Assembly: GCA_009926135.1 (NCBI GenBank)
Contig: RFPL01000009.1
Coordinates: forward strand, 1 to 64,000
DNA: 64,000 nucleotides
Source of the DNA: Sphingomonadaceae bacterium
GTDB taxonomy: Bacteria; Pseudomonadota; Alphaproteobacteria; Sphingomonadales; Sphingomonadaceae
Direction: 5' to 3'
Positions 1 through 64,000 of the stretch are shown here, piece after piece. Below the pieces are notes generated by a model. The model saw nothing but the letters and a program-made list of their open reading frames with translations, had not been told where the DNA came from and did no database searches. Positions within the stretch are counted from its first letter, which is position 1. Each line of letters starts with the position of its first letter. The translations under genes were made by a program, and so were the position numbers.

Positions 1-138
1 CAGTCTACACCGACTGCATCAACAGGCCGGACAGACGACTGCACCCGACCAACGGCCAGATCATCACTTTACACTTGCAACGCGGGAGCCATCCACAGAC
101 GCTTGTCCGGAAGCGTGTCTGCTGTAGGACTGGGGGCG

Positions 139-1623
139 ATGAAACGTTTTAGGGGAGCGATGAACCGATTGGCCGCCGCAACCCTTGCGGCTGTGGTTCT
201 GTGCGCTCCGGCCTCGGCCCAGCGCCGCGACAAGGCGCTCGAAGCGGCGTTGCTGGCCCATGTTACCGAACTGGCCAGCGATGCTTATGACGGGCGCGAA
301 CCCGGTACCGAGGGCGAGGCCAAGACGCTGCGCTATCTCGGCCAGCAATGGTTCGACATCGGGCTTGAATCCGGCACCAACGATCCGCGCAACGCCTGGT
401 TCGCCCCCGTCAAATTGGTGGCCCGCGAGCCGGCTTCGAGCCGCGCCGTCTTTGCCCGCAAGGGCCGGCCTCAATTTGTGCCGCCCGGGTCAACCGAAGT
501 GTTCACCTCTGGCAAGCGCACTCTGCTTAACAGCGCGCCGGTCCTGTTCGTCGGTCGGGGGCAGGGAGAAATGGGCCGGGCCGAGCTGGCGGGCCGCGTC
601 GCCCTGTTGCTGGATGGCGGCAGCGACACATCGGAACGGCAGAACGCCCTGCTGAAGGCTGGCGCGGCGGGGGTACTCACCGTTCTCGATGGGGAGCGGA
701 CGCTGGACCAGGTTCGCGCCCGCCGCGGCCGCTCGGGCTATGCCCTGGCCGCAGAAGAACTGGGCGGAGACCTGGAAGCCTTCATCACCGCCGAGGGGAT
801 CGAGCGCGCCCTGGCTGGTACGCCGATCACCCTTGCCGCCCTGCGGACCATGGCGGATGCCACGGATTTCGCGCCCAAGGCGCTCGATCTGACAGTCACG
901 CTGGAAGCAACCACGCGCGAAACGCGGATCAACACGCACAATGCGATCGGCCGCCTGCCGGGTCGCCGTCCCGAAAGCGGGGCCGTGCTGCTGCTCGCGC
1001 ACTGGGATCACTTTGGCGAATGCGCCGCTCCTCCAGCCGAGGACCTGATCTGCAATGGCGCGATCGACAATGCCAGCGGTCTGGCCGCGCTGACGGAGAT
1101 TGCGCGCCGCCTTGCCAAGGGTCCGGCAATGGACCGCGACGTCTATTTCCTTGCGACCACGGCCGAGGAAATCGGCCTGCTGGGTGCGGAGGCATTCGCC
1201 GAGGATCCGCCGCTACCGCTGGGCCAGATCGTGGCGGCCTTCAACCTCGACAGCTTTGCCCTGGCACCGCGCGGCGCCCCGCTTGGAATCGTCGGGCGCG
1301 GGCTGACGCCGCTGGATGCCGGGATCCTGGCCGTGGCCAAGACGCAGAAGCGCAAGGTGGTCGAGGGCGAGAGCGCCAATGTCTATATCCGCCGGCAGGA
1401 TGGCTGGGCGCTGATGCAGCACGACGTGCCGACCGTGATGGTTTCGTCCAGCTGGTCTGACCTCGCGCGGGTCGAGCGGTTCTTCGACACCGACTATCAC
1501 CGCCCCGGCGATCAGGTGAAGCCGGGCCTGGACCTTTCCGGCACGGCGGAAGACGTGGCGTTCCATGTGGCTCTTGTCCGCCATTTTGCCGATCCAAAGA
1601 AGGTTCCACCGCGTTCTAAATGA
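139..1623 (+). CDS. Exported M28-family zinc metallopeptidase
   Basis: Predicted secreted or periplasmic aminopeptidase-like M28 enzyme of 494 aa. The N-terminus is a signal peptide (charged start, Ala/Leu core, cleavage after A-S-A-Q). A PA-type insert lies at about residues 115–190, followed by the peptidase domain. Zinc ligands of the M28 family are visible in order: H-W-D-H near residue 288, D in A-I-D-N-A-S-G, the E-E pair in T-A-E-E-I-G, D in N-L-D-S, and H in D-Y-H-R-P-G-D near the C-terminus. The frame is open upstream to 103. I prefer the ATG at 139, with 160 also possible, because both give a clean signal peptide. Substrate unknown. Confidence 0.85.
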   Translation: MKRFRGAMNRLAAATLAAVVLCAPASAQRRDKALEAALLAHVTELASDAYDGREPGTEGEAKTLRYLGQQWFDIGLESGTNDPRNAWFAPVKLVAREPASSRAVFARKGRPQFVPPGSTEVFTSGKRTLLNSAPVLFVGRGQGEMGRAELAGRVALLLDGGSDTSERQNALLKAGAAGVLTVLDGERTLDQVRARRGRSGYALAAEELGGDLEAFITAEGIERALAGTPITLAALRTMADATDFAPKALDLTVTLEATTRETRINTHNAIGRLPGRRPESGAVLLLAHWDHFGECAAPPAEDLICNGAIDNASGLAALTEIARRLAKGPAMDRDVYFLATTAEEIGLLGAEAFAEDPPLPLGQIVAAFNLDSFALAPRGAPLGIVGRGLTPLDAGILAVAKTQKRKVVEGESANVYIRRQDGWALMQHDVPTVMVSSSWSDLARVERFFDTDYHRPGDQVKPGLDLSGTAEDVAFHVALVRHFADPKKVPPRSK

Positions 1624-3153
<1,530 letters not shown>

Positions 3154-3160
3154 TGAGGCT

Positions 3161-4339
3161 GTGACCCCTGGCGCCCGCGTCCAGGCGGCAATCGAGATCC
3201 TCGATCTGGTGATTGCGGCTGCCCGCGCCAATGGCGCGCCGGCGGACCGGATCGTCAGCGAATGGTTCCGCACTCGCCGCTTTGCCGGTAGCAAGGACCG
3301 CCGCGCGGTGCGTGACCTGGTCTATGCCGCGATCCGCGCCTGCGGGCCTGTCCCGGCCAGCGGCCGCGCCGCGATGCTGCTCGTGGCGCGGGATGATGCA
3401 GCGCTCGCCAGCCTGTTCGACGGTCAGGGCCATGGGCCTGCCGCGATTTCGGTGGGCGAACCCATTGCCGCCGGCGGCGTCGTGCCGGCCTGGCTGGAAA
3501 AGGCCCTGGCCGAAAGCGACATCGCCGGGGACGATGCGCTGGCGCTGCTGGCCCGCGCGCCGCTCGACCTGCGCGTCAACACGCTCAAGGCCGACCGCGA
3601 TACGCTGGAACTGCCCCAGCCGGGCGAGCCGGGCCTGGCTCCGCAGAGCCTGCGGTTGCCGCACGGCACTCAGGTTGAGGGCTGGGAGGCCTATCTCTCC
3701 GGCCAGGTCGAGGTGCAGGACATCGGCTCGCAACTCGTTTGCTCGGCGCTGGGAGCGCAGCCCGGCGAACTGGTGATTGATCTTTGTGCGGGGGCGGGGG
3801 GCAAGACCCTGGCGCTGGCAGCAGCGATGGACAATCGCGGGCGGTTGATTGCCACCGACACCGATCGCGCGCGCCTGTCGCGGCTGGAACCGCGCGCCTG
3901 GCGCGCTGGCATCACCATCGCGGAAACGCGGTTGCTTGATCCCAATCGCGAAGCGGCTGCGCTGGCAGACCTGGTAGGGCAGGCCGATGCCGTGCTGGTC
4001 GACGCGCCGTGTTCCGGCACGGGCACCTGGCGGCGCAGCCCGGAAGGTCGCTGGCGGCTGACACCCGACCAGCTTGGGCGCTATGCCGCCGTGCAAGCGC
4101 GGTTGCTCGATCTGGCGGCAACCTTGCTGCGGCCCGGCGGACGACTGGGCTTCGTCACCTGTTCGCTGCTCGATGTGGAAGGCGCCGGCCAGGCTGCTGC
4201 ATTTCTGGCGCGCCATCCAGACTGGTCCGCGCAGGACCTCCACCTTGGGGCAGGAACCCCGCGCGGTCCGGGTCTGCGACTTGCGCCGAGCCGTGATGGC
4301 ACCGACGGCTTTTTCGTCGCCTGCTTCCGGAAGACCTGA
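3161..4339 (+). CDS. RsmB/NOP-family RNA (cytosine-C5) methyltransferase
   Basis: SAM-dependent m5C methyltransferase, most likely acting on 16S rRNA. The 392-aa protein has an N-terminal helical NusB-like part (about 1–130). The Rossmann methyltransferase domain has the SAM motif D-L-C-A-G-A-G-G-K-T near residue 207, the motif IV cysteine loop D-A-P-C-S-G-T-G-T-W-R-R and the motif VI cysteine in V-T-C-S-L-L. Start is a GTG 7 nt after the guaB stop; the nearby ATG at 3153 runs into a stop after three codons. It is slightly shorter than E. coli RsmB, so the exact target base is not certain. Confidence 0.88.
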   Translation: MTPGARVQAAIEILDLVIAAARANGAPADRIVSEWFRTRRFAGSKDRRAVRDLVYAAIRACGPVPASGRAAMLLVARDDAALASLFDGQGHGPAAISVGEPIAAGGVVPAWLEKALAESDIAGDDALALLARAPLDLRVNTLKADRDTLELPQPGEPGLAPQSLRLPHGTQVEGWEAYLSGQVEVQDIGSQLVCSALGAQPGELVIDLCAGAGGKTLALAAAMDNRGRLIATDTDRARLSRLEPRAWRAGITIAETRLLDPNREAAALADLVGQADAVLVDAPCSGTGTWRRSPEGRWRLTPDQLGRYAAVQARLLDLAATLLRPGGRLGFVTCSLLDVEGAGQAAAFLARHPDWSAQDLHLGAGTPRGPGLRLAPSRDGTDGFFVACFRKT

Positions 4340-4377
4340 TAACAGGTCGGGCGATGTCGAGCCTTCGGGAGCAATTG

Positions 4378-4884
4378 ATGCGTTACACCCCAGCCGCGCT
4401 TGCCTTGTCCTTGCTGGCGGCAGTGACGGCCAGTGTCACACTTTCGGCACCGCCCGCGCCGCTTGACCCTCGCGCCGCGCTGCTAGTTGCCGATGGGCGC
4501 AAGGCCTTGGCCACGGGCGACGCCAACGCCGCGATTGATGACTATGAAGCAGCGCTGGTGATCCAGCCCGGCCATGTTGCGATCCTGCTCAACCTGGCAG
4601 AGGCAAGCCGCAAGCAGAGGCTGCAGGGCAAGGCGCTGCGCTATTACCGCGAAGTGCTCGAAAGCGAGCCCGGCAATGTCTACGCCATCTCAGGCGAAGG
4701 GCTGGCGCTGGTCGAAAAGGGTGCGGTCGAACGGGCGCGCCGCAACCTTGCCCGGCTGGAACAGCTCTGCGGTTCGGGCTGCGCCCCGACGAAGGATCTG
4801 GCAGCCGCGATCCAGCAGGTTCCCGCCCCGCAGATGGTTTCGGCCGAGGCCGTCCAGGCCAAGCCGGCCGTCACCACGAACTAG
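4378..4884 (+). CDS. Exported tetratricopeptide-repeat protein
   Basis: Small TPR protein of 168 aa with an N-terminal signal peptide or membrane anchor (M-R-Y-T-P-A-A-L-A-L-S-L-L-A-A). About two and a half TPR units follow at residues 40–140; A-L-A-T-G-D-A-N-A-A-I-D-D-Y-E-A-A-L and the next repeat with R-Y-Y-R-E-V-L-E are typical. The ORF opens at 4354, but a CGGGAG ribosome site sits 7–8 nt before the ATG at 4378, and only this start gives a signal sequence at the N-terminus. Likely a protein-interaction scaffold in the periplasm; partner unknown. It converges with rppH. Confidence 0.75.
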   Translation: MRYTPAALALSLLAAVTASVTLSAPPAPLDPRAALLVADGRKALATGDANAAIDDYEAALVIQPGHVAILLNLAEASRKQRLQGKALRYYREVLESEPGNVYAISGEGLALVEKGAVERARRNLARLEQLCGSGCAPTKDLAAAIQQVPAPQMVSAEAVQAKPAVTTN

Positions 4885-4890
4885 TCTGCC

Positions 4891-5397
4891 TCAGATCAGG
4901 TCGCGGAATTCGTCCAGGACGGCGCGGTAGACGCGCTTCTTGAACGGGACGATCACCTCTGGCAGCTGCGCCGGGTCCATCCACTGCCATTCGCAGAATT
5001 CCGCCGGATCGTGCGCGTCGAGCCGGATGTGATGATCCTCGCCGGTGAAGCGCGCCAGCACCCAGTGCTGGCGCTGACCGCGATACTTGCCGCCCCACAG
5101 CTTGCCGAGCAGTTCGTCGGGAAGGTCGTAAAGCACTTCCTCGCGGGTCTGGGCCAGGATCGAGACGTGTTCCTCGACGACGCCGGTTTCCTCCCACAGC
5201 TCACGCAGCGCGGCTTCGCGCAGTTCTTCGCCCGGGTCGATCCCGCCTTGCGGCATTTGCCAATAGACCCCGCCCTCGTCAGGCTGGCCGCGCGTGTCGA
5301 TCCGCTTGCCGACAAAAGCGAGGCCGGCGGAATTGACCAGCATCACCCCCACGCAGGGGCGATAGGGCAGGGCTGCAAAAGGTTCATCGCTCATCAT
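4891..5397 (-). CDS. rppH: RNA pyrophosphohydrolase (Nudix)
   Basis: Removes pyrophosphate from the 5' end of primary transcripts to trigger RNase E decay. The 168-aa protein carries a full Nudix box (G-G-I-D-P-G-E-E-L-x-E-A-A-x-R-E-L-x-E-E-T-G-V) at about residues 50–72. The RppH/IalA-type opening Y-R-P-C-V-G-V-M-L-V-N and the W-Q-M-P-Q-G-G segment are present. The first two codons are both ATG, so the start is uncertain by one residue. It lies 7 nt downstream of the esterase gene in the same direction. Confidence 0.92.
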   Translation of the reverse strand: MMSDEPFAALPYRPCVGVMLVNSAGLAFVGKRIDTRGQPDEGGVYWQMPQGGIDPGEELREAALRELWEETGVVEEHVSILAQTREEVLYDLPDELLGKLWGGKYRGQRQHWVLARFTGEDHHIRLDAHDPAEFCEWQWMDPAQLPEVIVPFKKRVYRAVLDEFRDLI

Positions 5398-5404
5398 CCG
5401 GCCT

Positions 5405-6355
5405 TTAGGCCGAAATGCGCGCCAACATCAACTTCGCCTGAGCCAGGATGGCCAGCAAGTCAGCCTGAGTGCTGGGCACGGCTTTGCGCAGGTTGACGAA
5501 GCCATGCACCGAGCCCTTCATTTCCATGAAGTGGCATTCAACCCCGGCCGCCACCAGCGCTGCGGCATAGCGCCGCCCCTGATCGCGCAGCGGATCAAGG
5601 CTGGCGGTGACCAGCAGGGTCGGCGGGGAGCCGGCCTGTTCGCCGTGGATCGGATAGGCCAAGGGATTGCCCGCCACGGGGGCATAGCAATCCATGAACC
5701 AATCCATGGTCTCCTTGGTCAGCAGATAGCCATCGGCGAACTGGGCCATGGAGCCGTCAGAGGATTCGTCCGTCGCGGGGTAGATCGGCACTTGCAGGAT
5801 CACTGGCGCCTTGGCCTGGCTCTTCGCCAGCTGCTGGGCGACAACGATGGCGAGGTGGCCCCCAGCGCTATCACCCATGGTGACGATCCCGGTTGCTTCA
5901 CGGCCCAGTGTCGGGCCGTTTTCGGCCACCCAGCGCGTAGCTGCGATGCAGTCTTCGTCCGAGGCGGGGAAGGGGTTTTCCGGAGCGAGCGCATAGTGAA
6001 CCGCCACGACTGGCAGGTCGAGCTCCGCCGCGATCGTGGTGCACAGCGCGTGGTGCGAATCCAGGTCGCCGATCACGAAGCCGCCGCCGTGGTAGAACAT
6101 CACCACCGGTCCAGGTGCGCGCTCGCTGCGCGGATCATAGAGTCGCAGCGGAATGTCACCGCGCGGTCCGGGGCAGGCCAGGTCAGTGATCGTGGCAAGC
6201 GGCACGGGATCGGCCTCTACCAGCAAGCCCATCTGCGTGTAGGAAGCGCGGGCATCGGCCAGCGGGATCTCGTTCATCTTTGGTCCGCCCATGGCGACCA
6301 GCATGTCCAGCAGCACTTTCACGTCGGGGCGGACATAGGGGTTGGCATCGCTCAC
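5405..6355 (-). CDS. Alpha/beta hydrolase, hormone-sensitive-lipase family esterase
   Basis: Serine esterase of the HSL (family IV) group, 316 aa. The oxyanion motif H-G-G-G-F is near residue 90 and the nucleophile elbow G-D-S-A-G-G near residue 163. The acid D lies in S-L-D-P-L-R-D and the catalytic His in V-H-G-F, in family order. There is no signal peptide, so it is cytoplasmic. Substrates are probably short-chain acyl esters, but nothing here fixes one. It is followed by rppH. The 196-bp gap upstream (6356–6551) is the shared divergent promoter region with korA. Confidence 0.88.
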   Translation of the reverse strand: MSDANPYVRPDVKVLLDMLVAMGGPKMNEIPLADARASYTQMGLLVEADPVPLATITDLACPGPRGDIPLRLYDPRSERAPGPVVMFYHGGGFVIGDLDSHHALCTTIAAELDLPVVAVHYALAPENPFPASDEDCIAATRWVAENGPTLGREATGIVTMGDSAGGHLAIVVAQQLAKSQAKAPVILQVPIYPATDESSDGSMAQFADGYLLTKETMDWFMDCYAPVAGNPLAYPIHGEQAGSPPTLLVTASLDPLRDQGRRYAAALVAAGVECHFMEMKGSVHGFVNLRKAVPSTQADLLAILAQAKLMLARISA

Positions 6356-6551
6356 GAATGGAGTCCTCTCTCTTTTGATGATTTAATCGACAGGTTAAGT
6401 CGCCTTTTGCCACTTGACTAGCCGCCTTGGCGCTCCTCTTGTGGACCTAGTTGGCCGCCACGCAGTTTTTCTTGATTGCGGCGGCGCGGGGGAGGGGACT
6501 AGGGCGCTTCGCGAGGACGAGGCGGACCGGTCCGCCTGATGAGGAATACGC

Positions 6552-8498
6552 ATGGCAACGCAACTGGCCGATCCCGAAGCAAAGTCCACCGCCGCTCCTG
6601 AAGCCGTTGTTGTCCGCTTTGCGGGCGACTCGGGTGACGGGATGCAGCTGACCGGTGGGCAGTTCACCCTGTCGAGCGCGCTGGCGGGCAATGATTTTGC
6701 CACGTTCCCCGATTTCCCCGCGGAAATCCGCGCGCCGCAAGGCACGCTGTTCGGCGTTTCGGCGTTCCAGATCAACTTCGGTTCGACCAGCATCGACACT
6801 GCGGGCGACGCGCCCGACGTGCTGGTGGCGATGAACCCGGCGGCGCTGAAGACCAACGTCGGCGCGCTCAAGCCCGGCGGTCTGGTGATTGCCGACACGG
6901 GTGAGTTCACCAAGCGCAACCTGGAAAAGGCCAAGTACGATGTCAGCCCGCTCGAGGATGGCAGCCTTGCCAGGTGGCAGGTGCTGGCCTTCGATATTTC
7001 CGCGCTGACGCTGGAATCGGTCAAGCCGTTCGGCCTGGGCAACAAGGAAGCCCTGCGCTGCAAGAACATGTGGACGTTGGGCCTGGCGCTGTGGATGTTC
7101 GACCGCGATCGCCAGCCGCTGATCGACTGGCTGAACCAGAAGTTCGCCAAGAACCAGGTGCTTGCCGACGCCAACGTCGCCGCACTCAACGCCGGCCACG
7201 CCTATGGCGAAACGGCTGAGCTGGGCGGCCACGTCAAGAAGCTGCACCTTGGCCCGGTACCGACCCCGGCGGGCCTCTACCGCACGATCACTGGTGCCGA
7301 TGCCGTGGCGCTCGGCCTTGTCGCCGGCGCGCAGTTGGCCCACCTGCCGATGTTCTTTGGCGGCTATCCGATCACCCCGGCCTCCTCGATCCTCCACGCA
7401 CTGGTGCGGCTGAAGGAATTCGGCGTCACCACCTTCCAGGCGGAAGATGAAATTGCCGCGATCTGCGCCGCGATTGGCGCCAGCTATGCCGGCCAGCTCG
7501 GCGTAACCTCCAGCTCCGGCCCGGGCATTGCGCTGAAGGGTGAGGCGATGGGCCTGGCGGTGATGACTGAGCTGCCGCTGGTGATCGTCAACTCGCAGCG
7601 CGGCGGTCCGTCGACCGGCCTGCCGACCAAGACCGAGCAGTCTGACCTTTACCAGGCGGTCTATGGCCGCAATGGCGATGCGCCGATCCCGGTGATCTCG
7701 GCCCGCAGCCCGTCCGACGCGTTTGACTGCGCGATCGAAGCCTGCCGGATTGCCGTGCAGTACATGACCCCGGTGATCCTGCTGACCGATGGCTACATCG
7801 CCAACGCGGCCGAACCGTGGAAGGTGCCGGACCCGGCCACTTACCAGGAATTCCCGGTCTCGTTCCTTGCGGAAAAGAACGCCGGCGATACCCTGTTGCC
7901 CTACAAGCGCGATGCCAAGGGCGCGCGGCCGTGGATCAAGCCGGGCACCCCTGGGCTGATGCACCGCATCGGAGGGATCGAAAAGGCGGTCGATACCGGC
8001 CACCTCGATTACTCGCCCGCCAACCACCAGGCCCAGACCGACGCCCGCAAGGCCAAGGTCGATGGCATCGCCGCCTCCATTCCGGCGCAGGATGTGTCGC
8101 TTGGCAATCCGGGCGGCAAGCTGGCCGTGGTCGGCTGGGGCAGCACTTACGGCCCGATCCACCAGGCCGTTGGCCGGGCGCGGGCCAAGGGCATGGACGT
8201 CAGCCACATTCACGTCCGTCACATCTGGCCGCTGCCGGCGAACCTGGGCGATCTGCTCAAGGGTTACGACAAGGTGCTGGTGCCCGAAATGAACACCGGC
8301 CAGTTCAAGACCGTGCTGCGCGACCAGTTCCTGGTCGATGCCCAGCCGCTGACTAAGACCAGCGGGCAGCCCTTTGCGATTGCCGAAATCGAAGCGGCGA
8401 TCGCGACCTATTTCGACGGAGTGCCCGGCAATGCCGGGGGGGATGACGTGCCCCCCAATGAGCAGCAATTGCCCAGCGTGAAGGCGGTGAACCCATGA
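6552..8498 (+). CDS. korA: 2-oxoacid:ferredoxin oxidoreductase, alpha (gamma–alpha fused) subunit
   Basis: Alpha subunit of a CoA-dependent 2-oxoacid (probably 2-oxoglutarate) ferredoxin oxidoreductase, 648 aa. The N-terminal gamma-type domain (about 20–200) has F-A-G-D-S-G-D-G-M-Q. The pyrimidine-binding alpha domain begins near residue 240 with G-G-Y-P-I-T-P-A-S-S-I and continues through S-S-S-G-P-G-I-A-L. The C-terminal transketolase-like domain has V-V-G-W-G-S-T-Y-G. Stop and start of korB overlap as ATGA, so the pair is translationally coupled. No ferredoxin gene is adjacent. Confidence 0.9.
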   Translation: MATQLADPEAKSTAAPEAVVVRFAGDSGDGMQLTGGQFTLSSALAGNDFATFPDFPAEIRAPQGTLFGVSAFQINFGSTSIDTAGDAPDVLVAMNPAALKTNVGALKPGGLVIADTGEFTKRNLEKAKYDVSPLEDGSLARWQVLAFDISALTLESVKPFGLGNKEALRCKNMWTLGLALWMFDRDRQPLIDWLNQKFAKNQVLADANVAALNAGHAYGETAELGGHVKKLHLGPVPTPAGLYRTITGADAVALGLVAGAQLAHLPMFFGGYPITPASSILHALVRLKEFGVTTFQAEDEIAAICAAIGASYAGQLGVTSSSGPGIALKGEAMGLAVMTELPLVIVNSQRGGPSTGLPTKTEQSDLYQAVYGRNGDAPIPVISARSPSDAFDCAIEACRIAVQYMTPVILLTDGYIANAAEPWKVPDPATYQEFPVSFLAEKNAGDTLLPYKRDAKGARPWIKPGTPGLMHRIGGIEKAVDTGHLDYSPANHQAQTDARKAKVDGIAASIPAQDVSLGNPGGKLAVVGWGSTYGPIHQAVGRARAKGMDVSHIHVRHIWPLPANLGDLLKGYDKVLVPEMNTGQFKTVLRDQFLVDAQPLTKTSGQPFAIAEIEAAIATYFDGVPGNAGGDDVPPNEQQLPSVKAVNP

Positions 8499-9532
8499 AC
8501 GAGATGACCAAGATCGCAGCGACCACGACGCTGAAGGACTGGGAGACCGACCAGGAAGTGCGCTGGTGCCCGGGTTGCGGGGACTATGCGATCCTGAAGG
8601 CGGTGCAGCGCACCCTGCCTGAGCTTGGTGCCGATCCGGCCAACACCGTGTTCGTATCGGGCATCGGCTGCTCCAGCCGCTTTCCCTATTACGTCGAAAG
8701 CTATGGCTTCCACACGATCCACGGCCGCGCCCCGGCTTTTGCCACCGGCATCAAACTCGCCAATCCGGAGCTCGATGTCTGGCTGGTGACGGGTGACGGC
8801 GATGGCATGTCGATCGGCGGCAACCACACGATGCACGTGCTGCGCCGCAACCTCGATTGCCAGATCCTGCTGTTCAACAACGAAATCTACGGGCTGACCA
8901 AGGGCCAGTACTCGCCGACCAGCCGCGAAGGCACGACCAGCCCGACCACGCCGCTCGGCTCGGTTGACCGGCCGGCCAGCCCCTGTGCCTTTGCACTGGG
9001 CGCTGGTGCGCGCTTCATTGCCCGCGGGTTCGACGTGTCGAAGAACCTGCCCGAAGTGCTGAAGGCCGCTTACCACCACCGCGGCGCAGCCTTCATCGAG
9101 ATCTTCCAGAACTGCATTGTCTACAACAAGGACCGGTTCGAAGACTTCGCCGCCCCCAAGGGCGCGGAAGATCGCCAGCTCTGGTTGCAGAACGGCCAAC
9201 CGATGCTGTTCTCCAAGGGCGAAAAGGGCATTGCCCTCGATACCGAGAAGCTGACGCTGAAGGTGGTCGATGTGGTGGACGGCAATTGGCAGGCGGCGGG
9301 CGTGATCGTCCATGACGTCACCAACCGCTCGATCGCGCACATGTTGGTCGAAATGCCGTTCGGGGCCTTCCCGATGGCGCTCGGCGTGCTCTACGACGAT
9401 CCCCGCCCGACCTTCGAAGCGGCGGTGATGGCCGAACGCGCCAAGGCGACCGCCGGCAAGGAGCCCAACCTCGCCAAGCTGCTCGCCAAGGGTCAGACCT
9501 GGACCGTGACCGAGGGCGGACCGGACCTGTAA
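8495..9532 (+). CDS. korB: 2-oxoacid:ferredoxin oxidoreductase, beta subunit
   Basis: Beta (thiamine diphosphate and 4Fe-4S) subunit, 345 aa. Near residue 27 is the iron–sulfur motif W-C-P-G-C-G-D-Y. A second Cys lies in G-C-S-S-R-F-P-Y. The ThDP Mg-binding motif G-D-G-D-G-M-S-I-G-G-N-H runs to N-N-E-I-Y-G-L-T-K-G-Q-Y. With KorA it makes the two-subunit KorAB form that exchanges 2-oxoglutarate plus CoA with succinyl-CoA plus reduced ferredoxin. The assignment to 2-oxoglutarate rather than pyruvate rests on overall resemblance, not on a diagnostic residue. Confidence 0.9.
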   Translation: MNEMTKIAATTTLKDWETDQEVRWCPGCGDYAILKAVQRTLPELGADPANTVFVSGIGCSSRFPYYVESYGFHTIHGRAPAFATGIKLANPELDVWLVTGDGDGMSIGGNHTMHVLRRNLDCQILLFNNEIYGLTKGQYSPTSREGTTSPTTPLGSVDRPASPCAFALGAGARFIARGFDVSKNLPEVLKAAYHHRGAAFIEIFQNCIVYNKDRFEDFAAPKGAEDRQLWLQNGQPMLFSKGEKGIALDTEKLTLKVVDVVDGNWQAAGVIVHDVTNRSIAHMLVEMPFGAFPMALGVLYDDPRPTFEAAVMAERAKATAGKEPNLAKLLAKGQTWTVTEGGPDL

Positions 9533-9553
9533 TACGGCCTGGCTCGCGCCAGC

Positions 9554-10507
9554 ATGGATAACCTGACCCATAGCCTGATCGGCGCGGTGCTGGGGCAGGC
9601 AGGCCTCAAGCGCAAGACAGGTCTGGCCATGCCGGCGCTGATCATCGGTGCGAACCTGCCCGATGTCGACGCGGCTTGCTTCTTCTGGCTGGAAGGGACC
9701 GAGCACCTCGGCTTCCGGCGCGGGATCACGCATGGACCGCCGGCGCTGGTGCTGTTGCCCTTGATCCTGGCAGGATTGCTGTGGGGCTATGACCGCTGGC
9801 AAATCCGGCGCGGCACCCGGCCCGAGGGGCGGCTGCCGGTCAGCTTCAAGTGGCTTTATCTGCTCAGCCTGATCGGGTGCCTGACGCATCCTTTGTTCGA
9901 CTGGTTCAACGTCTACGGCATTCGCTTGCTCGAGCCATTCTCGAGCCAATGGTTCCACGGCGATATGCTGTTCATCATCGATGTCTGGCTGTGGGCGCTG
10001 CTCGGCTTCGGGGTGTGGTTCTCGCTGCGGCGCGAACGGCAGGGCCTGGAATGGATGCGTCCGGCGCGGCTCGCGATTGCCCTGATGACCGCTTACATTG
10101 GCCTAAACGGCGCCATCACCTGGTACGTCGAGAAGAGCAGCGCCATGCGCGAACCCTATCCGCGTCAGGTTATCGCCAGTCCCTTGCCGCTCGCCTTCTG
10201 GACGCGCGAACGCATCATCCAGCTTGAGGACGGAACCTGGCTGTCATCGGACTGGAGCGGAAAGCCCGCCGCGCCGGGTTATGCCTATCCGAAGGCCGAA
10301 CGCTGCCACATGCCGGATGAGGCCCAACTGGCAACGGGTGGCTCGCAAGCCTCTGCCTTCCTGCTGTGGTCCCAGGCGCCCTTCGCGGAACGCGCGGACG
10401 ATGGCTCGGTGATCCTGCGCGACGCCCGGTTCTATGACCCACGCGCGCGCGACCAGTTCGCGGTTGCCTTGCCCGCCGTGCAGTGCATCCCTGCGCGCAC
10501 TGGCTGA
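9554..10507 (+). CDS. Membrane-bound metal-dependent hydrolase-like protein (DUF457/YdjM type)
   Basis: Integral membrane protein of 317 aa with several hydrophobic helices. Conserved polar clusters of the YdjM/DUF457 family are visible: D-N-L-T-H-S-L-I-G at the N-terminus, N-L-P-D-V-D near residue 36, H-G-P-P-A-L after the first helices, and H-P-L-F-D-W-F-N near residue 116. These His and Asp residues are thought to bind metal. The C-terminal ~90 residues are soluble. The substrate is not known for the family. It lies 22 nt after korB on the same strand. Confidence 0.7.
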   Translation: MDNLTHSLIGAVLGQAGLKRKTGLAMPALIIGANLPDVDAACFFWLEGTEHLGFRRGITHGPPALVLLPLILAGLLWGYDRWQIRRGTRPEGRLPVSFKWLYLLSLIGCLTHPLFDWFNVYGIRLLEPFSSQWFHGDMLFIIDVWLWALLGFGVWFSLRRERQGLEWMRPARLAIALMTAYIGLNGAITWYVEKSSAMREPYPRQVIASPLPLAFWTRERIIQLEDGTWLSSDWSGKPAAPGYAYPKAERCHMPDEAQLATGGSQASAFLLWSQAPFAERADDGSVILRDARFYDPRARDQFAVALPAVQCIPARTG

Positions 10508-10561
10508 GACCGGCCAAAAGGCCAGCTTGCTGGCGCGATGCTCCTGCGTAAGGCCCGATCC

Positions 10562-11932
10562 ATGACTGCACCTATCATCGTCTGGCTGCGCCGCGACCTG
10601 CGGCTGGCCGATCAACCTGCTTTCCGCGCCGCGGCCGAACGCGGTCCGGTGATCCCGGTCTATGTGCTCGACGATGACACGCCCAAGCATCGCCGGATGG
10701 GCGCCGCTTCGCGCTGGTGGCTGCACCATTCGCTCGCCAGTCTTGATGCCGACCTGCGTTCCGCTGGTTCACGGCTGATCCTGCGGCGCGGCAAGTGCGA
10801 GAATGTGCTGGCGGCAATCGCGGCGGAGAGCGGGGCGCGGGCCGTCCACGGCCTCCACCATGTCGAACCATGGTGGCGCAATGCCGAGCGCGCTGTCGCC
10901 AAGGTGCTGGACCTGACCCTGCACGAGGGGATGTATCTTGCCCCACCCGGGTCGGTGTTGACCGGCGGGGGTACGCCGTTCAAGATCTACACCCCGTTCT
11001 GGCGGGCCCTGCAGGAACGGATGCCGCCCGCGCCGCCGCTACCTGCACCAAAGCTGGCCACGCCCGCAACCTGGCCGGTGAGCGAACGGCTGGCGGACTG
11101 GGACCTGCTCCCCACCAAGCCCGACTGGGCCGGCGGGATGCGCGCCGAATGGACACCGGGCGAGGGCGGGGCAGCCGAGCGGCTTGAAACCTTCACCCGC
11201 CGCGCCGCGCGCTATGCCGAGCGGCGCAATCTGCCTTCGATGCTCGGAACCTCGCGCCTTTCGCCGCACCTGCACTTTGGCGAGGTTTCGCCAGCGCAGG
11301 TCTGGCACGCCGTGGCCAGTGCAGGCGGTTCCGTCACGACGTTCCTCGGTGAACTCGGCTGGCGCGACTATGCCGCTAATGTGATCCACCAGTTCCCGGA
11401 CTATGCGGCGCGGTCCTACAAGGAAGAGTTCGATCGTCTGCCCTGGCGAACCGGGCCGGAGGCCGAGGCAGACCTTCAGGCCTGGCAGCAAGGCCGCACT
11501 GGTTATCCGATCGTGGATGCCGGGATGCGCGAGCTGTGGGCGACTGGCTGGATGCACAACCGGGTGCGGATGATCGTTGCCAGCTTCCTGATCAAACATC
11601 TGTTGATTGACTGGCGGCGCGGCGAGGAGTGGTTCTGGGATACCCTGGTCGATGCAGACCATGCCCAGAACGCAGTCAACTGGCAGTGGAGCGCCGGGTC
11701 GGGCGTGGATGCCAACATGTTCGTGCGGATCATGGCTCCGCTGACGCAAAGCCCCAAGTTTGATGCGGCGGGCTATATCCGCCAATGGGTGCCGGAACTG
11801 GCCAGGCTGGGCGACGGCGAGATTCATGATCCCGGCCTGCTGCGCCCGCGTGGCTACCCAGCCAAGGTGGTCGAGCACGTCGAAGGCCGCGTCCGCGCCC
11901 TGGCGGCCCATGCCGCGATGAAGGGTGGCTAG
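10562..11932 (+). CDS. phrB: Deoxyribodipyrimidine photolyase
   Basis: Class I CPD photolyase of 456 aa that repairs UV-induced cyclobutane pyrimidine dimers with blue light. The N-terminal antenna domain starts I-I-V-W-L-R-R-D-L-R. The FAD domain has the family core G-W-R-D-Y at about residue 265, G-Y-P-I-V-D-A-G-M-R, W-M-H-N-R-V-R-M and D-A-D-H-A-Q-N-A-V-N-W-Q-W. The frame is open to an ATG at 10538, but the family start is the Met at 10562. Its TAG stop shares the palindrome CTAG with the stop of the convergent neighbour. Confidence 0.95.
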   Translation: MTAPIIVWLRRDLRLADQPAFRAAAERGPVIPVYVLDDDTPKHRRMGAASRWWLHHSLASLDADLRSAGSRLILRRGKCENVLAAIAAESGARAVHGLHHVEPWWRNAERAVAKVLDLTLHEGMYLAPPGSVLTGGGTPFKIYTPFWRALQERMPPAPPLPAPKLATPATWPVSERLADWDLLPTKPDWAGGMRAEWTPGEGGAAERLETFTRRAARYAERRNLPSMLGTSRLSPHLHFGEVSPAQVWHAVASAGGSVTTFLGELGWRDYAANVIHQFPDYAARSYKEEFDRLPWRTGPEAEADLQAWQQGRTGYPIVDAGMRELWATGWMHNRVRMIVASFLIKHLLIDWRRGEEWFWDTLVDADHAQNAVNWQWSAGSGVDANMFVRIMAPLTQSPKFDAAGYIRQWVPELARLGDGEIHDPGLLRPRGYPAKVVEHVEGRVRALAAHAAMKGG

Positions 11933-14262
11933 GGCAGCAGCAGCTCTGCCATCGCCTCCACCACGGCATCGGCATCAAGCCGATAGGTGCGGTAAAGGTC
12001 AGGCAGGTCTCCGGTCTGGCCGAAACGGTCGATACCAAGCGGGCTGATCCGCTGCCCGCGTACCCCGCCGAGCCAGGACAGCGCGGCCGGCGAGCCATCG
12101 AGCATCGTCACGATCCCCGCATTGGCCGCCAGCGGGGCAAGCAGTGTTTCGACATGGCTGGCCGCCCGCTTGCCGCCCTGCCAGCGCGCTGCCCGCGCCG
12201 CGGACCAGCCGCGATGGAGCAGATCCGGCGAAGTGACGTTGAGCAAGCCGAGCCCTGGCAGATCATCGGCAAGCTGCTCCCAGGCGGCGATGGCTTCGGG
12301 GGCGATGGCGCCAGAGAACGCAATCGCGGCGCGCGAACCCGGCGCTGGCGCGCGCAGCCAGTAGCCGCCCGCCAGCGCATCGGCTTCCCACGAAGCGTCA
12401 ACGCGCGGCTGTTGATCGATCACCCGGGTCGATAGCCGCAGATAGGTCGAGCCGCCGTCAGGCGCCTGAATCTCGGCAAAGGCCCGATGCATGAACAGCG
12501 CCAGCTCATCGGCAAAGGCGGGTTCGTAATGCGTCAGCCCGGGCTGGCCCATGCCGATCAGCGGGGTGTTGATCGACTGGTGCGCGCCGCCTTCCGGCCC
12601 CAGCGTCAGTCCCGAAGGTGTCGCCACCAGCAGGAACCGTGCGTCTTGGTAACAGGCGTAGTTCAGCGCATCGAGCCCGCGCGAAATGAAGGGATCATAG
12701 ACCGTGCCGATCGGCAGCAGTCGTTCGCCGAACAAGGGCGCAGACAGGCCGAGCGCGGCGAGCATCAGGAACAGGTTGTTTTCGGCAATGCCCAGTTCGA
12801 TGTGCTGACCCGCCTCGTGCCCGGCCCACTTCTGCGGGCTGGGGATCTTTGCCCCGGCGAACACGTCCTTCAGTTCCTGCCGCCGGAACAGCCCGCGCTG
12901 GTTCACGAAGGCGCCAAGGTTGGTCGAGACGGTGACGTCGGGCGAGGTGGTGACGATCCGGTCGGCCAGCGGATGCCCTGATTTGGCCAGATCGAGCAGG
13001 ACCCGCCCGAAGGCGGCCTGGGTTGATTGTTCGGCCCCGTCGGGCACTGGCAGCCGGTCCGGGACGGGAACTGCGGGGGCAGTGCGGGCCGGGTGAGTCA
13101 GCTTGGTGCGGAATGGCTCAAGGAAGGCCTTGAGCGTCGCGGCGCTGTTGTCACCCAAGCCCGAAAACGGCTCCCACTCGGTTCCTTCGGCAATGCCCAG
13201 GCTGGCGCGGTAATCGGCCATCTGGGTGGGGTTCATCAGGCCGGCGTGATTGTCCTTGTGACCCTGGAACGGCAGGCCGTGGCCCTTCACGGTATAGGCG
13301 ATGAACAGGGTTGGCACTTCATCCTGCGCGCGCTCGAAAGCGTCGATCAGCGTTTCGATGCAGTGACCGCCCAGGTTGAGCATCAGGCGCGAGAGGCCGT
13401 CGTCATCGAAGCTGGCAATCAGGCCCAGCGCGGCTGCGTCCCCCGCCAGATCGGCACTGAGCCGCGCGCGCCATGCGGCGCCGCCCTGATAGGTCAACGC
13501 GGCATATTCGGCATTGGGGCAATCATCGATCCACTGATCGATCGCCTTGCCGCCGGGGCGCTTGAAGGCTTCGCGTTGCAGCTTGCCATGCTTGATCGTG
13601 ACTACCCGCCAGCCGCAGGTTTCGAAGATATCGTCGAAGCGGCGAAACATCCGGTCGGCGGTCGTGCTGTCGAGCGACTGGCGGTTGTAATCGACGATCC
13701 ACCAGCAGTTGCGGATGTCGTGCTTGTAACCTTCGATCAGGCACTCATAGATGTTGCCTTCATCCAGCTCGGCATCGCCCATCAGCGCGATCATTCGGCC
13801 CGCTTCGCCTTCAGGTAGCTGGCCGTGGGCGATCAGGTAATCCTGCACCAGGCTGGCAAAAGCGGTGACCGCCACGCCCAGACCGACCGAGCCGGTCGAG
13901 AAATCGACCGGGATCTTGTCCTTGGTGCGGCTGGGGTAGCTTTGTGCGCCGCCGAGGCCGCGGAAGGCCTTGAGCTGCTCCAGGCTCTGGTTGCCAAGCA
14001 GGTAGTGCAGGGCGTGAAGCACCGGTCCGGCATGCGGCTTCACCGCCACCTTGTCCTGCGGGCGCAGGGCGTGGAAATAGAGTGCCGAGATGATTGCGGT
14101 CATCGAGGCGCAGCTGGCCTGATGGCCGCCGACCTTCAGCCCGTCGCGGCTATCGCGCAGGTGGTTGGCATTGTGGATGATCCACGCGGAGAGCCAGCGC
14201 AGCCGCTGGTCGATGGTTTCCAGCGTGCGGATCAGTTCGGCACGCGATTCTCGTTTTGGCAT
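11929..14262 (-). CDS. AceE/transketolase-type thiamine enzyme (short form)
   Basis: Thiamine-diphosphate enzyme of 777 aa resembling homodimeric pyruvate dehydrogenase E1 (AceE). The substrate-channel opening G-L-K-V-G-G-H-Q-A-S is near residue 41. The ThDP/Mg motif G-D-A-E-L-D-E-G-N at 162–170 ends in N-R-Q-S-L-D at 193–198. The segment V-K-G-H-G-L-P follows, and a transketolase pyrimidine domain covers the C-terminal half. It is about 110 residues shorter than typical AceE, and no E2 or E3 lipoyl genes adjoin it. It could be a 2-oxoacid dehydrogenase E1 or a true transketolase variant; the reaction is unassigned. Confidence 0.75.
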   Translation of the reverse strand: MPKRESRAELIRTLETIDQRLRWLSAWIIHNANHLRDSRDGLKVGGHQASCASMTAIISALYFHALRPQDKVAVKPHAGPVLHALHYLLGNQSLEQLKAFRGLGGAQSYPSRTKDKIPVDFSTGSVGLGVAVTAFASLVQDYLIAHGQLPEGEAGRMIALMGDAELDEGNIYECLIEGYKHDIRNCWWIVDYNRQSLDSTTADRMFRRFDDIFETCGWRVVTIKHGKLQREAFKRPGGKAIDQWIDDCPNAEYAALTYQGGAAWRARLSADLAGDAAALGLIASFDDDGLSRLMLNLGGHCIETLIDAFERAQDEVPTLFIAYTVKGHGLPFQGHKDNHAGLMNPTQMADYRASLGIAEGTEWEPFSGLGDNSAATLKAFLEPFRTKLTHPARTAPAVPVPDRLPVPDGAEQSTQAAFGRVLLDLAKSGHPLADRIVTTSPDVTVSTNLGAFVNQRGLFRRQELKDVFAGAKIPSPQKWAGHEAGQHIELGIAENNLFLMLAALGLSAPLFGERLLPIGTVYDPFISRGLDALNYACYQDARFLLVATPSGLTLGPEGGAHQSINTPLIGMGQPGLTHYEPAFADELALFMHRAFAEIQAPDGGSTYLRLSTRVIDQQPRVDASWEADALAGGYWLRAPAPGSRAAIAFSGAIAPEAIAAWEQLADDLPGLGLLNVTSPDLLHRGWSAARAARWQGGKRAASHVETLLAPLAANAGIVTMLDGSPAALSWLGGVRGQRISPLGIDRFGQTGDLPDLYRTYRLDADAVVEAMAELLLP

Positions 14263-14310
14263 AGTCAGCCTGTAATGCCTGTCCCAGTTCGGGGAAAGCG
14301 TCGGGTCGGG

Positions 14311-14946
14311 TCAGCCCCGCGCCATGAGGTGAGCGAGCGCCTGTTTTTCGGAAATTACTTCGGCGTACTTCGCTTGCAGGTCGAACAGGCTTGCCTCGTG
14401 CGGGCCGGGATGGCGATCGCCGCAGCCCTCGCGCACGACGAAGGGCAGGAAGCCGTGCTGGCAGGCATCCAGCGCGGTGGCGCGGACGCAGCCGGAGGTC
14501 GAAAGACCGGTGATCAGCAGGGTGTCGACCCCCATCGCGGTCAAGGTCGAAGCCAAGGTGGTGCCGAAGAAGGACGAGGCATATTGCTTGGTGATCACCA
14601 GCTCGCCGTCCATTGGCTGGAGACTGTCGGGGAATGCACCCAGCGGCGATCCGCGCTCGAATGCCTTCAGCGCCGGGACCTTGCGGTAGAACACCCCGCC
14701 ATCGCCGCCCCCAGGCGCATATTCGACATTGGTGAACAGCACCGGGATGCCGGCGGCGCGGGCAGCGGCAAGCAGGCGCTCGTTGCTGGCCAGCGCAGCT
14801 TCGACCCCGGCATATAGCGGCGAGGCCGGGTCCAGATAGGCGACGACGAAATCGACGATCAGCAGCGCGGGCTTCTGGCCAAAGGGCAGTTGACCGCCGA
14901 AGGCGCCCTTGTAGTTCTCTCCGAGGTCGCCTTCGTCCTTGGCCAT
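14311..14946 (-). CDS. Isochorismatase-family amidohydrolase (N-carbamoylsarcosine amidase-like)
   Basis: Cysteine hydrolase of 211 aa. The family triad is visible: D in L-I-V-D-F near residue 31, K in V-I-T-K-Q-Y-A-S-S-F-F-G-T near residue 119, and C in T-S-G-C-V-R-A-T-A near residue 152. The style resembles N-carbamoylsarcosine amidohydrolases, which release CO2 and NH3 from ureido acids, though other amide substrates are possible. Its ATG overlaps the TGA of the upstream CoA-transferase, and it is the last gene of the 21070→14311 operon. Proximity to HyuA/HyuB supports an amide-opening cascade. Confidence 0.82.
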   Translation of the reverse strand: MAKDEGDLGENYKGAFGGQLPFGQKPALLIVDFVVAYLDPASPLYAGVEAALASNERLLAAARAAGIPVLFTNVEYAPGGGDGGVFYRKVPALKAFERGSPLGAFPDSLQPMDGELVITKQYASSFFGTTLASTLTAMGVDTLLITGLSTSGCVRATALDACQHGFLPFVVREGCGDRHPGPHEASLFDLQAKYAEVISEKQALAHLMARG

Positions 14947-16154
14947 CAGATCACTCCTGCTGCCTGCAGCCCGTCGAGTTCATCTGCGCCCATCCCGAGC
15001 AGTTCGCCATAAATCTCCGCGTTGTGCTGCCCGACCTTTGAAGGGGCAGGCCGGCGAACGCCACTGGGCGTTGCTGAGAGCTTGGGGAAAGCGTTCTGCA
15101 TCTTGAGCGGACCATAGCGTTCGGTCTCGACTTCGATGATCGCCTCACGCGCCTCGAAGTGCGGATCGGCCAGCATGTCGGGCGCGCGGTAGACACGGCC
15201 GGCAGGGATCGAGTGCGCGATCATCAGCGCATCGACTTCGGCGATAGTCAGGGTACGGGTCCATGCGTTGATCAGATCGTCCAGTTCCGTCTGCCGCTCC
15301 CCGCGCGCGATGTGGGTCGCATAACGCGGATCGTCGCCCAGTTCGGGTTGACCCATGGCCTTGGCCAGCCGCTTGAAGATCTGGTCGTTGTTCGCGCCGA
15401 TCATGTAGACGCCGTCGCTGCAACTATAGACGTTCGATGGGGCGATGCCCGGCAGGATCGAACCCGATCGCTCCCGGATGAAGCCGTTGTGGTCGAATTC
15501 CGGGACCAGCCCTTCCATCACCTGCAAGACGGCTTCGTAAAGCGCGGTATCGACGACCTGGCCCTGGCCGGTCTTTTCACGGTGGTGCAGCGCGGCCAAC
15601 ACGCCCATCGTGCCATAAGTCGCGCAGAGTGTATCGCCGATCGAAACGCCCATTCTGGCCGGCGGGCGGTCCGGATCGCCGACGATATAGCGCCAGCCGC
15701 CCATCGCCTCACCAATTCCGCCGAACCCGGCGCGGTCGGAATAGGGCCCGGTCTGGCCATAACCCGACATCCGCGCAATGATCAGGCCGGGGTTGTCGGC
15801 GTGGAGCACGGCGGGGGCCAGGCCCCATTTTTCCAGCGTGCCGGGCTTGAAGTTTTCAACCAGCACGTCGGCCGTGGCGATCAGCTTGCGGACCAGTGCC
15901 TGGCCTTCGGGCACACGCAAGTTGCAGGAGACCGACTGCTTGTTGCGGGCCAATACCTCCCAGACAACCTTTTCCTCTCCCATGCCCCAGACGCGGAACG
16001 GATCGCCCGCGCCGGGCGGTTCGACCTTGATCACATCGGCGCCCATGTCGCCCAGCAATTGGCCGCAGAACGGGCCGGCCAGCAGCTGGCCCAGCTCGAC
16101 GACGCGCAGCCCCTTCAATGCACCTGTATTCGGCTTTTCAGTCTCGTGGGCCAC
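14946..16154 (-). CDS. Family III CoA-transferase (CaiB/BaiF type)
   Basis: Moves CoA between carboxylic acids without free acyl phosphate. The 402-aa protein starts with the family signature L-K-G-L-R-V-V-E-L-G-Q-L-L-A-G-P-F-C-G and D-M-G-A-D-V-I-K-V-E-P-P-G-x-G-D-P. The aspartate that carries the acyl anhydride is expected in Q-V-V-D-T-A-L-Y-E. G-Y-G-Q-T-G-P-Y follows the family pattern. It sits between the HyuB gene (3 nt away) and the amidase gene, so its substrate is probably the acid produced by those hydrolases. The acid itself cannot be named. Confidence 0.88.
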   Translation of the reverse strand: MAHETEKPNTGALKGLRVVELGQLLAGPFCGQLLGDMGADVIKVEPPGAGDPFRVWGMGEEKVVWEVLARNKQSVSCNLRVPEGQALVRKLIATADVLVENFKPGTLEKWGLAPAVLHADNPGLIIARMSGYGQTGPYSDRAGFGGIGEAMGGWRYIVGDPDRPPARMGVSIGDTLCATYGTMGVLAALHHREKTGQGQVVDTALYEAVLQVMEGLVPEFDHNGFIRERSGSILPGIAPSNVYSCSDGVYMIGANNDQIFKRLAKAMGQPELGDDPRYATHIARGERQTELDDLINAWTRTLTIAEVDALMIAHSIPAGRVYRAPDMLADPHFEAREAIIEVETERYGPLKMQNAFPKLSATPSGVRRPAPSKVGQHNAEIYGELLGMGADELDGLQAAGVI

Positions 16155-16157
16155 GGC

Positions 16158-18044
16158 TTACTCCGCCGCTTCGAGGTGCGGCCAGACCGGCTGGATCGGT
16201 GCGGGGAGCCCCGTTTCCGCCGCGCAATTGGTGCGCAGGTCGGCAATGGACGGACCATAGTCGAACAGCGGCAATTCGCTGCGCTGGGCCCGCATTTCGG
16301 TGCGCAGTGCTTCGGTTGCCGCGGCATCGACGACGCCGCTGGCATTGACGATCACGCCATAAGCCTTCGCGCCTTCGGGCGTAACGAGGCCCTGGGTAAT
16401 CTCCAGTCCGACCAGCGCCGGGTCGCGCTCCAGCGGGTCACCCCAGCCGCCGCCGCCCCAGGTGATGAAGTGCAGCTGATCGCCGACTTCGACCTCAACG
16501 TCCTCGACCTTGTTGCCAACGATCACGCTGGTGCCATCGGCCTTTTCGAGGATCTTGCGCGCACGCTTGCCCGGCTCACCGCCGTTGACGCCCCATGGGG
16601 GCACAAACCAGCGGTCGTCATGGATCGAGATCGTGCCCGGGCTGAGGAAGCGGTAGGTCATGTGGATGCCGTTGCCGCCGCGGTGCAGGCCCGCGCCGCC
16701 CGAGTCCGGCTCGGTCTCGTAACGTTCGATCAGCATCGGGAAGTAACGTTCCAGGAACTCGTTCGGCACGTTGGTGAAGCCTGGCCAGAGCGAGTGGCCG
16801 TCCGGCCCGTCGCCCAGCGGCCGGCCCGGAATGCCCCCGAAGCCGATCTGGAACAGCTGGAACCATTCGCCACCTTTGCCGGGGCGCGTGTCGTTGCCCG
16901 AATAGAACAGATGCGGGCTGGAGCTGAAGCCGGCCGCATTGAGGAATTCCGGGGTCTTCTGGCCCAGCAGGCCGCCCAGGATATCGAAGATCCGGCCCAG
17001 CGCGTGGGTGCGGCCCGAAAGTGCGGCGGGGAACTTCGGCTTGAGCAGGCTGCCTTCGGGGATCCGCACGTCGATCAGGTCATAGAACCCGTCGTTGAAC
17101 AGGATCTGCGGGTCGAAGACCATGATCATGTAGATGCCGAAGAACATCTTGAACATGTTTTCGTTGAGGAAGAAGTTGATCGAGGCGGCCGATTGCGGAT
17201 CGGTTCCGGCGAAGTCGAGCACGACCTTCCCGTCCTCGCGCCACATGGTGCAGCGGATCTTGTAGGGGCCATAGCCGACGCCATCGTCGCAGATGTAATC
17301 CTCGAAGCTGACCGGCTCTTCGGCGATCGCCATGCCAATCAGCGCCTGCATCGCGCGGTGGTTGCGGGCCAGCAGTTCCTGCGTGGCGGAGACATAGACA
17401 TCGTCGCCAAACCGCTCGGCCATTTCGATCACGCGGCGCGAGGCGACGCGGCACGAGGCGATCAGGGCGTTAAGGTCGGCCTGGCACCAGTCGGGCTTGC
17501 GGGTCTGGTGCATGACGAGCTTCATCAGGTCGTCGTTGTATTCGCCCTTTTTCCAGATCTTCACCGGCGGGATGCGCACCCCTTCCTCGAAGATTGAGCG
17601 GGCGTTGATCGGCATCGAGCCGACGACTTTGCCACCAATGTCGGACATATGCCCGAACATCGCGGTATAGGCGATCAGGCGGCCGTCCTTGAACACGGGG
17701 AGCAGGATCAGCCAGTCGTTCGAGTGGCTAATCGCCCCGCCGCACGAATAGGGATCGGACAGGAAGATCATGTCACCGTCTTCCAGCGTGCCGTCAAAAC
17801 TCTTGAGGAAGCCGCCGATGAAGCTGCCGAACTGGCCGACGATCATCTTGCCGGTGTGATCGGCGATCAGCGGGAAGGCATCCCCCTGTTCGCGGATGCC
17901 GGGCGACATGGCGGTGCGCACCAGGGTGGCGTCCATTTCAATCCGGGCGTTGCGTAGCGCGTTCTCGATGATGTCGAGCGTGACCGGATCGATCGGGATC
18001 GACTTGAAGGGGGTCGGGTTGGTTTCGACGATGGTTGCGGGCAT
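16158..18044 (-). CDS. hyuB: Hydantoinase B / oxoprolinase-family subunit
   Basis: Large 628-aa subunit of an ATP-dependent cyclic-amide hydrolase or related carboxylase. Family markers include D-P-V-T-L-D-I-I-E-N-A-L near the start, M-S-P-G-I-R-E-Q-G-D-A-F, and the metal-site region F-L-S-D-P-Y-S-C-G-G-A-I-S-H-S-N-D. The C-terminal glycine-rich W-G-G-G-G-W-G-D-P-L-E-R-D-P is also typical. Members act on hydantoins, N-methylhydantoin, 5-oxoproline, acetone or acetophenone. It is encoded 13 nt after HyuA; the two are presumed partners. Confidence 0.88.
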   Translation of the reverse strand: MPATIVETNPTPFKSIPIDPVTLDIIENALRNARIEMDATLVRTAMSPGIREQGDAFPLIADHTGKMIVGQFGSFIGGFLKSFDGTLEDGDMIFLSDPYSCGGAISHSNDWLILLPVFKDGRLIAYTAMFGHMSDIGGKVVGSMPINARSIFEEGVRIPPVKIWKKGEYNDDLMKLVMHQTRKPDWCQADLNALIASCRVASRRVIEMAERFGDDVYVSATQELLARNHRAMQALIGMAIAEEPVSFEDYICDDGVGYGPYKIRCTMWREDGKVVLDFAGTDPQSAASINFFLNENMFKMFFGIYMIMVFDPQILFNDGFYDLIDVRIPEGSLLKPKFPAALSGRTHALGRIFDILGGLLGQKTPEFLNAAGFSSSPHLFYSGNDTRPGKGGEWFQLFQIGFGGIPGRPLGDGPDGHSLWPGFTNVPNEFLERYFPMLIERYETEPDSGGAGLHRGGNGIHMTYRFLSPGTISIHDDRWFVPPWGVNGGEPGKRARKILEKADGTSVIVGNKVEDVEVEVGDQLHFITWGGGGWGDPLERDPALVGLEITQGLVTPEGAKAYGVIVNASGVVDAAATEALRTEMRAQRSELPLFDYGPSIADLRTNCAAETGLPAPIQPVWPHLEAAE

Positions 18045-18057
18045 GGCTCGTCTCCCC

Positions 18058-20106
18058 TCAGGCCAGGTTGATCAGGATGTTGCCGACAGCGTCGACGGTG
18101 GCAATGCAGCCGCTTTCGATCAGCGTGGTGGAATCCATTTCCACCACGATCGCCGGGCCGGGGATCACATCCCCCTGCCGCAGTTTGGACCGGTCATAGA
18201 TCACGGCGGCCTGTTCGCGGCCGTCCATCCACAACGTGTGGTCACGCATCTTGGCGGCAATCGGATTGCCGTCGCCCTTGGGCAGCTGCGCGGCTGGCAG
18301 GTCCAGCGCCTTGCCCAGCGCCACGGCGCGCAGGTTCACGATCTCGTGCGGGGTATCCATGTTGAAGGTGAAGAGCCGGTGATGCTCTTCATCGAAGCGC
18401 TTGAGGATGCCGGCGATCCCGTCGGCGCGCAGCACATCGGGGGTGATCGTCAACGGCACTTCAAAGGCCTGGCCGGCATAGCGCACGTCAACCTCGAACT
18501 CGCTGGTCAGGTCGGCCTCTGGGACGCCATCGGAGAGCAGTTCGGCGCGGGTCTGGGCGGCCATTTCATCCAGGATCGCGATCAATTCGTCGGCCTGGGT
18601 GGTGGTGGCAAGGCGTGAGAAGCTGCGCGCGGTTTCCGTCCGCATCCGCGTGGTCGCATCGCCCAGCGCACAAAGCACGCCCGGCGAAACCGGCGAGACG
18701 GCGGGCCAGGATCCCATCAGGCGGGCAACCGCGTTGACGTGGAGCGGTCCGGCCCCGCCGAAGCCCATCAGCGCGAAGTGGCGCGGGTCATAGCCCTGCT
18801 GGACCGAGATCATCCGCAGCGCGCCGAACATGTTTTCGTTGACGATGTCGATGATCCCGCGCGCGGCGGCCATCAGGTCGATCCCCAGCGCATCGGCGAT
18901 GGTCTGCACCGCCTTCTTGGCGCCTTCGCGGTCCAGCTTGAACGCGCCGCCCAACAGGTTTTCGGGTAGGTAGCCCAGCACCACGTTGGCATCGGTCACG
19001 GTCGGCAGTTCGCCGCCCTTGCCATAGGCGACCGGGCCGGGAACGGCGCCAGCCGATTGCGGGCCGACGCGCAGCGCCTTTGTCAGGTCCGGCACATAGG
19101 CGATCGAACCGCCGCCTGCGCCAACCGTCTTCACATCCAGCGCCGAAGCCCGGACCGAAAGGTGGCCGACCTCGGTGGTGCGCTGGCGGCGCGGCTCAAG
19201 GTTCTCGATCAGCGCCACGTCAGTGCTGGTGCCGCCGACGTCGAGCGTCAGGATATTGCGGATGCCGGCATTCTTGCCGACCCAAAGTGCGCCGGTCACA
19301 CCGCCGGCCGGGCCGGACATCAGGATGTTGACCGGCTGTTCCTCGGCCTTCTGGGCCGACATCAGTCCGCCATCAGAGCGCAGCAGCGAGAGCTTGCCGG
19401 CCATGCCCGCATCAGCCAGCCGCGTGCGCAGGTTGGCGACATACTTGCCCACCACCGGACGCACCGCCGCATTGGCCACGGTGGTCAGGGTGCGCTCGTA
19501 CTCCTGCATTTCGGGCAGGACTTCGTGGCTGAGTGAAACCGGGACGCCAGGCATCACCTCGGCGGCAAGCTTGCCGACCACGGCTTCATGCGCGCCAGTG
19601 ACATAGGCGTTGATCAGGCTGACCGTGATCGCTTCAACGCCCTGGGCTTTCAGCACGCCAAGCTGGGTGCGGACGTCATTCTCGTCAATCGGGCGGACCT
19701 CATTGCCCTGGGCGTCAATCCGGCCCTTGATCGTGACGGTGTCTTCCAGCCGGGCGAGGGGAGTGGGCTTGGGCCAGATGATCCAGGCCGCCAGACCGCC
19801 CGGAACATAGGAGCGGGCGATCTGCATGATGTGGCGATAGCCCTCGGTCGTGACCAGGCCCACTTTCGCGCCCTTGCCTTCCAGCACGGCATTGGTGGCG
19901 ACCGTGGTGCCGTGGAGGAAATAGTCGATCGCATCGGCAGAAATCCCGGCCTGGGCGCAGATCGCCGTGACGCCGTTCAGGATCCCTTCCGAACTGTCAT
20001 GCGGGGTCGATGGCGTCTTGTGCCGCCAGAAGGCCCCCGTATCGACGTTGAACAAGAGGAGGTCGGTAAACGTCCCGCCGACATCCACTCCAAGGCGATA
20101 ACCCAT
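18058..20106 (-). CDS. hyuA: Hydantoinase A / oxoprolinase-family ATP-dependent subunit
   Basis: ATP-using 682-aa subunit paired with HyuB. The actin-like ATP-binding fold starts with the phosphate-1 motif V-D-V-G-G-T-F-T-D at residues 7–15. H-G-T-T-V-A-T-N-A-V-L-E follows near residue 65. The second phosphate motif L-D-V-G-G-T-S-T-D-V-A is near residue 290, and G-F-G-G-A-G-P-L-H near residue 475. The hydantoinase A C-terminal domain follows. These enzymes phosphorylate a lactam or ketone carbonyl to drive ring opening or carboxylation. It is second in the operon, 28 nt after HMG-CoA lyase. Confidence 0.9.
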   Translation of the reverse strand: MGYRLGVDVGGTFTDLLLFNVDTGAFWRHKTPSTPHDSSEGILNGVTAICAQAGISADAIDYFLHGTTVATNAVLEGKGAKVGLVTTEGYRHIMQIARSYVPGGLAAWIIWPKPTPLARLEDTVTIKGRIDAQGNEVRPIDENDVRTQLGVLKAQGVEAITVSLINAYVTGAHEAVVGKLAAEVMPGVPVSLSHEVLPEMQEYERTLTTVANAAVRPVVGKYVANLRTRLADAGMAGKLSLLRSDGGLMSAQKAEEQPVNILMSGPAGGVTGALWVGKNAGIRNILTLDVGGTSTDVALIENLEPRRQRTTEVGHLSVRASALDVKTVGAGGGSIAYVPDLTKALRVGPQSAGAVPGPVAYGKGGELPTVTDANVVLGYLPENLLGGAFKLDREGAKKAVQTIADALGIDLMAAARGIIDIVNENMFGALRMISVQQGYDPRHFALMGFGGAGPLHVNAVARLMGSWPAVSPVSPGVLCALGDATTRMRTETARSFSRLATTTQADELIAILDEMAAQTRAELLSDGVPEADLTSEFEVDVRYAGQAFEVPLTITPDVLRADGIAGILKRFDEEHHRLFTFNMDTPHEIVNLRAVALGKALDLPAAQLPKGDGNPIAAKMRDHTLWMDGREQAAVIYDRSKLRQGDVIPGPAIVVEMDSTTLIESGCIATVDAVGNILINLA

Positions 20107-20134
20107 GCGATCCTACTCCCGAGAAAATCTTTGC

Positions 20135-21070
20135 CTAGCCGGCGGTTTCGTCTGCAACTTTGGGGAACACGGGCGCCTGCGCGACCATTCCCGGTAATTT
20201 CCGGTCCATGACATTGGCCAGCCAGTGGCTTGCCTCCACCATGCGCGCCAGGTCCATGCCCGTGCGGACCCCTGCGCGTTCGAGCATGTAGACCACGTCC
20301 TCGCTTGGCACGTTGCCAGCCGCACCGGGGGCGAAAGGGCAGCCGCCAAGGCCGCCCAATGCGCCATCGACCACGCTGGCCCCGGCCGCCACGGCCGCCC
20401 AGACATTCGCGAGGCCAGTATTGCGCGTGTTGTGGAAATGGACCCGTACTGGCAGGGGATCGATCGCGCTGCGGATCCGCTCGACCAGCCGCGTGACCTG
20501 CGCCGGGTTGCCGACCCCGATCGTATCGGCAATCGCTACTTCAACAGGGCCGGCCTCGGCGAGCCGCGCGGCCATTTCGACCACGCGGTCCTCGCTGACC
20601 TCACCCTCGAACGGGCAGCCGAACGCGGCGCCGATGGTGACCTGGCCCGTGCGCCCGTGCTCCTTGGCAAGCGCGACAATCGCCTTGGCCGCCTCGACCG
20701 ATTCGTCGCTGGTCTGGCCCTGGTTGGCCATGGCGAAACTGTCGGTCGCGACGCAGACCGCGCCCAATTGGTCGATCCGCCCGGTCGCAAGCGCCCGCTC
20801 CGCCCCGCGCAGGTTCATCACCAGGCCGATGTAGGTCACGTCGTCGCGGCTTGGCAGTCCGGCGCAGACCGCGTCCGCATCGGCCATCTGCGGCACTTTC
20901 TTGGGATTGACGAAGCTCGTCACCTCGATCCGCCGCGCGCCCGAGGCAATCGCCAGCTGGATCAGCGTCAGCTTGTCAGCGGTCGAGATCAGCCGCTTTT
21001 CGTTTTGCAGCCCGTCGCGTGGGCCGACTTCGACGAATTCGATTCCGGTTGGGGCGGGGGCAGTGTTCAT
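20135..21070 (-). CDS. Hydroxymethylglutaryl-CoA lyase family protein
   Basis: HMGL-type aldol lyase of 311 aa that splits a 3-hydroxyacyl-CoA such as HMG-CoA into acetyl-CoA and a ketoacid. The catalytic and metal motifs are intact: G-P-R-D-G-L-Q-N-E at 17–25, E-V-T-S-F-V-N-P near 49, V-H-F-H-N-T near 200 and the active-site Cys in G-G-L-G-G-C-P-F-A-P-G-A-x-G-N near 235. It is first in the operon. A 14-bp palindrome ending in TTGTATACAA-type core lies 18 nt upstream of its ATG, so it is probably GntR-controlled. Leucine degradation is one role, but the neighbours suggest a different 3-hydroxyacyl-CoA. Confidence 0.9.
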   Translation of the reverse strand: MNTAPAPTGIEFVEVGPRDGLQNEKRLISTADKLTLIQLAIASGARRIEVTSFVNPKKVPQMADADAVCAGLPSRDDVTYIGLVMNLRGAERALATGRIDQLGAVCVATDSFAMANQGQTSDESVEAAKAIVALAKEHGRTGQVTIGAAFGCPFEGEVSEDRVVEMAARLAEAGPVEVAIADTIGVGNPAQVTRLVERIRSAIDPLPVRVHFHNTRNTGLANVWAAVAAGASVVDGALGGLGGCPFAPGAAGNVPSEDVVYMLERAGVRTGMDLARMVEASHWLANVMDRKLPGMVAQAPVFPKVADETAG

Positions 21071-21087
21071 CGCAGGTGCTATGCCAT

Positions 21088-21101
21088 TTTTGTATACAAA
21101 A
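21088..21101. promoter_or_regulatory. Palindromic operator upstream of the HMGL–HyuAB operon
   Basis: A perfect 14-bp palindrome, TTTTGTATACAAAA, lies 18–31 bp upstream of the HMG-CoA lyase ATG (21070) and 12 bp past the end of the GntR gene. Its 10-bp core TTGTATACAA recurs at 21804. The position and shared core point to the adjacent GntR/FCD regulator; this is inferred, not shown. Confidence 0.7.
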
Positions 21102-21112
21102 CTGCAATAGGG

Positions 21113-21772
21113 CTATTCGGCTGCGGTCCGCTGGGCGGTGTAGGCATCGAGATAGGCGTAATAGGCGCGGCGGATATGGCCGGCCATGATCGATGCGGCC
21201 CAGCCGGCATCGCGCCGGTCAAACGCGGCGACCAGTTCTTCGTGCTCGTGGTGCGATCGGCGCAGATTCTCGCGGTCATAGTTCTGGGCCGTCCGCCAGA
21301 CCACGGGTTGCTCGATCAGCCGGGTCAGCAGGCTGGCGAGGCGGCTGGAGCCGGCCGCCGCCAGGATGATCTCGTGAAAGGCGCGGTTATGTTCGAGGAA
21401 GGCGGGGATGTCCGCCCGCTCCCCGGCAATGGCTGCACCGATCAACCGGTTGTGGTGACGCAGCGCCTCAAGCTGGGCTGGGGCAATGCGGGTGGCGGCG
21501 CGGCGCGCGGCCTGGGCTTCCAGCATCGAGCGCAGTTCGAAGGCATCTTCGATATCGTCGTCCGACCAGTCAGCCACGAAGCTGCGCTGGCTCTCGCTGC
21601 GGCGGATCAGCAGGTCGGACTCCAGCCGCCGCAATGCGTCACGCACCGGCGTGCGAGACACTTCGCAGCGCAGCGCCAGGGCTTCTTCGCTGAGCTGCGC
21701 GCCGGGCGGCAGCTCGCCTGAGAGGATCATTCCCCTGATAAATGCATAGGCGTGGTCTGATGCGCGCGACAT
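21113..21772 (-). CDS. GntR-family (FCD) transcriptional regulator
   Basis: Regulator of 219 aa. The N-terminal winged helix-turn-helix (about 1–70) has G-A-Q-L-S-E-E-A-L-A followed by S-R-T-P-V-R-D-A-L-R-R-L-E. The C-terminal all-helical FCD ligand domain has E-L-R-S-M-L-E-A-Q-A-A-R and His residues in F-H-E-I-I-L and S-H-H-E-H that fit its metal site. The frame is open to 21832, but 21772 gives the normal N-terminus for the family. Starting further up would put the operator at 21804 inside the gene. Such proteins usually repress until a pathway acid binds. Confidence 0.88.
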   Translation of the reverse strand: MSRASDHAYAFIRGMILSGELPPGAQLSEEALALRCEVSRTPVRDALRRLESDLLIRRSESQRSFVADWSDDDIEDAFELRSMLEAQAARRAATRIAPAQLEALRHHNRLIGAAIAGERADIPAFLEHNRAFHEIILAAAGSSRLASLLTRLIEQPVVWRTAQNYDRENLRRSHHEHEELVAAFDRRDAGWAASIMAGHIRRAYYAYLDAYTAQRTAAE

Positions 21773-21803
21773 GATGCTGCCTGAATGACTTGACCTGGGG
21801 TAT

Positions 21804-21813
21804 TTGTATACAA
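21804..21813. promoter_or_regulatory. Second copy of the GntR-type operator core
   Basis: TTGTATACAA, a perfect 10-bp palindrome, sits 32 bp upstream of the GntR start codon and 77 bp upstream of the divergent TonB receptor ATG. It is identical to the core of the site at 21088–21101. Its place between the divergent genes suggests autoregulation and co-control of the receptor. Confidence 0.7.
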
Positions 21814-21890
21814 TAAGCTGAGCACCTCGCAAGCCACCCGGGCATTAAACGCGTTTGGATCGGGCGGCGGTGAACAGGGAGTATTACGAC

Positions 21891-24416
21891 ATGCGGATCA
21901 CGCGCCTGCTGCTTTCGGCTTCGGCCGCCGGTCTTGCCCTTGGTGCCACCCCGGCTTTTGCGCAGGATAGCGCAGCCGATGGCGTCAACGAGGAAGAGGC
22001 CATCATCGTCACTGCCCGCCGCCAGAATGAGCGGCTGCAGGATGTCCCGGCTTCGGTCGCGGTGCTTTCGGCGGCAACGCTGGAAAATACCGGTGCGAAG
22101 AATGCCGATGATTTCGCCCAGCTGACCCCCGGCGTCACGATCGTGACCGGCACGGCCGAAGCGGGTGACACGCAGATCAACATCCGCGGCATCAATGGCG
22201 CGCGCGACGCGGAAAGCTCGGTCGCGTTGGTGGTTGATGGCATCCTCAAGACCAACACCGCCCAGCTCAACCAGGTCCAGGGCACCCTGCGCCAGGTGGA
22301 AATCCTGAAGGGTCCGCAGGGCGCGCTGTATGGCCGCAACGCCGCTGCCGGCGCGATCGTGCTGCAGACGCTGAAGCCCAAGGATGTGGCCGAGGGCGGG
22401 GCCAAGGTTTCCTACGCCAACGAAAACACCTGGGATGCCACGGCCTATGTATCGCTGCCGCTGGGCGAAGGCGCCGGCATGGTGCTGAGCGGCGGTTTCC
22501 AGCGGACCGACGGCTTCTTCCGCAACATCTTCCTCGGCAACAGCAAGACCGTTGACGACAAGGAAGCCTACGACATCAATGGCCGCGTGGTCTTCAAGCT
22601 GGGTGAGGACACCGAGTTTGACGTGAAGATGCGCTGGGCCGAATTCCACGGCGCGTCGCTGCCGTTCAACGCTTCGTTCCACCTGCCGAACTTCGCGGCG
22701 GTGAACCCCAAGTTCTACGAAGACGTCAACGCCCACGAGTTCCGCTTCTACAACAACATCCGCGCTACCAACGATCAGACCAGCTTCGATGGATCGATCA
22801 AGGTCGAGCACAACTTCGAAAACATGAAGCTGGTCGCCTGGGCGCTGTTCTCGGACATCAAGCAGGACCTGGTGGCTGACGGCACCTCGGCCGATTTCGC
22901 CCGCTATATCAGCGCATCGCTGCCTGCTGGCGGCGCTACCGTTGCCTCCTGCTTCGCCTCGACGGCCGCCAACACCAGCTTCCCGGTGAACCAGCCGGGC
23001 GCGATCGGCGCGATCCCGGTGCCGTTCATCTTCGCGCCGGCCAACGGCTCGACCTTCGGTCCGTACAGCAACACGACCTGCGACGGCATCCAGTACCAGC
23101 TGCGCAACCAGAAGGATGTCAGCGCCGAAGTGCGACTGGTCTCGACCGGTGACGGCCCGCTCGCTTGGCAGCTTGGCGGCTATTACCTGACCATTGACCG
23201 CACCACTGGCGTCAGCCTCGGTGGCGATACCGGCAAGGGCGTGGTCAAGAACCTCTACAACGGCCCGTCGAGCGTTAACCCGACCTCGCTGCTGCTCGCG
23301 GACAACTTCGACACCAAGGTCTACGCCGCGTTCGGTTCGCTCGAGTACAAGCCCAATGACCAGTTCAAGGCTGGCCTGGCGCTGCGATATGACATCGAAG
23401 ACCGGTCGTCCAACTCGCTGGTGCCGACGGCAACCGATCCGTTCACCGGTGGGCCGATCAACCCGGGCCAGGCTTTTGGCCCACTCACGCCCAAGTCGGC
23501 GTCGTTCAAGCAGCTTCAGCCGAAGATCACGCTGAGCTGGACTCCAACGAGCGACCTCAATGTCTATGCCAACTGGGGCATCGGCTTCAAGTCGGGCGGG
23601 TTCAACAACCAGGGCTCCTCGGCCCTGATCAACGCCAACTTCAACAATGGCGTCACCCCGGGCACGATTAACGCGAATGTCCGGATCAACGACCAGTACC
23701 GCAAGGAAAAGTCGAGCGCGTTCGAGGCTGGCGTCAAGGGCAGCCTGTTCGACAACCGCGTGACCTTCGATCTGGCCGGGTACTACACCCGGATCAGCGA
23801 CATGCAGTTCTTCGAATTCTTCGTCGGCAGCTTCGGCCTGCTGCGCGTGGTTTCGAACATCGACACGGTCGATGTGAAGGGCGCGGAAATCAACCTGACG
23901 GCCAAGGTGGTCAACGGGTTCAAGGTGTTCGGCTCGTTCAACGTGACCGATAGCGAGATCAAGAAGAACTCGTCGCGCACCTACACCGTTGGCAACAAGT
24001 CGCCCTACACGGCGGACTGGACGCTCAATGTCGGCGGCGAGATCAAGGTTCCGGTTAATGACGGCCTGCGGATCACTGGTCGCGCGGATTACCGCCTGAC
24101 CGGCCCGACTTGGTTCCACACCGTGCAGAACCAGGAGCGGCCGTCGATCTTCAGCGGCCTGCTGCCGATCTCGGCGCTCGCACTGCCGGGCTTCGTCGGT
24201 AATGCGCGCTACGATGTTGCCCAGCGCGATACGTTCGGCGTGTTCAATGCCCGTCTGGGCCTTGAAACCGATCACTATCACCTGGTCGCCTTTGCCGAGA
24301 ACCTGTTCGACAAGAAGTACATTGCCGAAGCGATCCCCGCGATCGAGTTCGGCGGTTCGTTCATCTCGCCGGGCGGGCGCCGCCTGATCGGCGTGGAAGC
24401 GGGCGTGAAATTCTAG
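21891..24416 (+). CDS. TonB-dependent outer-membrane receptor linked to the HyuAB operon
   Basis: Outer-membrane active transporter of 841 aa. It has a signal peptide (M-R-I-T-R-L-L-L…P-A-F-A-Q, cut about residue 25), a TonB-box region E-E-A-I-I-V-T-A-R-R, a plug domain (about 45–160) with Y-G-R-N-A-A-A-G-A-I, then a beta-barrel ending in aromatic F (G-V-K-F). The frame is open to 21855, but AGGGAG about 10 nt before 21891 and the signal peptide set the start. It is divergent from GntR with a shared operator, so it probably imports the substrate of the HyuAB pathway. A terminator follows. Confidence 0.9.
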   Translation: MRITRLLLSASAAGLALGATPAFAQDSAADGVNEEEAIIVTARRQNERLQDVPASVAVLSAATLENTGAKNADDFAQLTPGVTIVTGTAEAGDTQINIRGINGARDAESSVALVVDGILKTNTAQLNQVQGTLRQVEILKGPQGALYGRNAAAGAIVLQTLKPKDVAEGGAKVSYANENTWDATAYVSLPLGEGAGMVLSGGFQRTDGFFRNIFLGNSKTVDDKEAYDINGRVVFKLGEDTEFDVKMRWAEFHGASLPFNASFHLPNFAAVNPKFYEDVNAHEFRFYNNIRATNDQTSFDGSIKVEHNFENMKLVAWALFSDIKQDLVADGTSADFARYISASLPAGGATVASCFASTAANTSFPVNQPGAIGAIPVPFIFAPANGSTFGPYSNTTCDGIQYQLRNQKDVSAEVRLVSTGDGPLAWQLGGYYLTIDRTTGVSLGGDTGKGVVKNLYNGPSSVNPTSLLLADNFDTKVYAAFGSLEYKPNDQFKAGLALRYDIEDRSSNSLVPTATDPFTGGPINPGQAFGPLTPKSASFKQLQPKITLSWTPTSDLNVYANWGIGFKSGGFNNQGSSALINANFNNGVTPGTINANVRINDQYRKEKSSAFEAGVKGSLFDNRVTFDLAGYYTRISDMQFFEFFVGSFGLLRVVSNIDTVDVKGAEINLTAKVVNGFKVFGSFNVTDSEIKKNSSRTYTVGNKSPYTADWTLNVGGEIKVPVNDGLRITGRADYRLTGPTWFHTVQNQERPSIFSGLLPISALALPGFVGNARYDVAQRDTFGVFNARLGLETDHYHLVAFAENLFDKKYIAEAIPAIEFGGSFISPGGRRLIGVEAGVKF

Positions 24417-24440
24417 TCCAGCGGTCGGGACCGACCAACG

Positions 24441-24478
24441 AAGGGGCCGGTGGCGCAAGTCACCGGCCCTTTTGTTTG
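24441..24478 (+). terminator. Rho-independent terminator after the TonB receptor
   Basis: A stem of about 12 bp (24441–24452 with 24461–24472, one G·T pair) encloses an 8-nt loop GCGCAAGT. It is followed by the T-rich tail TTTTGTTTG. It starts 25 nt after the receptor stop codon. Confidence 0.85.
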
Positions 24479-24526
24479 TGCTGGTAAAGTACAAATACCG
24501 GGTTGCAGATTGCAACCTAATCCGCC

Positions 24527-25582
24527 ATGGCACTGCAAATGCCTATCTTTGTGCGCCTATTTCCCGTCCTGTTGCTGTCGAGCGTGGCGGCCTGCGGCAC
24601 TTCCGAAGCGCCCCCAGCGGCCAAACCGCTGCGGGTTAGCGTCCTCACGGTCGGCCAGGAAGCAGCTGCTCCGCTGATCGAGGCGGCTGGCACGGCGGCT
24701 CTGCGCAAGGAAATTCCGCTGGGCTTTACCACGCCCGGCCAGATCGCACGGATCACGGTGCAGGAAGGGGACCGGGTTGAGCGCGGGCAGGTGCTGGCCA
24801 CGCTCGATACGACCAGTGTCGGCGCCTCGCTTGAAGCCGCCGACGCAGAGCGTGACCGCGCCGGGGCCGAGGTGGCTCGTCTGCGCCAGCTCTATGCCCA
24901 GGGCTGGATTACCAAGGCGCGGCTTGAAGCTGCCGAGGCGGCGGCACGCAGCGCCAGCGCCAGCGTTTCGGCGCGGCGCTTCTCGCTCCAGACGGCGCGG
25001 GTGGTGGCACCGGCCGCCGGGATCGTGCTCAGCCGGATGGCTGAACCGGGACAGATCATTGATGCCGGGATGCCGGTGGTGACGCTGGGCGATGCCTCCA
25101 GCGGCTTCGTCCTGCGGGTGCTGCTGGCCGACCGCGATGCGGTGCGCGTCCGCGCCGGGATTCCGGCTGAAGTGCGCTTCGATGCCTTGCCTGGCACGGT
25201 CCTGTCGGGCCCGGTCATCGAAGTGGGCGGCCGTTCCGATCGCGGTACGGGTGCCTTTACCGCCGAGATTGCCCTGCCAGCTGATCCGCGCCTGCGTTCG
25301 GGCCTGGTTGGCCGGGCCACCATCGCCACGCCGGTAGCCGGGCAATCGACCCGGCTGGTGATCCCGCCGACCGCCGTGTTCGCGATCCGCGCCGATGAAG
25401 GCTTCGTCTACGTGGTCGATGCGCAGCGCCGGGTAAAGGCCCGCCGCGTCGCGCTGGGGCCGCTGTCCGTTGCTGGCGCCGAAGTGCTGTCGGGCGTGCA
25501 GCGCGGTGAGGTGATTGCCCTTTCGGCGCTCGATCGCCTGCGCGATGGGGCGCAGATCGATCCCGTTGCTGTGCAGCGTTAA
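24527..25582 (+). CDS. RND efflux periplasmic adaptor lipoprotein
   Basis: Membrane-fusion protein of 351 aa that links an inner-membrane RND pump to an outer-membrane channel. The N-terminus is a lipoprotein signal with lipobox S-V-A-A-C (Cys near residue 24). Next come a barrel-sandwich (biotinyl-like) domain G-F-T-T-P-G-Q-I-A-R-I-T-V-Q-E-G-D-R-V, an alpha-hairpin (about 105–150), and the second lipoyl half with V-V-A-P-A-A-G-I-V. Start 24527 or the Met four codons later are both possible. It is 11 nt upstream of the pump gene. Confidence 0.9.
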   Translation: MALQMPIFVRLFPVLLLSSVAACGTSEAPPAAKPLRVSVLTVGQEAAAPLIEAAGTAALRKEIPLGFTTPGQIARITVQEGDRVERGQVLATLDTTSVGASLEAADAERDRAGAEVARLRQLYAQGWITKARLEAAEAAARSASASVSARRFSLQTARVVAPAAGIVLSRMAEPGQIIDAGMPVVTLGDASSGFVLRVLLADRDAVRVRAGIPAEVRFDALPGTVLSGPVIEVGGRSDRGTGAFTAEIALPADPRLRSGLVGRATIATPVAGQSTRLVIPPTAVFAIRADEGFVYVVDAQRRVKARRVALGPLSVAGAEVLSGVQRGEVIALSALDRLRDGAQIDPVAVQR

Positions 25583-25593
25583 GCGACGGAGCC

Positions 25594-28500
25594 GTGAACC
25601 TCGTCGCCACCGCCGTCCGCCGCTGGCAGATCACGCTGGTCGCCTTCGTGCTGCTGGCGATGCTGGGCTTCAATGCCTTCCGCCAGATCCCGCGCGCAGT
25701 CGATCCCTATTTCCCGATTCCCCTGACCGTGGTGATCGTGACCCTGCCGGGCGCAGACGCGGCAGAGATCGAGGAAACGGTTGCCAAGCCGCTTGAGCGT
25801 GCGCTCCAGGGCCTCGACAATGTCCGTGACATCCGTTCGACCTCCAGCGACGGGCTCGCCAATATCCAGGTCTGGTTCGATTACGGCACCGATGCCGAGC
25901 AGGCCTATGACCGGAGCGTGCGGGATGTGAATGCGCTGCGGCCGCAATTGCCGGCGGGAATCCAGCGGCTGGAAGTGCGTCGTCCCCGTACGACCGAGGC
26001 TGCCATATCCCAGATTGCGCTGGTCAGCGAGACGGCCTCGTGGCGGCGGATGGAGAAATATGCCGAGGACCTGCGCGACCGGCTGGCCGTGCTCGACGGG
26101 GTCCGCAATACCGAGCTATACGGCCTGCCGGCGCCCGAAGTGCGGATCGCGCTCGATCCCGCGCGGCTGGCTGAGCGGCGCTTGCCGCCGGGGCTGGTCG
26201 CCAGCGCCATCGCCCAGGGCGGGGTCGACGTTCCCGCCGGAGCCGTCACGGCCGGGACCCGTCGTTTCAATGTCCAGACCGGCGGGGCCTACCGCAGCCT
26301 GGAAGCGATCCAGGCCATTCCGCTGCGCGGAGGTGATGGGCAGCTGCTCACTGTCGGCGATGTCGCCAGCGTACAATGGGCTGAGGCCGAACGCATGCAC
26401 ATCACCCGGCTCAACGGCCAGCGAGCGGTCTTCATCGGCGTGCGCAAGAAGGACATGACCGATACCCTGGTGCTGCGCGACAAGCTGAAAGTGGCGAAGG
26501 AGCGTTTCCAGCAGGAACTGCCGCCTGACATCAAGCTGGTTTCGGTGTTCGACCAGAGCAACGATATCGAGCGCAAGCTCAACCAGCTGGGCAAGGACTT
26601 TGCTATCGCGCTGTTCCTGGTGCTGGTCACCCTGCTGCCGCTCGGGCCGCGTGCTTCACTGGTGGTGATGCTGTCGATCCCCACCTCGCTGGCGATCGGG
26701 CTGACCGGGCTTAATATCCTCGGCTACTCGCTCAACCAGCTAACCGTTTCGGGGTTCATTGTGGCGCTGGGCTTGCTGGTCGACGATTCAATCGTGGTGA
26801 CCGAGAATATCGAGCGCCATATCCGCATGGGGCAGGACCGGGTTACCGCCGCGATCGAGGGCACGAAGGAAATCACCATGGCGGTGATGGGCTCCACCGG
26901 CGTCCTGATCTTTGCCTTCCTGCCGCTGGCCAACCTGCCCGAGACAGCCGGAGACTTCACCCGCAGCTTGCCGATGGCCGTGCTGCTGACGGTTGGTGCC
27001 TCGCTGCTCGTCTCGCTCAGCCTGGTCCCCTTTGCCGCCAGCCGCATCTTGTCGCCGCACGATACGCATGAGGGCAATCGCTTTCTGCGCTGGGTGACCG
27101 AGCGGATCGAGCACTGGTACCGCCCGGCGCTGCACTGGAGCCTGGCCAATCCGCACAAGACCGTCTGGGGGGCAATGGCGGCCTGCGTGCTGATGTTCGG
27201 GACGATCCCGTGGATCGGCTTCAGTCTGTTCCCCAAGGCGGACGTGCCCTATTTCCTCGTCCGCATTCAGGCGCCCGAGGGGACAAGCCTGGCGGCGACC
27301 GATCAGACCGTGCGCGAAGTCGCCGCGATCATGCAGCAAAAGCCCGAAGTGCAGGACGTGATGGAGAACACCGGGCGTTCCAATCCGCAGATCTATTACA
27401 ATGCCCTGCCGCGTGAGGCGGATACCCGGTTTGGCGAACTGTTTGTCACGCTGAAGCAATTCTCGCCCGAGGATACGCCCGCGCTGGTCGAGAAGCTGCG
27501 CCGCGAACTGGAAACCTATCCGGCGGCGCGCGTGACGATCGAACAGTTCGAACAGGGCCCGCCGATCGATGCGCCGATCGCGATCAGGATCAACGGCCCC
27601 GAACTGGGCGAACTGAAGCGCCTCTCTGCCGAATTCGCCGATACCCTGCGCAAGACGCCGGGCACGCGCGACGTGATCGATCCTCTGGCGATTGACCGGA
27701 TCGACCTGGACCTTTCGGTTGATGCGGCCAAGGCGGGTCTGCTCAATGTCGCCCCCGATGCGGTGCGGCGGACGCTGCGCCTGGCCATCTCGGGTGAGCG
27801 CGCCAGCAGCCTGCGCGATGCCGAGGGGGATTCCTATCCAGTGGTGGTCCGTCTGCCGTTTGAGCGCGAAGTGCCGGTGGCCGTGCTCGACCGGATCTAT
27901 GTCAGTTCGCTGACGGGTGCCTCGATCCCGCTTTCGCAGCTGACCACGCCCAAGCTGCAGGCTGGCCCGGCAACCATCAATCGCTACAAGCTGGAACGCT
28001 CGGTCACGGTGACCGCATTCGTCAAGGGCGATGCCCTAGCCTCAAAGGTTGGTGCGGACGCGCTCGAACGGGTCGGCAAGCTGCGGCTGCCGCCGGGCTA
28101 TTCGATCAGCGTTGGCGGCCAGGCCGAAGTCTCGGCCCGCAACAACAACGGCGTTGGCGGGATCGCGATGCTCGCGGTGTTCGGGATCCTGTCCGTGCTG
28201 GTGCTGGAATTCGGTCGGTTCCGCGAAGTAACCGTGGTGGCCGGGGTTGTGCCATTGGGTCTGTTTGGCGGGCTGTGGGCGCTGATCTTCACCGGCAATT
28301 CGCTGTCGTACCTGGCGATCATCGGGTTCATCGCCTTGATCGGGATCGAGATCAAGAATTCGATCCTGCTGGTCGATTTCACTACCCAGCTGCGCCAGCA
28401 GGGGATGGAATTGATGGAGGCGATCGAGCGGGCCGGCGAAATCCGCTTCCTCCCGGTGCTGTTGACCTCGGTTACGGCCATCGGCGGCCTGCTGCCGCTG

Positions 28501-28641
28501 GCGCTGTCGGGCTCGCCGCTCTATGCCCCGTTGGCCTGGGTGATCATCGGCGGGCTGGTCTCTTCGACCCTGCTCAGCCGGATTGTCATCCCGGCGATGT
28601 ACCTGCTGCTGGTGCGCGGAGCCCCGTCGCCAGAAGCCTGA
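25594..28641 (+). CDS. RND-family efflux permease
   Basis: Proton-driven inner-membrane pump of 1015 aa with a GTG start. It shows the RND plan: TM1, a large periplasmic loop, TM2–TM6, TM7, a second loop and TM8–TM12. The TM4 proton-relay motif G-L-L-V-D-D-S-I-V-V-T-E-N is near residue 395. The second half repeats the pattern with G-F-I-A-L-I-G-I-E-I-K-N-S. Length and motifs place it among AcrB/MexB-like pumps for hydrophobic or amphiphilic compounds. No TolC-like gene is adjacent, so it must borrow one encoded elsewhere. Confidence 0.92.
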   Translation: MNLVATAVRRWQITLVAFVLLAMLGFNAFRQIPRAVDPYFPIPLTVVIVTLPGADAAEIEETVAKPLERALQGLDNVRDIRSTSSDGLANIQVWFDYGTDAEQAYDRSVRDVNALRPQLPAGIQRLEVRRPRTTEAAISQIALVSETASWRRMEKYAEDLRDRLAVLDGVRNTELYGLPAPEVRIALDPARLAERRLPPGLVASAIAQGGVDVPAGAVTAGTRRFNVQTGGAYRSLEAIQAIPLRGGDGQLLTVGDVASVQWAEAERMHITRLNGQRAVFIGVRKKDMTDTLVLRDKLKVAKERFQQELPPDIKLVSVFDQSNDIERKLNQLGKDFAIALFLVLVTLLPLGPRASLVVMLSIPTSLAIGLTGLNILGYSLNQLTVSGFIVALGLLVDDSIVVTENIERHIRMGQDRVTAAIEGTKEITMAVMGSTGVLIFAFLPLANLPETAGDFTRSLPMAVLLTVGASLLVSLSLVPFAASRILSPHDTHEGNRFLRWVTERIEHWYRPALHWSLANPHKTVWGAMAACVLMFGTIPWIGFSLFPKADVPYFLVRIQAPEGTSLAATDQTVREVAAIMQQKPEVQDVMENTGRSNPQIYYNALPREADTRFGELFVTLKQFSPEDTPALVEKLRRELETYPAARVTIEQFEQGPPIDAPIAIRINGPELGELKRLSAEFADTLRKTPGTRDVIDPLAIDRIDLDLSVDAAKAGLLNVAPDAVRRTLRLAISGERASSLRDAEGDSYPVVVRLPFEREVPVAVLDRIYVSSLTGASIPLSQLTTPKLQAGPATINRYKLERSVTVTAFVKGDALASKVGADALERVGKLRLPPGYSISVGGQAEVSARNNNGVGGIAMLAVFGILSVLVLEFGRFREVTVVAGVVPLGLFGGLWALIFTGNSLSYLAIIGFIALIGIEIKNSILLVDFTTQLRQQGMELMEAIERAGEIRFLPVLLTSVTAIGGLLPLALSGSPLYAPLAWVIIGGLVSSTLLSRIVIPAMYLLLVRGAPSPEA

Positions 28642-28670
28642 GCAGGTTCGGGAAGGAGCGGGACAACAGC

Positions 28671-29423
28671 ATGACATTGCGGCTGATCACTGGCGAACAC
28701 GTCGCCCGGCTGTTCATTGACCGGGCGGACAAGCGCAATGCCTTCAACCAGGCGATGTGGGAGAAGTTGCCCGAACTGGTGCTTCAGGCCATGGCCGATC
28801 CGGCCGTACGCCTGCTGACGATTGAATCTGCCCATCCGGGCCTGTTCTGTGCCGGGGCGGATATTGCGGAATTGCTGGCTAACAAGGACGATGCCGGTTG
28901 GCGTTCGGCCAACCAGGCCGCGATCAACCGCGCCCAGCACGTGCTGGCCCGGGCCGAGAAGCCGGTGATTGCCTTTATCGACGGCGATTGCGTTGGTGGC
29001 GGCTGCGGCCTTGCGCTGGCAGCGGATATTCGTGTCGCGACGCCGCGCGCGCGGCTCGGAATTACTCCGGCCAAGCTGGGGCTGGTCTATCCGCTCCACG
29101 ATACCAAGCTGCTGGTCGATCTGGTCGGTCCCGGCCAGGCCAAGCGATTGCTTTACACCGGGATGCTGCTGAGCGCGGATGAGGCATTGCGGATTGGTCT
29201 GGTGGACGAGCTTGCCGATAGTCCCGGCCACCTGGAGGACCTGATTGCCGCCAATTCCGTGCATTCGACCACGGGGATGAAGCGGTTCGTTCGCCGCGTG
29301 CTCGACGGCCAGGCCGAAGACGATGCCGCGACGCTGGCGGTCTTCGCCGATGCCTTTACCGCGCCGGATTTCCTCGAAGGCTCCAGCGCCTTTGTCGAAA
29401 AGCGCAAGCCGGCCTTCCGGTAG
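28671..29423 (+). CDS. Crotonase-superfamily protein, hydratase glutamates absent
   Basis: Acyl-CoA enzyme of 250 aa in the crotonase (enoyl-CoA hydratase/isomerase) fold. The oxyanion-hole segments are present: F-C-A-G-A-D-I-A-E-L near residue 60 and C-V-G-G-G-C-G-L-A near residue 107. The two catalytic Glu of enoyl-CoA hydratase are missing, since G-G-G-C-E is G-G-G-C-G here and Q-P-E-I is replaced by T-P-A-K. It may therefore be a decarboxylase, thioesterase or isomerase. GGAAGGAG 12–19 nt before the ATG at 28671 supports the start; the longer open frame upstream is an artefact. Confidence 0.82.
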   Translation: MTLRLITGEHVARLFIDRADKRNAFNQAMWEKLPELVLQAMADPAVRLLTIESAHPGLFCAGADIAELLANKDDAGWRSANQAAINRAQHVLARAEKPVIAFIDGDCVGGGCGLALAADIRVATPRARLGITPAKLGLVYPLHDTKLLVDLVGPGQAKRLLYTGMLLSADEALRIGLVDELADSPGHLEDLIAANSVHSTTGMKRFVRRVLDGQAEDDAATLAVFADAFTAPDFLEGSSAFVEKRKPAFR

Positions 29424-29427
29424 GGTG

Positions 29428-29453
29428 CGGGGCAGACCTTGCGGTCCGCCCCG
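29428..29453. terminator. Strong hairpin between converging genes
   Basis: Stem CGGGGC-A-GACC, loop TTGC, then GGTC-C-GCCCCG: ten pairs with one A·C mismatch. It lies between the stops of the crotonase gene (+) and the S46 peptidase gene (−). There is no T-run on either side, so it may only block read-through or stabilise 3' ends. Confidence 0.4.
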
Positions 29454-29463
29454 GCCTTGCCCC

Positions 29464-31596
29464 TTACTTGACGCCCATTTCCTTCAGCAGGTTGGTAGCC
29501 CCATCGACCTTGTCCATCATCCACAGCATGTAGCGGTGGTCGACATGGATGGTGCGGTTGATCGCCGGATTGAAGCGCCAGTCGGAAATCACCCCGTCCA
29601 GCGTGCCGTCGAAGGCCAGACCAACCAGCTCGCCCTTGGCGTTGAGCGTGGCTGAGCCGGAATTGCCGCCGGTGATGTCGACCGTGGTCAGGTAGTTGAC
29701 CGGCAGGGTGCCGAGCTCAGGCGCGACGTAGTTGCCATAGTCCTTGGCCTTGACCAGCTCGATCGCCTTGTCCGGCGCATCGAATTCGCCCTTGCCGGTG
29801 TGCTTGGCGGCCATGCCCTCGGCGGTGGTGAAGGCGCTCCAGGTTACTCCGTCCTGCTTGCGACCGGTAACCTTGCCCCAGGTGATCCGCAGCGAGGAGT
29901 TGGCGTCCGGGTAGACCGGCTTGCCCTGTTCACGGGCGAAGGCCATCCGCCCGGCCATGACCGCGCGCTGGGCTTCGTTGAGCTTGCCGTCGTTCTCCTT
30001 GTCCAGGTCCAGCCGCTTCTGGCTGTAGGGATAGGCGGCGACTGCCAGCTGGATGAACGGATCGCTCGAGGCTTCGAACTCCGCCGCCGGCTTGTCGAGC
30101 CAGGCCAGGCGGGCGGCGGTGTCGGCCAGCTTCGTTTCGGTATAGAGCTTGTCGGGCCCAATGGCGTCCAGCTTGGCGAGCAGGGCGTCGTTGCGCTCAC
30201 CAGCCGGGACCACGCGGTAGTGGTCTAGCGCCCATTCCATGATCTTCCGATCAACACTCGCATCGAAGCGGCGCTCGATCTGCTTCAGCCCTTCGCTGCG
30301 CGGGGTGCGGTCGCGGTCCTGGAAGCCGGCTTCGCGCAGGGCGTCCGGCTTCTCGCGTTCCTTGGCCCAGCGGTAGAGCGTCGTCGCGGCGGAGAGCAGC
30401 TGCGCGCGGCCCAGCTGGCCCATGCGGATGTCGTTCACCGCGCGCTTGTCCTGCGCGGCGAGCAGGGCGTCGAGCTTGGCGAGGGCCGGGCCATAGGCCG
30501 TCTGCCGCTTCGTATCGGCGGCGACCCAGGCGCGGAAGGCCTGATCCTCGCCATTCTTCGCCTCGATCAGGCGGATCGCATCGGCTCCGGCCATCTGGCC
30601 CAGCAGGTTCTTCTTGGTGTTGTCGGCACCCTTGACGCTGCTGGCATACTTGATCTGCGCGGCCTGGTTGCCGGCGGTCAGCTTGTTCACCAGGTCCGAA
30701 TAGTCCGAAAGCAGCTTCTGGTTCAGCGGATAGCGATCGGCGAAGACGGACTTGGTCTCGCTCGCCATGCGCCAGCGGTTGGTGTTGCCGGGGAAGCCCG
30801 CCAGCATCACGAAATCGCCGTCCTTCAGGCCTTCCTTGGCAATCGTCAGCCACGACTTGGGCTGATAGGGCACGTTGTCCTTCGAATAGCTAGCCGAGCT
30901 GCCATCGGGGCCGACATAGGCGCGGTAGAAGCCAAAATCGCCGGTGTGGCGGGGCCACTGCCAGTTGTCAGTCTCCCCGCCGAAATTGCCGATGCCGCCA
31001 GCGGGAGCATAGACCAGGCGGACATCCTTGATCTCCAGCTGCTGCTGCAGGAAGTACCGTTCCCCGCCGAAATAGCTGCGCACGTCGCAGCGGCGGTTGG
31101 GCTGCTTTTCGCAGGTGGCGATCAGCGCCTTGCGGTTGGCATCGATCCGGTCATAGCGCTGGCGGCCGGTCAGCTTCGCGGTCACGCCCTTGAGCATGGC
31201 GGTGGTGACGTTGCGCAGGTCTTCGATCACGTAGATCCGGGTGCCGGGCGCGGCGGGCAGTTCAGCGCTTTTGTCCTTGGCCAGGAAGCCATCGGTCAGA
31301 TAGTCCTGCCCCGGCTTCGAGTTGTACTGGATCGAGCCATAGACGCAGTGGTGGTTGGAAACGACCAGCCCCTGCGGCGAGACGAACGAGGCCGAGCAGC
31401 CGCCCAGCGAGACGATCGCATTCATCGGTGCCTTGGTCAGGTCGGCCAATTGCTCGGGCGGAACTTCCGCCCCGGCTGCCTTCATCTGGGCGGCGACTTC
31501 TGCCATCTGGCTGGGTAGCCACATGCCCTCGTCGGCTGCGGCTGGCGCGGCCAGGGCCAGCAGCGATACGGTGGCGGCGAACTTGCGAAACGTCAT
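29464..31596 (-). CDS. S46-family dipeptidyl-peptidase (DPP7-like)
   Basis: Exported serine dipeptidyl-peptidase of 710 aa. The signal peptide (M-T-F-R-K-F…P-A-A-A) leads into D-E-G-M-W-L-P, typical of S46. The catalytic His is in V-V-S-N-H-H-C-V-Y-G near residue 80, an Asp lies in G-G-E-T-D-N-W-Q-W, and the nucleophilic Ser is in T-G-G-N-S-G-S near residue 655. Eighteen residues after that Ser is Gly (F-D-G). In this family Gly there goes with DPP7-type hydrophobic P1 preference and Arg with acidic-specific DPP11. It acts on peptides in the periplasm. Confidence 0.9.
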   Translation of the reverse strand: MTFRKFAATVSLLALAAPAAADEGMWLPSQMAEVAAQMKAAGAEVPPEQLADLTKAPMNAIVSLGGCSASFVSPQGLVVSNHHCVYGSIQYNSKPGQDYLTDGFLAKDKSAELPAAPGTRIYVIEDLRNVTTAMLKGVTAKLTGRQRYDRIDANRKALIATCEKQPNRRCDVRSYFGGERYFLQQQLEIKDVRLVYAPAGGIGNFGGETDNWQWPRHTGDFGFYRAYVGPDGSSASYSKDNVPYQPKSWLTIAKEGLKDGDFVMLAGFPGNTNRWRMASETKSVFADRYPLNQKLLSDYSDLVNKLTAGNQAAQIKYASSVKGADNTKKNLLGQMAGADAIRLIEAKNGEDQAFRAWVAADTKRQTAYGPALAKLDALLAAQDKRAVNDIRMGQLGRAQLLSAATTLYRWAKEREKPDALREAGFQDRDRTPRSEGLKQIERRFDASVDRKIMEWALDHYRVVPAGERNDALLAKLDAIGPDKLYTETKLADTAARLAWLDKPAAEFEASSDPFIQLAVAAYPYSQKRLDLDKENDGKLNEAQRAVMAGRMAFAREQGKPVYPDANSSLRITWGKVTGRKQDGVTWSAFTTAEGMAAKHTGKGEFDAPDKAIELVKAKDYGNYVAPELGTLPVNYLTTVDITGGNSGSATLNAKGELVGLAFDGTLDGVISDWRFNPAINRTIHVDHRYMLWMMDKVDGATNLLKEMGVK

Positions 31597-31697
31597 TCAG
31601 GCACTCCCGGTCATTATTGGCGCGTGCTGGAATCACCCAGCCGCGAATGACCGGCGCCAAAGCGCAAGTTGGCCCGTTAGACAAGCCAGACCAATGA

Positions 31698-32804
31698 CTA
31701 GAGCAGCACCATGGCGAAGCCGAGCGCCGTCGCGAAGCTGACCAGCGTGGCGGAAATCACCGGGATCGTCGCGCGCCAGCCCATCTCGAGCAGCAGGTCC
31801 ATCCGGCTGCGCATCGCCGTCGCGGTAACCGCCAGCAGCAGCAAGCCCTTGGAGGCAATCAGCGCATAGTGGCTGACCGCCTGCGGCACGGTGATCAGGC
31901 TGTTGACCACGACCGTCGCGAGGAAGGCGGTGATGAACCAGGGCAGGGCCAGGCGCTTCCACACCGGCTGGGCGGCGCCTTCGGCGGTGCCGCCGCCAAG
32001 CATCAGGCTGACCAGCACGACGACCGGGGCAAGCAGGGCGACGCGCGCCAGCTTAACGATGGTGGCATAGCTGCCCGCCGCATCGGAAAAGGCATAACCG
32101 CCGCCGATTGCCTGGGCGACATCATGGATCGAGGCGCCGATCAGGAAGCCGGCCTGCTGGTCGGTCAGGTTGAGTTCCGCGGCAAGCATCGGATAGACCG
32201 ACATGGCAAAGGCGCTGGCCAGGCTGACGCCGACCAGGGTCAAGGCAAACTGCGCCTGGCTGAGCCGTTCCTTGCCGATTACGCCGTATAGCGCCAGCGC
32301 CGCGCTGGCGCCGCAGATCGCGGTCGAACCGCCCGCCAGCATCCCGGCATAGCGCGATTGGGTGGCAAAGCGCGCGCCCACGATCCCCGCGAAGAATGTG
32401 CTGGCCATGACGACCAGCAGCGCCAGGAACGGCGCCGCGCCCAGCGCGGTGATCTGCTCGATCGTCACCTGCAGGCCCAGCACCACGATCCCGGCGCGCA
32501 GGCAGGTGCGCGAGGCGAAGTCCAGCCCGGGGTGCGAGCGCGGCTCGCGCGCGATGAAGTTCAGCGACAGGCCGATCAGCAGGCCCAGCAGGATAATCGG
32601 AAAGCCGTAATGCTCTGACAGCCAGGCTGCAGCGGCCGCCGCTACGCCGCAGATGGCAAGGCCGGGTAGCAGGCTGTCCTTTTGCCGATCGGCCTGGGCA
32701 GTCAGTTCCGCCAGGTGCAGCTCACCATAAAGGTCGCCGCCGTGGGGGAGGGCGTCCCAGTCGATCGCGGGTAGCGTGGCCCGGTTTCTGTCCTGCGGTG
32801 TCAT
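31698..32804 (-). CDS. YeiH-family putative sulfate/sulfite exporter
   Basis: Integral membrane protein of 368 aa from the UPF0324 (YeiH, putative sulfate exporter) family. After a hydrophilic N-terminal extension of about 45 residues there are 9–10 hydrophobic helices. The family segment G-G-S-T-A-I-C-G-A-S-A-A follows, and G-A-S-I-H-D-V-A-Q-A-I-G-G-G-Y is also present. It is divergent from the MFS gene across only 69 bp and lies on the edge of the sulfoquinovose locus, where sulfite must be disposed of. Export of sulfite or sulfate here is inference; the family is poorly characterised. Confidence 0.8.
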   Translation of the reverse strand: MTPQDRNRATLPAIDWDALPHGGDLYGELHLAELTAQADRQKDSLLPGLAICGVAAAAAAWLSEHYGFPIILLGLLIGLSLNFIAREPRSHPGLDFASRTCLRAGIVVLGLQVTIEQITALGAAPFLALLVVMASTFFAGIVGARFATQSRYAGMLAGGSTAICGASAALALYGVIGKERLSQAQFALTLVGVSLASAFAMSVYPMLAAELNLTDQQAGFLIGASIHDVAQAIGGGYAFSDAAGSYATIVKLARVALLAPVVVLVSLMLGGGTAEGAAQPVWKRLALPWFITAFLATVVVNSLITVPQAVSHYALIASKGLLLLAVTATAMRSRMDLLLEMGWRATIPVISATLVSFATALGFAMVLL

Positions 32805-32873
32805 ATTGCCCTTCCCTTATCCCCACGGCACGTTAGTCTGCAAGCAACGAAAAGACAAAATTGGGGAAGAGCC

Positions 32874-34115
32874 ATGGCCACTGGCGGCGCAAACCACACC
32901 GAAGCAAGCCTGATCCGTTCGCGCAACCTGCTGATCGGGCTGCTGTTCTTCGGCACCATCATCAATTACGTCGATCGGCAGGTGCTCTCGTTGCTGAAGC
33001 CCAGCATCGAGGCGGAATATGGCTGGGGTGATGCTGAGTTCGCGCACTTCGCCTCGATGTCGCAGCTCGCTGCCGCCTCGGCGCTGATCTTCGTCGGTTA
33101 CCTGCTCGACCGGTTTGGGGTGCGCCGCGCCTATGGGGCGGCGGTCGGCTTGTGGAGCCTGGCGGGCATCGCCCATGCCTTTGCCGCCACGGTCACCCAG
33201 TTCGTTTCGGCCCGTGTGGCGCTGGTCGCGGCCGAGGCGATCAATACGCCGGCCGCGGTCAAGGCTGCGGCGGTGTTCCTGCCACTCAAGCAGCGCTCGA
33301 TGGCGATGGGGATCGTCAACTCCGCGCCGAACCTGGGCAACATCATCGCCCCGCTGACGGTCATTCCCTTCGCCACCATGTTCGGCTGGCACGCGGCCTT
33401 CATCGTCACCGGGCTGATCGGTTTCATCTGGCTGGCCTTCTGGATCGGCGGCACGCGCCGGTTGCAGCCAGTGGCGGAAACCATCGTCGAAGCGGCCAAG
33501 CCCTCGTTCCGAGAAGCGCTGAAGGACAAAGTGACCTGGGCGATTGCCGGGGCCAAGGCGCTGACCGACATGTTCTGGTGGTTCTTCACCTTCTGGCTGC
33601 CCGACCTGTTCGTGAAGGTCTTTGGCCTGACCCAGAAAGAACTGATCGGCCCGACCGCGCTGGCCTTTACGCTGGCGGCCGTCGGCGCGCTTTCGGCTGG
33701 CGTGGTCTTCCCGCGCCTGCTGGCGCGAGGCCTTAGTGTGAACCGTTCGCGCAAGACCGCGCTGTTCCTGTATGCGCTCATCATCCTGCCGATCCCGCTG
33801 GCGCTGACCGCCGCCAGTCCGTGGACCGCCGCCGCGATCATCGGCATGGCGCTGTTCGCGCACCAGGGCTTCTCCACCAACATCTTCGGCTTTGCAGCCG
33901 ATGCCGTGCCCACCTCGCGCGTCGGGACGGTCATGGCGATCGGCGCGATTGCCGGGAACCTGGCCGGGTTCGGCATCCAGGAGACAACCGGGTGGCTGCT
34001 GACCAACGGCCATGGCTATGCTCCGCTGTTCTACGGCGCGGCGGTATCCTACCTGCTGGCGCTGGGCGTGATCCACTTCCTGGTGCCGCGGATCGTGGCG
34101 CATGATGAGGGGTGA
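32874..34115 (+). CDS. MFS transporter, organic-anion (hexuronate-like) type
   Basis: Inner-membrane carrier of 413 aa with 12 predicted helices. I-I-N-Y-V-D-R-Q-V-L-S in helix 1 and L-D-R-F-G-V-R-R in the loop between helices 2 and 3 match the anion:cation symporter branch (ExuT-like). Members carry acidic sugars, so a sulfonated sugar such as sulfoquinovose or its glyceryl glycoside would fit, given the sulfoquinovosidase nearby. That substrate is inferred. TGA overlaps the GTG of a small ORF as GTGA. It is divergent from the YeiH gene. Confidence 0.85.
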   Translation: MATGGANHTEASLIRSRNLLIGLLFFGTIINYVDRQVLSLLKPSIEAEYGWGDAEFAHFASMSQLAAASALIFVGYLLDRFGVRRAYGAAVGLWSLAGIAHAFAATVTQFVSARVALVAAEAINTPAAVKAAAVFLPLKQRSMAMGIVNSAPNLGNIIAPLTVIPFATMFGWHAAFIVTGLIGFIWLAFWIGGTRRLQPVAETIVEAAKPSFREALKDKVTWAIAGAKALTDMFWWFFTFWLPDLFVKVFGLTQKELIGPTALAFTLAAVGALSAGVVFPRLLARGLSVNRSRKTALFLYALIILPIPLALTAASPWTAAAIIGMALFAHQGFSTNIFGFAADAVPTSRVGTVMAIGAIAGNLAGFGIQETTGWLLTNGHGYAPLFYGAAVSYLLALGVIHFLVPRIVAHDEG

Positions 34116-34291
34116 GGGCGCCTACGACCTCAAAAGCGCTCTTCGCCGTCCTTGTCGGTATGACCATCGGAATAGCCATCGGCTGGTCGGCAAAGGGAGC
34201 CCTCGCGAAGGATGCTTGCCTCCACGCAGGCGGTAAATGGCGAACCATTGACCAGTTCTGCGAAGCGCCAAGGTTTGGCCAGCCGGAATAA
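34112..34291 (+). CDS. Small membrane-anchored protein with two cysteines
   Basis: Unrecognised 59-aa ORF with a GTG start overlapping the MFS stop (GTGA). It has a short positively charged N-terminus, one hydrophobic helix (A-L-F-A-V-L-V-G-M-T-I-G-I-A-I-G-W) and a polar tail with D-A-C-L-H-A-G-G-K-W-R…Q-F-C-E. The C-x-x-A-G-G-x-W…C pattern looks like small exported sphingomonad proteins with one disulfide, but I cannot name a family. Translational coupling to the transporter is possible. An ATG at 34160 would drop half of the helix. Confidence 0.5.
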   Translation: MRAPTTSKALFAVLVGMTIGIAIGWSAKGALAKDACLHAGGKWRTIDQFCEAPRFGQPE

Positions 34292-34335
34292 CCGGCCTGC
34301 ATATAGGCTTAGCAGACTAGCTAAAGGCTAATAGA

Positions 34336-34367
34336 AAAGGCCCCCTGCCGCGAGGCAGGGGGCCTTT
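34336..34367. terminator. Bidirectional rho-independent terminator
   Basis: A perfect 14-bp stem (34336–34349 with 34354–34367) has the loop GCGA. On the minus strand the hairpin is followed by a T-rich stretch (TTTTCTATT), ending the TonB receptor transcript. On the plus strand TTTCTT follows, ending the MFS/small-ORF transcript. Confidence 0.9.
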
Positions 34368-34393
34368 CTTAAAGGCCGTAAGGCTGGGCTGGA

Positions 34394-36781
34394 TCAGAAG
34401 CTGAACCGGCCCGTCACGCCCCAGTAGCGATCCGCATCGCGCGGGATCTGGTAGCGGTAGGAACCGCCGACGCCGCCGTTGACGATCGCTGCGGCATAGC
34501 CCTTGTCGAACAGGTTGCGGACCACGAAGGTCAGCTTCCACTTGTCGTCCGGATCAACCAGGCCGACATTCGCATTGACCAGCGCATAGGCCGGGATGGT
34601 GCCGAGGGCGCGCTGCACCGGATCGGCTGCGAACAGCGAGAGCTGGCTGGACTGGAAGTTCATCGAAGTGCCGAACGCCAGGTTGGCGAAGCTGCCGGTT
34701 TCGATGGTGTGATCCAGTGCGACCGAACCCTTCCAGGTCGGGGCAAAGCCCAGCTTGGTGCCGGCCGCGATCGAGGCCGCACCCAGCGGTGCCTTGAAGT
34801 TGACGACGTGCGCGTCGTTCACCGAAACACCAGCGCTGAGGTTGGTGTTGCGACCGATGCGGTACGCCATGTCAAGCTCGATGCCCTTGGTCGAAACCGT
34901 GCCCGCGTTGGTGAAGCGGGTCACCACCACGCCGGCAACCAGATCCGGGTTGTTGGCCTGGAAGTTCTGGTAACGGGCATAGTAGGCGGCGATGTTGAAG
35001 GTCAGCGCACCGTCCAGCAGCGTGTTCTTCATGCCGATTTCGAACGAGTTCGAGGTTTCCGGCTCGATCACGTTGGTGCCGGTACCGGTCAGGTTGAAGA
35101 AGACGTTGTAGGCCGGACCCTTGTAGCCACGGGCGTAGCTGGCATAGGCCATGGTGTCGTCGTTGAGGTCGAACTGGAAGATCGCCTTGCCCGACAGGTT
35201 GTCGCTGCTGGTTTCGGCAGTCCATGGCACGCCGTTCGACGAAGCCACGGCGCTGGTGGCTGCAGCGGTCGGCGAAGTGCCGAGGCCGACCAGACGGACG
35301 TATTCGTTATAGACGCCCTGGTCGAAGTTCGGCTGAATCCCCGGGCCGGTCAGCGGCGAGCGGCGGCTGTGGAAGACCGACAGCTTGTCATGCGTGTAGC
35401 GCAGACCAGCCACGAAACGGATCGTGTCGGCCAGCTTGTAGGTAGCCTGACCGAAGACCGCGACGTTGTTGAAGGTCGAACCGAACGTGGCCGAGCCCGA
35501 CGGCGTGGTCGAGGGGTTGGCGAAGGTGCTGCCGCACGGCACCAGCGAAGTGGTCGGTGCGCCGGCAGCAGCCGTGCACTGGGTCACATTGCGGGTGAAG
35601 GTCCGCTCTGACTCGGCGCGCGAGTAGAACGCGCCCAGCACGTAGGACAGCGTCTGATCGGCAGGCGAAGTCAGGCGCAGTTCCTGGGTGAAGGTGTTCG
35701 AGGTCTGCGGACCCGAATCGTGCAACTGGGCAAAGCCGACATAGGCGCGGTCAAGCCAATCACCGTCACGGATTTCGGTGTTGTCCCAGCCGCGATAGGC
35801 GGTGATGCTGGTCACGGTGTGATCGCCCAGTGCGAAATCGCCCTGGAACGAGACGCCCCAGCCCTTTTCCTTGGTGGCGGTCACCAGGTTCTGCGCGACA
35901 GTGCGGGTATCGGCACCCAGCGGGGTCGGCAGCGCCAGGAAGCCCAGGCTGGTGCCCGGCAGGCCGGCACCGGTCAGCGGACCGGTGGCGATGATGTCAG
36001 CGCAGCAATCGTCGTCGTTCTTGTAATAGTCGGCGGCGAGGTAGAGGCGCAGATCGTCGCTCGGCTCATACAGGAACTGGCCGCGAACGCCGTAGTGCTT
36101 GTAGCCGTTGACCCACTCGTTGCTGGTGGTGTTGCGGATGTTGCCGTCATACTCACCGTAGAAGCCGGTGACCCGGGCGGCCAGATCCTGGCCAAGCGGC
36201 AGGTTGACCGCGCCCTTGAGGCGGTATTCGCTGCGATCGAAATAGCTGGCTTCGACGCTGCCGCCGAATTCCATCTTCGGCATCTGGGTGGTGATGTTGA
36301 TCACGCCAGCCGAAGCGTTCTTGCCGAACAGGGTGCCCTGCGGGCCGCGCAGCACTTCCATCTGGGCCACGTCGACCATGTCGGAGAAGGCTTCGCCCGA
36401 ACGCGAGTAGACCACGCCGTCAACCACGGTCGAGACCGAAGGCTCACCCGCAATCGAGAAGGTGGCGGTACCGACGCCGCGCAGGAAGATTGTCTGGTTG
36501 AGGGTCGTGCCCGACTTCAGGAAGTTGAGCGACGGCACCATCTGGGCTGCGCTTTCGATCGACGGGCGCGAGGCTTCGGCCAGGCGTTCGCCGCTGAGCA
36601 CCGAAACGGCAACCGGCACGTCCTGGACGTTTTCCGAGCGCTTCTGGGCGGTGACGACGATTTCGCCGGGGGCGCCTTCGTCTTCGTTGGCCGTATCCTG
36701 GGCGTAGGCCGGGGCGGCAAATGCGACCATGGCCAGCGCTGCCAGGGGCAGTGCCGACGATGTGCGAAGCATCGATTTCAT
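34394..36781 (-). CDS. TonB-dependent receptor of the sulfoquinovose locus
   Basis: Outer-membrane transporter of 795 aa. It has a signal peptide (M-K-S-M-L-R…A-Y-A-Q, about 28 aa), a TonB-box segment G-E-I-V-V-T-A-Q-K-R, a plug with R-G-V-G-T and F-G-K-N-A-S-A-G-V-I, then a barrel ending G-R-F-S-F. The frame is open to 36850, but a strong AGGGAGGA site just before 36781 and the signal peptide fix the start. It is divergent from the sulfoquinovosidase gene with a 193-bp shared promoter region. It is the likely route for sulfoquinovosyl glycerol or related glycosides across the outer membrane; the ligand is inferred from context. Confidence 0.88.
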   Translation of the reverse strand: MKSMLRTSSALPLAALAMVAFAAPAYAQDTANEDEGAPGEIVVTAQKRSENVQDVPVAVSVLSGERLAEASRPSIESAAQMVPSLNFLKSGTTLNQTIFLRGVGTATFSIAGEPSVSTVVDGVVYSRSGEAFSDMVDVAQMEVLRGPQGTLFGKNASAGVINITTQMPKMEFGGSVEASYFDRSEYRLKGAVNLPLGQDLAARVTGFYGEYDGNIRNTTSNEWVNGYKHYGVRGQFLYEPSDDLRLYLAADYYKNDDDCCADIIATGPLTGAGLPGTSLGFLALPTPLGADTRTVAQNLVTATKEKGWGVSFQGDFALGDHTVTSITAYRGWDNTEIRDGDWLDRAYVGFAQLHDSGPQTSNTFTQELRLTSPADQTLSYVLGAFYSRAESERTFTRNVTQCTAAAGAPTTSLVPCGSTFANPSTTPSGSATFGSTFNNVAVFGQATYKLADTIRFVAGLRYTHDKLSVFHSRRSPLTGPGIQPNFDQGVYNEYVRLVGLGTSPTAAATSAVASSNGVPWTAETSSDNLSGKAIFQFDLNDDTMAYASYARGYKGPAYNVFFNLTGTGTNVIEPETSNSFEIGMKNTLLDGALTFNIAAYYARYQNFQANNPDLVAGVVVTRFTNAGTVSTKGIELDMAYRIGRNTNLSAGVSVNDAHVVNFKAPLGAASIAAGTKLGFAPTWKGSVALDHTIETGSFANLAFGTSMNFQSSQLSLFAADPVQRALGTIPAYALVNANVGLVDPDDKWKLTFVVRNLFDKGYAAAIVNGGVGGSYRYQIPRDADRYWGVTGRFSF

Positions 36782-36899
36782 GGATGTTCCTCCCTTGCAC
36801 CGGGGGCCTCCTGCCCCGCGGCGTATTCTCCTCTGCCGGACAGGGCGCACCCTTCCGGTTGGTGCTTGAATTGCTGTGAGCCGCTCGATATGTCAAGCG

Positions 36900-36915
36900 G
36901 TGTCATACGGGACAC
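36900..36915. promoter_or_regulatory. Inverted repeat in the divergent TonB/sulfoquinovosidase promoter
   Basis: GTGTC-ATACGG-GACAC: perfect 5-bp arms with a 6-nt spacer, between the receptor (start 36781, −) and the sulfoquinovosidase (start 36975, +). It is a candidate operator for the LacI regulator encoded next door. No second copy was found to support it. Confidence 0.35.
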
Positions 36916-36933
36916 ACGTGGTTCGCGCACTGC

Positions 36934-36950
36934 TTGTGACATTGTCGCAA
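36934..36950. promoter_or_regulatory. Near-perfect palindrome 24 bp before the sulfoquinovosidase start
   Basis: TTGTGACA-T-TGTCGCAA: 8-bp arms with one mismatch around a central T. It has the size and symmetry expected for a LacI-family operator and overlaps where the sulfoquinovosidase transcript should begin. Assignment to the adjacent LacI protein is inferred. Confidence 0.45.
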
Positions 36951-36974
36951 CAGCCGCTTCCGGGAGTTGGGGTA

Positions 36975-38972
36975 ATGGAGTTGGAAGCCGGATTTTCGGC
37001 GGTTGAGGGCGGTTTCGACCTGCACTTCGCAGGCCGCCTGGTGCTGCGCCACCGGGCCGAAACGCCGGTGCTCGACTCAGCCCGTGGCAATCCGACTGTC
37101 ACCATGTATCGCGGCAACTTCAAGATCGAGGATGCGCCGGAAGGGCAGATCACGCCGCTCGATAGTGCGGTGGAGGATGGTTCCGTCACTCTCTCGCACG
37201 AAGGCACTGCCGTCGCCCGGCTGGAACTGTCTGACCATCGCCTGACCATCACCCTGCTGACCCAGGGCCACGACCGCATCCGCCTGCGCTGGCATGGCGA
37301 ACCGGGCGAGGCAGTGTGGGGCGGGGGTGAGCAGATGAGCTACTTCGCGCTCAATGGCCGGACCTTCCCGATGTGGACCAGCGAGCCCGGCGTCGGCCGC
37401 GACAAGACCACCGAGCTGACCCGCCAGATGGACGAGAGCGGGATGGCCGGGGGTGATTACTACCACACCAATTACCCGCAGCCGACGATCCTCACCTCGC
37501 GCTGGCTGGCGATGCATCTCGATGCGGCCTGTTACAGCGTGGTCGATTGCACGGATCCGGCTGCTCATGCCTTCGAGGTATGGAACGGCACGGCAGCGTT
37601 CGAACTCTATGCCGCCGATGGTCCGCTGGACCTTGTCGGCCAGCTCTCTACCCGGTTCGGCCGCCAGCCGCCGCTGCCCGACTGGGTGATCGGCGGGGCG
37701 ATTGTCGGCCTGAAGGACGGCACCCGCAGCTTTGAGCGGCTGGAAGGCTTCATCCAGGCCGGCACCGCCGTCTCGGGCCTGTGGTGCGAGGACTGGGCCG
37801 GGATCCGCGAGACCAGCTTCGGCCGCCGCCTGTTCTGGGACTGGCGCCGCGACAACCAGCGCTATGCCGACCTGCCGCAGCGCATCGCCGCCTTGCAGGA
37901 CCGCGGAATCCGCTACCTGGCCTATGCCAACCCTTACCTGTGCAACGATGGCATCCTCTATGAGGAAGCGCTGGAGGGCGGGCATTTCTGCCTGAAGCCT
38001 GATGCCGACGAGGTCTACCTGGTCGACTTTGGCGAGTTCGACTGCGGCGTGCTGGACTTTACTCGCAAGGAAACCCGCGACTGGTTTGCCGAGAAGGTGC
38101 TGGGCCGCGAGATGCTCGACATCGGCATCTCCGGCTGGATGGCCGACTTCGGCGAATACCTGCCGACCGACGTGCGGCTGGCCGATGGTTCCGACCCGAT
38201 GGAAGCGCACAACCGCTGGCCCGTGCTGTGGGCCGAGGTCAACGCCCAGGCGGTAGAGAGTCGCGGCAAGACTGGCGACGCCGTGTTCTTCATGCGCGCC
38301 GGCTTCTCCGGCGTGCAGGGCTATTGCCCGTTGCTCTGGGCGGGGGACCAGTCGGTCGATTTCACCCGGCATGACGGGATCGGCACGGTGATCACGGCTG
38401 CGCTGTCGGCTGGCCTGGTCGGCAATGCCTACAGCCACTCGGACTGCGGTGGTTACACCTCGCTGCTGGGCAATGTCCGCACGGTCGAGCTGATGGAGCG
38501 GTGGTGCGAGCTGTCCGCTTTCGCCCCGGTCATGCGCAGCCACGAAGGCAACCGGCCCGACGACAACCTGCAATACGACAGCACGCCCGAACTGCTGGCC
38601 TGCTTCGCGCGCTGGAGCCGGGTTCACGCCCACCTGGCGCCTTACGTCCGTCATCTCTGCGACGAGGCGGCCGAGTTCGGCTTGCCGGCGCAGCGCCCGC
38701 TGTTCCTGCACCATGCCGAGGATGAAAGCCTCTACGCAGTGCAGGACCAGTACCTCTACGGCGCGGACCTGGTGGTTGCCCCGGTGATCGAAGACGGCGC
38801 ACGCGAGCGGACTGTGATCCTGCCGGGCGAGGGTGAATGGATCCACGCCTTCACCGGCGAGGCCTATCAATCCGGCACCCACACGATCAGCGCACCGATC
38901 GGCTGCCCGCCAGTTTTCTATTCGGTTCAAAGCACTTATGCGGACCTGTTTGGAGGTCTTCGCAAGTTATGA
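36975..38972 (+). CDS. yihQ: Sulfoquinovosidase (GH31, YihQ/SmoI type)
   Basis: Releases sulfoquinovose from its alpha-glycosides such as sulfoquinovosyl glycerol. The 665-aa protein follows E. coli YihQ along most of its length: G-G-G-E-Q near 117, W-T-S-E-x-G-V-G-R near 134, and nucleophile D391 in G-W-M-A-D-F-G-E-Y. The acid/base is D458 in W-A-G-D-Q. The sulfonate-recognition positions of YihQ (Q262, Q288, R301, W304, Y508) map to K247, E272, R285, W288 and Y494, the K-E-R-W-Y variant I recall from Agrobacterium. The frame is open to 36876; 36975 is preferred for its GGGAG site and family length. No signal peptide, so cytoplasmic. Confidence 0.93.
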   Translation: MELEAGFSAVEGGFDLHFAGRLVLRHRAETPVLDSARGNPTVTMYRGNFKIEDAPEGQITPLDSAVEDGSVTLSHEGTAVARLELSDHRLTITLLTQGHDRIRLRWHGEPGEAVWGGGEQMSYFALNGRTFPMWTSEPGVGRDKTTELTRQMDESGMAGGDYYHTNYPQPTILTSRWLAMHLDAACYSVVDCTDPAAHAFEVWNGTAAFELYAADGPLDLVGQLSTRFGRQPPLPDWVIGGAIVGLKDGTRSFERLEGFIQAGTAVSGLWCEDWAGIRETSFGRRLFWDWRRDNQRYADLPQRIAALQDRGIRYLAYANPYLCNDGILYEEALEGGHFCLKPDADEVYLVDFGEFDCGVLDFTRKETRDWFAEKVLGREMLDIGISGWMADFGEYLPTDVRLADGSDPMEAHNRWPVLWAEVNAQAVESRGKTGDAVFFMRAGFSGVQGYCPLLWAGDQSVDFTRHDGIGTVITAALSAGLVGNAYSHSDCGGYTSLLGNVRTVELMERWCELSAFAPVMRSHEGNRPDDNLQYDSTPELLACFARWSRVHAHLAPYVRHLCDEAAEFGLPAQRPLFLHHAEDESLYAVQDQYLYGADLVVAPVIEDGARERTVILPGEGEWIHAFTGEAYQSGTHTISAPIGCPPVFYSVQSTYADLFGGLRKL

Positions 38973-39982
38973 GCGAAAGGTCCAACATCCGCGACGTCGC
39001 CGCGCGGGCCGGGGTCGCGGTCAAGACTGTCAGCCGGGTGCTGAACGGCCATCCCTATGTCTCGGCCGATACCAAGGCGCGGGTTGAAGAGGCGATGAAG
39101 GCGCTGGAGTTCCGCCCATCGGTTGCCGCGCGGATCTTGTCGGGCGCGAAAAGCAACCAGGTCGCGCTGATCTACGATAATCACAGCCCCTATTACATGT
39201 TCCAGATCCAGACCGGTTGCTGGGACGTCTGCCGCGCCAAGGGCATCCGCCTCTTGGCCCAGCCGGTTGACGTGGCCGATCCCGATGTTGGCGATCAGGT
39301 CCGCGGACTGGTCACCGAGACGCAGGTCGACGGGATCATCCTGTCCTCGCCGGTCACCGATTGCGAACCGGTCCTGCGCGCGCTTGAAGCGCTGGATATC
39401 CCGTTCGTGCGCATCTCGCCCGGCACCAATCATGCCCTGACCAGTTCGGTCTTCATGGACGATGCCCAGGCAGCGGATGACATGACGACCCACCTGATCA
39501 ATGCCGGCCACCGCCGGATCGGTTTCATCAAGGGCCACCCCAATCACAAGGGTTCGGAAGACCGGCTGATCGGCTATCGCCGCGCGCTCGACCGGGCAGG
39601 GATCGCCTTTGACCCGGTGCTGATCTGCGATGGCGAATTCGATTTCGATTCCGGCGTGCGCGGGGCAGGCCGCCTGCTGGACCTGCCGCAGCCGCCGACC
39701 GCGATCTTTGCCTCGAACGATGACATGGCGGCCGGCGTCCTCGCCGTAGCGCACGATCGCAACATGAACCTGCCGGCTGAGCTTTCCGTGGCCGGGTTTG
39801 ACGATACGACCCTGGCCCGCACGGTCTGGCCGCCGCTGACCACTATCCACCAGCCGATGGCCGAACTGGCCCAGACGGCCGCAGAAATCCTGATCGAAGG
39901 GGGCGACATCACCCATCGCCGCCTGCCCCACCAGTTAATCGAGCGCGCTTCCGTCGCGCCGCCACACAGGAAAATGACATGA
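38969..39982 (+). CDS. LacI-family transcriptional regulator
   Basis: Regulator of 337 aa. The N-terminal helix-turn-helix is at residues 5–50: I-R-D-V-A-A-R-A-G-V-A-V-K-T-V-S-R-V-L-N-G, then hinge helix F-R-P-S-V-A-A-R-I-L-S-G. A periplasmic-binding-like sugar domain follows with V-D-G-I-I-L, H-R-R-I-G-F-I-K-G, F-A-S-N-D-D-M-A-A-G and V-A-G-F-D-D-T. Its start overlaps the sulfoquinovosidase stop (ATGA) and its stop overlaps the reductase start (ATGA), so it lies inside the operon it probably controls. Inducer likely sulfoquinovose or a metabolite, by context only. The longer open frame to 38837 is not used. Confidence 0.92.
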   Translation: MSERSNIRDVAARAGVAVKTVSRVLNGHPYVSADTKARVEEAMKALEFRPSVAARILSGAKSNQVALIYDNHSPYYMFQIQTGCWDVCRAKGIRLLAQPVDVADPDVGDQVRGLVTETQVDGIILSSPVTDCEPVLRALEALDIPFVRISPGTNHALTSSVFMDDAQAADDMTTHLINAGHRRIGFIKGHPNHKGSEDRLIGYRRALDRAGIAFDPVLICDGEFDFDSGVRGAGRLLDLPQPPTAIFASNDDMAAGVLAVAHDRNMNLPAELSVAGFDDTTLARTVWPPLTTIHQPMAELAQTAAEILIEGGDITHRRLPHQLIERASVAPPHRKMT

Positions 39983-40893
39983 GCGAACTGCCTCTTGCGC
40001 CCGCCACCCGCCAGCTTGGCACCAGCGGGATCGAAGTTTCCCCGATCGCCTGGGGGATGTGGCGCCTGGCCGAAAATGGCCGCAGCGCGGCTGAGGCGGC
40101 GCGGCTGGTCCACGCCGCGCTCGATGCCGGGATCACCTTCCTCGACACCGCCGACATCTATGGCTTCAACGGCAGCGGCGGGTTCGGCGATGCCGAGGCG
40201 CTGTTGGGCGAGGTGCTGGCCGCCGAGCCGGGCCTGCGCGGCCGGATGGTGCTGGCCACCAAGGGCGGGATCATGCCGCCGCTCCCCTATGACCAGAGCG
40301 CCGCTTACCTGCGCGCCGCCATCGATGCCTCGCTCACCCGCCTCAAGACCGACAGTGTGGAGCTGTGGCAAATCCACCGCCCGGACATCCTGGCCCATCC
40401 GCAGGAAGTCGCGCGCGTGCTGGATGACGCTGTGACGAGCGGCAAGATCCGCACGCTCGGCGTATCCAACTTCACGCAAGGCCAGACCGCCGCGCTCAAT
40501 CACTTCCTGGGCCACAAGCTGGTTTCGACCCAGCCGGAAATCAGCCCGCTGCGGATCGACTGCTTCGAGAACGGCGAACTGGACCAGGCGATGATGCTGG
40601 GCCTGACCCCGCTGGCCTGGTCGCCGCTTGGCGGTGGGCGGCTCGCCAAGCCGGAAAGCGCGCGGGATCATGCAATCTGCGCCGCGCTGGACAAGGTGGC
40701 GGGCGAGGCCGGCGTTTCACGCTCGGTCGCGGCCTATTCGTGGCTGATGGCCCATCCGGCCGGCATCATCCCGATCATCGGCTCGCAGCAGGTGGAACGG
40801 ATTGCCGAAGGCGCCGCCGCGCTGAAGGTGCGCTGGACCCGGACCGACTGGTACGCGGTGCTGGTCGCCGCGCGGGGCGTGCCGCTCCCTTGA
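39979..40893 (+). CDS. smoB: Aldo/keto reductase, candidate 6-oxoglucose reductase (SmoB-like)
   Basis: NAD(P)H-dependent reductase of 304 aa. The tetrad is visible: D and Y in F-L-D-T-A-D-I-Y-G, K in L-A-T-K-G-G, and H in Q-I-H-R-P-D. Cofactor-site segments G-V-S-N-F and I-P-I-I-G-S are also present. In the Agrobacterium sulfo-SMO pathway, an AKR called SmoB reduces 6-oxoglucose to glucose. The position here, between sulfoquinovosidase/LacI and an SsuD-like monooxygenase, matches that role. The family assignment is solid; the substrate is inferred from neighbours. Confidence 0.8.
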   Translation: MSELPLAPATRQLGTSGIEVSPIAWGMWRLAENGRSAAEAARLVHAALDAGITFLDTADIYGFNGSGGFGDAEALLGEVLAAEPGLRGRMVLATKGGIMPPLPYDQSAAYLRAAIDASLTRLKTDSVELWQIHRPDILAHPQEVARVLDDAVTSGKIRTLGVSNFTQGQTAALNHFLGHKLVSTQPEISPLRIDCFENGELDQAMMLGLTPLAWSPLGGGRLAKPESARDHAICAALDKVAGEAGVSRSVAAYSWLMAHPAGIIPIIGSQQVERIAEGAAALKVRWTRTDWYAVLVAARGVPLP

Positions 40894-40965
40894 TACCGAT
40901 CAAGGCGGGCAGGGGCGCATTCGCCCACTAGCCCGCAAGATACCTGACCTGACGGAGAGACTGCC

Positions 40966-42051
40966 ATGACCAACCCGCCCGAAATCGCCTGGTTCTCTGC
41001 CCTCTGCGACGACGATTACGAGTTCCTTGGCGTCCCCGATCCGCAGCTGAAGTCCAGCTGGGAGCATTGCCGCAACATCGTGATGCGCGCCGAAGAAGGC
41101 GGGTTCGACAACATCCTGCTGCCCTCGGGCTATGAGCTGGGGGTCGATACCACCGCCTTCGCCGCCGCCGTCGCTACCCAGGTCAAGCGGATCAAGCTGC
41201 TGTGGGCGACCCGCATGGGCGAGGACTGGCCGCCGCAACTTGCCCGACGCATCGCCACGCTGGACCGGATCCTGGGACCGAACGCGGCTGGCACCGGTGG
41301 CCGCCTCAACGTCAACATCATCTCCTCGCCAATGCCGGGCGAGACGATGGAAAGCGGCCCGCGCTATCGCCGCGGGACCGAGGTGATGAAAATCATCCGC
41401 ACCCTGCTCAATGGTGAGCACCTCGACTTCCAGGGCGAGTTCTACCAGCTCAAGCTCGATCCGGCGCGGATCAGCACGATCTCGGGCAAGTGCCCCAATC
41501 TCTACTTCGGCGGCCTCAGCCACGAAGCGCGCGAGTGCGCTGCCGAAGCAGCCGATGTCTACCTGATGTGGCCGGACAAGATGGAGAATGTCCGCGAGGT
41601 CGTTACCGACATGAAGGCCCGCGCCGCCGCCAAGGGCCGCACCCTCAAGTTCGGCTACCGTGCTCACGTGATCGTGCGCGAAACCGAGGACGAGGCCCGC
41701 GCCTATGCCGACCGGCTGTTGTCCAAGCTGGACGACGAGATGGGCCGTGCGATCCGCGAAAAGAGCCTCGACGCCGCCAACTTTGGCGTCCAGCGCCAGC
41801 AGGAGCTGCGCGGCGCCGCCGATGGCGATGGCTTTGTCGAGGAGAACCTGTGGACCGGCATCGGTCGGGCCCGCTCAGGTTGCGGCGCGGCAATCGTTGG
41901 CAATCCGGACCAGGTGCTGGCCAAACTGCGGGCCTATCAGGACGCGGGGATGGAGGCGTTCATCCTGTCCGGCTATCCTCACATGCAGGAATGCGATATG
42001 TTCGCGCGCTATGTCCTCCCCCACATTCAGCACAGCCCAATCCCCGGGTGA
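40966..42051 (+). CDS. smoC: Flavin-dependent sulfonate monooxygenase, candidate sulfoquinovose monooxygenase (SmoC-like)
   Basis: Luciferase-like TIM-barrel monooxygenase of 361 aa in the SsuD alkanesulfonate group. It would use FMNH2 and O2 to cleave the C–S bond of sulfoquinovose, giving sulfite and 6-oxoglucose. SsuD-like landmarks are L-Y-F-G-G-L-S-H-E-A near 180, A-D-V-Y-L-M-W, the R-x-H pair in G-Y-R-A-H-V-I-V-R near 227, and the Arg-containing loop T-G-I-G-R-A-R-S-G-C-G near 300. A clear ribosome site (ACGGAGAG) precedes 40966. The co-directional cluster supports sulfoquinovose. No flavin reductase partner (SmoA) is in the window. Confidence 0.82.
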   Translation: MTNPPEIAWFSALCDDDYEFLGVPDPQLKSSWEHCRNIVMRAEEGGFDNILLPSGYELGVDTTAFAAAVATQVKRIKLLWATRMGEDWPPQLARRIATLDRILGPNAAGTGGRLNVNIISSPMPGETMESGPRYRRGTEVMKIIRTLLNGEHLDFQGEFYQLKLDPARISTISGKCPNLYFGGLSHEARECAAEAADVYLMWPDKMENVREVVTDMKARAAAKGRTLKFGYRAHVIVRETEDEARAYADRLLSKLDDEMGRAIREKSLDAANFGVQRQQELRGAADGDGFVEENLWTGIGRARSGCGAAIVGNPDQVLAKLRAYQDAGMEAFILSGYPHMQECDMFARYVLPHIQHSPIPG

Positions 42052-42211
42052 TGGCAGTCTGAGCGAAGCTGCTCGCCTCTACGCAGTCCTGCAACAGCTG
42101 CTGACTGCCCAGGCTGAGCTGGACGCGTTGGACCAGCCGCTGGCGGCCGCGCGCCTTGATGCAACCATCGAGGCAGTCAATCTGGCGATAATTTCCGGCG
42201 ATACCGACTAA
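42011..42211 (+). CDS. Small conserved-looking helical protein
   Basis: A 66-aa ORF whose first 41 nt overlap the monooxygenase 3' end. Residues from about 16 onward look like a real protein: L-S-E-A-A-R-L-Y-A-V-L-Q-Q-L-L and A-Q-A-E-L-D-A-L-D-Q-P-L-A-A-A-R-L-D-A-A-type amphipathic helices with an acidic end. It resembles short hypothetical proteins seen in sphingomonads, but no function can be given. The ATG at 42011 is the only good start; the overlap makes the true start uncertain. Confidence 0.45.
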   Translation: MSSPTFSTAQSPGDGSLSEAARLYAVLQQLLTAQAELDALDQPLAAARLDATIEAVNLAIISGDTD

Positions 42212-42266
42212 GTACCTAAAAGCTTTCTGCAAAAACACGTGATTCCGCGAATGGAATGCAGCCGCT

Positions 42267-42920
42267 ATGGCTGTATCTTCCCCGTATTCCTTCGATAGTC
42301 ATTGGGTCGGATTGATGGGGATACATGAAACAAGCGCCTTGCGCCGGAGTACTTCGCTTGAGGGCAGCGGCTCCGTGGGCACGATTACCGAGCAATCGCG
42401 CAAGCTGCGGTCGCTGGCCAGCGATCTGCTGGTAATGGCCCGCGAAATCGAAGCGGGGACCACTCGATCAAGCCCGCCGATGTCCGGCGAAAGGATCCGG
42501 CCCGCGCGTGAAATGACGGACAAGGCCGCGTTGCTCGAACGTGCAGCGCAAAAGTATGTCAATCGCCGCCTGCGTCACCGCTTCTTCCCGGCCGAGCTGT
42601 TCGGTGAGCCGGCCTGGGATCTGCTGCTGGACCTGTTTCAGGCGCGACTGGAAGACAAGATGATCACGGTGACCAGCGCTTGCATTGCCGCCGACGTGCC
42701 GGTTTCAACTGCGCTGCGCTGGATCGGACTGCTGGAGCAGCATGGTCTGGTGGAGCGCAGCCGCAATGTCAGCGACCAGCGTTCGACCTGGGTTCGCCTG
42801 ACCGACCGCGCGGCTGCCGCCATGATCGAATATACCGACAGTTGCCTGACCCGATCGCGCCGGGCCGATCGCCTGGCCGATGAGCATCGGTTCGCCAGGA
42901 TGGAGAGCGAAGCGGCCTGA
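42267..42920 (+). CDS. MarR-like winged-helix regulator
   Basis: Putative DNA-binding protein of 217 aa. The first ~90 residues look disordered or weakly helical. The C-terminal part (about 105–190) has a MarR-like winged helix: recognition segment V-P-V-S-T-A-L-R-W-I-G-L-L-E-Q-H-G-L-V-E-R, then the wing R-S-T-W-V-R-L-T-D-R-A. An internal ATG at 42315 is an alternative start. It may be unrelated to the sulfoquinovose genes upstream. The 244-bp region after it (42921–43164) shows no convincing gene. Confidence 0.65.
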   Translation: MAVSSPYSFDSHWVGLMGIHETSALRRSTSLEGSGSVGTITEQSRKLRSLASDLLVMAREIEAGTTRSSPPMSGERIRPAREMTDKAALLERAAQKYVNRRLRHRFFPAELFGEPAWDLLLDLFQARLEDKMITVTSACIAADVPVSTALRWIGLLEQHGLVERSRNVSDQRSTWVRLTDRAAAAMIEYTDSCLTRSRRADRLADEHRFARMESEAA

Positions 42921-43164
42921 CGGCAGCGCTGCGCCAGTTTTCCTACCTGGCCAGCGCGTGCTATCCATCGCGCGGCTCTTTCGCTTCGTCGATTACGGCA
43001 GGTGCCGCCCCTTTGCGGGCGGTCCGGAAAATTTTCCTGTCAAACCTGCGGAGCGCGCCAGAGTTCCCGCAAATCTGTGATAAGGAAAGGAGAACAGCTG
43101 TTGGGAAAAGCGGACACCGTGTCAAGTGTGTCAACTTCGTCTCGCCTCTCCGATCCGGAATGGC

Positions 43165-44568
43165 TCAGCCCTTGATCTGGTACGCAACCTCGAAGTCGCC
43201 CCACCGGCGACCCTGGACAACCACGGGCGAATAGACGTTGCGGACCACGACATAATTGGTGCCGTCACCTTCCTGGCGATAGACCGACATGAAGTAGGGC
43301 GCCTGGCTGGCCTTGGCCGCCTTGTCGATTTCGTCGAGCAGGATGCGGCCGTTGCGGCAGTAGCGGGTGTCGTGGGCCAGCTCGCCGATCGGCTTGCGCG
43401 AGTGTTCGGTCACGTGCGTGGGCAGGAAGCCGTTCATGTCGGCCGCGCTGCACATGATCACGCTGGGATGCGCAATGCGCAGGCGATCGAACAGCGGGCG
43501 CCAGTTGGCATCGGCCCAGTCGCTCAGGCCGGTGCGGTACAGTTCCGGATTGGTGCCGGGGACGAGGCGATAATTGGTGTCGAACAACTGGTCGAGCCGC
43601 AGTTCGCCACAGGCAATGGCGGCTTCGGTAACGGCGACCAGCTGGTCACGGAAGGAGGCGGCGAGTTCGACGATTTCGGTATCGTGCGGCGAAACGCCAG
43701 CGCTGATCACTGCGTTGAACAGCTTGTTGGAGGTGGTTTCCATGGTCAGGACATTGCCGCGAGTGGCATCGAGCAGGACCGAGTTTTCGCGGACTGAGCC
43801 GATCACGGTATCCAGCGCCTCGCGCACCGCGACGCCCTTGGCGTGGACTTCGGCGGAGTGGCGGGCGACGCGCTCGCCGGTTTCGTCAAGCTGGGAGACC
43901 AGCCGCGTGGTTTCCGCCAGAACGTCCGTAACGGTTTCGAGCCGTTCCTCGGCCTGGCTGGATTGATTGACGCCTGACTGGATCTCGGTGACGAGCCCAG
44001 CCGCTTCGCCGACCAGCTTGCCAACTGCCTGGCGGATTTCCTCGGCCGCGGCACTGGTGTTCTGGGCAAGCTTCTTCACTTCGGAGGCGACGACGGCGAA
44101 GGTCTTGCCAGCCTCGCCCGCCCGGGCTGCTTCGATGGTGGCGTTGAGCGCGAGCATGTTGGTGGTGCGGGCGATCGTCTCGATCCCCTTGGAGACGTGC
44201 TGGACCTGTTCCATCACGGTCGCGAAGTTGGTGACGTGGATGCCGAGCCGCGAGATCAGCGTGATGATCGAGCGGAATTCGACCACAGCCGCATTGACCC
44301 GCTCGGTTCCCTTGCCAAGGCGGTCATAGGCCTGGGCCGAGAGCAGCTTCGCCTCGTCGGCGGATTCGGCGATGTGGCGCTGATCGAGTTCAAGCGCGCC
44401 CGCGATCTCGTCAAGTTCAGCGAGGTCCGAAATCTGGCGCTGCATCTGGTCGGTAGCGCGCTCGATCTGGCCGGCGGCCTCGGTGCAGCCCACGGCAAGC
44501 TCGCCGCAGTGAGTGGCTGCGGACTGGTCAAGGATGGGAAGTCCGGCAGGAATCTTCTCGACGTACAT
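43165..44568 (-). CDS. Soluble methyl-accepting chemotaxis protein with C-terminal sensor-like domain
   Basis: Chemoreceptor of 467 aa without transmembrane helices, so cytoplasmic. The coiled-coil signalling domain is in the first part. The hairpin tip, [18 protein letters not shown], lies near residues 135–155 with V-A-S-E-V-K-K-L-A after it. The last ~170 residues form a separate domain (L-F-D-R-L…D-M-N-G-F-L-P-T-H and [10 protein letters not shown] at the end) that I take as the sensor. Signal unknown. It is divergent from the cheA operon and probably feeds it. Confidence 0.82.
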
Positions 44569-44719
44569 GCAAGTGCCCCGGCTGTGTTGCGCTGCCGGAC
44601 TAGCGTGGAATGGTTAACACGAGGTCAAGTGGCCTCACCCAGGCTGGCCGCATGTGGGTACCGGGATAACCCGCAATTAACTATCTCGGTCCATAGCCCG
44701 GGGCGGAGAAACGCCGCCG

Positions 44720-46972
44720 ATGGACGATCTGATCACCGAATTCATCGCCGAAACGCGCGAGATGCTGCAGGCACTCGAACGCGGGCTGGTGGCGTGGGAA
44801 CGCGATCCGGGGGAGCGAGAGCGGCTCGCCGACATCTTCCGATTCGTCCACACTGTTAAGGGAAACTGCGGATTCTTCGACCTGCCGCGGCTCGAAGCGC
44901 TGGCCCACGCGGCAGAAGATGCGCTGGGCGATGTTCGCGCGGGCAAGCGATCCATCGACCGGGCGCTGGTCGATGCGGTGCTCGCCGTGATCGACCGGAT
45001 CGGCGAGATGATTGAAGCGATTGCCGCGGGCGAAGACGTTTCCGGCGGCAATGATGCAGAACTGATCGCCCGTTTCACGGTGACTGACCCACAGCCGGTA
45101 ATTGCCGCACCCGTCGGACCGGCCGCCAAGCCGGCGCCAGCGCGCGAACCGTTCCGCTCGGTCCGCTTGCCGACCAACCTGGTCGACCGAGTGATGAGCG
45201 GCGTGTCGGACATGATCCTGGTTCGCAACGAGCTCGAACGGCAGTTGCGCCATAGCGACGGCGATCCGGCGTTGCTGGCCAACTTCGGGCGGCTATCCTC
45301 ACTGCTTTCCGAGATGCAGGCAGCGATGGCGCGGGTGCGGATGCAGCCGATCGGCACGCTGCTTGACAGCTACCAGCGGATGGTCCGCGATCTGGCTGCT
45401 GAACTGGGCAAGCAGGTCGAGGTCGAAATCGAGAGCGGCCAGGTCGAACTCGACCGCGAGATGATCGAACTGCTGCGCGACCCGCTGCTGCACGTGATCC
45501 GCAACGCGATCGACCATGGCATCGAGACCCCGGCAGAGCGCCTGGCGGCCGGCAAGCCCGCCGAAGGACGACTGATGCTGTCGGCCCGGCAGACTGGCAA
45601 CGAGATCCGCATCGCCATCCTCGATGACGGTCGCGGGATCGATGCCGAAAAGGTTGTCGCAAGGGCGTTCGAACGCGGACTTGTCACGGCCGAGCAGGCC
45701 GCTCGCATGGATGTCAGCGAGAAGCTGATGCTGGTCTGCGAGCCGGGCCTTTCCACCGCACAGGCTGTTACGGCGATCTCTGGCCGCGGGGTCGGGATGG
45801 ACGTGGTCCGTGCCAGCATCGAGCGAACCGGGGGCAAGCTGCGGATCGCTAGCGCACCGGGCGAGGGCACGCGGTTCCTGCTTGATGTACCCCTGACGCT
45901 AAGCATCGTCCCCTCGATCACGGTCGAGGTTGGCGCGCAGGTCTTTGCAGTCCCGCGCTCCTACGTGCGCGAGATTGTCCGCAACGGGCACGATGTCGAA
46001 GTGGAGCGGATCGGCGGCATGCGCCACGTCCGCGTGCGCGGCGAGCTTTATCCCTGCCTGGGCCTGGGCGCGCTGTTCGGAATTGACTGCGAGCAGGATC
46101 CTGAACGGCAGGTGCTGGTGATGGTGACGATGATCGACGGATCGGTCTTCGCGCTTTGCGCCGATGACATTGCCGATCATTGCGAACTGGTGATCCGCCC
46201 GGTCGCGCCGCAAGTGATTGCGACGGGTCTCTATGTCGGGGTTGCCCAGCTCAACGATGGCAAGCCGGCACTGATGCTGGATCTGGTCGGCATCGCGCAG
46301 CTCGGCGGGATCAGCAGTGACAAGCAGGCGCGGATTGCAGCACCCGCTGCAGCCGAAGCCGACGTTCGCGAGCTGGCAGCTGTAATCGTCTTTGCCGGAC
46401 GCGATGGCATCCGGCGCGCGGTTCCGCTCGAGAAGGTCGAGCGATTGATCGAAGTGACGGAGCCCGAGATCGGCCGGGGCAGCGGCCTGCCGCATATCGT
46501 CTTTGCCGAAGCCATCGTGCCATTGCACGGCGTGTCCACGGAACGAAGGGATGAGCCGATTGATGTGCTTGTCCTGTCCGAAGGGGGCCGCAGGCTGGCC
46601 TTTGCCAGTGCCGGGGCGGTCGACACAGCTGAAATCGATCTGGCGACGGTCACGGACGAAACGGGCCGCAGGATGGCCTTGCTAGACGGACAACCGGTCG
46701 AACTGCTCGATCTGGCCAGACTGAGCGGCCTCCTGCCGACCTGCCGCCTGCCGAATGATGACGCCTGGGCGCGCACCTTCCTGCGCCCGCTGGTCGAAAG
46801 CGCCGGCTATCAGGTGGTCGACGGGCAGGGGCCTGCCGATCTTGAAATCATGCTGGAAGCTGACGGCGGGGAGCGACTGTTGATCGGCAATGGCGGCCTG
46901 GCCGTCGCCAAGGACGATGCGGCGGCCCTGCAGGCGGCGCTGCGTGCCATCGGCGGGCGGAGGGCATCATGA
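44720..46972 (+). CDS. cheA: Chemotaxis histidine kinase CheA, P2-less with degenerate C-terminal domain
   Basis: Kinase of 750 aa. P1 (Hpt) domain residues 1–105 with phospho-acceptor H44 in F-V-H-T-V-K-G-N. Only about 30 residues separate P1 from the P3 dimerisation helices (about 145–225), so P2 is missing. The P4 ATPase has N-box H-V-I-R-N-A-I-D-H-G, G1 D-D-G-R-G-I-D and G2 G-R-G-V-G-M-D-V-V. A CheW-like P5 (about 395–530) follows. The last ~200 residues resemble another CheW-like region and a receiver-like fold without an evident phospho-acceptor Asp. The stop overlaps cheW (ATGA). Confidence 0.92.
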   Translation: MDDLITEFIAETREMLQALERGLVAWERDPGERERLADIFRFVHTVKGNCGFFDLPRLEALAHAAEDALGDVRAGKRSIDRALVDAVLAVIDRIGEMIEAIAAGEDVSGGNDAELIARFTVTDPQPVIAAPVGPAAKPAPAREPFRSVRLPTNLVDRVMSGVSDMILVRNELERQLRHSDGDPALLANFGRLSSLLSEMQAAMARVRMQPIGTLLDSYQRMVRDLAAELGKQVEVEIESGQVELDREMIELLRDPLLHVIRNAIDHGIETPAERLAAGKPAEGRLMLSARQTGNEIRIAILDDGRGIDAEKVVARAFERGLVTAEQAARMDVSEKLMLVCEPGLSTAQAVTAISGRGVGMDVVRASIERTGGKLRIASAPGEGTRFLLDVPLTLSIVPSITVEVGAQVFAVPRSYVREIVRNGHDVEVERIGGMRHVRVRGELYPCLGLGALFGIDCEQDPERQVLVMVTMIDGSVFALCADDIADHCELVIRPVAPQVIATGLYVGVAQLNDGKPALMLDLVGIAQLGGISSDKQARIAAPAAAEADVRELAAVIVFAGRDGIRRAVPLEKVERLIEVTEPEIGRGSGLPHIVFAEAIVPLHGVSTERRDEPIDVLVLSEGGRRLAFASAGAVDTAEIDLATVTDETGRRMALLDGQPVELLDLARLSGLLPTCRLPNDDAWARTFLRPLVESAGYQVVDGQGPADLEIMLEADGGERLLIGNGGLAVAKDDAAALQAALRAIGGRRAS

Positions 46973-47400
46973 CGAACGACCTCTTGATCGCCCGCGTGGC
47001 CGGAGAGCGGATCGCCTTGGCGGCGATCGAAGTCCAATCCGTAATCGAACTGGGCGAAATCGTGCCGGTGCCGCTTGCACCCCGCCTCGTCGCCGGTCTT
47101 GCCACGCAGCGCAGCCGCACGTTGACCGTGATCGATGTTGCGCTGGCACTCGATCTCGCGCCAACCATCGGCGGTGCCCGCTTTGCCGTGGTCGTTGAAA
47201 TCGAGGGCGTTGGCTATGCCCTGGCGGTCGATGCGGTTGAACACGTCATTCCCGCGCTGAGCCCGGTTCAGCCAGCCAAGATCAAGCTTTCTCCCGGCTG
47301 GCTGCATTGCGCGGCCGGGATGGTCGATACCTCCGTCGGCACGGTCCTCAAGGTCGATCTGACCCGACTGGTCGCTGGTCCAGAGCAAAAGGCAGCCTGA
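46969..47400 (+). CDS. cheW: Chemotaxis adaptor CheW
   Basis: Coupling protein of 143 aa joining receptors to CheA. It shows the two beta-barrel CheW fold: I-A-R-V-A-G-E-R-I-A-L at the start, V-I-E-L-G-E-I-V-P-V-P, L-T-V-I-D-V-A-L-A-L and the second barrel V-V-V-E-I-E-G-V-G-Y-A-L-A-V-D-A-V-E-H-V. Sequence is divergent from E. coli CheW. It is translationally coupled to cheA by a 4-nt overlap and followed by cheY after 1 nt. Confidence 0.85.
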   Translation: MTNDLLIARVAGERIALAAIEVQSVIELGEIVPVPLAPRLVAGLATQRSRTLTVIDVALALDLAPTIGGARFAVVVEIEGVGYALAVDAVEHVIPALSPVQPAKIKLSPGWLHCAAGMVDTSVGTVLKVDLTRLVAGPEQKAA

Positions 47401-47401
47401 G

Positions 47402-47824
47402 ATGAATGCAGCATTCCGGCCTCTTGCGGGCGAACCATTGGAGAGTGGCGTGACTGGTCTCACTTGCCTGATCGTCGAGGATTCACGCGTGATCCGCCGC
47501 GTTTCACGGCACATCGTCGAGAACCTTGGCATGACCGCGCTGGAAGCCGAGGACGGGGCTCAGGCGCTCGACGCCTGCAACGTCGCCATGCCCGACCTCA
47601 TTCTCCTTGATTGGAACATGCCGGTCATGGACGGGCTGGAGTTTCTGCGCGCGCTGAGAGCCAGGCCTGATGGTGCCAGCCCGAAAGTGGTGTTCTGCAC
47701 CACGGAGTATGAAGCCGGGCATATCCGTGAGGCTATTGCCGCGGGGGCCGACGAATACGTGATGAAGCCGTTCGATCACGAAACCCTGCTGCTCAAGCTG
47801 CAACTGATCGGGATCCTGCCGTGA
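47402..47824 (+). CDS. cheY: Chemotaxis response regulator CheY
   Basis: Single receiver domain. From 47402 it is 140 aa. An in-frame GTG at 47450 preceded by GGAGAG would give 124 aa, the usual CheY size, and start just before C-L-I-V-E-D-S-R-V-I-R. The phospho-acceptor Asp is in L-I-L-L-D-W-N-M-P-V-M-D-G, with the Thr switch in F-C-T-T-E and Lys in V-M-K-P-F-D. Either start is possible. It overlaps the GTG start of cheB by 4 nt. Confidence 0.9.
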   Translation: MNAAFRPLAGEPLESGVTGLTCLIVEDSRVIRRVSRHIVENLGMTALEAEDGAQALDACNVAMPDLILLDWNMPVMDGLEFLRALRARPDGASPKVVFCTTEYEAGHIREAIAAGADEYVMKPFDHETLLLKLQLIGILP

Positions 47825-48921
47825 ACATGTTTGCCCCGCGGCAAGACCCCGGCGGCAGGACGCAGACAGGATTCACCTCCCGCACAATCCGGGTCTTCAT
47901 TATCGATGATTCCAGCGTGGTCCGCGCGATCTTCTCGCGGCTGGTGGAGAGCGAGCCGGGGCTGGAACTGGCGGGTACCGCCGGTTCAGCGGAAGAGGCG
48001 CTGCGCCAGTTCGGAACGCAGCCGGTCGATGTCGTATTGCTCGACCTTGAAATGCCGGGAATGGGCGGAATGCGGGCTTTGCCCGAGATCATCCGCCAGT
48101 CCGGCCGGGCGCGAGTGATGGTCGTCTCCAGCCTGACGGCCGAGGGCGCGGAGCACACGGTTCAGGCGCTTGGACTGGGAGCCGCCGATGCGCTGCTCAA
48201 GCCCGGTGCCGGCGGCTTCGACCGGGCCTACCGCGACCGTCTGGTTGAACGCATCCACAGCCTTGGCGGTCGCCCGCTGCAGCCTAGCCAGCAAGGCGGA
48301 GCGCGCAGCCAGCCGCTCCTTGTCGGCCCTACGCAATCTGCGATCCGGCCCGAAGTCCTTGCGATCGGGGCATCGACCGGCGGGATCCACGCGACTGGCC
48401 AGTTGCTGCGGGGCTTGCCCGCGCGGATTGGCATCCCGGTCATCATCACGCAGCACTTGCCCGTGGAGTTCAGTGAACCTTACGCCAAGCAATTGCGCGA
48501 ACTTTCAGGCCGTGAGGTCTTACTGGCTGCCGATGGGCAGTCCCTGCAGCCCGATTGCATCCATCTCGCACCTGGCGACGGGCATCTCACCGTCGTGCGG
48601 CGCGGCGACCGCGCGGTGATCCGGCTGGATCGCAACGCGGCGTCAACTGGCTGCATGCCGTCGGTCGATCCGATGTTCGCTTCGTTGGCCGCTGTCTTCG
48701 GGGCCAATGTGCTCGGCGTCGTCCTGACCGGAATGGGACGCGACGGCACCGAGGGCGCACACGCATTGGTCGAGGCAGGCGGAAACGTACTGGTACAAGA
48801 CGAGGCCAGTTCGGCCGTATGGGGCATGCCCGGATCGATCGCCCGGGCCGGTCTAGCCGCCGCAGCCCTGCCGCCTTGCGAGCTTGCCCTGCGCATCGCT
48901 GCGGCGCTCGGGCGGGCCTGA
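47821..48921 (+). CDS. cheB: Chemotaxis protein-glutamate methylesterase CheB
   Basis: Receptor demethylase and deamidase of 366 aa with GTG start. The N-terminal receiver (about 22–140) has D-D-S in F-I-I-D-D-S and phospho-Asp in V-L-L-D-L-E-M-P-G-M-G-G. The linker spans about 140–175. The C-terminal esterase has nucleophile Ser in G-A-S-T-G-G, His in I-T-Q-H-L-P-V-E-F and Asp in T-G-M-G-R-D-G. CheR follows after 5 nt. Confidence 0.95.
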   Translation: MNMFAPRQDPGGRTQTGFTSRTIRVFIIDDSSVVRAIFSRLVESEPGLELAGTAGSAEEALRQFGTQPVDVVLLDLEMPGMGGMRALPEIIRQSGRARVMVVSSLTAEGAEHTVQALGLGAADALLKPGAGGFDRAYRDRLVERIHSLGGRPLQPSQQGGARSQPLLVGPTQSAIRPEVLAIGASTGGIHATGQLLRGLPARIGIPVIITQHLPVEFSEPYAKQLRELSGREVLLAADGQSLQPDCIHLAPGDGHLTVVRRGDRAVIRLDRNAASTGCMPSVDPMFASLAAVFGANVLGVVLTGMGRDGTEGAHALVEAGGNVLVQDEASSAVWGMPGSIARAGLAAAALPPCELALRIAAALGRA

Positions 48922-48926
48922 GCGCG

Positions 48927-49769
48927 ATGGAAAAGGAGATCCACCAGCACGCCATCGGACTGATTGCACGATTGCTGCGCGAACGGACCGGACAGGTAAT
49001 CAACGAAGATCGCCGCTGGCGTGTCGATCGCGCCATCGAAATGGTCCTGCGCCAGCGCGGCGTTACCCGAAGCAACGATATCCTGTCCCTGTTGACACAG
49101 CCCGACGCGGCTTCGGTCGAGCAGGAGCTCGTCGAGGCGCTGCTTAACAATGAGACCTATTTTTTCCGCGATCGACAGGTGTTTACGTTGCTGGCCGGCA
49201 CTGTCATTCCGGCACTGTGCCGCGCGCGGGGCGAGGATCGTACGCTACGCATCTGGTCGGCTGGCTGCTCAACCGGGCAAGAGCCGCTGTCGTTGGCCAT
49301 CATGCTGATCGAGCAGGGGCTGACAGAGGGCAATGGCTGGTCGGTCGATCTGATCGCCACCGATGTCTCCGAGGCGGCAATCGCGACGGCCCGGACCGGG
49401 TGCTATTCGCGCTTTGAGATCCAGCGCGGGTTGGGGGTCGCTCAGATGTTGCGGCATTTCGAGGAGACCCCGGACGGCTGGCAGGCCTCACGCCAGCTGC
49501 TCGGCATGATCCGCTATCAGACCGGCAATCTGCTGGAGGGCCCGCCCCCGGGGCCGCCGTTCGACCTGATCCTGTGCCGCAATCTGATGATCTATTTTGA
49601 TGACCAGGCGAAGCAGCGGGCCTGCAAGGAATTGCGCGGGGCGCTTGCTCAGCACGGCCGGTTGCTGCTTGGGGGTGGGGAGGGCACTCTCGATCCTGCC
49701 AGCGGGCTGGTTGCGGCGACGCATGATTGCGCTCTCTATCGGTTGGGCCAGCGTGCGCTGGCCGCCTGA
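48927..49769 (+). CDS. cheR: Chemotaxis protein methyltransferase CheR
   Basis: SAM-dependent glutamate methyltransferase of receptors, 280 aa. The N-terminal helical domain ends with N-N-E-T-Y-F-F-R-D. The SAM-binding motif is I-W-S-A-G-C-S-T-G-Q-E-P-L-S, followed by D-V-S-E-A-A-I and L-I-L-C-R-N-L-M-I-Y-F. The open frame runs up to 48555 inside cheB; the ATG at 48927 gives the proper N-terminus. It ends the cheA–R unit. Confidence 0.95.
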   Translation: MEKEIHQHAIGLIARLLRERTGQVINEDRRWRVDRAIEMVLRQRGVTRSNDILSLLTQPDAASVEQELVEALLNNETYFFRDRQVFTLLAGTVIPALCRARGEDRTLRIWSAGCSTGQEPLSLAIMLIEQGLTEGNGWSVDLIATDVSEAAIATARTGCYSRFEIQRGLGVAQMLRHFEETPDGWQASRQLLGMIRYQTGNLLEGPPPGPPFDLILCRNLMIYFDDQAKQRACKELRGALAQHGRLLLGGGEGTLDPASGLVAATHDCALYRLGQRALAA

Positions 49770-49818
49770 TGCCGGCGCGGGTTAGCACCATTTTAACGGT
49801 ACTTGGCCTAGTCAGTCC

Positions 49819-51375
49819 GTGAATTTTGCCGAGGACCGCGCCTTGCGTCGATTGACCGAAATTGCTGTCTCCTGGCGCCTTGCCTTGCTGTTCGGCGCGC
49901 CGGCAGCGATTCTTGCCGCAACGCTGGCAGTCCATCAACGGCGCTTGCTGGGCGTTGATGCGCCGCAATTCGTTCTGTCGATCGGATTGGCGCTCTATGG
50001 CATGGCAGCGGTGGTCTTTGTCTGGCGCGAATGGCTCAATCGCAGACAGCTTGAGCAAATGGCGCTGACCGACAGCCTCTGCGGCCTGCCTAACCGGCGT
50101 GCGCTGCACATCGAAAATCAGCAGGAAACTGCTGCAACGGCCGAACTGGCCGTGGCCTTGATCGATCTCGACGGGTTCAAGCTTGTCAATGATTTCTATG
50201 GCCATTCGGTGGGCGACCGCACGATCAAGGCCTTTGCCGACATACTCGTTGAACTGTGCGGAGACAGCGCCACCGCCTATCGCCTGGGTGGCGACGAATT
50301 TGCGGTCGCTGCGGCCGGGCCCCTCGCCGGAAATATCCTGGAAGGGGTGTGCCGCCGGCTGCTTGCACGCCTTGCTGAGCCGGTCCAGGTCGAGGACCGG
50401 GCAATCGCGCTGGGGGCCAGCATTGGTCTTGCGCGTGGTCAGGCTGGTCAGATCACCACGTCCTCCAGCCTGCTGCGCCAGGCCGACGTTGCGGCAGGAG
50501 TTGCCAAGGCGCGCGGCAAGGGACGACTGACCTGGTTCAACGAGGAGTTCGACCGCGATCGTGCCGCGCTTCAGGCGATCGACCTGGACTTGCGTGCAGC
50601 CCTGGTTCGCGAGGAATTGCAGGTCCACTACCAGCCGCTCATCGACAGCAGCACCGGGCTGGTCTGTGCGGTCGAGGCACTGCTGCGCTGGGAACGACCG
50701 GATGGAATCCGGATCGGACCTGATCAGTTCATTCCTGTGGCCGAAGAGACTGGTCTGATCGAGGCGATCGGCCTGTGGGTGCTGCGCCGTGCCTGCCGCG
50801 ATGCGCGCGACTGGGATGGGATCAAGGTTTCGGTTAATGTCTCGGTCGCGCAGCTGCGCAACACCCAGTTCCCCCTGCAACTGGGCCAGATCCTGGAGGA
50901 GACCGGTTTTCCGCCCGAACGGCTGGAACTGGAGCTGACCGAAACCTTCCTGGTGGGCGATCCACTGATTGCCGGCCGCAACCTGGAAATGCTGCGCGAC
51001 TTTGGTGTCGGCATTGTCCTGGACGATTACGGCACCGGCTATGCTTCGATCGGGTTCCTGCGCCGCTTCCGCTTCGAAAAGCTCAAGCTGGATCGCTCGC
51101 TGATCGTCGATGCGGCGGGCGATGCCGCCACCCGCACGGTCATGGCTTCCAGCGTAACAATGGCCAAGGCGCTTGGCATGCAGGTTACCGCCGAGGGGAT
51201 CGAGACCGAAAGCCAGGCCTCCATGGCCCGCACTGCCGGATGCGATCAGATGCAGGGCTGGCTTTACTCCAAGGCCGTGCCCGCAGCCGATCTCGAACGG
51301 CAACTGGCAGCCCAGGCCGCCAGCCAGACTTCCGCAGAACCGCCGTCGCTGCGCGCGGTGAACTCAAGACGTTAG
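49819..51375 (+). CDS. Membrane GGDEF–EAL cyclic-di-GMP enzyme
   Basis: Protein of 518 aa with GTG start and two N-terminal hydrophobic helices (about 14–32 and 52–72). A GGDEF domain (about 85–245) follows with intact L-G-G-D-E-F. No RxxD inhibitory site is visible before it. The C-terminal EAL domain (about 260–510) has intact E-A-L-L-R, N-V-S-V, E-L-T-E-T, D-D-Y-G-T-G and A-E-G-I-E-T motifs. Both synthesis and hydrolysis of c-di-GMP look possible. It sits 49 nt after cheR and 11 nt before an MCP gene, linking c-di-GMP to this chemotaxis system. Confidence 0.92.
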
Positions 51376-51386
51376 GGACTAGCACC

Positions 51387-52655
51387 ATGTCTGCCGCCAC
51401 TTCCTCGAAGAGCTGGTTCGTCAATTTGCCGGTCGCGGCGAAACTAAGGGTGCTGATCGTCGCATCCAATCTCGTCACCTTGGTGGTCGGCGGGGTTTGC
51501 ACGGCAACACTGGTGGCGATGGACGCGCACTGGGGCATTATTGCGCTGCCGCTTTCTGTGGCAGCTTTCAGCGTGGTCTATGGCTTCACCATGGGCGGCT
51601 ATGTCGTCAAGACCGTCATCAAGCCGTTCGAAGATCTGACTGAAGGCATGAGCAAGATCGCCGACGGCATTTACGATCTGGAAGTCGGCCATACCGAGCG
51701 CGACGACGAGATCGGCGAAATGTGCCGAGCGCTCGAGAAGGCCAAGAAGGCTTCGTTCCTGCTCAAGGAACTGCGCGAGGAAGGACAGCGCCGCCAGGAA
51801 CTGCACGACCGGCAGCTCAGCGAACTGGCCGCGCGGTTCGAGCGGCAGATCAGCGACATCGTAAACGGGGTAGCTGCCGCTTCGTCGCAGCTGGAATCGA
51901 CTGCTACGGCCATGGCCGAAACTGCCGAAGTCTCGGCCAACCAGTCCGGGACCGTGGCAGAGGCGATGGACAGCGCAGCGGCCGGCGTCACTGCGGCGGC
52001 TGCTGCGACTGACGAGTTCTCGCTGTCGATCAACGAAATCAGTCGGCAGGCGTCTGGCTCGGCTGAATTGGCGCGCAAGGCGGCCGAATCTACCCGTCTG
52101 GCTGATGCCAAAATTGGTGCGCTGGCGGACTCGGCGGCGGAAGTCGGGCAGATCGTCGAACTGATCTCTTCAATCGCCCAGCGCACCAATCTGCTGGCGC
52201 TTAACGCCTCGATCGAGGCGGCGCGCGGCGGCGAAGCCGGACGCGGATTTGCGGTAGTCGCGGCGGAGGTGAAGGAACTTGCAGCCCAGACCGCCAAGGC
52301 GACTGAGCGCGTGGCCGTGCAGATCCAGAAGATCCAGGAAGACACCAACCTTAGCGTCAACTCGCTCAAGTCGATTGCCCGCCAGATCAGTGATCTCGAA
52401 ATCACGTCGGTTTCGATCGCGGCGGCGGTCGACCAGCAATCCGCGGCCGGCAAGGACCTGGCGCGGAGCATCGATCTGGCCGCGCGCAGCACTGAGCGGG
52501 TTTCCAGCTCCATCGGACAGGTGCGGACTGGTTCGCTGGCGACAGGCGCCGCAGCGGCACAGGTGCTGACTTCGTCCAGCGAGCTCAAGCACCAGTCGGC
52601 GGCGCTTCGCAGCCAGGTCGATGATTTCCTGAATCACGTCCGCAAAGCGGCGTAA
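51387..52655 (+). CDS. Membrane methyl-accepting chemotaxis protein
   Basis: Chemoreceptor of 422 aa. Two transmembrane helices (about 22–45 and 50–75) have almost no periplasmic loop between them, then a HAMP domain ([18 protein letters not shown]) and the signalling coiled coil. The tip [18 protein letters not shown] is near residue 270. Lack of a periplasmic ligand domain suggests it senses within the membrane or cytoplasm. The frame is open upstream to 51240, but the ATG at 51387 starts the natural N-terminus. Confidence 0.9.
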
Positions 52656-52693
52656 GTCCGCGGACGGTCGGTCTTTTAGCGCTTTCGGGGGAG

Positions 52694-52769
52694 TGGTGCC
52701 CGGAGGCGGGTTCGAACCACCGACACGCGGATTTTCAATCCGCTGCTCTACCAGCTGAGCTATCCGGGC
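52694..52769 (-). tRNA. tRNA-Phe (anticodon GAA)
   Basis: A 76-nt cloverleaf including an encoded CCA. The acceptor stem GCCCGGA pairs with TCCGGGC. The D arm is AGCTCAGCTGGTAGAGC. The anticodon stem GCGGA/TCCGC encloses loop TTGAAAA with anticodon GAA. The T arm carries GTTCGAACC. The discriminator base is A. Confidence 0.97.
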
Positions 52770-52854
52770 AACGCATCCTGAAGTCGCCCCACGGGCTTCT
52801 TCGCGTCAGGAAGCGCGCCTATGGCGAAGCCGAAGCGGCTTGGCAAGAGCCTAT

Positions 52855-53025
52855 TCAGGCCTTTCCTTCTTCCTCGTCCAATGCTGGCGGACCAGGCAGG
52901 GCATAGCCATCCTGCAGCCATCGCAGCAGATCACGGTCCTTGCACCGGGTCGAGCAGAAGGGACTGTGCTCGGGGCTGCGGGGCTTGCCACAGAGCGGGC
53001 ACTTGCGGACAAAGGTGCTGGTCAT
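52855..53025 (-). CDS. yacG: DNA gyrase inhibitor YacG, zinc-binding
   Basis: A 56-aa zinc protein. Two CxxC-like pairs, K-C-P-L-C-G near the N-terminus and F-C-S-T-R-C-K about 12 residues later, form the YacG four-Cys zinc site. [15 protein letters not shown] and an acidic tail complete the family pattern. It binds GyrB and inhibits gyrase in E. coli. Its ATG overlaps the stop of the RNase gene upstream, as is usual in alphaproteobacteria. Confidence 0.92.
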
Positions 53026-53990
53026 GGCTGCAGCGCCTGAGCGAAACCGCCATCAAGCGCAAGACCCGCTTCGTCCTGCCAGCGGATCCGGCGACCGCTC
53101 CGGCGTGACAGTTCGATTTGCCATTCTTCGGCTGTGGCGGCTCGCACTGCCGGATGCGCGGTCAGCAGCAGCTCGGGGCCAGGGTCGGTAACAAGTTCAG
53201 CCCGCCGCAGCAGCATGCGTGCCGCCGCACTTGCCCGCTGCGCCGCCAGCCGATGCAGCAGCGACGGCCGTTCGAGACGAGCGACCAGTTGGACCAGCCC
53301 GAAGCCATTCATCGCGGTACGCTCATGCGGCCAACCCTGGAGCGCCGCGGCGAGCGCGGCGTCGACGGCCTGACGGTCGGCCTTGTCCGCCAGGCTCGGG
53401 AAGTCGATGGCGATCGACCCGCCCAAGTCCATTAGGCGAATAGCGCGCGCCAAGGCTGGCACGGCGGCCAGCGCCAGTCCGCGCGGCGGCAGATCGCCGT
53501 CGATATCGATTACGGTCATCGCGGGGGTGGGCGTGACCGTCAGCGAACCGCCGGCAAAGTCGAACTGCCCAAGCCAGGCTTCGGACCAGACGTCCTCCCA
53601 CAAGCCTGCCGGGAGCCGGGCAATGGTCCGGCCATCCGGACCAGGAGCCGGGCAGGGCGCATCACTGGTCGGGCGGGCCTGGGCACGCTTAAGCCGTCCG
53701 GCTTCGGCCAGTGCCGACCGCAGCACCTTCAGGCGGATCGAAGATCCTTCGCGCGCGTCTTGCGGCAGCTGGTCAACCAGCGCCTCTTCGCCCTTGGCAA
53801 AACGGGCGGTGCCGCGGCGCGAACCGGCTGCACGAGCAATCAGGGTGGCATCCTCGACCTGTCCTGCCGCCAGTGCGCCTGGCCAGTCGAGCCGCGCCGC
53901 CAGCACTTCGCCGCCATCGACCAGGATTGCGCGGGTCTCGCCAATCCCGCGCTCGATCAGCCATTCAGCCAAGGGGAAAGCCTGCCGCAA
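53022..53990 (-). CDS. RNase E/G-family ribonuclease core
   Basis: Short RNase E/G-type protein of 322 aa. The metal-binding acidic residues of the DNase I-like subdomain are seen in T-V-I-D-I-D-G-D near residue 160 and in [11 protein letters not shown] near residue 195. The typical S1 RNA-binding domain and the C-P-x-C zinc link are absent or too divergent to see, which is common for this sphingomonad version. It overlaps maf at its 5' end and yacG at its 3' end, so the three are co-translated. Confidence 0.82.
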
Positions 53991-54543
53991 TCAGCAGCGC
54001 GCGGGTTTCGAACAGCGGCAGGCCAATTACGCCGGAATGGCTGCCGGAAACGAATCGGATCAGTGCTTCAGCGCGCCCCTGGATGGCATAGCCGCCCGCC
54101 TTGCCGAGCCCCTCGCCGCTGGCGACATAGGCATCGATTTCCGCATCGGACAGCCGCTTGAACGCGACCACGGTTTCTGTTGTGCGCGTTCGGACCAAGC
54201 CGTTGCGGTCAATCACGCAGATTGAGGAAATGCACTGGTGACGGCGGCCTGACAGCAAGCCAAGTAGCTTGCGCTGCACAGCTTCGTCATCCGCCGGCGG
54301 GAGGATCCGGCGCCCCAGGGCGACAGTGGTGTCACCGGCCAGAACGATCTCGTCCGCTCCCAGCGCGACAGCCGCAGCCTTGGCCTGGGCCAGGCGCAGG
54401 GCATAGGCGCGCGGAAGTTCACCCTTGAGCGGTGTCTCGTCGATATCGGGGCTGGCGATGCGGGACGGCTTAACCCCGATCCGGGCCAGCAGATCGCGCC
54501 GGCGCGGCGAAGACGAGGCCAGGACCAGTTGCGGTGCGGTCAC
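53965..54543 (-). CDS. maf: Maf-family nucleoside triphosphate pyrophosphatase
   Basis: House-cleaning nucleotide pyrophosphatase of 192 aa. Family motifs are present: [12 protein letters not shown] near the start, D-I-D-E-T-P-L in the next segment, V-L-A-G-D-T-T-V-A near residue 70, and the C-terminal Y-A-I-Q-G-R-A-E with [10 protein letters not shown]. It overlaps the RNase gene by 26 nt and lies 9 nt after infA on the same strand. Confidence 0.95.
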
Positions 54544-54552
54544 CCGCCGGAC

Positions 54553-54801
54553 TTAGCCGTACTGGCCAGGGCCGCCGCGGCCGGGCATGAAGCGATAGGT
54601 GATGCGGCCCTTGGTCAGATCATAGGGCGTCAATTCGACCAGGACTTCATCGCCCACCAGCACGCGGATGCGGTTCTTGCGCATCTTGCCGGCGGTGTGG
54701 CCGAGGATTTCGTGGTCATTCTCCAGGCGGACGCGGAACATCGCGTTCGGCAGCAGCTCAACCACCGTCCCGCGCATTTCGAGGAGTTCTTCTTTCGCCA
54801 T
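54553..54801 (-). CDS. infA: Translation initiation factor IF-1
   Basis: OB-fold protein of 82 aa that occupies the ribosomal A site during initiation. It has the family core [26 protein letters not shown] and [22 protein letters not shown] short glycine-rich C-terminal extension makes it about 10 residues longer than E. coli IF-1. It is the first gene of the infA–maf–RNase–yacG unit. Confidence 0.97.
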
Positions 54802-55022
54802 CCGGGCCTAGATTCCGTTGTTGTTCGCCGACATTGCGGCGCGCCATAGCGACGCAAGGTTAAAAAGGAAAGCCTTCGGCGCTGGTCCCGCCGCGATTGC
54901 CGTTCGTCGACTTGCGACATTCTATTACCGGGGAACGCCTTGCCTTTGTAGCTGCAACAGACCATCTGCGCAGCCGGGCAGGGGATACCAGATCGTAATT
55001 GTCGAGCGATCACGGAGTATTA

Positions 55023-57539
55023 ATGCGTAATTTGTCTCTCCTCCCGCTTCCGCTGGCGTTGATTGCTGCCCCCGTGCTGGCAACCGACGAAGCCGAGACC
55101 CAGGCCACCCCGCCGGCAACCCAGGACGCCGAACCGGTCGATACGGAACGTCACGGTAACGAGATCCTAGTCGTCGCCGAGCGTATTCGCGGACAGGTTG
55201 AAAGCCCAAGCCCGCCAATTGCCGTGCTGGACGAGAAGGACATTCAGGCCCTGGGCGCAACAACCCTGGCCGACGTGCTGACCCAGCTTGCCCCGCAGAC
55301 CGGATCGGGCCGCGGGCGAGGCGGTGGACAGCCGGTGGTGCTGATCAATGGGCAGCGGATCGGCAGTTTCCGCGAGATGCGCAACTTCCCGCAGGAAGCG
55401 ATCCGCCGCGTCGAGATTCTGCCAGAGGAAGTGGCGCTGCGGTTCGGCTTTCCGGCCAATACCCGCGTCGTCAACATGATCCTCAAGGACAACTTCTCGT
55501 CCAAGACAGTCGAGGTGGAAGCCGCCACTCCCACACGCGGCGGGTTCCAGACCTATGAGGTTGAAGCCACCGCGCTGCGCATCGATGGCCCGCAGCGATT
55601 CAGCCTGACTGCCAAAATAGACGATACGTCCGAACTGACCGAGGCCGAGCGCGGCGTGATCCAGACGCTGGGATCGGTGCCGACTGTTTCGACCGATCCG
55701 GATCCCGCCGCCTTTCGCACATTGATCGCCAATAGCCGTGAGCTTGGCCTGAACGTCTCGCTGGCGCGGGGATTGGGCAAGGATGGCCTGGGCGGCAACT
55801 TCAGTGTCAACGGCAACCTGACCCGCACCGACAGCCGCCGCAATTCCGGCCTCGATGTGGTCGTGCTGACCGCGCCAGGCGGAGCCACGGCGATCCGTAG
55901 CCTGGACGACCCGCTGGAACGGCGCACCCGGACTACGACGGCGCAGGGCGGAACTGCATTGAACACGCGGCTGGGCGAGTGGCAGCTTAGTGCCACCCTG
56001 GACGGTAATCACAGCGAAAGCCGCACCCTCATCGACCGCCGCGCCAATACTGCGGCACTGGTCACTGCGGCGGCGGCGGGAACTCTGCCGATCAACGGTC
56101 CGTTGCCTGCGGTGGCAAACGCCGGGTTTGATACTTCGCTCAGCAATACTGAAAGCCTGACCAGTCTGGTTACGCTGATCGGGCGGCCTGCGCGGCTTCC
56201 GGGGGGTGAACTGACCACGACACTGCGCGCTGGCTATGCCTGGTCCGATATCGTTAGCAGCGATACCCGCTCGACCGTCGGCCTGGTCAACCTGCGGCGC
56301 GGAGACATCAACGCGGCGATCAATGCGGGTGTTCCCATTACCAGCCGCCGTGAGAATTTCGGTGCGGGCCTGGGTGATCTGTCGGCGAACTTCTCGGCCG
56401 GATGGAACCGTCTGTCTGACTTTGGTTCGGTTACCGATTGGAGCGCGGGGCTGACCTGGTCGCCGCTGACCTTTGAGAAGCTCAGCCTGACCGCTAGCTA
56501 CCTGGTCAACGAGATCGCCCCCGGCCTTGCCCAGCTGGGCAATCCGCGGACCGTTACACTGAACGTGCCGGTCTTCGACCTGGTGCGTGGTGAAACCGTG
56601 CTGGCGACCGTGATCGGCGGTGGCAATCCGGCACTGCTGAAGGAGCAGCAGCGCGATCTCAAGTTCGGCGCGAACTGGCAGCTGCCGTTCCTCGCCAATT
56701 CCAGCCTGGTGATGGAATACTTCCGCAATCGTTCGGAGAACGTGACCGCCAGCTTCCCGCTGCTAACGCCCGAGATCGAAGCAGCATTCCCCGGGCGCGT
56801 CACGCGTGATGGCGGCGGGCGGCTGCTCTCGATCGACCAGCGCCCGGTTACCTTTTCAGAGCAGCGCGCATCGCGGCTTCGCTGGGGGCTTAATCTAACC
56901 GGACAGCTTGGCAAGGCTCCTGCCGGTGGCGGCTTCATGGGCATGATGGGCGGGGGCGGTCCGCCCCGCGGTGCCGGCGGTCCTCCCGCTGGCCCGCGTC
57001 CGCAAGGCGGCGGCGCGGGGCGCGGCGGCGGGGGTGGCGGCATGATGGCCATGATGGGCGGCGGGCGCGGCCCCGGCCGCTGGAGCCTGGGCGTGTTTCA
57101 CACGGTTCAGTTCGACAGCACCGTGCTGATCGCGCCGGGGGTTCCGACGCTGGACCTGCTGAACGGAGATTCGCTCTCGTCGACCGGGTCGCCGCGGCAC
57201 ACGCTTGAGTTCAATGGCGGGCTGTTCAAAAACGGCTTCGGTACCTTTTTCAACGGCACCTGGACCGGGCCATCGCGACTGACGGGCACGACCAACCTGC
57301 GCTTTGGCAGCGTCACGCGGATGAATATCAATTTCTTCGCGTCCCTGGGGCAGCAGCAGGGGCTGGTTAAGCAGGCACCCTTCTTCAAGGGCTCGCAAGT
57401 TTCGCTGCGGTTCGAGAACCTGTTCGATTCCCGGCAGCGGGTCACGGACGGCACCGGTGCCGTGCCGATCGGCTATCAGGCCGACCTGATCGACCCGCGC
57501 GGACGCGTGGTCGAGATAGAGTTCCGGAAAATGTTCTGA
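55023..57539 (+). CDS. TonB-dependent receptor with Gly/Met-rich insertion
   Basis: Outer-membrane transporter of 838 aa. Signal peptide about residues 1–20, TonB-box-like E-I-L-V-V-A-E-R, and a plug with D-V-L-T-Q-L-A-P and V-V-L-I-N-G-Q-R-I. The beta-barrel ends E-F-R-K-M-F. Near residues 635–685 is a striking low-complexity stretch of Gly, Pro, Arg and repeated Met (M-G-M-M-G-G-G-G, later M-M-A-M-M-G-G-G). It probably forms one extracellular loop. The frame opens at 54999, but ACGGAG before the ATG at 55023 sets the start. Ligand unknown; no catabolic partner adjoins. Confidence 0.85.
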   Translation: MRNLSLLPLPLALIAAPVLATDEAETQATPPATQDAEPVDTERHGNEILVVAERIRGQVESPSPPIAVLDEKDIQALGATTLADVLTQLAPQTGSGRGRGGGQPVVLINGQRIGSFREMRNFPQEAIRRVEILPEEVALRFGFPANTRVVNMILKDNFSSKTVEVEAATPTRGGFQTYEVEATALRIDGPQRFSLTAKIDDTSELTEAERGVIQTLGSVPTVSTDPDPAAFRTLIANSRELGLNVSLARGLGKDGLGGNFSVNGNLTRTDSRRNSGLDVVVLTAPGGATAIRSLDDPLERRTRTTTAQGGTALNTRLGEWQLSATLDGNHSESRTLIDRRANTAALVTAAAAGTLPINGPLPAVANAGFDTSLSNTESLTSLVTLIGRPARLPGGELTTTLRAGYAWSDIVSSDTRSTVGLVNLRRGDINAAINAGVPITSRRENFGAGLGDLSANFSAGWNRLSDFGSVTDWSAGLTWSPLTFEKLSLTASYLVNEIAPGLAQLGNPRTVTLNVPVFDLVRGETVLATVIGGGNPALLKEQQRDLKFGANWQLPFLANSSLVMEYFRNRSENVTASFPLLTPEIEAAFPGRVTRDGGGRLLSIDQRPVTFSEQRASRLRWGLNLTGQLGKAPAGGGFMGMMGGGGPPRGAGGPPAGPRPQGGGAGRGGGGGGMMAMMGGGRGPGRWSLGVFHTVQFDSTVLIAPGVPTLDLLNGDSLSSTGSPRHTLEFNGGLFKNGFGTFFNGTWTGPSRLTGTTNLRFGSVTRMNINFFASLGQQQGLVKQAPFFKGSQVSLRFENLFDSRQRVTDGTGAVPIGYQADLIDPRGRVVEIEFRKMF

Positions 57540-57546
57540 GGGAAGA

Positions 57547-57576
57547 TGCCCCGGCGGTGCAATACCGGCCGGGGCA
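57547..57576. terminator. Hairpin after the TonB receptor gene
   Basis: TGCCCCGGC (57547–57555) pairs with GCCGGGGCA (57568–57576), with an inner GGT/ACC extension. It starts 7 nt after the receptor stop and is followed by only CTTT. Lying between converging genes, it could serve both; the weak T-tract lowers confidence. Confidence 0.5.
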
Positions 57577-57584
57577 CTTTCGGA

Positions 57585-58022
57585 TCAGGCGGAGTGGAAT
57601 ACCGCCATGGTCAGGTGCAGCGTCAGCGCGATCAGCGCCAGGCTCGACAGCGCGAACAGCAGGAAGCGGACCATGATCCGGTTCCAGACGGCCTGGACGA
57701 TCGAGTGAACAATCCGCAGCCCGACATAGGCCCAGGCGATTTGGCCATTGATCCCGTCGCCCTGGCCGATCAGGGCCAGCGACAGCGCCACTGCATAAAA
57801 CACCGTCGGCGCTTCGTGCAGGTGGTTGTAGTTGTGGGCAATCCACTGGACATTGGCAGGCAGGACCTGGTCCAGCGTCTGGCCAGTGCCACCCACCAGG
57901 TTCTTGGTATCGATCTTGGCCTTGCTCATCGCCGGGATGCGCGTGACGTACATCCACAGCCACATGATCATGGTCCAGCCGGCCAGGACGGCTACCGGTT
58001 GCAGGATATCCATTCCAATCAT
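57585..58022 (-). CDS. MAPEG-family membrane protein (copy 2)
   Basis: Four-helix membrane protein of 145 aa of the MAPEG group (eicosanoid and glutathione metabolism relatives). Family features: an N-terminal helix followed by R-I-P-A-M, then N-Y-N-H-L-H-E-A-P-T-V-F-Y-A-V, R-I-V-H-S-I-V-Q and V-R-F-L-L-F. Bacterial members are mostly uncharacterised. It is 16 nt downstream of a second, similar copy, so they form a tandem duplication. Confidence 0.82.
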   Translation of the reverse strand: MIGMDILQPVAVLAGWTMIMWLWMYVTRIPAMSKAKIDTKNLVGGTGQTLDQVLPANVQWIAHNYNHLHEAPTVFYAVALSLALIGQGDGINGQIAWAYVGLRIVHSIVQAVWNRIMVRFLLFALSSLALIALTLHLTMAVFHSA

Positions 58023-58038
58023 TCGTATTCTCCCCCTT

Positions 58039-58470
58039 TTACGCGCCGAGCAAGGTCAGCTTGGCGGCGTGCAGTGCCAGCATCAGCAGGCAAAATGTCG
58101 ACAGCATAAACAGCGTGAACCGCACCGGCACCGTGTTGACAGTGGCTTGCCACAGCGAATGGATGATCCGGATCACGACATAGGCCCAGGCGAACAGCAC
58201 GTCGTGTTCGATCGGCCCCATGATCGCCAGGATCGCCACCGTGGCATAGAACAGCGTCGGCTGTTCCATCAGGTGGGTATAGTTGTGCGCCTTCCAGTTG
58301 ATTGGATCGGGCAGGACACCTTCCAGGTCTTGCCCGCGCCCACCGGGTTTAGCCGCACCCAAACCACCGCCTTTGGCCATCGCCGGCAGCCGCGTCGCGG
58401 CCAGCCAGACCAGCATCACCAGCGACCACAGCACCAGCACGGCGGCCGGCGCAAGGACTTGTGCCTGCAT
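58039..58470 (-). CDS. MAPEG-family membrane protein (copy 1)
   Basis: Membrane protein of 143 aa that parallels its downstream neighbour: R-L-P-A-M, N-Y-T-H-L-M-E-Q-P-T-L-F-Y-A, W-A-Y-V-V-I-R-I-I-H-S-L-W-Q, V-R-F-T-L-F and four hydrophobic helices. Shared motifs in the same order show the two arose by duplication and may act as a hetero-oligomer. Substrate unknown. Confidence 0.82.
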   Translation of the reverse strand: MQAQVLAPAAVLVLWSLVMLVWLAATRLPAMAKGGGLGAAKPGGRGQDLEGVLPDPINWKAHNYTHLMEQPTLFYATVAILAIMGPIEHDVLFAWAYVVIRIIHSLWQATVNTVPVRFTLFMLSTFCLLMLALHAAKLTLLGA

Positions 58471-58541
58471 TGTCTCCCCCTTCGTCTCTTTGGACCCGAG
58501 AGCAGCAGGTTGTTCCGGCTGAAACCGATTGTCAAATACGG

Positions 58542-59519
58542 CTAGTCGTCGGCCATCAGGACTTTGGCAAAGCTGGCGGGATCGGTGTTGCTGCCGGTAA
58601 GCATGATCGCCGTCCGGCCATCAAGCGGAACCTTGCCAGCGAGCGCCGCTGCGAGGGCCGCTGCCCCGCCTGGCTCGAGCACCAGGTGCAACCTGGAAAA
58701 GGCAAAGCGCTGGGCCGCGCGCACTTCGGCCGGGCTGACGACCAGCCCATAGGCACAGCGTTCCTTGAGGATCGCGAAGTTGATCGGCCAGGTTGCCGGC
58801 GTCTGGAGGGCATCGCATTCAGTAGGCGGCGCATCTGCCGCGACGCGCTCGATCTTGCCGCTGGCGAGGCTGCGGGCGACATCGTCCCAGCCTTCCGGTT
58901 CAACTGGCACAATCTCGGCGTCCGGGCAGGCGAGGGCCAGACCCGCCGTCAGTCCGCCGCCGCCACAGCAGGCGACGATCCGGGTCGGTCCTTCCAGCCC
59001 GCGGGCCTGCATCTGGGCAGTGATCTCGATCCCGGCCGAACCCTGGCCCTCGATTACCCATGGATCGCCATAAGCGTGAACGAGGGTCGCGCCGCTCTGC
59101 TCGATCAGCCGCTGCGCCACGGCATCGCGGTCTTCCCCGCCGGGGCGGTCGTAGAGCACGACATTGGCACCCATCGCTCGGGTTGCGGCGAGCTTCACCT
59201 GCGGGGCATCGACCGGCATGACGATGGTGGCGGGAATACCGAGGCGTGCTGCTGCCCAGGCAACACCCTGCGCGTGATTGCCGCTCGAGACGCCGACCAC
59301 GCCGCGCTGCCGTTCCGCGTCGGTCAGGTCCGACAGCCGGTGCCAGGCGCCGCGGATCTTGAATGCGCCGATCGGTTGCAGGCTATCGGCCTTGCACCAG
59401 ACTTTTGCCCCGTTGACCTCGGTCTCGAGGAGTGGTGTCTGCACCAGCAGTTCTGCGATCTTGGCGGCGGCGCGAGCCACGCCTTCGCTGGTCGGAGCGC
59501 GCATCGGTTGTGTCGTCAT
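58542..59519 (-). CDS. PLP-dependent threonine/serine dehydratase-type enzyme
   Basis: Fold-type II PLP enzyme of 325 aa. The Schiff-base Lys is in I-G-A-F-K-I-R-G-A near residue 54. S-S-G-N-H-A-Q-G holds the substrate carboxylate, and the phosphate-binding glycine loop is C-C-G-G-G-G-L near residue 180. There is no C-terminal regulatory ACT domain, so it resembles catabolic TdcB or serine racemases rather than biosynthetic IlvA. It converts Thr or Ser to the 2-oxoacid and ammonia, or racemises Ser. It is divergent from the polyamine genes. Confidence 0.85.
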   Translation of the reverse strand: MTTQPMRAPTSEGVARAAAKIAELLVQTPLLETEVNGAKVWCKADSLQPIGAFKIRGAWHRLSDLTDAERQRGVVGVSSGNHAQGVAWAAARLGIPATIVMPVDAPQVKLAATRAMGANVVLYDRPGGEDRDAVAQRLIEQSGATLVHAYGDPWVIEGQGSAGIEITAQMQARGLEGPTRIVACCGGGGLTAGLALACPDAEIVPVEPEGWDDVARSLASGKIERVAADAPPTECDALQTPATWPINFAILKERCAYGLVVSPAEVRAAQRFAFSRLHLVLEPGGAAALAAALAGKVPLDGRTAIMLTGSNTDPASFAKVLMADD

Positions 59520-59562
59520 AAAACCAGCCTATATGCGCGCCTTCGCGCCGCGCAAAGGAGAG

Positions 59563-60780
59563 ATGAAGGTGAGCAAGGTTCTGGTGATCGGTGCAGGCGG
59601 CGTAAGCTCGGTCTGCGTCCACAAGATGGCGATGAACGCCGGGATTTTCAGCGAAATCCACCTCGCCAGCCGTACCAGGACGAAGTGCGATGCGATCGCC
59701 GCCTCGGTCAAAGAGCGCACCGGCCAGACTGTCTCGACCTATGAGATCGATGCCGAGGAAGTGCCCGCGCTGACCCGCCTGATCCAGCAGATCGGCCCCA
59801 GGCTGGTCGTCAACCTGGCGCTGCCTTACCAGGACCTGCCGATCATGGACGCCTGCCTCGCTGCTGGCGTCGATTACCTCGACACCGCGAATTACGAGCC
59901 GAAGGACGAGGCCAAGTTCGAATATAGCTGGCAGTGGGCCTATCAGGCCCGCTTCAAGGAAGCGGGCCTGATGGCGCTGCTGGGATCGGGCTTCGATCCA
60001 GGCGTCACTTCCGTCTTCGCGATGTGGCTCAAGAAGCACAAATTGAAGACCATCCGCACGCTCGACATCCTCGATTGCAATGGCGGCGATCATGGCCAAG
60101 CCTTTGCCACCAACTTCAACCCTGAAATCAACATCCGCGAAGTGACCGCCCCGGCGCGGCACTGGAACCAGGGCGAGTGGGTCGAGACTCCGGCCATGAC
60201 GATCCGCCAGAACTTCGATTTCGAAGCGGTCGGCCCCAAGAACATGTACCTGATGTACCACGAAGAGCTGGAAAGCCTGGCCAAGTTCCTGCCCGAGCTG
60301 GAACGCGGCCGGTTCTGGATGACCTTCGGCGACGCCTATATCAACCACCTGACCGTGCTGCAGAATGTCGGCATGACCGGGATCGAGCCGATCGTGTACC
60401 AGGGCAAAGAAATCGTGCCCCTGCAGTTTCTTGCCGCCGTGCTACCCAAGCCGGAAACGCTGGGCCCAACCACCACCGGCAAGACCAACATCGGCGATAT
60501 CGCCACCGGCATGGCGCTCGATGGCTCGGGCGAGAAGACCTATTACATCTACAACATCTGCGACCATGAAGACGCGTTCCACGAAACCGGCAACCAGGCG
60601 ATCAGCTACACCACCGGCGTTCCAGCGATGATCGGCGCGGCGATGATGCTGACCGGGGCCTGGCGGGGTGAGGGTGTGTTCAACATGGAGCAGATGGATC
60701 CCGATCCCTACATGGACATGCTGAACACCCAGGGTCTGCCCTGGCAGGTCAAGGAACTGGCCGGGCCGCTGGACTTCTGA
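59563..60780 (+). CDS. Carboxy(nor)spermidine dehydrogenase, saccharopine dehydrogenase-like
   Basis: NAD(P)H-dependent reductase of 405 aa. The N-terminal Rossmann motif is V-I-G-A-G-G-V-S-S-V-C at about 7–17, and the saccharopine dehydrogenase catalytic fold follows with G-S-G-F-D-P-G-V-T-S-V near residue 140. In this family it condenses aspartate semialdehyde with a diamine to give carboxy(nor)spermidine. The next gene is the matching decarboxylase, which fixes the role better than sequence alone. AAAGGAG 4–10 nt before 59563 sets the start; the open frame to 59278 is spurious. Stop and next start overlap (TGATG). Confidence 0.9.
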   Translation: MKVSKVLVIGAGGVSSVCVHKMAMNAGIFSEIHLASRTRTKCDAIAASVKERTGQTVSTYEIDAEEVPALTRLIQQIGPRLVVNLALPYQDLPIMDACLAAGVDYLDTANYEPKDEAKFEYSWQWAYQARFKEAGLMALLGSGFDPGVTSVFAMWLKKHKLKTIRTLDILDCNGGDHGQAFATNFNPEINIREVTAPARHWNQGEWVETPAMTIRQNFDFEAVGPKNMYLMYHEELESLAKFLPELERGRFWMTFGDAYINHLTVLQNVGMTGIEPIVYQGKEIVPLQFLAAVLPKPETLGPTTTGKTNIGDIATGMALDGSGEKTYYIYNICDHEDAFHETGNQAISYTTGVPAMIGAAMMLTGAWRGEGVFNMEQMDPDPYMDMLNTQGLPWQVKELAGPLDF

Positions 60781-61979
60781 TGGAGACCAGAGCCGGCGAT
60801 CCGGGCGCATTCGCGCACTTCGACCTGAGCCGTGTCGATAGCCCTGCCTTCGTGGTCGACGCCGCGAAGCTGCGCGCGAACCTGGCGGTGCTGGCTGACG
60901 TGCGGGATCGGGCCGGGATCAAGGTGCTGGCGGCGCTCAAGGCTTTCTCGATGTGGAAGGTTGCCCCGGTCGTGGGGGAATACCTCGACGGAGTCTGCAC
61001 TTCCGGCCTGTGGGAAGCGCTGCTCGCCGCCGAGAATTACCGGGGCGAAATTGCAACCTATTGTGCGGCCTACAAAGCGGATGACCTGCCGGAAATCTGC
61101 CGCCTCTCGGACCATGTGATCTTCAACTCTCCCGGTCAAATCGCCCGTTTCGCGCCGCAGATCGAACAGGCGCGGCAGCGCGGCGATGCTTTTGACATCG
61201 GCCTGCGCATTAATCCGCTCCATGCCGAAGGCGAGGTACCCAAGTACGACCCTTGCGCCCCGCATTCCCGGCTGGGCTTCCCGGTAAATCAGCTGACCGA
61301 TGCGCACATGGCCGGCGTCAACGGGCTGCACTTCCACACGCTGTGCGAGCAGGATTTCGAGCCGCTGGAGCGCACCTGGCTGGCCTTGCTGCCTCGGATC
61401 GAGCGCTACCTTCCGCAGCTTGAGTGGTTGAACTTCGGGGGCGGGCACCACATCACCCGCGCCGATTACCAGCGCGATGAACTGGTGGCGTTCCTGAAGG
61501 CGGTCAAGGCACAGACCGGCTGCGAGATATATCTGGAACCGGGCGAGGCCGTGGCGCTGGATGCCGGTATTTTGATCGGCACGGTGCTGGACCTGCAGGA
61601 AAACGGCATGCCGATCGGCATCACCGACATTTCCGCCACCTGTCATATGCCCGACGTGATCGAGGCGCCATACCGTCCGGCCATGCTGGGTGAACTGCCG
61701 CCGCTTGATCCGCAGACCGATGAAGGTGCGGGCGGGGCCGTGCGGCTTGGCGGCCCGTCTTGCCTGGCCGGCGACGTGATTGGCGATTACCGCTTCTCTT
61801 CCGGACCGGAGATCGGCCAGCGGTTCGCTTTCCTCGATCAAGCGCATTATTCGATGGTCAAGACCACGACCTTCAACGGCGTGCCTCTGCCGTCGATCTG
61901 GCTGTGGGACAGCTCCACGGACGAGCTCGAATGCGTAAAGCGGTTTGGTTACGAGGACTTCCGCAACCGGCTTTCCTGA
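60780..61979 (+). CDS. nspC: Carboxy(nor)spermidine decarboxylase
   Basis: PLP-dependent fold-type III decarboxylase of 399 aa that removes CO2 from carboxyspermidine or carboxynorspermidine to finish a triamine. The PLP Lys is in A-A-L-K-A-F-S near residue 45. F-N-F-G-G-G-H-H-I-T and the C-terminal Cys-containing substrate loop are typical, as is L-E-P-G-E-A. It begins in the TGATG overlap with the dehydrogenase, so the two are coupled. Whether spermidine or norspermidine/homospermidine is made depends on the diamine available. Confidence 0.92.
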   Translation: METRAGDPGAFAHFDLSRVDSPAFVVDAAKLRANLAVLADVRDRAGIKVLAALKAFSMWKVAPVVGEYLDGVCTSGLWEALLAAENYRGEIATYCAAYKADDLPEICRLSDHVIFNSPGQIARFAPQIEQARQRGDAFDIGLRINPLHAEGEVPKYDPCAPHSRLGFPVNQLTDAHMAGVNGLHFHTLCEQDFEPLERTWLALLPRIERYLPQLEWLNFGGGHHITRADYQRDELVAFLKAVKAQTGCEIYLEPGEAVALDAGILIGTVLDLQENGMPIGITDISATCHMPDVIEAPYRPAMLGELPPLDPQTDEGAGGAVRLGGPSCLAGDVIGDYRFSSGPEIGQRFAFLDQAHYSMVKTTTFNGVPLPSIWLWDSSTDELECVKRFGYEDFRNRLS

Positions 61980-62015
61980 GGCACAGTCACCGGCATAACA
62001 AAGCCGGAGAGCGCA

Positions 62016-63260
62016 GTGCCTGACAAGATCCTCGACGCCCATTCGTCCGACCCCGTGGCCATGGGCTGGATGGAGGGCTTGCCCCCGGCGCCAGACAAGC
62101 GGCTCGCCTGGGCGCGGGCGGATCACATGCGTTTTCCAACCCATCGCTATGCCTACTCGCGGATGCGCGAGTTTTTGCCGACGGCGCGCGTTTCGCGCGG
62201 CACCGGGACAGTGTGGCAGCTGCCGGTTGCGCTGCGAGACGATATTGACGGTATCACCTTCAAGGCAATGGACGATGGCCGCGAGCTGACCTGGGCGGAA
62301 TCGCTGGCGGTCAACTTTACCGATGCCGTGCTGGTGCTGCACCGCGGGACCATTGTCTACGAACGCTACCTCGGCGTCACTCGGCAGGACACGCCGCACA
62401 TCGCCTTCTCGGTTACCAAGAGCTTCGTTGGGACGCTGGCGGAGATGCTGATCCAGGAAAGGCGCCTCGATCCGTTAGCGCCAATTGGCGCATTGCTTCC
62501 GGAGATGGCCAGCAGCGGATTTGCCGATGCAACGCTGGCGCAGGTCATGGACATGACGACAGCGCTCGATTTCTCGGAAGAATATACTGATCCTACGTCC
62601 GGCATCGGTGCCATGAGCAATGCCCTGGGCCTGACGCCGCGCGCGGCCAGTTATGCTGGTCCTGGCGACGTCTACGCGTTTCTTCCGACGATTCGCAAAA
62701 GCGGGGAACATGGCGAGCGCTTTACCTATCGGACCTGCAATACGGAGGTGCTCGGCTGGATCGTTGCGCGGACCGAAGGCAAGCGACTCGACCAGATCCT
62801 GTCGGAACGAATCTGGGCGCCGCTGGGGATGGAACAGGATGCTGATTTCCTGATCGATTCGACCGGAATGCCCTTCGCGGGCGGGGGACTTAATCCCGTA
62901 GTGCGCGACATGGCCCGTTTTGGGGAAGCCATGCGCTGTGATGGGCACGGGAATGGGGGACAGATGATCGCCCGCGAAGCGGTCGCCGCGGTGAAGGCCG
63001 GGGGCAGCAAGGCCGCCTTTGCGCAGGCCGGATATCAGTGGCTTAAGGATGGTTCCTATACCCGGCAATGGTGGATAATGCCCGGAAATAGCGATACTTT
63101 TTCCGCACGCGGCATTCACGGCCAGGCAATTTTTGTCGACCCGGTGGCAGAGGTGGTGGTCGCTCGGTTCGGATCTCACCCGATAGCCGCCAACACGGCT
63201 TTCGACCCCACCTCGCTGCCCGCCTTCCGGGCGGTCGCGGAGCACCTCTCGCGGGGGTGA
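62016..63260 (+). CDS. Beta-lactamase-fold serine hydrolase (NylB/EstB-like)
   Basis: Penicillin-recognising hydrolase of 414 aa with GTG start. The S-x-x-K pair is in F-S-V-T-K-S near residue 130, the catalytic Tyr in F-T-Y-R-T-C-N-T-E near residue 245, and a third motif G-I-H-G-Q-A near residue 365. The Y-x-x-x-N-T-E-x-L-G-W pattern fits 6-aminohexanoate-dimer hydrolase and esterase relatives more than true beta-lactamases. No signal peptide is seen, so it is cytoplasmic. It lies between polyamine genes, but no link to that pathway is evident. Confidence 0.82.
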   Translation: MPDKILDAHSSDPVAMGWMEGLPPAPDKRLAWARADHMRFPTHRYAYSRMREFLPTARVSRGTGTVWQLPVALRDDIDGITFKAMDDGRELTWAESLAVNFTDAVLVLHRGTIVYERYLGVTRQDTPHIAFSVTKSFVGTLAEMLIQERRLDPLAPIGALLPEMASSGFADATLAQVMDMTTALDFSEEYTDPTSGIGAMSNALGLTPRAASYAGPGDVYAFLPTIRKSGEHGERFTYRTCNTEVLGWIVARTEGKRLDQILSERIWAPLGMEQDADFLIDSTGMPFAGGGLNPVVRDMARFGEAMRCDGHGNGGQMIAREAVAAVKAGGSKAAFAQAGYQWLKDGSYTRQWWIMPGNSDTFSARGIHGQAIFVDPVAEVVVARFGSHPIAANTAFDPTSLPAFRAVAEHLSRG

Positions 63261-63267
63261 TTTTCAC

Positions 63268-63295
63268 TTGCGATTAAGGTGCGAATCTTTATAGC
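63268..63295 (+). promoter_or_regulatory. Candidate promoter of the ornithine-type decarboxylase gene
   Basis: TTGCGA (63268–63273) and TATAGC (63290–63295) are spaced by 16 nt, close to a sigma-70 arrangement. It would give a transcript starting near 63301 and a leader of roughly 90 nt before the decarboxylase start. Seen by eye only. Confidence 0.4.
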
Positions 63296-63300
63296 CCGCC

Positions 63301-63388
63301 CCCGCTGCCCCATGGGGACTTCCAATAACCGCAAGGCAGCCTCGTCTTCGTGTTACCTGGCCGAAAGGCCTATTGGGGGTCCCTTGAG
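63301..63388 (+). promoter_or_regulatory. Structured leader upstream of the decarboxylase, candidate speF-type motif
   Basis: The leader contains a tetraloop hairpin GGCC-GAAA-GGCC (63359–63370) followed by TATTGGGGGTCCC just before the start codon. An ATG at 63312 opens a 35-codon ORF that ends at 63419, overlapping the decarboxylase start. Alphaproteobacterial ornithine decarboxylase genes are known to carry the speF RNA motif in this place. I could not confirm the match to its covariance model. Confidence 0.4.
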
Positions 63389-64000
63389 TTGCACCAGTAT
63401 CCTGACGCTCTGTCCGTAGTCCGCGCCCTCGCGCCCGACGAACCGGTCATTCTAAATCGTCCGCACGCCGCAACGCGCGCTGCCCGCTTCTTCGTTGAGA
63501 AGTTTCCGGGCAAGTCGCTCTACGCGGTGAAGGCCAATCCCTCGCCCGACCTGCTCAAGGTCCTGTGGGATGCCGGCGTGACGCACTACGATGTTGCCTC
63601 GATTGCCGAGGTCCGGCTGGTTCGCGCCACGCTGCCTGAGGCCGTGCTATGCTTCATGCATCCGGTGAAGACGCCTGGCGCGATTGCCGAAGCCTATCGC
63701 CAGCATGGCGTGCGGGTGTTCAGCCTCGATTCGCAGGAAGAGCTCGAAAAGATCGTCGAGGCGACGGCAAACGCCGAAGACCTGTCGCTCTGCGTGCGAC
63801 TGCGGGTCTCGTCGGACTATTCCGAACTCAGCCTTGCTTCGAAGTTTGGCGTGGATCTGGCCGATGCGGCGCCGCTGCTCCAGGCCGCTCGTCAGGTTGC
63901 AGACAGCCTCGGCATCTGCTTCCACGTTGGCAGCCAGGCGATGACGCCGTTTGCCTATGTCCAGGCAATGGAGCGGGTCCGCGCGGCGATTGTCGATGCA
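63389..64000 (+). CDS. Ornithine/lysine decarboxylase, fold-type III (partial, 3' end off window)
   Basis: N-terminal 204 residues of an ODC/DAP-decarboxylase family PLP enzyme that makes the diamine (putrescine or cadaverine) feeding the polyamine genes just upstream. The frame is open from 63329 to the window edge. The PLP Lys motif Y-A-V-K-A-N-P is near residue 43, followed by D-V-A-S-I-A-E-V and C-F-M-H-P-V-K-T-P. The barrel continues to F-H-V-G-S-Q. No ATG fits; TTG at 63389 gives the natural N-terminus, with GTG at 63350 as the alternative. Confidence 0.85.
   Translation, partial: MHQYPDALSVVRALAPDEPVILNRPHAATRAARFFVEKFPGKSLYAVKANPSPDLLKVLWDAGVTHYDVASIAEVRLVRATLPEAVLCFMHPVKTPGAIAEAYRQHGVRVFSLDSQEELEKIVEATANAEDLSLCVRLRVSSDYSELSLASKFGVDLADAAPLLQAARQVADSLGICFHVGSQAMTPFAYVQAMERVRAAIVDA

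Follow-up and report, generated by a model that had tools for sequence, protein, structure and literature searches.

Predicted uptake and oxidative desulfonation of sulfoquinovose in a sphingomonad locus with a conserved TonB receptor, MFS carriers, and LacI operator-like sites

Sulfoquinovose (SQ) is the sulfur sugar of plant membranes. It has been ranked among the most abundant organosulfur compounds (PMC12890257), and in a mangrove incubation its assimilation was dominated by Novosphingobium (PMC13372026). The sulfo-SMO cluster of Agrobacterium consists of SmoI, SmoB, SmoC, the flavin reductase SmoA (PMC13372026), and an ABC importer (PMC9594981); the presence of SmoA or SsuE within the cluster is a common, not universal, feature of this pathway. 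In Novosphingobium aromaticivorans, the pathway was characterized by Liu et al. in 2021, as reported in two reviews (PMC9594981 and PMC12890257); in this sulfo-ASMO system (SquD, SquF), SsuE is unlinked (PMC9594981), and the reviews consulted describe neither its transporters nor its regulator. The sulfo-SMO pathway has also been predicted in relatives of the 13C-labeled Novosphingobium, the criterion being the presence of SmoB plus SmoC (PMC13372026). The literature found, which covers N. aromaticivorans through the reviews only, contained no account of a TonB/MFS uptake and control system and did not address the outer-membrane entry of SQ in such bacteria.

The locus described here lies in a window of 64,000 nucleotides, which is the whole stretch of DNA analyzed, from a Sphingomonadaceae bacterium (GCA_009926135.1, contig RFPL01000009.1). 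Open reading frames and domain profiles place all seven genes of the initial annotation where it had put them (Table 1), and both of its ATGA overlaps were found, the LacI ATG at 38969 with the GH31 stop and the aldo/keto reductase (AKR) ATG at 39979 with the LacI stop; a gap of about 72 bases separates the AKR gene from the monooxygenase gene, which directly follows it. The TonB receptor gene is divergent from the GH31 gene and the MFS gene from the PF03601 gene, and the MFS gene is convergent on that of the receptor. Two of the labels stood in part: the protein called YeiH meets PF03601 but scores below the cut-off of the YeiH subfamily profile TIGR00698 (106 versus 232.6 bits), and the MFS carrier is DgoT-like but scores 141.4 bits with TIGR00893, under its 395-bit cut-off.

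Table 1. Predicted features of the locus, with positions in the window
Feature	Position	Strand	Evidence
PF03601 (YeiH-family) membrane protein, candidate sulfite exporter	31698..32804	-	PF03601 170.9 bits
Operator-like site TGTCCTGCGGTGTCA (second copy)	32789..32803	+	70-85 bases 5' of MFS start
MFS carrier (DgoT-like)	32874..34115	+	PF07690 147.7 bits
TonB-dependent receptor	34394..36781	-	PF00593 146.1 bits + PF07715 57.3 bits
Operator-like site TGTCAAGCGGTGTCA, in TonB-sulfoquinovosidase divergent gap	36891..36905	+	Motif count over named gaps
GH31 sulfoquinovosidase, YihQ/SmoI type	36975..38972	+	5ohy 821 bits, 5aed 615.7 bits
LacI-family regulator	38969..39982	+	PF00356 and PF13377
Aldo/keto reductase, SmoB/SquF type	39979..40893	+	7bbz 189 bits
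FMNH2-dependent SQ monooxygenase (predicted), SmoC/SquD type	40966..42051	+	7oh2 366 bits

The enzymes of the locus are consistent with the sulfo-SMO chemistry that the initial annotation had proposed. The GH31 protein scores 862 bits with NF007746, above the cut-off of 553, and its seven residues corresponding to the K/E/R/W/Y set, which we take to be the sulfonate-binding residues of sulfoquinovosidase, and to the two presumably catalytic aspartates are identical in the window and in all 89 locus sequences; a literature search on the motif name KERWY gave only unrelated papers among the matches listed. No signal peptide was seen in the sulfoquinovosidase, whose reading frame is open from 36876, ahead of the start at 36975. 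The AKR, whose best solved relative is 7bbz, shows 40% identity over 286 columns and retains the catalytic tetrad. The monooxygenase scores 366 and 363 bits with 7oh2 and 7olf versus 185 bits with SsuD and keeps the R, H, R, Y, and H residues in the alignment; it was suggested that grouping away from SmoC would speak against the pathway, but the tree separates the SmoC-like sequences, with which it groups, from SsuD and MsuD at 100/100. We take the solved structures that match these three enzymes best to be those of Agrobacterium Smo enzymes. The predicted chemistry is that of the known sulfo-SMO (sulfo-ASMO) pathway, and the enzyme half of the locus is not new because the pathway has already been reported for N. 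aromaticivorans; the earlier view that a sphingomonad version was undescribed therefore does not hold with respect to the enzymes (PMC9594981, PMC12890257).

Domain profiles identified no flavin reductase of the SmoA/SsuE kind among the genes of the locus, a point that the initial annotation had not raised. The only PF01613 domain of the host genome is part of a hydrolase fusion on a different contig (C90), and PF03358 matches are confined to two further contigs (C13 and C3).

The conservation of the locus was examined in named loci that are the 80 most similar of at least 575 confirmed candidates and that lean, as a result of this choice, to close relatives. Among those of the 80 with enough flanking sequence, the AKR stands beside SmoC in 74 of 74; the TonB receptor is present in 66 of 66, LacI in 72 of 74, an MFS carrier in 60 of 62, and the PF03601 gene, frequent but not constant, in 50 of 62. 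The AKR and TonB counts place the gene arrangement far beyond chance, and this neighborhood comparison across Sphingomonadales, which the initial annotation had proposed, shows the association of TonB and MFS genes with the SQ enzymes to be conserved in the order, with an operator-like motif in common. The uptake and control half of the locus is better supported than that annotation could know.

The receptor follows SmoC at the level of whole genomes. Searches for SmoC and for the receptor each covered 396 genomes of the order under matching handles and were taken as one set; a relative of the window receptor is present in 85 of 88 genomes with SmoC versus 8 of 308 without it, a Fisher test on this profile ignoring the relatedness of the genomes. 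One genome (G291), in which SmoC is a fragment of 102 residues and no receptor is listed, is not among the 88; including it makes the fraction 85/89. In a tree from which one linked receptor (L079) and two host receptors (L192 and L216) were dropped for length and a weak PF00593 match (C24) was left out, 48 SmoC-linked receptors that were sampled group with the window receptor on a single branch, to which 29 further host receptors do not belong. The receptor accompanies either type of sulfoquinovosidase, also in rearranged gene orders. Because linked receptors were recognized from their resemblance to that of the window or to that of Sphingobium, unrelated receptors at the same place would be missed. 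The relatives in the eight SmoC-less genomes are 38-42% identical; six of these loci were read, and in five the receptor gene lies next to TRAP genes, which indicates that the receptor family is wider than SQ.

The exact motif TGTCNNNCGGTGTCA occurs only twice in the host genome, at 36891 and 32789, both in the locus. Among the 80 most similar of at least 575 loci, a site with at most one mismatch is present in all 66 gaps between the TonB and sulfoquinovosidase genes (shuffles of these gaps preserved base composition only), and the exact motif is found upstream of the MFS gene in 31 of 31 loci with the window-type carrier versus none of the 31 in which another MFS gene follows TonB. Where LacI is distant or absent, 11 of 52 loci still hold one site with at most one mismatch. 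The loosely matched motif is not rare: at two mismatches the host has four sites versus three for the reversed control, and when three are allowed, the observed count is reached in 11 of 100 shuffled versions of the window.

From gene content, homology, retained residues, co-occurrence, and conserved sites we infer a LacI-controlled regulon for uptake of SQ or its glycerides and oxidative desulfonation, to which as a whole we assign a probability of about 0.8. The TonB receptor, whose proposed substrate rests on co-occurrence, would carry SQ or its glycerides across the outer membrane, and the MFS protein, a proposed importer by sequence, would move them across the inner membrane. The sulfoquinovosidase, lacking a signal peptide, would free SQ in the cytoplasm, where the SmoC-type monooxygenase, with O2 and FMNH2 supplied by an unlinked reductase, would cleave the C-S bond to give sulfite and 6-dehydroglucose, the latter being reduced to glucose by the SmoB-type enzyme. 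Sulfite would probably leave through the PF03601 protein, and LacI, acting at both TGTCNNNCGGTGTCA sites, probably represses the transcription units as long as no ligand derived from SQ is present. We consider it rather likely, with less confidence than for the regulon itself, that Sphingomonadales possess a dedicated TonB receptor family for SQ or SQ glycerides, with one LacI operator tying in two exchangeable MFS carriers, either facing YeiH with its own operator or behind the receptor gene. If so, a sulfosugar would have an active path across the outer membrane. The receptor, carrier, and short operator-like site are directly testable and could serve as genomic markers for sphingomonads that use SQ.

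It should be considered whether the SQ enzymes act as described while the TonB receptor and MFS carrier are mere neighbors serving another anionic sugar or sugar acid. The best solved relative of the carrier is the D-galactonate transporter 6e9n (94 bits), the abundance of TonB receptors in the host (34 PF00593 matches) makes a chance neighbor possible, and the receptor relatives of SmoC-less genomes adjoin TRAP genes. However, the genome profile, which includes a genome where receptor and SmoC stand 54 kb apart, the persistence of the receptor with either sulfoquinovosidase and in rearranged orders, and the operator-like sites common to the TonB/MFS and SQ genes make this improbable; on the profile and sites, the presence of the receptor by chance was rejected. 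That the monooxygenase is a general alkanesulfonate enzyme for sulfur scavenging is more improbable still: it belongs to the SsuD superfamily but scores 244.6 bits with the equivalog profile TIGR03565, under the cut-off of 518.2, its score to SmoC-type structures is twice that to SsuD, Leu replaces Cys54 of SsuD, and it stands with a sulfoquinovosidase and a SmoB-like reductase. Such a role was rejected on the basis of scores, tree, and operon.

The assignment of the PF03601 protein is less secure. Sulfite export is plausible, but the protein may export another substrate such as sulfate, or have no role, sulfite being oxidized or assimilated; we regard this as unlikely, though clearly less so than the preceding alternatives. 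No such gene occurs in 12 of the 62 loci with enough flank among the best 80 of at least 575, the score is below the YeiH subfamily cut-off, and the substrate of the family has not been settled by assay in the literature found. On the other side, the single Oxidored_molyb match of the host is best to MsrP and far under the SorA and SoxC cut-offs, a Salmonella yeiH mutant is sulfite-sensitive (PMC12880088), SmoC of Ruegeria TM1040 likewise has a PF03601 gene at a distance of about 7 kb, and the TGTCCTGCGGTGTCA site covers the first codons of the window ORF, which holds the only PF03601 match of the host. The idea that another exporter systematically replaces YeiH was rejected: nine YeiH-less loci, with ORFs judged from the letters only, had no common gene beside MFS.

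Among known systems, N. aromaticivorans belongs to the same taxonomic order as the host and likewise pairs an SQ monooxygenase with a reductase, SsuE being unlinked (PMC9594981). The search for transporters outside the order used a single ABC set and a single TRAP set, some loci being short. The plasmid cluster of Rhizobium sp. WSM4643 has SmoC (67%), a GH31 relative (55%), a LacI-family gene, and an ABC transporter, with no TonB gene found in the 25 kb read. Ruegeria sp. TM1040, of the Roseobacter type, shares SmoC (51%), AKR, and a PF03601 gene with the window but has a TRAP transporter, a linked flavin reductase, a GntR regulator, and, instead of a GH31 sulfoquinovosidase, a Gfo/Idh protein. 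The Agrobacterium cluster presumably provides the best solved relatives of three window enzymes, whereas its type of ABC importer, which is not required for the pathway, and its linked flavin reductase are absent from the sphingomonad locus, where a TonB receptor and an MFS carrier are present instead.

The claimed gene models of the locus, including two ATGA overlaps, came out the same when the window was re-read, and solved relatives, retained residues, and a tree indicate that the initial annotation was right about the enzymes, a putative oxidative sulfoquinovose (sulfo-SMO) set. The GH31 sulfoquinovosidase (SQase) scores 821 bits against 5ohy and 615.7 against 5aed, both named YihQ, which we take to come from Agrobacterium and E. 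coli, respectively; the window SQase and 89 of 89 locus SQases carry the same residues as 5ohy at the sulfonate-binding positions K245, E270, R283, W286, and Y491 and at the catalytic positions D388 and D455. The monooxygenase scores 366 bits against 7oh2 and 363 against 7olf, versus 201 for 7jv3 and 185 for SsuD (1m41); the PDB names of the first two are alkanesulfonate monooxygenase and methanesulfonate sulfonatase only, and we take both to be structures of the sulfoquinovose (SQ) monooxygenase SmoC. Equivalents of SsuD R226, H228, R297, and Y331 are present in all 146 locus sequences and that of H333 in 144, and the position of SsuD Cys54 holds Leu in 133 sequences and Val in 13. A 93-row tree separates all of its 91 SmoC-like rows, including the two solved proteins, from SsuD and MsuD (100/100); because the tree has a midpoint root, a two-sequence outgroup, and long branches, it represents a split and is no proof of specificity. 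The aldo/keto reductase (AKR) scores 189 bits, at 40% identity, against 7bbz, which with 7bby presumably represents SmoB, and its Y, K, and H are found in 130 of 130 rows and its D in 129.

The open frame of the SQase reaches back to 36876, with homology beginning near the ATG at 36975. Read by eye, the TonB receptor (start 36781) opens with a signal-peptide-like stretch, and no signal peptide was seen in the SQase, reductase, or monooxygenase; hydrolysis is therefore placed in the cytoplasm. The host genome (3.41 Mb, 93 contigs) is probably Novosphingobium-like, since two Novosphingobium MAGs, with monooxygenases 95 and 93% identical, rank among the nearest named relatives in the matches listed. 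Immediately after the locus, at 43165-52655, Pfam identifies MCP, CheR, EAL/GGDEF, and MCP genes, and CheA, CheY, and CheB were recognized by eye; an MCP gene also adjoins SmoC in three other loci (L032-L034).

The gene neighborhood was compared across Sphingomonadales, as initially suggested, in 80 named loci, the best 80 of at least 575 candidates, with each gene scored only in loci whose upstream DNA was long enough. Within this set, SmoC is accompanied by AKR in 74/74 loci, LacI in 72/74, a minus-strand TonB receptor in 66/66, a plus-strand GH31 SQase in 63/66, MFS in 60/62, and YeiH in 50/62. Forty regions from the 88 SmoC genomes of an order-wide search were also compared. In the 38 with 64-77% SmoC (L122-L159), a TonB relative occurs in 35 (all except L133, L151, and L154), whereas 19 have a GH31 SQase and 18 a Gfo/Idh protein; the receptor thus accompanies either partner. 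We infer that these Gfo/Idh proteins are GH188 sulfoquinovosidases, a family in which PMC10755693 lists a Sphingomonas protein. The remaining two (L160 and L161; 49% SmoC) are roseobacter-like in look.

The order-wide search covered 396 genomes (E 1e-100 or better for SmoC, 1e-110 or better for the receptor) : 88 carry SmoC and 93 the receptor, with 85 carrying both, 3 SmoC only, 8 the receptor only, and 300 neither (Fisher p 8e-73, treating genomes as unrelated). In 81 of the 85 genomes holding both, SmoC and the receptor are no more than 8 kb apart; the distance is 54 kb in G233, and in G121 they are on separate contigs. Such co-occurrence lends good support to the proposed TonB/MFS uptake. 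The window receptor and 48 linked receptors form one branch of a 78-row tree, apart from 29 other host receptors (SH-aLRT 100, without bootstrap). Another TonB receptor in the window lies beside minus-strand CoA-transferase III, hydantoinase A and B, and HMGL-like genes (14946-24416). The eight genomes with the receptor and without SmoC carry relatives at 38-42%, and TRAP genes adjoin the receptor in five of six such loci examined; these five (L217-L219, L221, and L224) may represent a sister module that takes up a different anionic substrate, and four of them have a nearby Gfo/Idh protein about 34% like GH188.

Two MFS types occur, each in 31 of the named loci (best 80 of at least 575): the window type (50% identity or more) and another lying behind TonB on the same strand. 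In L033 and L034, the closest relatives among the matches listed, YeiH, TonB, and SQase are 83-88% identical to those of the window and the MFS is different (41%) and oppositely oriented, indicating that the carrier was exchanged in place.

Operator-like sites in the window
Site	Coordinates	Position
TGTCAAGCGGTGTCA	36891-36905	TonB-SQase gap
TGTCCTGCGGTGTCA	32789-32803	5' of MFS, overlapping start of YeiH-family ORF

The first site is exact in 62 of 66 TonB-SQase gaps of the named loci (best 80 of at least 575) and is off by a single base in the remaining four, compared with 0 of 13200 shuffled gaps within one mismatch; all 8-mers common to more than half of 67 gaps belong to this element or the bases directly flanking it. 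A 19-base form with up to three mismatches finds only the two tabulated places in the window (0 in 100 shuffles). Within 300 bases upstream of MFS, TGTCNNNCGGTGTCA is exact in 31/31 of these named loci with the window-type carrier, and its best match upstream of the other type has three to five mismatches (31/31); in the latter loci a single site could serve TonB, MFS, and YeiH together. The exact pattern occurs at two places in the host genome, both in this locus (reversed control, 0). Loosely matched, the first site is unspecific: two mismatches give four host sites versus three for the control, and three give four in the window, a number reached by 11 of 100 shuffles. Among 83 loci with LacI at least 70% identical, 80 carry such a site with at most one mismatch (two or more sites in 64), and in the other three (L052, L064, and L109) the DNA stops before the gap; where LacI is more distant or absent (52 loci), 11 have one site and none has two. 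The site is a candidate LacI operator.

The only PF03601 match in the host genome is in this locus; Salmonella YeiH confers sulfite resistance, according to PMC12880088. The single Oxidored_molyb match is best to MsrP (82.6 bits, under the cut-off of 207) and far under the SorA and SoxC cut-offs. Among possible FMNH2 sources in the host, the single PF01613 domain is an alpha/beta hydrolase fusion on a different contig from the window, and PF03358 matches are WrbA plus one weak match.

The suggestion that the sphingomonad version had not been described in detail needs correction, because the core pathway is already in print: PMC9594981 and PMC12890257 credit Liu et al. (2021) with its study in N. 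aromaticivorans and Sharma et al. (2022) in Agrobacterium. Novosphingobium is among 13C-SQ assimilators, and sulfo-SMO is predicted for its close relatives, according to PMC13372026. The word "TonB" is absent from the main text of PMC13372026, PMC9594981, PMC12890257, and PMC10755693, and none of the papers on sulfoquinovose and TonB, judged by their listings, deals with SQ uptake; no paper combining sulfoquinovosidase, monooxygenase, and outer-membrane transport was found.

Other layouts occur on plasmids and elsewhere. SmoC and AKR stand with minus-strand TonB and GH31 in L085, L089, and L112 (Novosphingobium sp. EMRT-2 plasmid, also carrying PhyH dioxygenase, LysR, and acyl-CoA ligase). On Sphingobium yanoikuyae plasmid pKN1, a Gfo/Idh gene precedes AKR and SmoC, and genes for PhyH dioxygenase, MFS, sulfatase, and TonB receptor come after them. 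Emticicia and Spirosoma plasmids (Bacteroidota) encode SmoC-like proteins (45%), that of Spirosoma near a SusC/SusD pair plus sigma and FecR genes. The N. aromaticivorans cluster is without SsuE, according to PMC9594981. Among 20 alphaproteobacterial loci outside Sphingomonadales, TonB occurs in one (L171) and SmoC-linked TRAP genes in six, and the SmoC cluster of a Rhizobium plasmid differs from the present locus in having ABC genes.
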